Below are positions 1 to 32,473 of a DNA stretch of 32,473 bases, piece after piece. The stretch is taken from contig JADGHQ010000025.1 of assembly GCA_019683805.1 (NCBI GenBank), forward strand, positions 1 to 32,473. Reading direction: 5' to 3'. The translations under genes and the position numbers were made by a program. The notes under the pieces are model-generated. The model was not told where the DNA came from and made no database searches. It was given only the letters and a program-made list of their open reading frames with translations. The stretch comes from Thermoleophilaceae bacterium (GTDB taxonomy: Bacteria > Actinomycetota > Thermoleophilia > Solirubrobacterales > Thermoleophilaceae). Each line of letters begins with the position of its first letter. The first letter of the stretch is position 1.

Positions 1-37
1 ATGGGTATTTTGTTTATAATCGACGGGGGGGGGGGGG
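1..37. other. Probable library or assembly artefact at the left contig end
   Basis: The first 24 bases are A/T-rich, unlike the rest of the window, and are followed by 13 consecutive G (25-37). Positions 8-26 match the forward Nextera mosaic end at about 12 of 19 positions, with the core TATAA and GAC in register. A poly-G run after degraded adapter is typical of two-colour Illumina reads. Nothing here should be read as coding, although a long reading frame starts at base 1. Confidence 0.6.
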
Positions 38-63
38 CCCTAACGCCCGCCCGCGCTCGCGGC

Positions 64-1062
64 CTACTGCTTGGGGATGAACTCGTCCGTCCAGACGCTG
101 TTGGGGTCGACCTTCTTGGTCAGAACGCCGGCCTCCTCGAGCTGCTGGTGGAGCGTGTTCCAGCGCTCGGCGGTCATGCCGCCCAGCGGGGTGCCGAAGA
201 AGTCCCCGTCCTTCAGCGTCTTCCAGGCGAAGTCGAAGGGACCCTTCTCCATGTCCTTGTTGACGCTCAGGACGAGATCGCGGGCCTTCGTCGGGTCCTC
301 GAGGAACTGACGCCAGCCCTCCTGCACCGCGGCGACGACCTTGCGCACCGTGTCGGGGTGCTCCTTGATCATCCGCTCGCTGGTGAACAGGCCCTGCGCG
401 TAGGGGTTGTAGCCGGCGTCCGCCACGAGCAGCTCGGCATGGTCGATGCCCTGCTGATCGGCGAAGTACGGCTCGCTCGTGGTGAAGCACTGCTGCACGA
501 GGTTCTTGTTGCGCTTGAACTCCGCCAGCGTGCCCGTGAAGTTGATCTCCTTCACGTTCTGCAGGTGGTAGTGACCCTTGATCCAGGGCCAGAAGCCGCC
601 GCTCGGAGCGACCGCCACCTGATGACCGCTGATGTCCCCGAAGTCCTTGATGCCCGACGACGGGTGGTACATCATGCACTGCAGGTACTTGTCCATCCCG
701 CCGAAGACCTCGACGACGGGGACGCCCTCGGCGCGCGCGAGCATCAGCTCGTCGGCCTGGGCGACGCCGAAGTCGGCCTTACCGGCCGCGACCTGCGGGA
801 TGGTCTGGATCTGCGGGCCGCCTTGGAGCACCTTGATCGAGATGCCCTGGGACTTGCCGGTGTCGGCGGCCTGGGCCTGCCAGTAGCCGCCCTGCTCGGC
901 CTGGGCGAACCAGTTCATGAGCAGGGTGACGTTCTCGGTCTTGCCACCGCCCGAGCCCGAGCCGGACTCAGACCCCTTGTCGTTGCTCGATCCGCACGCC
1001 CCGAGCGCGACCGCGGCGAGCACCGCGGTCGCGACCGCGAGCATCCTACGGATTTGTTGCAT
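64..1062 (-). CDS. ABC transporter substrate-binding lipoprotein, NMT1/ThiY-like
   Basis: Solute-binding component of an ABC importer, 332 residues. The N-terminus has a positively charged start, a hydrophobic stretch and a lipobox ending LGAC with Cys23, followed by a Ser/Gly-rich linker, so it should be a membrane-anchored lipoprotein. The mature start has the NWFAQAEQGGYW pattern that aligns with the NMT1/THI5/ThiY family, whose members bind pyrimidine-type thiamine precursors, riboflavin-like compounds or alkylsulfonates. A strong AGGAGG lies 8 bases before the ATG (1071-1076 on the complement). It is last in a leftward operon, 20 bases after the permease. Given the amidohydrolase-rich neighbourhood a nitrogen heterocycle is a plausible ligand, but this is inference. 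Confidence 0.9.
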   Translation of the reverse strand: MQQIRRMLAVATAVLAAVALGACGSSNDKGSESGSGSGGGKTENVTLLMNWFAQAEQGGYWQAQAADTGKSQGISIKVLQGGPQIQTIPQVAAGKADFGVAQADELMLARAEGVPVVEVFGGMDKYLQCMMYHPSSGIKDFGDISGHQVAVAPSGGFWPWIKGHYHLQNVKEINFTGTLAEFKRNKNLVQQCFTTSEPYFADQQGIDHAELLVADAGYNPYAQGLFTSERMIKEHPDTVRKVVAAVQEGWRQFLEDPTKARDLVLSVNKDMEKGPFDFAWKTLKDGDFFGTPLGGMTAERWNTLHQQLEEAGVLTKKVDPNSVWTDEFIPKQ

Positions 1063-1070
1063 TTATCCCT

Positions 1071-1076
1071 CCTCCT
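1071..1076 (-). promoter_or_regulatory. Strong Shine-Dalgarno of the binding-protein gene
   Basis: AGGAGG followed by 8 bases and the ATG at 1062. It is the best ribosome-binding site in the importer operon, as expected for a binding protein made in excess over the membrane subunits. Confidence 0.8.
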
Positions 1077-1082
1077 AAGGCC

Positions 1083-1940
1083 TCAGACGTCTTGCCTGAG
1101 CGCCGACTCGTGCCAGCTGCTGAGGAGCAGGTTCCCCACGTAGCTGACGACCACGAAGAACAGGAAGCCGAGGAGCGTTGCCGCGAAGACCTCGGCGAAC
1201 AGCAGGTTGGTGTCGAGCTTCCCCTGGGCGTAGATGACCTTCACGCCGAGGCCGCCCTCAGAGCCGCCCGACCCGATGATGAACTCGCCGACGATCGCGC
1301 CGATCACCGACAGGCCCGCGGAGACCCGCAGGCCGGCGAACACGTTCGGTATCGCGTTGGGCAGGCGGAGCTTGAGGAACTGGACGAAGCGCCCCGCATC
1401 GTGCATCCGGAACAGGTCCAGGTGGTTGCGATCCGTCGACAGCAGCCCGAGCAGGGTGTTGTTGAGGATCGGGAAGACGGCGATCATGAACGCGATCACG
1501 ATCACCGACCTCTGGTTGTAGCCGAACCAGAGCACGATCACGGGGGCGACGGCCACGATCGGGACGGTCTGCAGCATCACCGCGTACGGGTAGAGGCTGC
1601 GCTCGAGCACCTTCGCCTGGCTCATCAGCACCGCGAAGGCCATCCCGATCACGATCGCGCAGCCGAAGCCGGCCGCGGCCTCGACGAAGGTGATCTTCGT
1701 CGCGGCCCACAGCTCGCCCCGGCTCTCCCACGCCGCCGAGGCGACGTCCCACGGGCGCGGGAGCAGGTAGTTGCGGTCGCCGTAGACCGTGGTCGCGAGC
1801 AACGACCACAGCCCGATGAAGAGCATGAAGACGAGCACGGGCGGCCCGAAGGTCTTCACGAACGAGCCGGCCCGGCGCAGCGCGCCCGACGAGCGCGCGG
1901 CGCTGACGGCGACGTCGGCGGTGGCGGCGGGCGTGCTCAC
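1083..1940 (-). CDS. ABC transporter permease (SsuC/TauC/ThiX-like)
   Basis: Integral membrane permease of 285 residues in the BPD_transp_1 family. It shows about six hydrophobic segments, from FMLFIGLWSLL near residue 38 to FLFFVVVSYVGNLLL near the C-terminus, and an EAA-type cytoplasmic loop around MHDAGRFVQFLKLRLPNA that should dock onto the ATPase. The start is GTG and its first bases overlap the ATPase stop (GTGA at 1937-1940), indicating translational coupling. The family transports sulfonates, thiamine precursors and related small molecules; the sequence alone does not give the substrate. Confidence 0.92.
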   Translation of the reverse strand: MSTPAATADVAVSAARSSGALRRAGSFVKTFGPPVLVFMLFIGLWSLLATTVYGDRNYLLPRPWDVASAAWESRGELWAATKITFVEAAAGFGCAIVIGMAFAVLMSQAKVLERSLYPYAVMLQTVPIVAVAPVIVLWFGYNQRSVIVIAFMIAVFPILNNTLLGLLSTDRNHLDLFRMHDAGRFVQFLKLRLPNAIPNVFAGLRVSAGLSVIGAIVGEFIIGSGGSEGGLGVKVIYAQGKLDTNLLFAEVFAATLLGFLFFVVVSYVGNLLLSSWHESALRQDV

Positions 1941-2758
1941 GAGACTGCTCCTCCTCGCAGGGCGGCGGAAACCTTGGCCGAGATCTCGTTGAACTCCGGC
2001 GTCTGCCGCAGCTCCGGCGTGCGCGGGTAGGGCAGCGAGACCTCGATGTCGGCGACCACCCGGCCGGGCCGCGCCGACATGACGATCACGCGGCTCGACA
2101 GGTAGACCGCCTCGTAGAGGTTGTGCGTGACGAAGAGCGCGGTGAAGTTCTCCAACGCCCAGATGCGCAGGAGCTCGTCCTGCAGCACCTCGCGGGTGAT
2201 CTCGTCGAGCGCGGAGAACGGCTCGTCCATGAGGAACACCTTGGGCCGCAGCGCGAGCGCGCGGGCCAGCGAGAGCCGCATCTTCATCCCGCCCGAGAGT
2301 GCGCGCGGGTAGGCCTTCTCGAACCCGTCGAGCGAGACGAGCTTGAGCGCCTCGGCGATGCGTGCGTCGCGCTCATGCTTGTCGAACCCCTCGAGCTCGA
2401 GCAGCAGCTGCGCGTTCTTGCGCACGGTGCGCCAGGGGAGCAGCGTCGCGTCCTGGAACACGAACGCCCGGCGCGAGCCGGACGGCATCGAGCACTCGCC
2501 CGTGCTGGCCGGGACGAGCCCGGCGATGATGCGCAGCAGCGTCGACTTGCCGCATCCGGACGGGCCGACGATCGACACGAATTGCCCCGCGCCGATCCGC
2601 AGGTCGGTCGGTGTCAGCGCGGCGGTGCCGTTCGGGAACACCTTCGAGACACCGCGCACGGTGATCTCCCCCGCTCCGTCGGGGGAGCCCTGCGGCGCTC
2701 CCCGCGACGTCGGTTTGTCATCAGCGGTAGCGGCGGTCTGAGCCGCGCTCGTCGGCAT
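1937..2758 (-). CDS. ABC transporter ATP-binding protein (SsuB/TauB-like)
   Basis: Cytoplasmic ATPase of 273 residues, first gene of the leftward importer operon. Walker A GPSGCGKST is at 65-73, Q-loop Gln102, signature LSGGM at 154-158, Walker B VFLMDEP at 174-180 and switch His212. The first 30 residues are a low-complexity Ala/Ser/Gly extension before the ABC domain. The ATG is preceded by an AGGGAGAGG-like site. The gene is divergent from the GntR regulator at 2860 across 101 bases, so the regulator and its operator-like site probably control both directions. Confidence 0.94.
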   Translation of the reverse strand: MPTSAAQTAATADDKPTSRGAPQGSPDGAGEITVRGVSKVFPNGTAALTPTDLRIGAGQFVSIVGPSGCGKSTLLRIIAGLVPASTGECSMPSGSRRAFVFQDATLLPWRTVRKNAQLLLELEGFDKHERDARIAEALKLVSLDGFEKAYPRALSGGMKMRLSLARALALRPKVFLMDEPFSALDEITREVLQDELLRIWALENFTALFVTHNLYEAVYLSSRVIVMSARPGRVVADIEVSLPYPRTPELRQTPEFNEISAKVSAALRGGAVS

Positions 2759-2830
2759 CTGGCGACCTCTCCCTCGGTTGCATGGGCCGTTCGAATCCTG
2801 GCGTCAGGCGGGCGAAACCCCCCGGCCAGG

Positions 2831-2859
2831 TGGTCAGAGGTCTGATATATTGCCGCTAG
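2831..2859 (+). promoter_or_regulatory. Promoter and palindromic operator of the first gntR gene
   Basis: A perfect inverted repeat TCAGA-GG-TCTGA occupies 2834-2845, preceded by TGG (so TGGTCAG at 2831-2837), and runs straight into an extended -10 (TGA then TATATT at 2846-2851). Only 8 bases separate the -10 from the ATG at 2860, so transcription should begin at or next to the start codon (leaderless). No good -35 is visible. A palindrome directly on the -10 suggests repression, probably autoregulation by the adjacent GntR protein. Confidence 0.6.
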
Positions 2860-3627
2860 ATGGCAGGCGTGTCAAGAAGTGCCGGTGATGGCCGCGAGCC
2901 TTCCTCCAGCTACAGCGCCCTGCCCGCCGTCTCGCGCACCCAGCAGGTGCGCGAGCAGCTCGAGGCCGCGATCGAGCGCGGCGACTACAAGCCGGGCGAG
3001 CGGCTGCCGTCCGAGCGCGATCTCGTCGAGCTGCTCGGGGTCTCGCGCGTGAGCGTGCGCGAGGCGATCCGCTCGCTCGAGGCCGTCGGCATGGTCGAGG
3101 TGCGCCACGGGCTGGGCTGCTTCGTCGCGGCCAACCCCAGCGACAAGTACGCGAGCTCCTTCAGCCACTGGCTCGCGGTGCACCGCGACGAGGTGCTCGA
3201 GCTGCTCAAGGTGCGCGGCGCCCTCGACGAGCTCGCCGCCGAGTCGGCCGCCGTCAGCGCCGACGGCTCCTGGACCGCGAGGCTGCGCGAGCTCAACGAT
3301 TCCTTCCGCGCCACCCCGCCGACCGACATCGACGCCCTCGTCGAGCGGGACGTTGGGTTCCACGACGCGCTCGGCGAGGCGAGCGGCAGCCCGTTGCTGG
3401 CCGACCTGCTGCGGGAACTGCACGAGACGTTCAACGAGTCCCGGCACGCGACGCTCCAGCCTAGCGGGCGGCCGGCGGAGTCGGCGCGCGAGCACGACGC
3501 GATCATCGACGCGATCGAGCGCCGCGACCCCGCCGCTGCGCGCGCAGCCGTCGCCGCGCACCTCGCCTCGGTGCGGGACTCCCTGACCACGCTCTTGGAA
3601 ACGGCTCAGAAGGAGGATGAGGAGTGA
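2860..3627 (+). CDS. GntR-family transcriptional regulator, FadR/FCD subfamily (copy 1)
   Basis: DNA-binding regulator of 255 residues. A winged helix-turn-helix lies at about residues 28-95 with the diagnostic RLPSERDLVELLGVSRVSVREA pattern, followed by an all-helical FCD ligand domain (about 105-250). The FCD metal site looks intact: Asp and His in DVGFHDAL, His in REHDAII and His in AAHLASV; such domains usually bind carboxylic acids through a metal. The start is ATG with a near-leaderless promoter and no Shine-Dalgarno. The stop overlaps the next gene (GTGA at 3624-3627), so the regulator is the first gene of the long catabolic operon. It is clearly paralogous to the regulator at 16699. 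Confidence 0.93.
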   Translation: MAGVSRSAGDGREPSSSYSALPAVSRTQQVREQLEAAIERGDYKPGERLPSERDLVELLGVSRVSVREAIRSLEAVGMVEVRHGLGCFVAANPSDKYASSFSHWLAVHRDEVLELLKVRGALDELAAESAAVSADGSWTARLRELNDSFRATPPTDIDALVERDVGFHDALGEASGSPLLADLLRELHETFNESRHATLQPSGRPAESAREHDAIIDAIERRDPAAARAAVAAHLASVRDSLTTLLETAQKEDEE

Positions 3628-5111
3628 GCGCGCCTTCCGCGACGACACATCGGGCGGCGTGGACCCCGGTCGACCTGCCGAGCGGCGACCAGCCGTTCGT
3701 GCGCGCCCGGGGCGCGACGTTCGAGAGCACCGACCCGGCGACCGGCGAGGTCGTGGCGCGCGTGCGCGCGTCCGAGCCCGCCGACGTGGACGACGCCGTG
3801 ACGGCGGCGCGCGCCGCCATGCGCGGGCGCTGGCGCGACGACGGCGCCCTGCGCGGCCGCGTGCTCTACCGCTACGCGCAGGCGCTGCGGGAGAACGCCG
3901 ACCGGCTCGCCGAGCTGCTCACCCGCGAGCAGGGCAAGAAGCTCGCCGAGGCGCGCATCGAGGTGCTCGGCGCCGCCAATCACGCCGAGTACTACGCCGG
4001 CCAGGCGCGCGCGATCCACGGGCGCGCGATGGCCCTCGGCCCGAACGTCCACGGCGTGACGCTGCGCGAGCCGGTCGGCGTCGTGGCGGTCATCACCCCC
4101 TGGAACTGGCCGCTCACGCTGCTGACGCGCTCGCTCGCGCCGGCGCTCGCCGCCGGCAACGCGGTGGTCGTCAAGCCCGCCAGCCTCACCCCGGCGATCA
4201 CGATCGCGGCGCTCGAGCCGCTGGCCGCCGACCCCGAGCTCCCGGAAGGCGTCCTCGCCTGCGTGGTCGGGTCGGGCGGCGTCGTCGGCGACGCGCTCGT
4301 GCGGCACCCGGGCGTCGACATGATCGCGTTCACGGGCGAGTCGTCCACCGGCGTCGACGTGATGAAGCACGCCGCCGAGGGCCTGAAGAAGGTATCGCTC
4401 GAGCTCGGCGGCAAGTCGCCGAACATCGTGTTCGCGGACGCCCCGATGGACAAGGCGCTCGACGGGGCAGCCGCGGCCGCGTTCTCGAGCACGGGGCAGA
4501 TCTGCACCGCCGGCAGCCGGCTGATCCTCGAGCGCGAGATCGCCGACGAGTTCCTCACCCGCCTGGCGGAGCGCGTCGAGGCGCTGCGCGTCGGCGACGG
4601 CCTCGACCCGTCCACCGACATCGCCCCGGTCGTCTCGCGCGGCCAGCAGCGCGCCATCCTCGACTACATCGAGCTCGGGCGGCGCGAGGGCGAGGTCGTC
4701 GCCGGCGGCGGCGAGCTCGCCGGCGAGGCCTACGAGAGCGGCTGCTTCGTGCCGCCGACGGTGGTCTCGGGGCTCGCGCCCGACTCGCGCATCGTCCAGG
4801 AGGAGATCTTCGGGCCGGTGCTCGCAGTCCAGGTCTTCGACGACGACGACGAGGCGATCGAGCTCGCGAACTGCACGCGCTTCGGCCTCGCGGCCGGCCT
4901 CTGGACGTCGAGCCTCCAGCGGGCCTGGCGCCTGGGGCGCGAGATCGAGGCCGGCACGGTCTGGATCAACACATACAACCGCTTCTACTCGGAGCTGGAG
5001 GTCGGCGGCTTCAAGGAGTCCGGCCTCGGCCGCCAGCAGGGTGTCGTGGGATTGGAGGAGTTCACAGACGTGAAGAGCCTGAACTTCGACGGGAATCCGA
5101 CGCTGTGGTGA
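3624..5111 (+). CDS. NAD(P)-dependent aldehyde dehydrogenase
   Basis: Oxidises an aldehyde to the acid with NAD(P)+; 495 residues, normal family length. Visible motifs are PWNWP near 159-163 with Asn161, KPAS near 184-187, FTGESSTG near 236-243, catalytic Glu260 in LELGGKSPN, catalytic Cys294 in GQICTAGSR, and EEIFGPVL near the C-terminal third. It resembles the betaine/carnitine-aldehyde class, but the substrate is not identifiable. The start is GTG at 3624, overlapping the regulator stop by four bases and preceded by AGGAGGATGAGG. It is coupled to the next SDR gene by another GTGA overlap. Confidence 0.93.
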   Translation: MSAPSATTHRAAWTPVDLPSGDQPFVRARGATFESTDPATGEVVARVRASEPADVDDAVTAARAAMRGRWRDDGALRGRVLYRYAQALRENADRLAELLTREQGKKLAEARIEVLGAANHAEYYAGQARAIHGRAMALGPNVHGVTLREPVGVVAVITPWNWPLTLLTRSLAPALAAGNAVVVKPASLTPAITIAALEPLAADPELPEGVLACVVGSGGVVGDALVRHPGVDMIAFTGESSTGVDVMKHAAEGLKKVSLELGGKSPNIVFADAPMDKALDGAAAAAFSSTGQICTAGSRLILEREIADEFLTRLAERVEALRVGDGLDPSTDIAPVVSRGQQRAILDYIELGRREGEVVAGGGELAGEAYESGCFVPPTVVSGLAPDSRIVQEEIFGPVLAVQVFDDDDEAIELANCTRFGLAAGLWTSSLQRAWRLGREIEAGTVWINTYNRFYSELEVGGFKESGLGRQQGVVGLEEFTDVKSLNFDGNPTLW

Positions 5112-5881
5112 GCGCGAACGGGCAGCAGACGCTCGAGGGCCAGGTCGCCGTCGTCACCGGCGGCGCGCGGGCGATCGGGCGCGAGATCTGCGAGACGCTG
5201 GCGCGCCGCGGCGCGACCGTGGTGTCGCTCGACCTCTCGGACTCGGCCGACACGGTCGCGGCGGTCGAGGCGGCCGGAGGCAGCGCCGCCGGCATCGTCT
5301 GCGACGTCACCGACGAGGAGCGCGTCCAGGCCGCCGTGAGCGAGGTGACGGACCGCTACGGCCGCCTCGACGTCCTCGTCAACAACGCCGGCGTCTTCTC
5401 GACGATGGAGCGCCGGCCCTTCTGGGAGATCCCGGTCGACGAGTGGGACCTGATGATGCGCGTGAACGTGCGCTCGGTGTTCGTCGTCTCGAAGGCGGCC
5501 TCGGCGCCGATGCGCGCCGCGAAGCGCGGGCGGATCGTGAACATCGCCTCGAACGTGTTCGTCTTCGGGATGCCGGACTTCATGCACTATGTCGCCTCGA
5601 AGGGCGCCGTGGTCGGCATCACGCGCGCGATGGCGCGCGAGCTCGGGCGGTTCGGCATCGCGGTCAACGCGGTCAGCCCGGGGCTCGTCACGACCGAGGT
5701 CACCGAGGAGACCGTGCCCGCCGAGTACCGCGAGCGCGTCGCGGCCGGCCAGTGCCTGCAGCAGCCGCTTGTCCCGAGCGACATCGCGCAGGCGGTCGCG
5801 TACCTGGCCGGGCCCGAGGCGCGCCTCGTGACCGGCCAGAACCTGCTCGTCAACGGCGGCGCGACGATGGGGCCCTCGTGA
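5108..5881 (+). CDS. Short-chain dehydrogenase/reductase (SDR 1)
   Basis: Classical NAD(P)-dependent SDR of 257 residues. The cofactor motif is TGGARAIG at 17-24 (Ala where Gly is usual), NNAG is at 92-95, and the catalytic residues are Ser148, Tyr161 and Lys165 in YVASK. The C-terminus ends NGGATMGPS, a usual SDR ending. GTG at 5108 was chosen because it forms a GTGA overlap with the aldehyde dehydrogenase stop, repeating the junction used one gene earlier; GTG 5105 is the in-frame alternative. Likely oxidises a hydroxy intermediate or reduces a keto one; substrate unknown. Confidence 0.9.
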   Translation: MSANGQQTLEGQVAVVTGGARAIGREICETLARRGATVVSLDLSDSADTVAAVEAAGGSAAGIVCDVTDEERVQAAVSEVTDRYGRLDVLVNNAGVFSTMERRPFWEIPVDEWDLMMRVNVRSVFVVSKAASAPMRAAKRGRIVNIASNVFVFGMPDFMHYVASKGAVVGITRAMARELGRFGIAVNAVSPGLVTTEVTEETVPAEYRERVAAGQCLQQPLVPSDIAQAVAYLAGPEARLVTGQNLLVNGGATMGPS

Positions 5882-6693
5882 TGAAGAGCTCGGTCTCGAT
5901 CAAGTTCATGTGGGCGGACCTGCCGTGGCCCGAGCGCGTGCGGCGCGCGGCCGCGGCGGGCTTCGACCGCGTCGAGATGTGGGACTGGCGCGAGCCGGAC
6001 GACATCGACGAGCTGGGCGAGGTCGCGCGCGAGTGCGGCATCGAGATCGCCGGCTTCTTCGGTCACCACCAGGGTGGCCTGGCGAACCCGGACGAGCTCG
6101 ACCTCGTGCTCGAGTCGCTGCGCGAGACGATCGAGGTCGCAGAGCGCGTCGGCGCGGACCAGCTCCACGTGTTCTCCGACGGGATGCGCAGGCCCGAGGG
6201 CCACGTCACCAAGCCGCCGCCGCTCACGCGCGACGAGCGCCAGCAGGCGGCGGTGGAGGGGCTGCGCGAGTGCCTGAAGCTGATCGAGGGCAAGCCGATG
6301 GAGCTCTGCGTGGAGTCGATCAACACCGTCCACGTGCCGGGCTACTTCCTCGCCGACAGCGACATGGCGGTCGCGCTCTGCCGCGAGGTCGACCACCCGC
6401 AGGTGACGATGTTCTTCGACTGCTACCACCAGCAGCTCGTCGGCGGCCGTCTCACCGACCACCTGCTGCACGCGCTGCCCTACGTCTCGTCGGTGCACAT
6501 CGCGGACGTGCCGGGCCGGCACCAGCCGGGGTCGGGCGAGATCAACTTCCACCACATCCGCCGCGTCCTCGAGGAGGCCGGCTACGACCGCCAGCTCACG
6601 TTCGAGGTGATCCCGATCGACGGCGACAGCGACGCCGCGGTCGAGGCGATCAGAGAGGTCTTCCCGTACGCATGCGCGGGCTCGAGGGACTGA
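5881..6693 (+). CDS. Sugar phosphate isomerase/epimerase, hydroxypyruvate isomerase-like TIM barrel
   Basis: A 270-residue xylose-isomerase-like TIM barrel. Closest recognisable family is hydroxypyruvate isomerase (Hyi): FMWADLPWPERVRRAAAAGF at the start, VESINTVHVPGYFL around 144-157 and the loop ADVPGRHQPGSGEIN at 208-222. The expected metal ligands are Glu145, Asp180, His206 and Glu242; Hyi often has Gln at the third position. Members interconvert 2-hydroxy-aldehydes and ketones. The ATG shares one base with the SDR stop (TGATG). The name hyi is not assigned because the substrate is unproven. Confidence 0.85.
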   Translation: MKSSVSIKFMWADLPWPERVRRAAAAGFDRVEMWDWREPDDIDELGEVARECGIEIAGFFGHHQGGLANPDELDLVLESLRETIEVAERVGADQLHVFSDGMRRPEGHVTKPPPLTRDERQQAAVEGLRECLKLIEGKPMELCVESINTVHVPGYFLADSDMAVALCREVDHPQVTMFFDCYHQQLVGGRLTDHLLHALPYVSSVHIADVPGRHQPGSGEINFHHIRRVLEEAGYDRQLTFEVIPIDGDSDAAVEAIREVFPYACAGSRD

Positions 6694-7394
6694 GGGTCCT
6701 CGTCACCGGCGCGGCCGGGGGGATCGGGCTCGCCTGCGTGCGGCGCCTGGCGGTCGAGGGCGCCGCCGTGGCCGCCGCGGACCTGCGGCCGCCGCAGAAC
6801 GGCATCGCCGCGCTGGCGCTCGGCGGCGACGTGACCGACCCGGCGGACGCGGAGCGGCTGGTCGAGGAGGCCGCCGCGGGCCTTGGCGGCCTCGACGGCC
6901 TGGTGCTCGCGGCGGGCATCCACTGGACCGGCCCGACGCACGAGATGGACCCCGACGAGTTCCGGCGTGTGCTCGACGTGAGCGTGACGGGCACCTTCCT
7001 CTGCTGCCGAGCGGCGCTGCCGCGCTTCACGGCGCAGGGCTCGGGCCGGATCGTCACGCTCGGCTCGACGGCGTCGCTCGGCGGGGCGCCGGGGCTTGCG
7101 GCCTACAGCGCGGCGAAGGGGGCGGTGCTGAACCTCACCCGCTCGATCGCGGTCGAGTACGCGCGCGCGGGCGTGCGCGCTAACTGCCTCTGCCCGGGAT
7201 CGACGAACACGCCGCTGCTCGAGCGCCTGATGGCCGAGCGCGCGAACCCGGACGCGTTCCGCGAGAAGCACCCGATCGGCCGCTTCGCCGAGCCGGAGGA
7301 GATCGCGGCGGCGGCGGCGTTCCTGCTGTCGGACGAGGCCTCCTACTTCGTCGGCTCGCCCGTCGTGGTTGACGGTGGATTCACGGCCTCCTAA
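6672..7394 (+). CDS. Short-chain dehydrogenase/reductase (SDR 2)
   Basis: Second classical SDR in the operon, 240 residues. It has TGAAGGIG at 12-19, LAAG in place of the usual NNAG, Ser132, and the Tyr145/Lys149 pair in YSAAK, with the usual PGSTNTP and VVVDGGF patterns near the C-terminus. It overlaps the TIM-barrel gene by 22 bases (6672-6693), so the two are probably translated together. It is not a close duplicate of SDR 1, which argues for a different substrate in the same pathway. Confidence 0.9.
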   Translation: MRGLEGLRVLVTGAAGGIGLACVRRLAVEGAAVAAADLRPPQNGIAALALGGDVTDPADAERLVEEAAAGLGGLDGLVLAAGIHWTGPTHEMDPDEFRRVLDVSVTGTFLCCRAALPRFTAQGSGRIVTLGSTASLGGAPGLAAYSAAKGAVLNLTRSIAVEYARAGVRANCLCPGSTNTPLLERLMAERANPDAFREKHPIGRFAEPEEIAAAAAFLLSDEASYFVGSPVVVDGGFTAS

Positions 7395-7435
7395 ACTGGA
7401 CTGACGTCTAGCCAATGTCGGAGGAGGAAGCAGCG
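7395..7435 (+). promoter_or_regulatory. Intra-operon gap with Shine-Dalgarno and TGGACTGAC element
   Basis: This is the largest gap in the long operon. TGGACTGAC at 7397-7405 resembles the element seen at the other promoters in the window. GGAGGAGG at 7420-7427 sits 8 bases before ATG 7436. The spacing supports ATG 7436 rather than ATG 7415 as the E1 alpha start. An internal promoter is possible but no convincing -10/-35 pair was found. Confidence 0.45.
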
Positions 7436-8440
7436 ATGACCACAGCGGTCGACGGGCGCCTCGATCAGGAGACGCTCGTCGGGCTCTTCGAGCGGATGCT
7501 CCTCATCCGCCGGTTCGAGGAGCGCGCGTCGGAGTACCGTCTCGCCGGGCACATCCCCGGCTTCCTCCACCCGTGCATCGGGCAGGAGGCTGCGGCGGTC
7601 GGCACCTGCGCGGCGCTCGGCCCCGACGACGTGATCCTCTCCACCCACCGCGGGCACGGCCACATGCTCGCCCGCGGCGCCGATCCGGGCCGGATGTACG
7701 CGGAGCTGTACGCCCGCGTCGAGGGCTACAACCGCTCCAAGGGCGGCTCGCTGCACATGATCGACACCGACCTCGGCTTCCTCGGGGCCAACGGCATCGT
7801 GGGCGGCGGGATCCCGATCGCGGGCGGCGCGGCCCTCCAGCAGAAGCGGCGCGGCCAGGGGGGTGTCGCCGTCTCGTTCTTCGGCGACGGCGCCGCCAAC
7901 CAGGGCGCCTTCCACGAGGTGCTCAACCTCTGCTCGCTCTGGAAGCTGCCGGCGATCTTCGTCTGCGAGAACAACCTCTACGGCGAGTTCACGGCCCAGT
8001 CGGAGCAGTCGCCCGTGGCGGACGTCGCCGACCGCGCCGCGGCGTACGCGATGCCGGGCGTGATCGCCGACGGCAACGACGTGCTCGACGTGCGCGAGAA
8101 GGTGGCGCAGGCGGTCGCCCGCGCGCGGGCCGGCGAGGGCCCGACCCTCGTCGAGTGCAAGACCTACCGCCACCGCGGCCACTACGAGGGCGACATGTGC
8201 GCCTACCGGCCCGAGGGCGAGCTCGAGCAGTGGCTCGAGCGCGATCCGCTCGTCACGTTCCCCGCGCGGCTCGTCTCCGAGTTCGGCGTCCCGGAGGAGG
8301 AGATCGAGGCGGTGCGGGCGCAGGTCGAGCAGCGGCTCGACGAGGCGGCCGAGTTCGCGGCGGCCGGCACGTTCGCCGACCCGGCCGAGACGTTCGAGCA
8401 CGTGTACGTGGACAGCATCGAAGGAAAGGCGCTGCGATGA
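7436..8440 (+). CDS. 2-oxoacid dehydrogenase E1 component, alpha subunit (AcoA/PdhA-like)
   Basis: Thiamine-diphosphate-binding half of a heterotetrameric 2-oxoacid dehydrogenase; 334 residues from ATG 7436. It carries the ThDP/Mg motif from GDGAANQG to CENN about 30 residues later, the HIPGFLHPCIGQEA start and STHRGHGH typical of E1 alpha. Similarity in feel is to acetoin dehydrogenase and pyruvate dehydrogenase E1 alpha. An upstream in-frame ATG at 7415 would add seven residues but would place the strong Shine-Dalgarno inside the gene. The stop overlaps the beta subunit (ATGA at 8437-8440). The oxoacid decarboxylated cannot be told from the sequence. Confidence 0.92.
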   Translation: MTTAVDGRLDQETLVGLFERMLLIRRFEERASEYRLAGHIPGFLHPCIGQEAAAVGTCAALGPDDVILSTHRGHGHMLARGADPGRMYAELYARVEGYNRSKGGSLHMIDTDLGFLGANGIVGGGIPIAGGAALQQKRRGQGGVAVSFFGDGAANQGAFHEVLNLCSLWKLPAIFVCENNLYGEFTAQSEQSPVADVADRAAAYAMPGVIADGNDVLDVREKVAQAVARARAGEGPTLVECKTYRHRGHYEGDMCAYRPEGELEQWLERDPLVTFPARLVSEFGVPEEEIEAVRAQVEQRLDEAAEFAAAGTFADPAETFEHVYVDSIEGKALR

Positions 8441-9429
8441 AGCCCATCCGGTTCGCGCAGGCGATCACGCAGGCGCTCGACGAGGAGATGGCGCGCGACG
8501 AGCAGGTGATCCTGCTCGGCGAGGACATCGGCAAGCCGGGCGGCTCGTTCGGCATCACCAAGGGGCTGCTCGACAAGTACGGCGAGTCGCGCGTCTACGA
8601 CACGCCCATCTCGGAGGAGGCGATCGTCGGCGCCGCCCTGGGCGCCTCGATGATGGGCGCCCGGCCCGTCGTCGAGATCATGTTCAACGACTTCGCGGCC
8701 CTGGCGATGGACCAGATCGTCAACCAGGCCGCCAAGATCCACTACATGAGCGGCGGGCGGCTGTCGGCCCCGCTCGTGATCCGCATGCTCTGCGGCACGA
8801 ACGGCTCGACCGCCGGTCAGCATTCGCAGTCGCTCGAGGCGTGGTTCACCCACGTCCCGGGGCTGAAGGTGGTCGCCCCCTCGACGCCCGCGGACGCCAA
8901 GGCGTTCCTGAAGGCGGCCATCCGCGACCCCGACCCGGTGATGTTCTTCGAGCAGCGCATGCTCTACAACACCAAGGGCGAGGTGCCCGACGAGGTCGAG
9001 CCCGCGCGCCTGGCCGAGGGGAAGGTCGTGCGCGAGGGGAGCGACCTCACGATCGCCGCCTACATGAAGGGCGTCCACCAGGCGCTCGAGGCGGCGGAGA
9101 TCCTCGAGCGGGACGGCATCTCGGCCGAGGTCTGGGACGTGCGCAGCCTCGTCCCGTTCGACCGCGACGGCCTGCGGGCCTCGCTCGAGCGCACGGGCCG
9201 GCTGATGACCGTCCACGAGGCGGTGGTGCGCTCCGGCTTCGGGGCCGAGATCGCGGCGATCGCGGCCGAGGAGATGTTCGACCTGCTCAAGGCGCCCGTG
9301 CGCCGCGTCGGCGCGCACCCGACGCCGCACCCCTACGCGCCGCAGCTCGAGAGCACGATGCTGCCGAGCGTCGAGCGCATCGTCGAGACGGCGCGCGAGC
9401 TCGTCGGCGCGACGGAGAAGGTGGCCTGA
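8437..9429 (+). CDS. 2-oxoacid dehydrogenase E1 component, beta subunit (AcoB/PdhB-like)
   Basis: Partner of the E1 alpha subunit, 330 residues. It has the transketolase-type pyrimidine domain with GEDIG near 27-31, the cofactor-activating Glu in ISEEAIVG, and a C-terminal transketolase domain ending in GAHPTPHPYAPQLES. Translation is coupled to the alpha subunit by a four-base overlap. Two bases after its stop comes a free lipoyl domain rather than a complete E2. Confidence 0.93.
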   Translation: MKPIRFAQAITQALDEEMARDEQVILLGEDIGKPGGSFGITKGLLDKYGESRVYDTPISEEAIVGAALGASMMGARPVVEIMFNDFAALAMDQIVNQAAKIHYMSGGRLSAPLVIRMLCGTNGSTAGQHSQSLEAWFTHVPGLKVVAPSTPADAKAFLKAAIRDPDPVMFFEQRMLYNTKGEVPDEVEPARLAEGKVVREGSDLTIAAYMKGVHQALEAAEILERDGISAEVWDVRSLVPFDRDGLRASLERTGRLMTVHEAVVRSGFGAEIAAIAAEEMFDLLKAPVRRVGAHPTPHPYAPQLESTMLPSVERIVETARELVGATEKVA

Positions 9430-9431
9430 CG

Positions 9432-9710
9432 ATGGCTGAGATCGTGAAGATGCCCAAGTGGGGGCTGTCGATGGAGGAGGGGACGATCACCGAGTGGATG
9501 GTCGGCCCCGGCGAGGACGTCGCCCAGGGCGAGGTGCTCGCGATGGTCGAGTCCGAGAAGGCGCAGATGGAGCTTCCCTCCCCCGTGGGCGGGGTGTTCG
9601 CCAAGGCGCTCGTCGAGGAGGGGCAGACCGTGGAAGTCGGCACGGACGTCTGCGTGATCGCAGCCGATCGGGCCGAGTACGAGGCCGAGTTCGCGAGCGA
9701 GGCCGCCTGA
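9432..9710 (+). CDS. Free-standing lipoyl (biotinyl/lipoyl-attachment) domain protein
   Basis: A 92-residue protein consisting of one lipoyl domain. The start MAEIVKMPKWGLSMEEGTI is close to the lipoyl domain of acetoin dehydrogenase E2 (AcoC), and the predicted lipoylated residue is Lys43 in VESEKAQ. The usual E2 parts are absent: no peripheral-subunit-binding domain, no acyltransferase core and no hydrolase domain follow. It should shuttle the acyl group from the adjacent E1 to an acyltransferase encoded elsewhere. GcvH is unlikely because that protein is longer and has a different fold context. Confidence 0.88.
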   Translation: MAEIVKMPKWGLSMEEGTITEWMVGPGEDVAQGEVLAMVESEKAQMELPSPVGGVFAKALVEEGQTVEVGTDVCVIAADRAEYEAEFASEAA

Positions 9711-9904
9711 TGCCGGTCGTCATCGTCGAGCTCTGGGAAGGGCGCACGGTCGAGCAGAAGCGCGCCCTCTGCAAGGCGATCACCGACGCGATGGTCGAGC
9801 ACGCCGACGCGCGCCCCGACGCCCTGCACGTGATCATCCACGAGGTCTCGAAGGAGAACTGGGCGCGCGCTGGGGTCCTCGGCGTGGATCGGACGGACGT
9901 ATGA
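9710..9904 (+). CDS. 4-oxalocrotonate tautomerase family protein
   Basis: A 64-residue tautomerase-superfamily monomer, the normal 4-OT length. After Met removal the N-terminal residue is the catalytic Pro1. Arg11 is present in WEGR; the position of catalytic Arg39 holds His39, and the hydrophobic position 50 is Trp. These changes suggest a substrate different from 2-hydroxymuconate. Such enzymes ketonise enols or act on unsaturated acids. The ATG shares a base with the lipoyl gene stop, and the stop overlaps the next gene by ATGA. Confidence 0.85.
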   Translation: MPVVIVELWEGRTVEQKRALCKAITDAMVEHADARPDALHVIIHEVSKENWARAGVLGVDRTDV

Positions 9905-10899
9905 GCATCGCCGCGCTCGATCCGGCGCGCACCGCGCTGCTCGTCATCGACATGCAGAACGCCTTCGTCCACGACGAGGGCACGCTCGGGGCCTCCGGCG
10001 TCGACGTGAAGCCCGCCCAGGCGACGATCGCGCCTCACCGCAGGCTGATCGAGCGCTGCCGGGCCGCGGGGATGCCGGTGATCTGGACCCTCCAGGTCCA
10101 CCTGCCCGACGACGCGAGCCGGGCGCGCAAGCGCCTCGCCTCGCACACCGCCAAGCGCAAGCGCGTGAGCGCGCTCGCCGGCACCTGGGACGCGGAGATC
10201 GTCGACGAGCTGAAGGACCTCGCCGACGACCCGACCTACGTCGTCGTCAAGCACCGCTTCGGGGCGTTTCACGAGACCCGCCTCGACGCGCTGCTGCGGA
10301 TGCTCGGCGTGGAGGCGCTGCTCGTCACGGGCGTCACCGCCAACGCGTGCGTCGAGACGACGCTCCGCGAGGCGTACCTGCGCGACTACGACGTCGTCGC
10401 CGTCACCGACTGCATCGCCGCCGTGCGCCCCGAGTGGGAGCCGACCGCGCACGCCGTGTGGTCGCACTACCTCGGCGAGCTGGCCACCTCGCAGGAGGTC
10501 ATCGACTGGCTCGACGGCGCGGGCCGCGGCGCCGAGGTCGAGGGGCTCGCCCATCTGCTGCTGCAGACCACCGACATCGACGCGGCCGAGCGCTTCTACG
10601 TCGACCTGCTCGGCTTCAAGGTGCGCAAGCGGGAGCGGTTCCGCGACGGGCGCCCGCTCATCCTGACCGAGCAGCGCATGGGGATCACGAGCGGCCGCAA
10701 GCCCGGCGACGGCGCGAACTTCGACCACATCGCGTTCCACGTCCGCGGCCTCTCGGGGCTCGTCGAGCGCGCGCGGGCCGCCGGGGTGCGGGTGATCCGC
10801 GGGCCCGAGCCGAACGCGTACGGGCTGTCGGTCTATCTCGAGGACCCGGACGGCAACGAGGTCGAGCTCATCGGGCCCTCGGAGGAGGGAGGCAAGTGA
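9901..10899 (+). CDS. RutB/isochorismatase-like cysteine hydrolase fused to a VOC domain
   Basis: A 332-residue two-domain protein. Residues 1 to about 205 form an isochorismatase-like hydrolase with the complete triad Asp17 (VIDMQN), Lys117 (VVKHRFGAF) and Cys150 (TGVTANACVE). The pattern is closest to RutB ureidoacrylate amidohydrolase and N-carbamoylsarcosine amidase, which hydrolyse ureido/carbamoyl groups. From about 215 a glyoxalase-type VOC domain follows, with His in GLAHLLL, His in FDHIAFH and Glu in GNEVELIG as possible metal ligands. A single VOC module normally pairs with another copy. The fusion suggests substrate channelling or a regulatory/binding module; the reaction is not certain. 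Confidence 0.88.
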   Translation: MSIAALDPARTALLVIDMQNAFVHDEGTLGASGVDVKPAQATIAPHRRLIERCRAAGMPVIWTLQVHLPDDASRARKRLASHTAKRKRVSALAGTWDAEIVDELKDLADDPTYVVVKHRFGAFHETRLDALLRMLGVEALLVTGVTANACVETTLREAYLRDYDVVAVTDCIAAVRPEWEPTAHAVWSHYLGELATSQEVIDWLDGAGRGAEVEGLAHLLLQTTDIDAAERFYVDLLGFKVRKRERFRDGRPLILTEQRMGITSGRKPGDGANFDHIAFHVRGLSGLVERARAAGVRVIRGPEPNAYGLSVYLEDPDGNEVELIGPSEEGGK

Positions 10900-12020
10900 G
10901 CGAGCTGGCGGTCGGAGACGAGGTCCTCGCCAAGGTGCGGGAAGCGATGGGCGAGGCGGGGCTCGACGCGATCGTGCCCATGTCGCCCGAGAACCTGGCG
11001 TACGCGTCGGGCGCGGCGCCGCCGTCCCAGAAGACTGTGCGCTCGCGCCTGGCCGCCGCGATCATCCCCGCGGACGGCGCCGACACCGAGGTCGTGACCG
11101 TCAAGCTCGAGGCGCCGCTCGTGCGCTCGCAGTCCCGGCTCGACCGCGTCACCGCCTACGAGGAGTTCGTCGAGCACCCGATCGACGTGATCGCCGCCTC
11201 GCTGCGCGAGCGCGGGCTTGGGAGCGCCAGCATCGGCGTCGAGATCGGCTACCTCACACACGCCGACTACGAGCGCTTCCGCGAGGCGCTCCCCGACGCC
11301 GACCTGCGCCCCGTCGACGCGCTCTGGCAGGACCTGCGCATGCTCAAGACGGGCTCCGAGATCGACGCCATCCGCCACATCGGCCAGGCCGCGCAGCGGA
11401 TCACCGAGGAGTGCGTCAAGCTCGTCTCGGTCGGCTCGACGGAGCGCGAGCTGGGCAACCTCATCACCGAGCGCTACCACCAGGCGGGCGGCGACGCGCT
11501 CACGATGCTCGTGGTCGGCTCCGGCGAGCGCTCGGCGCACCTCAACGCGCCGCCGACCGACAGGGTCCTGCGGCCGGGCGACATCGTGCGCACCGACGTC
11601 ATCGGGACCGCCGGGCACTACTACTCCGACGTGGCGCGCACCGCGATCGTGGGCGAGCCGACGGCCGAGCAGCGCAAGGTCTACGGCCTGCTCTACGACG
11701 TCCACCGCCGCTGCCTCGAGGCGCTGCGGCCGGGCGCGATCAGCTCGGACATCTACGCGATCTACCACGACGCCATGACCGAGGCCGGGCTACCCGCGTA
11801 CCACTTCGTCGGGCACGGCCTGGGCGTGACCCTCCACGAGGAGCCGTTCATCAACCCGCTCACCTCGATCCCGCTCGAGGAGGGCATGGTGCTCTGCATC
11901 GAGCCGCTGACCTCAGTCGAGGGCGAGTTCGGCATGCAGATCGAGGACGAGGTCCTCATCACCGCCGATGGGTTCGAGCTCCTCACCGAAGCCAGCGACA
12001 TCCTGACGATCGGAGCCTGA
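10896..12020 (+). CDS. M24 metallopeptidase family protein (Xaa-Pro peptidase/creatinase-like)
   Basis: A 374-residue pita-bread protein with an N-terminal creatinase domain (about 1-150) and a C-terminal M24 domain. All five metal ligands of the peptidase form are present: Asp234, Asp245, His307, Glu336 and Glu350. True creatinases lack the metal centre, so this one should be metal-dependent and could cleave an Xaa-Pro or other C-N bond. GTG 10896 overlaps the previous stop (GTGA). Its place among hydrolases suggests cleavage of an amide intermediate rather than general peptide turnover, but that is inference. Confidence 0.88.
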   Translation: MSELAVGDEVLAKVREAMGEAGLDAIVPMSPENLAYASGAAPPSQKTVRSRLAAAIIPADGADTEVVTVKLEAPLVRSQSRLDRVTAYEEFVEHPIDVIAASLRERGLGSASIGVEIGYLTHADYERFREALPDADLRPVDALWQDLRMLKTGSEIDAIRHIGQAAQRITEECVKLVSVGSTERELGNLITERYHQAGGDALTMLVVGSGERSAHLNAPPTDRVLRPGDIVRTDVIGTAGHYYSDVARTAIVGEPTAEQRKVYGLLYDVHRRCLEALRPGAISSDIYAIYHDAMTEAGLPAYHFVGHGLGVTLHEEPFINPLTSIPLEEGMVLCIEPLTSVEGEFGMQIEDEVLITADGFELLTEASDILTIGA

Positions 12021-13199
12021 ATGAAGATCACCGGCGCGGAAGTGTTCCTCGTCGCGCTGCCCTCTCGGCGCGAGCACACCTGGGCCTCCAAGATGGAGAC
12101 CCCGATCGGCCACCACGCGATCGTGCGGCTCGACACCGACGAGGGCATCAGCGGCTGGGGCGAGTCGCCGGCGATCGCCACCTGGGGCGGCGCGCACATG
12201 CGCCAGTACGGTGAGACGCCCGTCACCGTGCGCCACCTCGTGCTCGACTACCTGCTGCCGGCGATCGAGGGGCTCGACCCGGCGGACATCGGCGTGATCC
12301 ACGAGCGCATGGACAAGGTCGTGAAGGGCAACCCCTACGCCAAGGCGGCGATCGACATCGCCTGTCACGACGCGGCCGGCAAGGCGCTCGGCGTGCCGGT
12401 CTGGCGGCTGCTGGGGGGCAAGCGCCGCGACGGCATCGAGGTCGCGCACTCGCTCGGGATCATGCCGGTCGAGCGATGCGTCGAGGAGGCCGAGCAGGCC
12501 GTCGCCGAGGGCGCGAAGACGATCAAGTGCAAGACCGGCCTCGACCCCGAGCGCGACGTCGCGCTGGTGCGCGCCCTGCGCGAGCGGCTCGGCGACGCGA
12601 TCAAGATCCGCGTCGACGGCAACGAGGGCTACCAGACGATCCACGAGGCGGTCACCGTCACGCGCGCCCAGGAGGAGCACGGCATCTTCCTCTGCGAGCA
12701 GCCGCTCGCCGGCGCGCACGCGCTCGCCGAGGTCGCCCGCCGCATCGACACGCCCGTGATGGCGGACGAGTCCGCCTGGACAGCGCTCGACATCCTCGAG
12801 CTGCACGAGCTGGGGGCGGCGCAGTGCTTCTCCTGCTACGTCACCAAGCCGGGCGGGCTGTGGCGCGCCCGCCAGCAGGCCGAGATCGCCGCCTCGCTCG
12901 GGATGTACTGCGACATCGGCGGCTCGATCGAGATGGGCATCGGCAACGCCGCGAACCTGCACCTCGGCGTGTCTCTTGAGCGCGCGATCCTGCCAAGCGT
13001 GTGCCCGGTCACGCGCATCGAGGGCGTCGACGGGCCGCGGATCGCGGGCGTCTATTACCTCGACGACATCATCGCCGAGCCGCTGCGCTTCGCCGACGGG
13101 CGGCTCCTCTGCCCCGACGGGCCCGGCCTCGGGGTCGAGGTCGACGAGGAGAAGCTCCGCCACTACGCGCTGGACCCGGCCGGCGCGGCGGCGCTCTGA
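12021..13199 (+). CDS. Enolase-superfamily enzyme, muconate cycloisomerase (MR/MLE) subgroup
   Basis: A 392-residue enolase-superfamily protein with capping domain and barrel. The acid-base Lys pair is Lys169-x-Lys171 (KCKTG), metal ligands are Asp199 (VDGNEGY), Glu226 (CEQPL) and Asp249 (ADES), and the opposite-face base is Lys276 (TKPGG). This KxK...K arrangement defines the MLE subgroup, which includes muconate cycloisomerase, N-succinylamino acid racemase, dipeptide epimerase and cis-3-hydroxyproline dehydratase. The reaction begins with proton abstraction alpha to a carboxylate. It abuts the M24 gene with no gap. Confidence 0.9.
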   Translation: MKITGAEVFLVALPSRREHTWASKMETPIGHHAIVRLDTDEGISGWGESPAIATWGGAHMRQYGETPVTVRHLVLDYLLPAIEGLDPADIGVIHERMDKVVKGNPYAKAAIDIACHDAAGKALGVPVWRLLGGKRRDGIEVAHSLGIMPVERCVEEAEQAVAEGAKTIKCKTGLDPERDVALVRALRERLGDAIKIRVDGNEGYQTIHEAVTVTRAQEEHGIFLCEQPLAGAHALAEVARRIDTPVMADESAWTALDILELHELGAAQCFSCYVTKPGGLWRARQQAEIAASLGMYCDIGGSIEMGIGNAANLHLGVSLERAILPSVCPVTRIEGVDGPRIAGVYYLDDIIAEPLRFADGRLLCPDGPGLGVEVDEEKLRHYALDPAGAAAL

Positions 13200-13200
13200 G

Positions 13201-14298
13201 ATGGCGACCGTCGCGATCCTCGGCGCGGGGGCGGGGGGCGCCGCGGCGGCCGTCGAGCTGACGGCGGCGGGGCACGCGGTCTCGCTGTGGAACCGCTCGC
13301 CGGCGACGCTCGAGCCCTTCCGCGCCGCCGGCGGCGTGCGGCACGCCGGAGCGCTCGGGCACGGCTTCACCGCGCTCGAGCGGATCACGCCGAGCCTGGC
13401 GGAGGCGCTCGAGGGCGCCGACGTCGCGCTCGTGTGCCTGCCCGCGCTCGCGCACGACGCGGTAGCGGACGCGCTGCTCGAGGCGCGCGCCGAGCTGCCC
13501 GTCGTCCTCAACCCCGGTCACACCGGCGGGGCGCTGCACCTCGCCGCGCGCATGGGCGCGGCGGCGCCCCCGCTCGCCGAGCTCTCGACGCTCACCTACG
13601 TCGCGCGCAAGCCCGAGCCGGACGCCGTGCGCGTGACCGGCGTCGCCGGCCGGGTGCGCGGCGCCTGCCTGCCTGGAGGCGAGACCGCGCTCGACTGGGC
13701 GTGCGAGCTCTACCCGTCGGTGAGGCGCGAGCGCGACGTGCTCGCGACCGGCCTCGCGAACGTCAACCTCGTCCTGCACCCGCCCGCGGCGGTGCTCGGC
13801 GCGGCCTGGGTCGAGGCCACCGGCGGCGCCTTCCGCTTCTACGCCGACGGCACGACGCCCGCCGTCGCGCGGGTGATCGCGGCGCTCGACGCAGAGCGGC
13901 TCGCGGTCGCGCGGGCGTTCGGCCACGAGCTCGACCCGCTGCTCGACGAGATGGCGGCGATCGGAACCGTCGAGCCGGGCGCCGCTGCGGAGGGCGACCT
14001 GCGCAGGGCGATCGCAGAGGGCGAGGCGAACCGCGTCATCCAGGCGCCGGGATCGCTGGCGCACCGGTACTACACGGAGGACTTCGGCTACGGCGTGCTG
14101 CCGTTCTGCGTGCTCGCGCAGATCGCCGGCGTGGAGACCCCGGTCGCGCGGGCGCTGCTCGAGCTGGCCGACACGCTCGTCGAGGGGGGCGTGGCCGCGG
14201 CGGGGCTCGACGCCGAGCGCCTCGGGCTCACCGGGCTCGACGCGGCCGGCGTGCTGGAGCGCGTGCGCGCCACTGCCGGGACTGGAGGTGGACGATGA
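13201..14298 (+). CDS. NAD/NADP octopine/nopaline (opine) dehydrogenase family protein
   Basis: A 365-residue protein with an N-terminal Rossmann domain (ILGAGAGGAAAAVEL, residues 5-19) and a helical C-terminal opine-dehydrogenase domain; the NVNLVLHPP stretch holds the conserved Asn/His region of that family. Family members reversibly form N-(carboxyalkyl)amino acids from an amino acid and a 2-oxo acid; in a catabolic operon the oxidative direction is plausible. One base separates it from the previous stop, and ATGA couples it to the DpaA homologue. The pairing of two imine-type oxidoreductases is notable. Confidence 0.82.
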   Translation: MATVAILGAGAGGAAAAVELTAAGHAVSLWNRSPATLEPFRAAGGVRHAGALGHGFTALERITPSLAEALEGADVALVCLPALAHDAVADALLEARAELPVVLNPGHTGGALHLAARMGAAAPPLAELSTLTYVARKPEPDAVRVTGVAGRVRGACLPGGETALDWACELYPSVRRERDVLATGLANVNLVLHPPAAVLGAAWVEATGGAFRFYADGTTPAVARVIAALDAERLAVARAFGHELDPLLDEMAAIGTVEPGAAAEGDLRRAIAEGEANRVIQAPGSLAHRYYTEDFGYGVLPFCVLAQIAGVETPVARALLELADTLVEGGVAAAGLDAERLGLTGLDAAGVLERVRATAGTGGGR

Positions 14299-15194
14299 CC
14301 GACTGGAGCTCGCTGCGGATCGCCGTCGTCGCGGGCGACGAGCGCGAGCGCGAGATCGCCCGGCGCGCGGCGACGACCGGCGCGCGGGTGCGCGCCTTCG
14401 GCTTCCCTTGGCCGTCCGGGGGCATCGAGGGCGTGACGCTCGCCGGGTCGGCCGCGGAGGCGCTCGAGGACGCCGACTACGCGCTCTTCCCGATCCCGGG
14501 CATCGCCGCCGACGGCAGCCTCTTCGCGCCCGAGCACCCCGAGCCGATCGTGCCGACCGCCGAGCTGCTGGGACGCATGGCGCCGGGCGCGGCGATCGTG
14601 CTCGGCCTCGCCGACGACGGCCTGCGCGCCGCCGCCGAGTCGCTTGGGATCGCGCTGCTCGAGTACGAGCACGACCGGGAGCTGATGCTCCTGCGCGCGC
14701 CCGCGATCGTCGAGGGCGCGATCCGCATCGCGATCGAGCACACCGACGTGACGATCCACGCGAGCGAGGTGGTGGTCGTCGGCTACGGGAACATCGGCGG
14801 GCTGCTCGCCAAGACGCTGCGCGCCCTCGGGGCCCAGGTGACGGTCGCGGCGCGTAACCCGGTCCAGCGCGCCGACGCCTACGCGATCGGCGCCCGGCCG
14901 CTGCCGCTCGCGGACCTGCCCGCGCACGCGGGGCGCTTCTCGATGGTCTTCTCGACCGTGCCGGCCCCAGTGGTCGGCTGCGAGGTGCTCGAGGCGCTGC
15001 CGCCCGGCTCGCTCGTGATGGACCTCGCGGCACCCCCGGGCGGCGTCGACCTCGAGCTGGCGCGCCGGCTCGGCCACCGCGCGGTCTGGGCCCGGGGGCT
15101 CGGCCGCCGCGCCCCCGTGACCGTCGGCGCCAGCCAGTGGTCGGGGATCCTTCGGCGCATCGAAGAACGCGAAGCAGGGAAGGGGAGCGCATGA
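14295..15194 (+). CDS. Dipicolinate synthase subunit A (DpaA/SpoVFA) homologue
   Basis: A 299-residue protein matching the length and architecture of Bacillus SpoVFA (about 297). Residues 7 to about 120 form the DpaA N-terminal domain (IAVVAGDERE start). The middle shows VEGAIRIAIEHTDVTIHAS, close to the SpoVFA segment at the same place. A Rossmann motif GYGNIG near 156-161 follows, then MDLAAPPGGVD and a C-terminal segment with APVTVGAS. In sporeformers DpaA works with the flavoprotein DpaB to oxidise a cyclic dihydrodipicolinate-type intermediate. No dpaB is in this window, so it may oxidise another cyclic imine. Coupled on both sides by ATGA. Confidence 0.8.
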   Translation: MTDWSSLRIAVVAGDEREREIARRAATTGARVRAFGFPWPSGGIEGVTLAGSAAEALEDADYALFPIPGIAADGSLFAPEHPEPIVPTAELLGRMAPGAAIVLGLADDGLRAAAESLGIALLEYEHDRELMLLRAPAIVEGAIRIAIEHTDVTIHASEVVVVGYGNIGGLLAKTLRALGAQVTVAARNPVQRADAYAIGARPLPLADLPAHAGRFSMVFSTVPAPVVGCEVLEALPPGSLVMDLAAPPGGVDLELARRLGHRAVWARGLGRRAPVTVGASQWSGILRRIEEREAGKGSA

Positions 15195-16549
15195 AAGCCG
15201 ATCTCGTCATCCGCAACGCCCGCGTCGTCACGCACGCGGGCGAGTTCCACGGCGGCGTGGCGGTCGAGGGCGAGCGCATCGTCGCCGTCGCCGCCGACGA
15301 CGCCCTGCCCAACGGCACGCGCGAGATCGACGCCGACGGGCTCGCGCTGCTGCCCGGCGTGATCGACCCGCACTGCCACCTCGGCGTGAACTACCCCTAC
15401 GACGAGGACATGCGCGACCAGACGGCCGCGGCCGCCAGCGGGGGGATAACGACGATCCTGCTCTACATCCGCAACAAGGCCGAGTCGTACATTCCGTTCT
15501 ACGAGGAGCGCCGCGCGGTCGGCGAGGAGAACGTCCACATCGACTTCGGCTTCCACTTCGGGATCCAGCGCGAGGAGCACGTGTACGAGATCCCGCGCAT
15601 CGTCGAGGAGACCGGGGTGCGGTCATTCAAGCTGTACTTCGGCTACGAGCCCGACAACCCGATCGGGATCGTGCCGGCCACGGATGGGTGGGTCTACGCG
15701 ACGATGCGCACGGTCGCGGGCATCCCCGGCGGGGTCGTGTCGGTGCACTGCGAGAACACGGGCATCGCCACCTGGCTCAAGGGGGAGCTGATGGCGACCG
15801 GCCGCCAGGACCTCGGCGCCTACACCGAGTCGCGCCCGGCGTTCTGCGAGGTCGAGACCGTCCAGCGCATGATCACGCTCGCGGAGCTCACCGGCTGCCC
15901 GCTCTACGTCGTCCACACCACCGCCGCCGGGGCGCCGCCGCTGGCCGAGCTCGCCCGCGCGCGCGGCGTCGACGTGACGATCGAGACCTGCCCGCACTAC
16001 CTCACGCGCACCTGCTACGACGAGGACCTCGACATGCGCGCGAAGATCTCGCCGCCGCTGCGCGACCGCAACGAGGTCGAGGGGCTTTGGCGGGCGATCT
16101 TCGCCGGGCAGGTGCGCTCGCTCGGCTCGGACCACGTCCCCTTCTTCCCCAAGAAGGGCGAGGACCTGTGGAAGGAGAAGCCGGGCATCGTCTCCTTCCC
16201 GTGGGAGCTTCCCCTGCTGATCACGGAGGGCGTGCACAAGCGCGGGCTGCCGCTGTCGCGGCTCGTCGAGATGAACTCCTACACGCCCGCCAGGCGCTTC
16301 GGGCTCTACCCGCGCAAGGGCGCGCTCCAGCCCGGCGCGGACGCCGATCTCGTGCTCGTCGACCTCGACGGCGAGCGGGAGGTCGTCCACGCTGGCAAGG
16401 GCACCTGCATCTACGAGGGGATGAAGCTGCGCGGCTGGCCGGTGCTGACGGTCGCGCGCGGGCGCGTCGTCTACGAGAACGGCGAGGTGGACCCGGACGC
16501 GGCCGGCCGCGGGCAGTGCGTCACGCGGCCCTCGGGCGTGCCGGCCTAG
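15191..16549 (+). CDS. Dihydropyrimidinase/hydantoinase-like amidohydrolase
   Basis: Metal-dependent cyclic amidohydrolase of 452 residues. All binuclear-site ligands are visible: His61-x-His63 (DPHCHLG), the Lys147 expected to be carboxylated (SFKLYFGY), His186 (VHCEN), His242 (VVHTT) and Asp314 (GSDHVPF). Members open cyclic imides or ureides such as dihydropyrimidines, hydantoins and allantoin. A usual strand-barrel amidohydrolase C-terminus (GALQPGADADLVLVD) is present. It is the last gene of the long operon and is coupled by ATGA to the DpaA homologue. Ring specificity is not predictable here. Confidence 0.92.
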   Translation: MKADLVIRNARVVTHAGEFHGGVAVEGERIVAVAADDALPNGTREIDADGLALLPGVIDPHCHLGVNYPYDEDMRDQTAAAASGGITTILLYIRNKAESYIPFYEERRAVGEENVHIDFGFHFGIQREEHVYEIPRIVEETGVRSFKLYFGYEPDNPIGIVPATDGWVYATMRTVAGIPGGVVSVHCENTGIATWLKGELMATGRQDLGAYTESRPAFCEVETVQRMITLAELTGCPLYVVHTTAAGAPPLAELARARGVDVTIETCPHYLTRTCYDEDLDMRAKISPPLRDRNEVEGLWRAIFAGQVRSLGSDHVPFFPKKGEDLWKEKPGIVSFPWELPLLITEGVHKRGLPLSRLVEMNSYTPARRFGLYPRKGALQPGADADLVLVDLDGEREVVHAGKGTCIYEGMKLRGWPVLTVARGRVVYENGEVDPDAAGRGQCVTRPSGVPA

Positions 16550-16580
16550 CCGAGGCGCTGTTGCACAAGCGCGCCTGAGC

Positions 16581-16674
16581 GGTCAGAATTCACGTTCCCT
16601 CGGTCGCGCCCGGGCGGAGGACGCTCGCGTTCCGCCGGTCGGTCTGACATGTTGAAGACTGACCTACGCTTGAG
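16581..16674 (+). promoter_or_regulatory. Promoter/operator region of the second gntR gene
   Basis: Three copies of the shared element occur: GGTCAGA at 16581-16587, GGTCTGAC at 16641-16648 and GACTGACC at 16657-16664. The last abuts a -10-like TACGCT at 16665-16670. The outer GGTC and GACC of the last two copies are inversely oriented across 24 bases. No clear terminator for the preceding operon was seen here, so read-through into gntR copy 2 remains possible. Confidence 0.5.
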
Positions 16675-16698
16675 GTGCCGGCCGCTGCGGACCGGAAC

Positions 16699-17412
16699 AT
16701 GACCCAGCCATCCAACCATCGAGGCTTCTCGCGGCTCCAGCTCGTGTCGCGCTCCCAGCAGGTGCGCGACCAGCTCGAGCAGGCGATCCGCAGCGGCGAC
16801 TACGCCGTCGGCGACCGCCTGCCCTCCGAGCGCGAGCTCGCGCAGATGTTCGGCGTCAGCCGCGTCAGCGTGCGCGAGGCGCTGCGCTCCCTCGAGGCCG
16901 TCGGCCTGGTCGAGGTCAAGCACGGGGCGGGGACGATGGTCGTCGACCCCGCGCAGCGCGCGACGCGGGACCTGAGCCGCTGGATGAAGGCCAACCGGGG
17001 CGAGGTGCTCGAGCTCCTGCACGTGCGCTCCGCGCTCGACGAGCTCGCCGGCGAGGAGGCGGCGAACCGCCGCGACCCGGAGGAGATCGCCGCCGTGCGG
17101 CGCGCCCACGAGGCCTTCGCCGAGGCGGCGGAGGAGGGCCGCGCCGACCGGCTCGCGGACCTCGACACGGAGTTCCACCTCGCGATCGCGGCGGCGTCGG
17201 GTAGCGAGCTCCTGCGCAACCTGCTCGCCGAGCTGCACCACCACCTGGCGGAGTCGCGCGCGGTGTTCTTCGCGCCCGTGAACCGGGGCAAGGCGTCGGC
17301 CAGGGAGCACGGGACGATCGTCGCGGCGATCGAGCGGGGCGACGGCCCCGCGGCGCGCAAGGCGACCAGGGACCACATCGCCTCGGTGCGCAAGGTGATG
17401 GAGAGCGCCTGA
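16699..17412 (+). CDS. GntR-family transcriptional regulator, FadR/FCD subfamily (copy 2)
   Basis: A 237-residue paralogue of the regulator at 2860. The winged helix (QQVRDQLEQAI, RLPSERELAQMFGVSRVSVREA) is nearly identical to copy 1, so both probably recognise the same or overlapping DNA sites. The FCD ligand domain keeps Asp/His in LDTEFHLAI and His in REHGTIV and RDHIASV. ATG 16699 is preferred; GTG 16675 gives eight more residues but lies only four bases after the -10-like TACGCT. It converges on the minus-strand amidohydrolase with one base between the stops. Confidence 0.9.
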   Translation: MTQPSNHRGFSRLQLVSRSQQVRDQLEQAIRSGDYAVGDRLPSERELAQMFGVSRVSVREALRSLEAVGLVEVKHGAGTMVVDPAQRATRDLSRWMKANRGEVLELLHVRSALDELAGEEAANRRDPEEIAAVRRAHEAFAEAAEEGRADRLADLDTEFHLAIAAASGSELLRNLLAELHHHLAESRAVFFAPVNRGKASAREHGTIVAAIERGDGPAARKATRDHIASVRKVMESA

Positions 17413-17413
17413 C

Positions 17414-18550
17414 TCAGCCGCGGACGACCTGACGCGGCCCGGGGCGGCGCGCGAGCGCGTCCTGGAGCGAGTCCGCCGGCACGACCACGAGCTCGGCCGG
17501 GTCGCCGGGCTCCACGCCGCGCCGGCCGCCGCAGACGCCCGCGAGCAGCGCGGAGGGGTCGTCGAGCTGGGCGGCCACGCCCGCCAGCCAGGCCGCCTCG
17601 AGCGGGTCGGCGTCCCCGTAGGGGTAGAAGGCGTCGCGCACGTTGTCCGAGCCGAAGCGGACGGGCGCGCCGTCGGCCACGAGCTCGTGCACGAGCGTGA
17701 GCCCGCGCACGCGCGGCGTCCCGTTGCCGCGGCCCTGGAGGTAGAGGTTGAGCGCCGGCAGCACGACGATCGTGATGCCCGCGTCGGAGACCTTCTCGAC
17801 CACCCGGCGGGCGCGCACCCGCGGGAGCATCGCGAGCGCGCAGCAGTGGCCGGCGGTCACGCGGCCCTCCAGGCCGCGCGCCCGCGTCGCGTCCGCGAGG
17901 TGCTCGAGCCACGAGGCGTCCGGGTCGCAGTGCTCGTCGAGGTGGACGTCGACCGGCGCGCCGGTGTCGCGCGCGAGGTCGAGCAGCGCGTCGAGCGAGG
18001 CGGCCGGATCGGGGTTGAGGGCGACGAAGGCGCCGAGCACGTCCGCGCCGTCCTCGAGCGCGGCCGCGAGCGCGTCGCGGTTGCGGCGCTCGACCGGGTC
18101 TAGCTCGCGCGTCGCGAAGGCGACGATCTCGACCTCGAGCTCGCCGCCCATCCGCCTCGCCGCCGCGCGCACGGCGCGGCGGTCGCGCTTGCCGCCGTCC
18201 ATCGGCGAGTGGTCGACGTGGGTGCGCATGCGCACGGCGCCGTGCGCCGCCGCGCGGCGGAACAGCTCGAGCGCGCGCTCCTCCACCTCCTCGGGGGAGA
18301 AGGTCGCGCGCATGGCCTCGGTCATCTCGATCGCGTCGAGGAGGTCGCGCGGCACGCGCGGGATCGGCGCGAAGGCGCGGTCGCCGTGCGTGTGCGGCTC
18401 GTGGAACGCCGGCAGCACGAGCCGGCCCGACGGCGGCGCGGCCGAGCGCTCGACGGAGGCGACGCGACCGTTCTCGAGCCGGACGTCCCAGACGCCCTCG
18501 CGCCCGGGCAGCGCCACCGCCGCGAGCTCGCGCGCGCCGCCGCTACTCAT
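17414..18550 (-). CDS. Cytosine deaminase (CodA)-like amidohydrolase
   Basis: A 378-residue amidohydrolase-superfamily enzyme. Metal ligands and catalytic residues match the CodA pattern: His53-x-His55 (EPHTHGD), His203 with Glu206 in the HxxE motif (VHLDEH), His235 (AGHC) and Asp302 (GSDN). The LYLQGRG and RGLTLVHELV segments also follow CodA. Members deaminate cytosine, creatinine or isoguanine-type rings, or act on related cyclic amidines. It overlaps the upstream amidohydrolase by eight bases, so the two form one leftward unit. Creatinine or another amidine ring is possible but unproven. Confidence 0.88.
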   Translation of the reverse strand: MSSGGARELAAVALPGREGVWDVRLENGRVASVERSAAPPSGRLVLPAFHEPHTHGDRAFAPIPRVPRDLLDAIEMTEAMRATFSPEEVEERALELFRRAAAHGAVRMRTHVDHSPMDGGKRDRRAVRAAARRMGGELEVEIVAFATRELDPVERRNRDALAAALEDGADVLGAFVALNPDPAASLDALLDLARDTGAPVDVHLDEHCDPDASWLEHLADATRARGLEGRVTAGHCCALAMLPRVRARRVVEKVSDAGITIVVLPALNLYLQGRGNGTPRVRGLTLVHELVADGAPVRFGSDNVRDAFYPYGDADPLEAAWLAGVAAQLDDPSALLAGVCGGRRGVEPGDPAELVVVPADSLQDALARRPGPRQVVRG

Positions 18551-19982
18551 ACAGCGACGTCGTGACCGGCACGTCCCCGTGCAGGCCGGCGCGCTTGACG
18601 ATCGCCGCCGCCCGCTCGCGCGCCTCCGCGCGCAGCGCGGGCTCGTCGACGGTCACCACGCGGCCGTCGTGGTAGAGGCGCCGGCCGTCGACCCAGGTCT
18701 CGGCGATGCTCGCCGAGCTGACCGACCAGACGAGCGCCTGCAGCGGGTCGTGGAACGGCGCCCACTCGAAGTGGTCGAGGTCGAAGAGCACGAAGTCGGC
18801 CTTCTTGCCGGGCTCGAGCGAGCCGATCTCGTCGTCCCAGCCGAGCGCGCGCGCCCCCTCGATCGTCGCCATCCGCAGCGCCTTGCGGGCGCCGACGAGG
18901 TCGGCGTCGAGCCGCGCGTCCTTGAACAGCCCCGCGACGAGGTAGAGCTGGCGCATCAGGTTCATGTTGCCGGCGGCGGAGACCCCGTCGGTGCCGAGCC
19001 CGACGGTGACGCCGGCGTCGAGCAGCTCGGGGTACTTGCCGATGCAGGTCGCGCCCTTGGCGAGCTTGAGCGAGGTCGAGGGGCAGAACGCGACGCTCGT
19101 CCCGTGGCTTGCGAGCAGCCCGACCTCCTCGTCGTTGACCGCGACGGCGTGCGCGAGCACGAGGTTCGAGCCGAGGCCGTCGTGCTCGGCGATGCGGGTC
19201 ACGGGCCAGCGGCCGTAGCGGCGCTCCGAGATCTGGGACTCCTCGATGTTCGAGGCGATGTGGTAGGTGGTGCCCACTCCCAGCCGCTCCGCGAGCGCGC
19301 GCGCGCCGACGTGCAGCTCGAGCGTGCACGGCTCCTTGCCCTCGATGTTGACCCAGCAGCGGATGCGGCCGTCGGCGTAGCCGTCCCAGTCGCGCACGCA
19401 CTGCTCGAGGACCTCGAGCGCGACCTCGTGGTTGGGGAAGAAGTGGTGCTCGACCATCTCGTCCGACCACCCCGGCGGGATCTCCGCCGGCTTGTTGTCG
19501 GCGGCGTGGCGGCCCGTGATGCCGCGGATGCCCGTCTCGGCCGCGGCGCGCGCGGTGACGCCCGGGTCGTTCTGGGCGCCCATGTCGAGGAAGCAGGTCG
19601 TGCCGCAGCGCAGCATCTCGGTGGTGCCGAGCGAGACGCTGACGCTCTCGTCCGACTCGCTGACGTGCGCGTAGAACGGCTTGGCCCAGTGGAACACCCA
19701 CGCGCGGGTCGCGAGGTTGTCCGGGAACACCGCGCGCGAGAGCGTCTCCGAGAGGTGCACGTGGGTGTCGACGAAGCCGGGCGTGACGCCCAGGCGCCTG
19801 GCGTCGCGCACCTCGTCGCGCTCGCTCGGCGGGTGCTCGGCGAGGACCTCGTCGGAGGGCCCGATGGCGAGGATGCGGTCGCGCTCGATGACCAGCGTGG
19901 CGTCGCGCAGCTGGCGGTCGTCGGCGTCGGCGGTGAGCGCCCAGTCCAGGTGGGTGAAGTACGTCCGTCCCGTAGTGGTCAT
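18543..19982 (-). CDS. Amidohydrolase, TrzA/SAH-deaminase-like (ATZ/TRZ family)
   Basis: A 479-residue amidohydrolase of the chlorohydrolase/S-adenosylhomocysteine deaminase group. Ligands are His74-x-His76 (DTHVHLS), His241, His278 (LAHAV) and Asp332 (GTDGVSAAGNMN). The residue three after His241 is Ser244, where deaminases of this group usually carry a catalytic Glu, so the chemistry may differ. The ATG at 19982 was chosen over an upstream extension to 20120 because the extra sequence is low-complexity and holds the promoter; the protein then begins MTTTGRTYF. The gene is nearly leaderless. Confidence 0.88.
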   Translation of the reverse strand: MTTTGRTYFTHLDWALTADADDRQLRDATLVIERDRILAIGPSDEVLAEHPPSERDEVRDARRLGVTPGFVDTHVHLSETLSRAVFPDNLATRAWVFHWAKPFYAHVSESDESVSVSLGTTEMLRCGTTCFLDMGAQNDPGVTARAAAETGIRGITGRHAADNKPAEIPPGWSDEMVEHHFFPNHEVALEVLEQCVRDWDGYADGRIRCWVNIEGKEPCTLELHVGARALAERLGVGTTYHIASNIEESQISERRYGRWPVTRIAEHDGLGSNLVLAHAVAVNDEEVGLLASHGTSVAFCPSTSLKLAKGATCIGKYPELLDAGVTVGLGTDGVSAAGNMNLMRQLYLVAGLFKDARLDADLVGARKALRMATIEGARALGWDDEIGSLEPGKKADFVLFDLDHFEWAPFHDPLQALVWSVSSASIAETWVDGRRLYHDGRVVTVDEPALRAEARERAAAIVKRAGLHGDVPVTTSLYE

Positions 19983-19994
19983 ACGACTGACCAC
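19975..19994 (-). promoter_or_regulatory. 20-bp palindrome (operator) over the amidohydrolase start
   Basis: A perfect inverted repeat GTGGTCA-N6-TGACCAC covers the last bases of the -10 box and the start codon of the minus-strand amidohydrolase at 19982. Its arms carry the TGGTCA core seen at the gntR promoters. Its placement would block both transcription and start-codon access when bound. Confidence 0.7.
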
Positions 19995-20021
19995 ATTACT
20001 CTTCTGGGGACCTGGGGTCAA
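19993..20021 (-). promoter_or_regulatory. Sigma-70-type promoter of the minus-strand amidohydrolase operon
   Basis: On the complement, TTGACC (20016-20021) and TAATGT (19993-19998) are separated by exactly 17 bases. Ten bases lie between the -10 and the ATG at 19982, so the transcript should have a leader of only a few bases. No Shine-Dalgarno is present. Confidence 0.7.
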
Positions 20022-20071
20022 GGCTGGCTGGCGGCCGGGGTCAAGGACGGCGGGCAGCCTGGGGGCGAGGA

Positions 20072-20110
20072 TGGCCGACGGCCGGGCGGGCGAGGGATTG
20101 GCCGACGGCC
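20072..20110. repeat. Two 12-bp direct repeats, each a small palindrome
   Basis: TGGCCGACGGCC occurs at 20072-20083 and again at 20099-20110, 27 bases start to start. Each copy contains GGCCG-A-CGGCC. The second ends three bases before the TTGACA of the gcvT promoter. The spacing suits paired binding of an activator, but chance in GC-rich DNA cannot be excluded. Confidence 0.45.
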
Positions 20111-20113
20111 AAG

Positions 20114-20149
20114 TTGACACGTGGACTGTGGTCTGACAACCTACCGCTC
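20114..20149 (+). promoter_or_regulatory. Promoter of the glycine cleavage operon
   Basis: A perfect -35 TTGACA (20114-20119) is followed 17 bases later by CAACCT (20137-20142), with TGA before it as an extended -10. Seven bases then lead to GTG 20150, predicting a leaderless transcript. Between the boxes lie tandem TGGACTG (20122-20128) and TGGTCTG (20129-20135), the shared element. No glycine riboswitch can fit, as no leader exists. Confidence 0.55.
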
Positions 20150-21223
20150 GTGCCGTCGCTGCGCCGCACCGCGCTGCACGCCCGCCACGTCGCCGCGGGC
20201 GCGCGGCTCGTTCCCTTCGCGGGCTGGGAGATGCCGGTCCAGTACGAGGGGATCCGCGCCGAGCACCTGCGCGTGCGCGAGGCCGCCGGCGTCTTCGACG
20301 TCTCCCACATGGGCCAGATCGAGACGCGCGGCCCCGACGCCCAGGCGTTCCTGCAGCGCGTGCTCACCAACGACGTCGCCCGCATCGACGTCGGCGGCGC
20401 GCAGTACTCCCTCCTCTGCCGCGAGGACGGCGGCGTGCTCGACGACCTCTTCACCTACCGGCTCGACGAGGCCCGCTACCTCACCGTCACCAACGCGGCC
20501 AACCACGAGCGCGACCTCGCCTGGATGCAACGTCACGCCGCGGGGTTCGACGTCGAGGTGGTCGACCGCGCCGACGCCTACGCGATGCTCGCAGTGCAGG
20601 GGCCGGCCGCGCGCGGCCTGGTGGCGGCGCTCGCCGACGGGGAGCTGCCCGCGCGCTTCCACACGGCGGAGCTCGCCGTCGCCGGCCGCCCGGCGCTCGT
20701 CTGCGGGACGGGCTACACGGGGGAGGACGGCGTCGAGATCCTCTGCGCGCCGGAGGACGCGGCCGCCGTCTGGGACGCGGTCGTCGCCGGCGGCGCCGGG
20801 CCGGTCGGGCTGGGCGCGCGCGACACGCTGCGCCTCGAGGCCTGCTACCACCTCTACGGCAACGACCTCTCTCCCGAGCGCGGGCCGATCGAGGCCGGGC
20901 TCGGCTGGTGCTGCAAGGAGGAGACGGGGTTCATCGGCTCGGAGGCCGTCGCCGCCGTGCGCGCGGCCGGGCCGGCCGAGCGGCTCGTCTCCTTCACCAT
21001 GGTCGACGCCGGGATCGCGCGCGCGGGCAACCCCGTGCTCGGCGGCGGCGTGGTGACGAGCGGCACGCTCTCGCCCTGCCTCGGGATCGGCGCGGGGCTC
21101 GCATACGTCCCGGCCGAGCGCGCCGAGGTGGGCACCGAGCTCGAGATCGACGTGCGGGGCACGACGCGCCGGGCGCGGGTCGTGCCGCGTCCCATCTACC
21201 GCAAGGAGGAGGTCGACGCATGA
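20150..21223 (+). CDS. gcvT: Glycine cleavage system T protein (aminomethyltransferase)
   Basis: Transfers the methylene group of the lipoyl-bound aminomethyl intermediate to tetrahydrofolate, releasing ammonia; 357 residues. It begins [14 protein letters not shown] and continues with [22 protein letters not shown] and [10 protein letters not shown], all characteristic of GcvT. GTG 20150 is preferred over TTG 20114, because family members start just before the TALHxRHV segment and the upstream TTGACA is a -35 box. It is the first gene of gcvT-glyA-gcvPA-gcvPB. Confidence 0.95.
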
Positions 21224-21279
21224 CGAGAGAGCCGCGCAGCCCGTCCGAGGTCCCGAGCCGATGCGGGGGCGCGCGATGA
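21220..21279 (+). CDS. 19-residue mini-ORF coupling gcvT to glyA
   Basis: An open frame of 19 codons ([19 protein letters not shown]). Its ATG overlaps the gcvT stop (ATGA at 21220-21223) and follows AAGGAGGAGG at 21203-21212 by seven bases. Its stop overlaps the preferred glyA start (ATGA at 21276-21279). This geometry fits a coupling or leader peptide. However, the Shine-Dalgarno also encodes Lys-Glu-Glu of GcvT, so chance is possible. Confidence 0.35.
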
Positions 21280-22565
21280 CCGCCCTGCCGCCCGGCTTCT
21301 TCGAGCGGCCGCTCGCCGAGGTCGACCCCGAGATCGCCGCGGTGCTCGCGCGCGAGCTCGAGCGTCAGCAGACGACGCTCGAGATGATCGCCTCCGAGAA
21401 CTTCGTGCCCCGGGCCGTGCTCGAGTGCCAGGGCAGCGTGCTGACGAACAAGTACGCGGAGGGCTACCCGGGCAGGCGCTACTACGGCGGCTGCGAGCAC
21501 GTCGACGTCTCCGAGCAGCTCGCGATCGACCGCGCCAAGGCCCTCTTCGGCGCCGAGCACGCGAACGTCCAGCCGCACTCGGGCGCGCAGGCGAACGCCG
21601 CCGTCTACCAGGCGCTGCTCGAGCCGGGCGACCGGCTCATGGGCATGAAGCTCGACCACGGCGGCCATCTCACGCACGGGATGCGCCTCAACGTATCGGG
21701 CCGCCTCTACGAGGTAGTGCCCTACGGCGTGCGCGAGGACACCGGGCTGATCGACATGGACGAGGTCGCGGCGATCGCGCGCGAGGCGCGCCCGAAGCTG
21801 ATCGTCGCCGGCTGGTCCGCCTACCCGCGGCAGCTCGACTTCGCGGCGTTCCGGCGGATCGCCGACGAGGTGGGCGCCTACCTGATGGTCGACATGGCGC
21901 ACTTCGCGGGCCTCGTGGCCGCGGGGCTGCACCCCAGCCCCGTGCCGCACGCCGACGTCGTCACGACGACCATCCACAAGACGCTCGGCGGCGGCCGCGG
22001 CGGCATGATCCTCTGCCGCTCCGACTACGCGAAGAAGATCGACTCGGCCGTCTTCCCCGGCCAGCAGGGCGGCCCGCTCGAGCACGTCATCGCCGCGAAG
22101 GCGGTCGCTCTCAGGATCGCCGCGAGCCCCGAGTTCCGCGAGCGCCAGGAGCGCACGCTCGCCGGCGCGCGGGCGATCGCCGCGGCGCTGCTCGAGGCCG
22201 CCGACGACGGCATCGGCGTGTGGTCGGGCGGCACGGACGTGCACCTCGTCGTGGCCGACCTGCGGCACTCGCCGCTCGACGGCAAGCAGGCCGAGGACCG
22301 CCTCGACGCCATCGGGATCACCGCCAACCGCAACGCGGTGCCGTTCGACCCGCGCCCGCCGATGGTCTCGTCGGGCGTGCGCCTGGGCACGCCGGCGCTC
22401 GCCACGCGCGGCCTCCAGGTGGACGACTTCGCCGAGCTCGGCGAGGTGATCCGCGTCGCGCTCGGCCCCGACTTCGACGCGCGCCGCGATGAGCTGCGCG
22501 AGCGCTGCGCGGCGATAGCGCGGCGCTACCCGCTCTACGAGTCCCTGGCGGTGGCCGCGGCATGA
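21276..22565 (+). CDS. glyA: Serine hydroxymethyltransferase
   Basis: PLP enzyme interconverting serine and glycine with tetrahydrofolate/5,10-methylene-THF; 429 residues from ATG 21276. Family hallmarks include [43 protein letters not shown] and [18 protein letters not shown]. The PLP lysine lies in [13 protein letters not shown]; the usual form is TTTHKTLRGPRGG, so the residues after the lysine are unusual. ATG 21261 is an in-frame alternative start with five more residues. Downstream it overlaps gcvPA by ATGA. Confidence 0.95.
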
Positions 22566-23887
22566 GCCGCTACACCGCTCTCGCACCCGCCGACCGCGAG
22601 GCGATGCTGGCCGAGATCGGCGTCTCGAGCGTCGAGGAGCTGTTCGCCGCGATCCCCGCCGAGCTGCGCCTCGAGCGCCCGCTCGACCTGCCGCAGGGGA
22701 TGCCCGAGCAGGACGTCTTCGCGCACCTGCGCGAGCTGGCGGAGCGGAACGTGTCCTGCGACGACGAGCTGTCCTTCCTCGGCGGGGGGATGTACGACCA
22801 CTACGTCCCGGCGCTCGTCGACATGCTGATGTCGCGCTCCGAGTTCCTGACGCCGTACACGCCCTACCAGCCCGAGATCTCGCAGGGCGGCCTGCAGGTG
22901 ATGTTCGAGTACCAGACCGCGATCTGCGAGCTGACGGCGCTGCCGGTCTCGAACGCCTCGGTCTACGAGGGGCCGACCGCGCTCGCGTCCGCGGGCTACC
23001 TCGCGCGGCTCGCCGGGGGCGAGGGCCGCTTCGTCGTCTCGGCGGGCGTGCACCCGCACTCGCTCGAGACGCTGCGGGCGTACGCGCGCGGCTTCGGCGC
23101 CGAGGTCGCGGTGGTCCCGCTGCGCGACGGCGTCACGGACCTCGGCGCCTGGCGCGAGGCGGTGGACGGCGCGACCGCGGCCGTGTTCTTCCAGAACCCC
23201 AACTTCCTCGGGGCGGTCGAGGACGCGCAGGCGCTCGCCGCCGTCGAGGGGCCGGTCGTGGTCGCGGCCTACGACCCGATCGCGCTCGGCATCCTCAAGC
23301 CGCCCGGCGAGTGCGGGGTCGACGTCTGCGTCGGGGAGGGCCAGCCGCTCGGGAACCGGCTCGACTTCGGGGGGCCGTCGTTCGGCTTCTTCGCCGCCCG
23401 CGAGGAGTACCTCCGCCAGATGCCGGGCCGCATCGCGGGCGAGACGGTGGACGTGGACGGACGGCGGGGGTTCGTGCTGACGCTGCAGACGCGCGAGCAG
23501 CACATCCGGCGGGAGAAGGCGACGAGCAACATCTGCACGGCGCAGGCGCTCAACGCGCTCGCCGGGGTGGTGTACCTCTCCTGGCTCGGGCGCCGGGGGC
23601 TCGTCGAGCTCGCCGAGCTGCTGCTGCAGCGCACGCACTATGCGCGCGAGACGCTCTGCGCGATCGACGGGGTCGAGCCGCTGCACACCCAGCCCGTGAT
23701 CCGCGAGTTCGCGGTGCGGCTGCCCGCGCCCGTCGCCGAGGTGGTCGAGCGCTGCGCGACCCGGGGCGTCAACCCGGGGCTCGCGCTGCGCGAGGAGAAC
23801 GCGCTGCTCGTCGCGATCACCGAGCAGCGCTCGCGCGCGGACATCGACCGCCTGGCCGAGGTGCTGCGCGAGGCGGTGGCCGCGTGA
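22562..23887 (+). CDS. gcvPA: Glycine dehydrogenase (decarboxylating) subunit 1
   Basis: N-terminal half of the two-subunit P protein, 441 residues, which decarboxylates glycine and loads the aminomethyl group onto lipoyl-GcvH. Recognisable segments are [41 protein letters not shown] and the [10 protein letters not shown] region. The two-subunit form is common in Gram-positives and thermophiles, whereas proteobacterial and many actinobacterial GcvP proteins are single-chain. It is coupled to glyA by ATGA and to gcvPB by GTGA. Confidence 0.95.
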
Positions 23888-25461
23888 GCGCGCTGTCGGA
23901 CACCCGGACAGGCGCCCGCGACGGGCGCCCGCCGGGCGGGACCGGCGCGCGCCCGCTCGCCGAGACCGCCCAGCAGCGCGAGCGGGCGAGGACGATCTTC
24001 GAGAAGGGGGCGCCGGGGAGGCGGGCGTTCGAGCCGCCTGCGCTCGACGTGCCGCGGGTCGACCCCGACCGCCTGCTGCCGCAGCGCTTCCGTCGCTCCG
24101 AGCCGGCCCGCCTGCCGGAGGTCTCGGAGCCCGAGATCGTCCGCCACTACGTCAACCTCAGCAAGCGCAACTTCGACCTCGACTCGGGCTTCTACCCGCT
24201 CGGGTCGTGCACGATGAAGCACAACCCGCGCCTGCACGAGCGGGTCGCCGGGCTCGCCGGCCACGCGCGGCTGCACCCCTTCCAGCACCCCGGGCGGGCG
24301 CAGGGCGCGCTCGAGCTGATGTGGCGGCTCGAGCGGGCGCTGTCCGAGATCAGCGGCCTCCCGCACGTGTCCCTGCAGCCGAGCGCGGGCTCGCACGGCG
24401 AGCTGGCAGGGGTGCTGCTCTCGCGCGCCTACCACGAGGACCGCGGCGAGACGCGCACGAAGGTGCTCACGCCCGACACCGCGCACGGCACCAACCCGGC
24501 GACGGTCGCGATGGCCGGCCTCGAGGTGGTCAAGGTCGGGACGAGCCCCGACGGCGGCGTCGACCTCGACGACCTGCGCGCCAAGGCGGACGAGTCCGTC
24601 GCGTGCTTGATGCTGACCAACCCCAACACGCTCGGGGTGTTCGACTCGAACATCCGCGAGATCGCGGACATCGTGCACGGGGTCGGGGCGACGCTCTACT
24701 ACGACGGCGCGAACCTGAACGCGATCATGGGGATCACGCGGCCGGGCGACATGGGCTTCGACATCGTCCACTTCAACCTGCACAAGTCGTTCACCCAGCC
24801 GCACGGGGGCGGCGGCCCGGGCTCCGGCCCGATCGCCGTGTCCGACCGGATCGAGCCGTACCTGATGACGCCGCGGATCGTCAGGCTCGAGGACGGCAGC
24901 TTCGACCTGCGCGAGGATGGCTACCCGAAGAGCATCGGCCGCCTGCGCGGCTTCCAGGGCAACTACGGCTGCTTCGTGCGCGCCTACGCCTACATCTGCT
25001 CGCTCGGCGCCGAGGGCCTGAGGGACGCGAGCGAGACGGCGGTCCTCAACGCGAACTACCTGATGGCCAGGCTGCGCGCGGTCGCCCGCTACCTGCCGCC
25101 GGCCTACGAGCGCACGTGCATGCACGAGTTCGTGCTCTCGGGCGCGCCGATGAAGCGCGAGCTCGGCATCAAGACGCTCGACCTCGCGAAGCGGCTGCTC
25201 GACCACGGCTTCCACCCGCCCACGGTCTACTTCCCGCTGCTCGTCGAGGAGGCCCTGCTGATCGAGCCGACCGAGACCGAGACCCGCGAGACGCTGGACG
25301 CGTTCGCAGACGCGATCCGGGCGATCCTCGCCGAGGCGGAGGAGGACTCGGAGATAGCCCGCGCCGCTCCCTACACGACGCCCGTGCGCCGCCTCGACGA
25401 AGCGGGCGCCGCCAAGCGCCCCGTCGTCCGCCAGGCGCTCCCCGCGGCGGACGGCTCGTAG
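23884..25461 (+). CDS. gcvPB: Glycine dehydrogenase (decarboxylating) subunit 2
   Basis: C-terminal, PLP-bearing half of the P protein, 525 residues. The PLP lysine is in HFNLHKSFTQPHGGGGPG; PLGSCTMKHNPR and TAHGTNPATVAMAG are also diagnostic. The first 50 or so residues are a Gly/Arg-rich extension not needed for the fold. GTG 23884 overlaps the gcvPA stop. It is the last gene of the operon and is followed by a hairpin. No gcvH lies in the operon, so the lipoyl carrier must be elsewhere. Confidence 0.95.
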   Translation: MSALSDTRTGARDGRPPGGTGARPLAETAQQRERARTIFEKGAPGRRAFEPPALDVPRVDPDRLLPQRFRRSEPARLPEVSEPEIVRHYVNLSKRNFDLDSGFYPLGSCTMKHNPRLHERVAGLAGHARLHPFQHPGRAQGALELMWRLERALSEISGLPHVSLQPSAGSHGELAGVLLSRAYHEDRGETRTKVLTPDTAHGTNPATVAMAGLEVVKVGTSPDGGVDLDDLRAKADESVACLMLTNPNTLGVFDSNIREIADIVHGVGATLYYDGANLNAIMGITRPGDMGFDIVHFNLHKSFTQPHGGGGPGSGPIAVSDRIEPYLMTPRIVRLEDGSFDLREDGYPKSIGRLRGFQGNYGCFVRAYAYICSLGAEGLRDASETAVLNANYLMARLRAVARYLPPAYERTCMHEFVLSGAPMKRELGIKTLDLAKRLLDHGFHPPTVYFPLLVEEALLIEPTETETRETLDAFADAIRAILAEAEEDSEIARAAPYTTPVRRLDEAGAAKRPVVRQALPAADGS

Positions 25462-25475
25462 CCGGGCGCGGCGCA

Positions 25476-25494
25476 GCAGCCCGCGGCGGGCTGC
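25476..25494 (+). terminator. GC-rich hairpin after gcvPB
   Basis: GCAGCCC-GCGGC-GGGCTGC forms a perfect seven-base stem with a five-base loop, 15 bases after the gcvPB stop. There is no T tract, as is usual for intrinsic terminators in very GC-rich actinobacteria. Confidence 0.55.
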
Positions 25495-25548
25495 CGCGGA
25501 CGCCGGGGAGCGGGGGCGCCGACGGGCGAGGGTGTCACGATCTTGTCA

Positions 25549-25998
25549 ATGCCTCCCGCGAAGGACAGCCCAGACCAGGCCGCCCGCGATGCCGTGGCCG
25601 AGGCGGCCCGCATCGCCGAGCGGCGGGGGGCGGGCGCCGGGCACTCCGACCCCTTCACCGGCGAGCTCCGCAAGAAGGCGATCCTGCCGCTGCTCGTCCT
25701 CCACTTCATCCAGTCGGGGCCGTCCTACGGGAACCAGCTCATGGAGCGGATCTCGGACGTCACCGCCGGGGTGCTCTCGGTGAACCCGAACACGATGTAC
25801 CCGCTGCTGCGGCAGCTCGAGGCGCGGCGGCTGATCGAGGGGCGCTGGGAGCACCCCGAGCGCCGCAGCCGCCGCTACTACTCGATCACCCCGGAGGGCC
25901 GCGCCGAGTACGAGCGGCTGGTCACCGAGGTGCGACCGTTCCTCGACTCGCTCGCGCGCTCGATCGACGCCATCGTCGGCGAGGTGTACGACCGCTGA
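25549..25998 (+). CDS. PadR-family transcriptional regulator
   Basis: A 149-residue winged-helix regulator. After a charged 35-residue lead, the PadR domain runs from LRKKAILPLLVLHFI through SYGNQLMERI to NPNTMYPLLRQLEARRLIEGRWE and RYYSITPEGR. ATG 25549 is preferred over TTG 25543. No Shine-Dalgarno is evident. The next gene starts on the last base of its stop (TGATG), so regulator and START-like protein are co-expressed. PadR proteins respond to phenolics or other lipophilic ligands. Confidence 0.9.
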   Translation: MPPAKDSPDQAARDAVAEAARIAERRGAGAGHSDPFTGELRKKAILPLLVLHFIQSGPSYGNQLMERISDVTAGVLSVNPNTMYPLLRQLEARRLIEGRWEHPERRSRRYYSITPEGRAEYERLVTEVRPFLDSLARSIDAIVGEVYDR

Positions 25999-26477
25999 TG
26001 TCCGTCGCGCGGGCGTCGGGGCTCGTGCCGCTCCCGGCGGCGCGCGCGGCGGCGCTGTGGACCGACACGAGCCGCTGGCCGACGTTCGTCGAGGGGTTCG
26101 CAGGCGTCGTGCAGCGCGACGACACCTGGCCCGAGGTGGGCGGCAAGCTCGTGTGGACGTCGGTCCCGGGCGGTCGCGGTCACGTCACCGAGCGCGTGCT
26201 CGAGCGCACGCGCGCCCCCGACGGCTCGACCCGCATCGTCAGCGAGGTGCTCGAGGAGGCGCTCGCCGGGATGCTCGCCGCCACCTTCGCGGCCCGCGAC
26301 GACGGCTGCGAGCTGGAGCTCGCTCTCGACTACGAGCTCGAGCCCACCACGGTCTGGCGCAGCGGCCCCCTCGGCAGGATCACGGACCTCGTCTTCATCC
26401 GCCGCGCGCTCTCCGACTCGCTCGCCCGCACGGTCCGCCGCTTCGCGACCGAGGCGAGCGAGGAGGCGGCTCTGTAG
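25998..26477 (+). CDS. START/SRPBCC-like (polyketide cyclase/dehydrase family) protein
   Basis: A 159-residue protein with the SRPBCC pattern: an N-terminal strand, LWTDTSRWPTFVEGFAGV, alternating beta strands through VGGKLVWTSVPGGRGHVTERVLE, and a long C-terminal helix. Such domains bind small hydrophobic ligands. Coupling to PadR suggests ligand binding or detoxification linked to that regulator. No catalytic residues can be assigned. Confidence 0.75.
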   Translation: MSVARASGLVPLPAARAAALWTDTSRWPTFVEGFAGVVQRDDTWPEVGGKLVWTSVPGGRGHVTERVLERTRAPDGSTRIVSEVLEEALAGMLAATFAARDDGCELELALDYELEPTTVWRSGPLGRITDLVFIRRALSDSLARTVRRFATEASEEAAL

Positions 26478-26509
26478 CCTTCGCGGGCCGCAATCCGGAG
26501 GGAGCACAG

Positions 26510-27371
26510 ATGTTCGTATTCAAAGCCGCCGTCGTTGGCGCCGGCACGATGGGCGGCGAGATCGCGCAGACGATCGCCGCCGCGGGCGTGCCGGTCGTGC
26601 TCAAGGACGTCGAGCAGAGGTTCGTCGACCAGGGGCTCGAGAAGGCCCGTCAGGTCACCCAGGGGAGGCTCGGCGGCCTCGTGAGCAAGGGGAAGATCAC
26701 CCAGGAGCAGGCCGACACCCAGCTCGAGGAGGTGATGGGGCGCATCGTCGGCACCACCGAGTACGAGGGGTTCGGCGACGTCGACTTCGTCGTCGAGGCC
26801 GTCCCCGAGCGCATGCCGATCAAGCAGGCGGTGTTCGCCGAGCTCGACGCGGTCACGCCGGGCCACGCCGTCCTCAGCTCGAACACCTCCTCGCTCTCGA
26901 TCACCGAGATCGGCGAGGCCACGAGCCGCCCGGAGAAGGTCGTCGGCTTCCACTACTTCTACCCGGCCTCGATCATGCGCCTGATCGAGATCGTCGAGGG
27001 CGACGAGACCTCCGAGGAGACCGTCCAGACCGCGCGCAGCCTCGCGATGCGGATCGGGAAGACGCCGATCGTCTGCGGCGAGGTCCCCGGCTTCGTGGTG
27101 AACCGCATCCTCACCTCCGCGATCTCGGAGATCTGGCGCGTGCAGGAGGCGGAGGGGATCGACGTCGAGGAGATCGACCGGGTGGTGCAGGAGTCGAAGG
27201 CCGCTCCGATGGGGCCGTTCTTCCTGACCGACCTGCTCGGCCTCGACACGGTCCTGCACGTGGCCGAGCACCTCAGGGAGAGCTACGGCGACGAGCGCTT
27301 CTTCGTACACGCGCGAATGAAGGAGCTGGTCGAGGCGGGCAACCTCGGCCAGAAGACGGGAAGGGGCTTCT

Positions 27372-27388
<17 letters not shown>
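26510..27388 (+). CDS. 3-hydroxyacyl-CoA dehydrogenase (NAD-binding plus first C-terminal domain)
   Basis: Oxidises 3-hydroxyacyl-CoA to 3-ketoacyl-CoA; 292 residues. The Rossmann motif is VVGAGTMGGEIAQ (8-20), Ser in SSNTSS near 123-128, catalytic His148 in GFHYFYPASIM, and PGFVVNRI in the next helix. It ends TGRGFYEHGS, the usual end of a single 3HCDH unit. The GGAGGG ribosome site lies seven bases before the ATG. It overlaps the next gene by 17 bases; the two together reproduce a FadB-like set of domains in a different order. Confidence 0.92.
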
Positions 27389-28471
<1,083 letters not shown>

Positions 28472-28475
<4 letters not shown>

Positions 28476-29242
28476 GGACGCAGCTCGGATCGTCTGCGCG
28501 CGGCGCCGAGCGGGTGGCGGAGCTGCTCTCCGCCTCCCGCCGCGCCGTGGTGCTCACCGGCGCGGGGGTGTCGGTCCCGTCCGGCATCCCGGACTTCCGC
28601 ACGCCGGGCAAGGGGATCTGGGAGAAGGTCGACCCGATGGAGGTCGCGCACATCGACGTGTTCCGGCGCGATCCGGACCGCTTCTGGCGCTTCTACGGCG
28701 AGCGCTTCGCCATGTTGGGAGGCAAGCGGCCCAACCGCGCGCACGAGATCGTCGCCGAGCTCGAGGAGCGCGGGCTCGTGCGCGGCGTCATCACCCAGAA
28801 CATCGACCGCCTGCACAGGCGCGCCGGCTCGCGCAACGTGATCGAGGTGCACGGCTCGATCGAGACCTGCACGTGCCCGGAGTGCGGCGCCCGCGTGCGC
28901 ATCGAGCGCATCCTGGAGCTGCTCGAGCGGGGCGTGCGCACGCCCGAATGCGAGACCTGTATCCGGCCGCTCAAGCCCAACGTGGTCCTCTTCGGCGAGC
29001 TGCTGCCGGACCGCGCCATGGCCGATGCGTACGCACTCGCGAGCGAGGCGGACCTGATGCTCTGCATCGGCTCGTCGCTCGAGGTCTACCCGGTGGCGTC
29101 GCTCCCGGGCGTCACGCTCGACGCGGGCGGCCGCATCGTGATCGTCACGCAGGGCCCGACGCCCTACGACCGCGAGGCGGACACCAAGCTCGAGGGCGAC
29201 GTGGTCGCCGAGCTCGAGGCCGTGCTCGACGCGCTCGACTGA
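28472..29242 (+). CDS. Sir2-family NAD-dependent protein deacylase (sirtuin)
   Basis: Removes acyl groups from lysine using NAD+; 256 residues. GAGVS at 30-34 with SGIPDFR, TQNID at 108-112, catalytic His127 and a zinc site of Cys135, Cys138, Cys160 and Cys163 are all present. GSSLEVYP is the late NAD motif. ATGA couples it to the hydratase fusion, so it is made with beta-oxidation enzymes and may reverse acylation caused by acyl-CoA intermediates. It is followed by a bidirectional terminator. Confidence 0.92.
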
Positions 29243-29364
29243 GCCCGCGGATCGCGCGCGCCTGTTGCGATCGACACTAGGCGGCCTTAGACTGGCGTCC
29301 GGACCGAGCCGCGGCCGCGCCTCGCGCGCCGGCCCGGGGAGGTCCCGTCCTCGGGGGAGGGATG

Positions 29365-29404
29365 GCCGGTCGGCGGTTCGTTCGGGCAAGGGCCGCCGAC
29401 CGGC
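29365..29404. terminator. Bidirectional hairpin between convergent genes
   Basis: A perfect 12-base stem GCCGGTCGGCGG / CCGCCGACCGGC with a 16-base loop lies between the sirtuin stop (29242) and the minus-strand stop at 29407. No T tract is present. Bases 29243-29364 hold nothing recognisable. Confidence 0.65.
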
Positions 29405-29406
29405 GG

Positions 29407-30240
29407 CTACTTCGCCCGGCGCAGCACGGCCTCGAGCTCTGCGACCGCGTCGCGCAGGGACGCGGCGAGCGCCGGGTCGAGCTCGCGGGTGAGCGCGGCG
29501 TTCGCGGCCTCGCGCACCGCGGGCCGCAGACGCTCTGCCGGCCTGCCGCGCTCGCCCAGCTCGGCGAGCAGCGCCTCGAGCGCAATGCGCGCCTGGAGCG
29601 CCGCCTCGCGCAGGCGGCCGGCGTCGAGGTCGGCGCGCGCGCGCAGCAGCAGCTCCTCGCACGCGAGCACCGGGTCGCGCCCGCCGAGCACCGCCGCGAG
29701 GCGCTCGTCGGGTAGCAGCAGCTCCGCGCGCCTGCGCCGGCGCTCGTCGCGCGGCACCTCGTAGGCGTCGCGGAAGCGTCCCTCGGCCACCTGCTCGCCG
29801 TCGCCATAGCCGACCCGCACGGCGAGCGCCTGCGCGGCGCTCACGTCGCGGGCGTAGGGGTCGGCGGCGGCGGCGCGGTGGGCGCGCAGGGCGCGGTTCA
29901 GCTCGCGCACGGCGTCCTCGACCTCCGCCGTCAGGCGCTCCGCGTCCCCGGCCAGCTCCATCAGCCACGCGGACGCCTCCCGCTCGGTGGCGAACGGGCG
30001 CGCGCGCACGATCGTCGCCCGCGTCACGGGCACGGCGGCGGGCGCGGCGTGCTCGATGCGACGGGGACGCGGGCGCCGCGCGAGCCGCCCGCGCGCGGGC
30101 GGCGCGCCCACGGTCGAGAGCACGATCACGCGCTCGGCCTCGGCGTCCGCCCTGGGGCGGACGACGTAGCGCCCGTCCGCGGGGCCGAGCTGGAAGCCGA
30201 ACTCGAGCTGAGCGAACGCGAACGGGCCGGAGCGCGCCAC
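29407..30240 (-). CDS. Hypothetical protein, Arg/Ala-rich, helical
   Basis: A 277-residue protein of no recognised family. The first 45 residues look like a beta-rich segment (GPFAFAQLEFGFQLGPADGRYVV), followed by an Arg/Pro-rich linker (about 48-66) and a long, charged, mostly helical region to the end. No signal peptide or transmembrane helix is seen. GTG is the start, ten bases after the stop of the cell-wall hydrolase, so the two are probably co-transcribed. Codon bias supports translation. Confidence 0.7.
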   Translation of the reverse strand: MARSGPFAFAQLEFGFQLGPADGRYVVRPRADAEAERVIVLSTVGAPPARGRLARRPRPRRIEHAAPAAVPVTRATIVRARPFATEREASAWLMELAGDAERLTAEVEDAVRELNRALRAHRAAAADPYARDVSAAQALAVRVGYGDGEQVAEGRFRDAYEVPRDERRRRRAELLLPDERLAAVLGGRDPVLACEELLLRARADLDAGRLREAALQARIALEALLAELGERGRPAERLRPAVREAANAALTRELDPALAASLRDAVAELEAVLRRAK

Positions 30241-30250
30241 GCGCGCGCCG

Positions 30251-32461
30251 CTAGTCGTTCGCGCCGCGGTGGGCGCCGCCGCGGTGGCGGGCCGGGAGCG
30301 CGTACTTCGACGGGTGCGTCGGCACCACCGGGTTCTCGATCTCCCCGAGCCGCTTCACGAGGTTGCTCCACTGGCCCGGCTTTAGCACAGCGAGCGCCTC
30401 CCGGCCGGCCTTGCGGTTCTCGCCGAAGAGCGGCTGGAAGCCGACGTGGATGTGGTTGTAGTGGTCCGGCAGGGCGAGCGTGTTCCCGCCGAGGTCGAGC
30501 AGCGAGATGATCTGGTGCGGGCGCATCGTGCCCTGCAGCATCGCCAGCCGGCGGACCACCTGCTCGGTGAGGCCGCCCGGCTCCTGGTGGCCGGCGATCG
30601 GCACTCCGTTCACCGCCGCGATGTCGACCGCGTTGCCGGAGCTGTGCTCGGAGACGTTGCCCGACGCCGTGTAGTAGCTGTGGCCGGACTTGAGCGACGT
30701 CACCGTCGGGTCGAAGCCCGACTCCGCCAGGTACTCGAGCGTCGCGAGCACGCGGCGGTCGATCTGCCCGGTGCGGATGTCCTCGCGGCCCGCGGGGTAG
30801 ATGTCGATGCGGCCGTCCGAGAGCACGCGGCGCTCGAGCAGCGGCTTCGGCAGCAGCAGGATCTGCCCGATCGAGAGGCTGTCGCCGCTGCGCGAGTAGA
30901 GCGCGTTGCGGCCGGAGGCGCGATAGATCGCGGTCGCCTCGAGCAGCTTCCAGCCGTCGAGGATCGGCTTCGGGTCGATCGTCGGCGCGCCCCTGCCGGC
31001 AGGACGGATCTCGAAGTGCACGTGCGGCGCGCGCCTCGGGTCGGTCTTGCCGATGCGGCCCAGGATCGTGCCGCCGACCACGTGCGAGCCCCGGCGGAGG
31101 CGCTTGAGCCGCGCGTTCTTGGCGTTCAGCCCGAGGGCCCGGGAGAAGTAGTTGCGGAAGCTCGTGAAGCCCGCCGCCGCCGCGCGCACGTTGAAGATCT
31201 GCTCGAGCCCGCCGTGGCGGCGCGCGCCCGGCCGGCTGGGGTGGGCGAACAGGCGCTGCTTGGTCGCGACCTTCGGCGCGGGGGCCGGGGCCGCGGCATG
31301 GCGCGCGGCCGCCTTGCGCCGCGCCCCGCGCTCGCCGCGGGACTCGGCCTCGCTGGAGGCGACCTGGCGGCCGGCCGTCGCCGGCCCGATCGGCTTGGGC
31401 AGCCTGCGGTTCGCGGGCAGCGCGCTCGCCTCGTTCTTCGGCTTGCCAGCGCCGACCTTGGGGACGGGATAGAGGCGCGACACGCGGCCGAGCTTCGCGT
31501 ACGTGTAGCGGTTCCCGTACACGTCCTGCAGGACGATGTAGAGGCCGCGCCGCTTGGAGCGGCCGATCTTCTTGATGACGCCGTCGTTCACCGCCACCAC
31601 CGGCGCGCCCTTGCGCGCGTAGATGTCGATCCCGCGGCGGGACGGGGAGCCCTCGATCACGCGCGCGGCGTTCCGGCCGCGGCGGGAGGGCCTCGAGACC
31701 TGGCGCTCGGCGAGGTCGTCGGCGTAGCGGGCGTGCGCGTAGACGGGGAAGCGACCCTCGGTGAGGCCGGTGAGCGAGTCGACCACGGCGTCCGGGACGC
31801 CCGCGATCAGGCGGGCCCGCAGCATCACCGAGTCCACGTACCAGTCCGCGTGGTTGTAGGCGAAGATCGCCTGGCGCAGGTCCTTGTCGCCGCCCGCGGC
31901 CGCGAGGTAGCGCGCCGCCGAGAAGATCGCGTCGACGGGGTTGTACGGGTCGCGGCGGCCGTCGTGGTTGGCGTCGACGCCGTAGACCTTCCAGGTGGAC
32001 GGGAGGAACTGCATCCAGCCGACGGCGCCCGCCGTCGAGACGTTCAGGTTGCGCCCGTAGTCGGTCTCGATCTCGTTGATCGCCGCGAGGACCTCCCAGC
32101 GGATGCCGTACTCGATCCCCGCCGCCTGGTAGATCGGGAGCAGGAACGGCGGCACGCGGAACTTCGAGATCACGAAGTTCGGCACGCCTGTGACCTGGGC
32201 GGGGCCGGGTAGCGCGTCGAAGAACGTGGGGTTGTGCGGCGTCGGCACGCCGTCGGGCTTGCGGATCGGCTCGCGGTCGACCGGCTTCGCCTGAGGCTCG
32301 ACCTCGGGTTGAGGCTTCAGCCGAGGCCCGCCCGAGCGCCGCTGCGCATGGCCGCGCCGCCCCTCGAGCTTGGGCGGCTCCCCGAGGTCGGGGACCGTGG
32401 TGGTGTCGGTCCCCCCGCCGGTCGCGCTCGGGCCGGTCGCGGTGGGGGTCGGGGCTGTAGC
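30251..32461 (-). CDS. Multi-module peptidoglycan hydrolase, 5' truncated (lytic transglycosylase, LytM-like, M15-like)
   Basis: The frame runs to the artefactual right end, so the N-terminus and signal peptide are missing; GTG 32248 is internal. Numbering from there: an upstream Thr/Pro-rich linker, then an MltB-like transglycosylase (Glu61 in IETDYGRN; GAVGWMQFLPSTW at 74-86), then a LytM/M23 fold split by an Arg/Ala-rich insertion. Its second half keeps HVHFEI but the first zinc His is Arg (SRRGID). Last is an M15-like carboxypeptidase with His535 and Asp542 (SEHSSGNAVD) and His599-x-His601. It should act on the cell wall outside the cell. Confidence 0.85.
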   Translation of the reverse strand, partial: ATAPTPTATGPSATGGGTDTTTVPDLGEPPKLEGRRGHAQRRSGGPRLKPQPEVEPQAKPVDREPIRKPDGVPTPHNPTFFDALPGPAQVTGVPNFVISKFRVPPFLLPIYQAAGIEYGIRWEVLAAINEIETDYGRNLNVSTAGAVGWMQFLPSTWKVYGVDANHDGRRDPYNPVDAIFSAARYLAAAGGDKDLRQAIFAYNHADWYVDSVMLRARLIAGVPDAVVDSLTGLTEGRFPVYAHARYADDLAERQVSRPSRRGRNAARVIEGSPSRRGIDIYARKGAPVVAVNDGVIKKIGRSKRRGLYIVLQDVYGNRYTYAKLGRVSRLYPVPKVGAGKPKNEASALPANRRLPKPIGPATAGRQVASSEAESRGERGARRKAAARHAAAPAPAPKVATKQRLFAHPSRPGARRHGGLEQIFNVRAAAAGFTSFRNYFSRALGLNAKNARLKRLRRGSHVVGGTILGRIGKTDPRRAPHVHFEIRPAGRGAPTIDPKPILDGWKLLEATAIYRASGRNALYSRSGDSLSIGQILLLPKPLLERRVLSDGRIDIYPAGREDIRTGQIDRRVLATLEYLAESGFDPTVTSLKSGHSYYTASGNVSEHSSGNAVDIAAVNGVPIAGHQEPGGLTEQVVRRLAMLQGTMRPHQIISLLDLGGNTLALPDHYNHIHVGFQPLFGENRKAGREALAVLKPGQWSNLVKRLGEIENPVVPTHPSKYALPARHRGGAHRGAND

Positions 32462-32473
32462 TTATACACATCT
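32455..32473. other. Nextera mosaic-end adapter residue at the right contig end
   Basis: The last 19 bases differ from the reverse complement of the Nextera transposon mosaic end at only two adjacent positions (AG for CT at 32459-32460). It is in the orientation expected at the right end of an insert. The in-frame stop it creates for the hydrolase gene is not biological. Confidence 0.85.

What the first reader, a model, noticed from the sequence alone, without database searches (positions are those of the whole stretch)
14295..15194. DpaA/SpoVFA homologue without DpaB in a catabolic operon
The protein matches the length, the IEHTDVTIHAS-type core and the GxGNxG Rossmann motif of sporulation dipicolinate synthase subunit A. 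No DpaB flavoprotein or other sporulation gene is near; instead it is coupled to an opine-dehydrogenase-like and a hydantoinase-like gene. It may be an oxidoreductase for another cyclic imine.
Basis: partly seen in the sequence, partly recalled or inferred. Interest (0 to 1): 0.72.

Follow-up and report, generated by a model that had tools for sequence, protein, structure and literature searches.

The report
Spore-enzyme relative in catabolic gene cluster
A protein closely shaped like the enzyme subunit that makes the spore compound dipicolinic acid is here, and in bacteria of at least four phyla, part of a conserved and apparently undescribed gene cluster that looks built to break down a nitrogen-containing ring compound, so its usual database name is probably wrong.

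Summary
Confirmed. Window 14295-15194 (+) encodes a full-length DpaA (SpoVFA) homologue: DpaA_N over its Pfam cut-off, both NCBIfam DpaA equivalogs as top hits but below their cut-offs, and an AlphaFold model whose best PDB matches are the two solved DpaA structures. It overlaps an opine-dehydrogenase-like and a hydantoinase-like gene by 4 bp each. The genome (95% complete) has neither dpaB nor spo0A.

The context is no local accident. The same DpaA clade sits beside the same enzymes in about 70 loci from Actinomycetota, Pseudomonadota, Verrucomicrobiota and Chloroflexota, some on Shinella/Aminobacter plasmids, and the genes diverge together. A core (DpaA, opine dehydrogenase, muconate-cycloisomerase-like enzyme, M24 hydrolase, 4-OT tautomerase, VOC protein) carries either hydantoinase plus isochorismatase-type amidase or a molybdenum hydroxylase. 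All 19 carrier genomes tested lack dpaB. Residues around the DpaA hinge differ consistently from sporulation DpaA.

Best reading: a stand-alone NADP(H) oxidoreductase for a cyclic imine or dihydro-N-heterocycle acid in N-heterocycle degradation. Substrate unknown; no activity measured. I found no paper on the cluster in the open-access library searched. RefSeq names close homologues "dipicolinate synthase subunit DpsA", probably a mis-annotation.

The parts
14295..15194 (+). DpaA/SpoVFA-like NADP(H)-type oxidoreductase, 299 aa (the finding)
13201..14298 (+). Opine-dehydrogenase-like protein (PF02317), 4-bp overlap with DpaA; nearest solved structure 1bg6, N-(1-D-carboxylethyl)-L-norvaline dehydrogenase
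15191..16549 (+). Hydantoinase/dihydropyrimidinase-like amidohydrolase, 4-bp overlap with DpaA; nearest solved structure 1gkr, L-selective hydantoinase; metal-ligand motifs present by reading
12021..13199 (+). Enolase-superfamily (MR/MLE) protein, muconate-cycloisomerase / N-acylamino-acid-racemase-like
10896..12020 (+). M24 creatinase/prolidase-like hydrolase
9901..10899 (+). Isochorismatase-type amidase (RutB / N-carbamoylsarcosine-amidase-like) fused to a VOC/glyoxalase domain
   Evidence: full-length fusion found on plasmids only in the 14 non-Bacillota records that carry DpaA
9710..9904 (+). 4-oxalocrotonate-tautomerase-like protein, 64 aa, Pro after Met
18543..20120 (-). TRZ/ATZ-type amidohydrolase (deaminase-like); 68% identical to the Shinella cluster copy
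17414..18550 (-). Cytosine-deaminase-like amidohydrolase
16675..17412 (+). GntR/FCD regulator
2860..3627 (+). Second GntR-family regulator, 50% identical to the one at 16675
64..2758 (-). ABC transporter: NMT1/THI5-like binding protein (64-1062), permease (1083-1940), ATPase (1937-2758)
3624..5111 (+). Aldehyde dehydrogenase
5108..7394 (+). SDR oxidoreductase (about 5108-5881), hydroxypyruvate-isomerase-like TIM barrel by reading (5881-6693), second SDR (about 6672-7394); exact starts not determined
7415..9710 (+). 2-oxoacid dehydrogenase E1 alpha (7415-8440), E1 beta (8437-9429), lipoyl-domain protein (9432-9710)
   Evidence: E1 proteins shared with L033-L035

Best explanation
The gene encodes a DpaA-fold NADP(H)-dependent oxidoreductase that works without the DpaB flavoprotein, as one step of a catabolic pathway for a nitrogen-containing ring compound. 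Shown by computation: homology and fold, operon coupling, conservation of the cluster across phyla, and absence of dpaB. Inferred: an NMT1-type ABC transporter imports the compound; TRZ- and cytosine-deaminase-like enzymes remove exocyclic amino groups; the hydantoinase opens a cyclic ureide or imide and the isochorismatase-type amidase cleaves the product; in some lineages a molybdenum hydroxylase takes the place of the hydantoinase/amidase part. The core enzymes (MR/MLE, M24, opine dehydrogenase, DpaA, 4-OT, VOC) process a shared intermediate. Most likely DpaA moves hydride to or from a cyclic imine or dihydro-N-heterocycle carboxylate, the chemistry nearest its sporulation relative, and the opine dehydrogenase acts on a related C-N bond. 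Substrate and direction are not known.
For: Full-length DpaA homology and fold. ODH-DpaA adjacent in 53 loci and DpaA-HYD in 53, mostly with 4-bp overlaps. Of 74 loci scanned (one contig counted twice) 4-OT is in 65, ODH 61, MR/MLE 57, isochorismatase-VOC 55, HYD 53, M24 52, TRZ 47, ABC parts about 45, from Actinomycetota, Pseudomonadota, Verrucomicrobiota and Chloroflexota. DpaA distances correlate with those of partner genes (Spearman 0.76-0.94, 0/300 permutations). Hydantoinase and isochorismatase domain occur together (50 both, 11 neither, 2 amidase only, 0 hydantoinase only); a Mo hydroxylase is near in 9 of 13 scored loci without hydantoinase against 2 of 52 with it. dpaB over cut-off in 0 of 19 carrier genomes, with B. 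subtilis as positive control. R187 after the second Rossmann strand is shared with sporulation DpaA, as expected for NADP. Consistent changes from four sporulation DpaA: R to D127, N to R134, T or M to I138, K/R/C to P247, and S280-Q281-W282.
Against: No substrate, product, expression or activity data exist. That the changed residues line the active site is inferred from their position around the domain hinge and nucleotide site; no ligand-bound structure was inspected. Opitutales loci carry the core without hydantoinase or M24, so the exact pathway differs or is split. The correlation of distances is partly due to species relatedness. The hydantoinase/amidase/Mo-hydroxylase pattern rests on only 3 or 4 independent comparisons (not significant). 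The opine dehydrogenase is not next to DpaA in several loci.
Confidence: 0.55

Rival explanations
1. DpaA acts as a reductase that dearomatises or partly reduces the N-heterocycle, making the dihydro ring that the coupled hydantoinase then opens, as in reductive pyrimidine breakdown but with DpaA in the place of dihydropyrimidine dehydrogenase.
For: DpaA and HYD overlap by 4 bp in most loci; HYD belongs to the dihydropyrimidinase/hydantoinase family and the amidase resembles RutB.
Against: DpaA is kept in 11 scored loci without HYD and amidase, so its step does not depend on the hydantoinase; a pyridine-nucleotide enzyme without flavin rarely reduces an aromatic ring (general knowledge).
Confidence: 0.2
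2. DpaA and the opine dehydrogenase form one complex or a direct relay, the opine dehydrogenase taking the structural place of DpaB.
For: Adjacent, usually overlapping, in 53 loci, much as dpaB adjoins dpaA in Bacillota.
Against: ODH is far from DpaA or only weakly conserved in several loci (L046, L049, L053, L056, L062, L070, L071, L102); the two partners belong to different families (PF02317 against flavoprotein); the complex was not modelled.
Confidence: 0.1
3. It is a genuine dipicolinate synthase subunit working with another flavoprotein, and the organism makes dipicolinate.
For: Fold and full-length similarity; RefSeq labels relatives 'dipicolinate synthase subunit DpsA'; EtfA can replace DpaAB in some clostridia (PMC3533761).
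Against: No dpaB in the own genome or 19 carriers, no Spo0A in the own genome; both B. subtilis subunits are needed (PMC9024752); scores under both NCBIfam equivalog cut-offs; consistent residue changes; catabolic context in all loci examined.
Confidence: 0.05
4. The DpaA-like protein has lost catalysis and is a structural or regulatory subunit of the neighbouring enzymes.
For: Residues near the presumed active site differ from sporulation DpaA.
Against: The Rossmann motif, R187 and about 60 columns in all are invariant in 47 sequences, including polar residues new to this clade (E123, D127, R134, S280, Q281), which suggests changed rather than lost catalysis.
Confidence: 0.1

Closest known systems
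Dipicolinate synthase subunit A (DpaA/SpoVFA; PF16924, TIGR02853, PRK08306; PDB 2rir, 3d4o)
   Same: Full-length homology (31% identity over 277 aligned positions to Bacillus velezensis DpaA), same two-domain fold, same GGDxR and NADP-type Rossmann motifs
   Different: No DpaB, no sporulation genes, catabolic operon, separate clade, changed residues at positions 127, 134, 138, 247, 280-282
Hydantoin/dihydropyrimidine utilisation clusters (hyu, rut/pyd type)
   Same: Hydantoinase-family amidohydrolase with an amidase of the RutB/N-carbamoylsarcosine amidase family and an NMT1-type ABC transporter
   Different: Amidase is isochorismatase-type fused to a VOC domain; DpaA, opine dehydrogenase, MR/MLE, M24 and 4-OT are added; the paper read on Aminobacter hydantoinases (PMC3546935) describes hydantoinases in other gene arrangements
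Opine dehydrogenase (CENDH, PDB 1bg6; PF02317)
   Same: Neighbour gene 13201-14298 matches over its full length (E 5.5e-45)
   Different: No opine transport or catabolism genes recognised; substrate unknown
S-adenosylhomocysteine hydrolase / alanine dehydrogenase / transhydrogenase domain I fold group
   Same: Same overall fold (Z about 20-21), Rossmann domain similarity
   Different: Clearly more distant than DpaA (Z 28-31)

Membership tests
DpaA superfamily (PF16924 N-terminal domain plus Rossmann domain) | DpaA_N match over the gathering cut-off | tested here: met
   71.7 bits against 29.2
DpaA superfamily (PF16924 N-terminal domain plus Rossmann domain) | DpaA two-domain fold | tested here: met
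   Model Z 30.9 to 3d4o (rmsd 3.1, 288 aligned) and 28.1 to 2rir, next structure 21.5
Sporulation dipicolinate synthase subunit A (equivalog) | Score over NCBIfam equivalog cut-off | tested here: not met
   220 against 261 (PRK08306) and 195.9 against 319.65 (TIGR02853)
Sporulation dipicolinate synthase subunit A (equivalog) | DpaB partner gene | tested here: not met
   No dpaB in own genome, in 19 carrier genomes or near any locus; control B. subtilis positive
Sporulation dipicolinate synthase subunit A (equivalog) | Sporulating host (Spo0A present) | tested here: not met
   No Spo0A_C match in own genome
Sporulation dipicolinate synthase subunit A (equivalog) | Converts HTPA to dipicolinate | not testable with these tools
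   Needs an enzyme assay
Sporulation dipicolinate synthase subunit A (equivalog) | Groups with sporulation DpaA in a tree | tested here: not met
   70 catabolic rows are one side of a branch (SH-aLRT 96), 4 sporulation rows another (96); only four sporulation sequences, quick method, long branches
Hydantoin utilisation cluster | Hydantoinase plus N-carbamoyl amidase side by side | tested here: inconclusive
   HYD and an isochorismatase-type amidase share the operon; 50 loci with both, none with HYD alone; that the amidase acts on N-carbamoyl compounds is inferred from relatives only
Hydantoin utilisation cluster | Growth on or hydrolysis of hydantoins | not testable with these tools
   Needs an assay

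The most novel reading that the evidence does not exclude
A previously undescribed catabolic pathway for a widespread N-heterocycle, spread between phyla as a modular gene cluster, in which a DpaA-fold enzyme freed from DpaB performs a new redox reaction on a cyclic intermediate in concert with an opine dehydrogenase, with two interchangeable entry modules (hydantoinase/amidase or molybdenum hydroxylase).
Probability: 0.4. Interest if true: 0.75.

Novelty: new variant of a known kind. Interest (0 to 1): 0.6.

Why it matters
DpaA is treated as a sporulation enzyme and has been used as a marker of it. This shows a sister clade, rare outside Bacillota (about 1% or less of sampled Actinomycetota and Pseudomonadota genomes), tied to catabolism, so 'dipicolinate synthase subunit DpsA' labels outside Bacillota are likely wrong. 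The cluster is in cultivable strains (Shinella, Aminobacter, Bradyrhizobium, Actinomadura), so the pathway can be found by induction and knockout, and the DpaA reaction could help to separate what DpaA does from what DpaB does.

Tried and rejected
Chance or frame artefact: rejected (conserved at 82% in L040, fold match). A dpaB elsewhere in the genome: not found; the PF02441 hit is a 431-aa ORF, whose length suggests CoaBC. Literature: seven searches for DpaA with opine dehydrogenase, hydantoinase, mandelate racemase or isochorismatase, for DpaA outside sporulation, or for the Aminobacter plasmids found no description of this cluster; one for a reductive heterocycle route with enamidase found nothing; the MSH1 plasmid paper does not mention it. 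The library is open access only. Known pathways considered and not adopted: creatinine (a creatinase-like M24, a deaminase and an N-carbamoylsarcosine-amidase-like enzyme are present, but the hydantoinase is not the ATP-dependent type and DpaA/ODH/MR-MLE stay unexplained), ectoine (M24 far below the DoeA cut-offs), reductive nicotinate and pterin degradation (no diagnostic genes recognised), opine catabolism. Bacillota DpaA could not be sampled widely because no genome handle was available, so only four sporulation sequences with dpaB beside them were used.

Full report
Observation. The ORF at 14295-15194 (+) is real and full length (299 aa). It scores 71.7 bits to Pfam DpaA_N (cut-off 29.2) and its best NCBIfam models are the two DpaA equivalogs, along nearly their whole length but under their cut-offs (220 of 261, 195.9 of 319.65). 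The profile of its clade finds the two solved DpaA structures first (2rir, 3d4o), and the AlphaFold model (pLDDT 91) matches them at Z 30.9 and 28.1, well above the next fold relatives, transhydrogenase domain I and adenosylhomocysteinase, at about 21. The clade profile aligns 277 columns of Bacillus velezensis DpaA at 31% identity.

Own genome. The window is a whole contig of a 2.56 Mb, 95% complete genome. Its order includes a Solirubrobacteraceae MAG (L040, the same contig as L029) that carries an 82% identical copy beside the same hydantoinase, GntR, cytosine-deaminase-like and TRZ genes. DpaA_N is in 1 of 31 genomes of the own family and over the cut-off in 5 of 396 sampled genomes of the phylum. 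No dpaB: the only PF02441 flavoprotein is a 431-aa ORF, whose length suggests CoaBC. No Spo0A.

Neighbourhood. Along the + strand: 4-OT, isochorismatase-VOC fusion, M24, MR/MLE, opine-dehydrogenase-like, DpaA, hydantoinase-like, GntR; then on the - strand cytosine-deaminase-like and TRZ/ATZ-type amidohydrolases. Upstream lie an aldehyde dehydrogenase, two SDRs, a TIM-barrel protein that by reading resembles hydroxypyruvate isomerase, 2-oxoacid dehydrogenase E1 subunits with a lipoyl protein, a GntR regulator and an NMT1-type ABC transporter. The opine dehydrogenase, DpaA and hydantoinase genes overlap by 4 bp each. Nearest solved structures by sequence: CENDH opine dehydrogenase 1bg6, L-hydantoinase 1gkr, an uncharacterised isochorismatase (3kl2), then RutB and an N-carbamoylsarcosine-amidase relative, MTA/SAH deaminase, and MR/MLE-family 2p88. 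Reading the translations, the expected metal-ligand or catalytic motifs are present in these enzymes.

The cluster elsewhere. All 14 non-Bacillota DpaA on plasmids (Aminobacter, Shinella, Phyllobacterium) are 56-59% identical to the window protein; the four regions opened lie in the same cluster, and all four Bacillota plasmid DpaA have dpaB next to them. The full-length isochorismatase-VOC fusion occurs on plasmids in just those 14 records. A scan of one genome per species gave 63 loci, among them Actinomycetota, alpha- and betaproteobacteria, Opitutales and Chloroflexi (the search patterns were taken from this clade, so it shows close relatives only). Of 74 loci scanned, 4-OT is in 65, opine dehydrogenase in 61, MR/MLE in 57, isochorismatase-VOC in 55, hydantoinase in 53, M24 in 52, TRZ in 47 and ABC parts in about 45; many loci are cut by contig ends, so these are lower bounds. 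ODH-DpaA and DpaA-HYD are each adjacent in 53 loci, mostly with the 4-bp overlap. Pairwise distances of DpaA follow those of the partners (Spearman 0.76 to 0.94, 0 of 300 permutations), partly because of species relatedness. dpaB is over cut-off in 0 of 19 carrier genomes searched whole.

Modularity. Where the hydantoinase is missing, the isochorismatase domain is nearly always missing too while the VOC domain stays, and a CoxL/XDH-type molybdenum hydroxylase is often near. Scored loci: hydantoinase and isochorismatase both present 50, both absent 11, isochorismatase alone 2, hydantoinase alone 0. On the tree this rests on 3 or 4 independent comparisons, so it is a pattern and not a statistical proof. 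It suggests a core (DpaA, opine dehydrogenase, MR/MLE, M24, 4-OT, VOC) fed by two alternative entry modules.

Tree and residues. Seventy cluster DpaA proteins lie on one side of a supported branch and the four sporulation proteins on another (96 each); the window protein groups with L040 (100) and near Actinomadura. More distant relatives at 35-39% identity (L030, L032) also lie with NMT1-type transporters and M24/isochorismatase or amidohydrolase genes. Against the sporulation sequences the cluster clade has fixed or nearly fixed changes: R to D127, N to R134, T or M to I138, K/R/C to P247 and a new SQW at 280-282, while the Rossmann glycines and R187 are shared. By their place around the domain hinge and the nucleotide site these are likely to shape the substrate pocket; this is inference.

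Mechanism. I take it as a stand-alone NADP(H) oxidoreductase acting on a cyclic imine or dihydro-N-heterocycle acid within breakdown of a nitrogen heterocycle. Both B. subtilis subunits are needed for dipicolinate (PMC9024752), so a clade in which DpaB was never found is unlikely to make it. What the pathway degrades cannot be read from sequence alone; the amidohydrolases and amidase point to a compound with exocyclic amino and ureide or imide nitrogen, the Mo hydroxylase variant to a heteroaromatic ring.

Novelty. The fold family is known. The DpaB-free catabolic clade and its conserved cluster were not found in the papers searched. RefSeq names the close homologues 'dipicolinate synthase subunit DpsA', probably wrongly.

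Noticed in passing
L036:12225-12908 and 38 further loci (not in the window): A conserved 200-230 aa protein between hydantoinase and 4-OT in proteobacterial clusters, labelled 'hypothetical' or 'resolvase', has no Pfam match, but its AlphaFold model resembles phytanoyl-CoA-dioxygenase-type Fe/2OG enzymes (Z 10.7 to SyrB2, rmsd 4.4, 168 aligned). By reading it lacks a clear HxD motif, so it may be a degenerate oxygenase.
   Followed up: partly
window 20144-23887: Genes read as glycine-cleavage T protein, serine hydroxymethyltransferase and glycine dehydrogenase subunit 1 follow the cluster; a similar glycine dehydrogenase lies near the 39% identical DpaA in L030. Glycine or glyoxylate could be a product; Aminobacter clusters contain malate synthase G.
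   Followed up: no
L030:8824-10358 and L032:9337-10209: Divergent DpaA-like proteins (35-39% identity) in other Actinomycetota also sit with NMT1-type ABC transporters, GntR regulators and M24/isochorismatase or amidohydrolase genes, suggesting further non-sporulation DpaA groups.
   Followed up: partly
L114 (G706:C75): A further weak DpaA_N hit (29.1 bits, 29.6 with its neighbours in the frame) in a sampled Pseudomonadota genome; context not examined.
   Followed up: no
window 9901-10899: Isochorismatase-type amidase fused to a VOC/glyoxalase domain; the VOC domain occurs alone where the hydantoinase is absent, so the fusion joins a core and a module function.
   Followed up: yes
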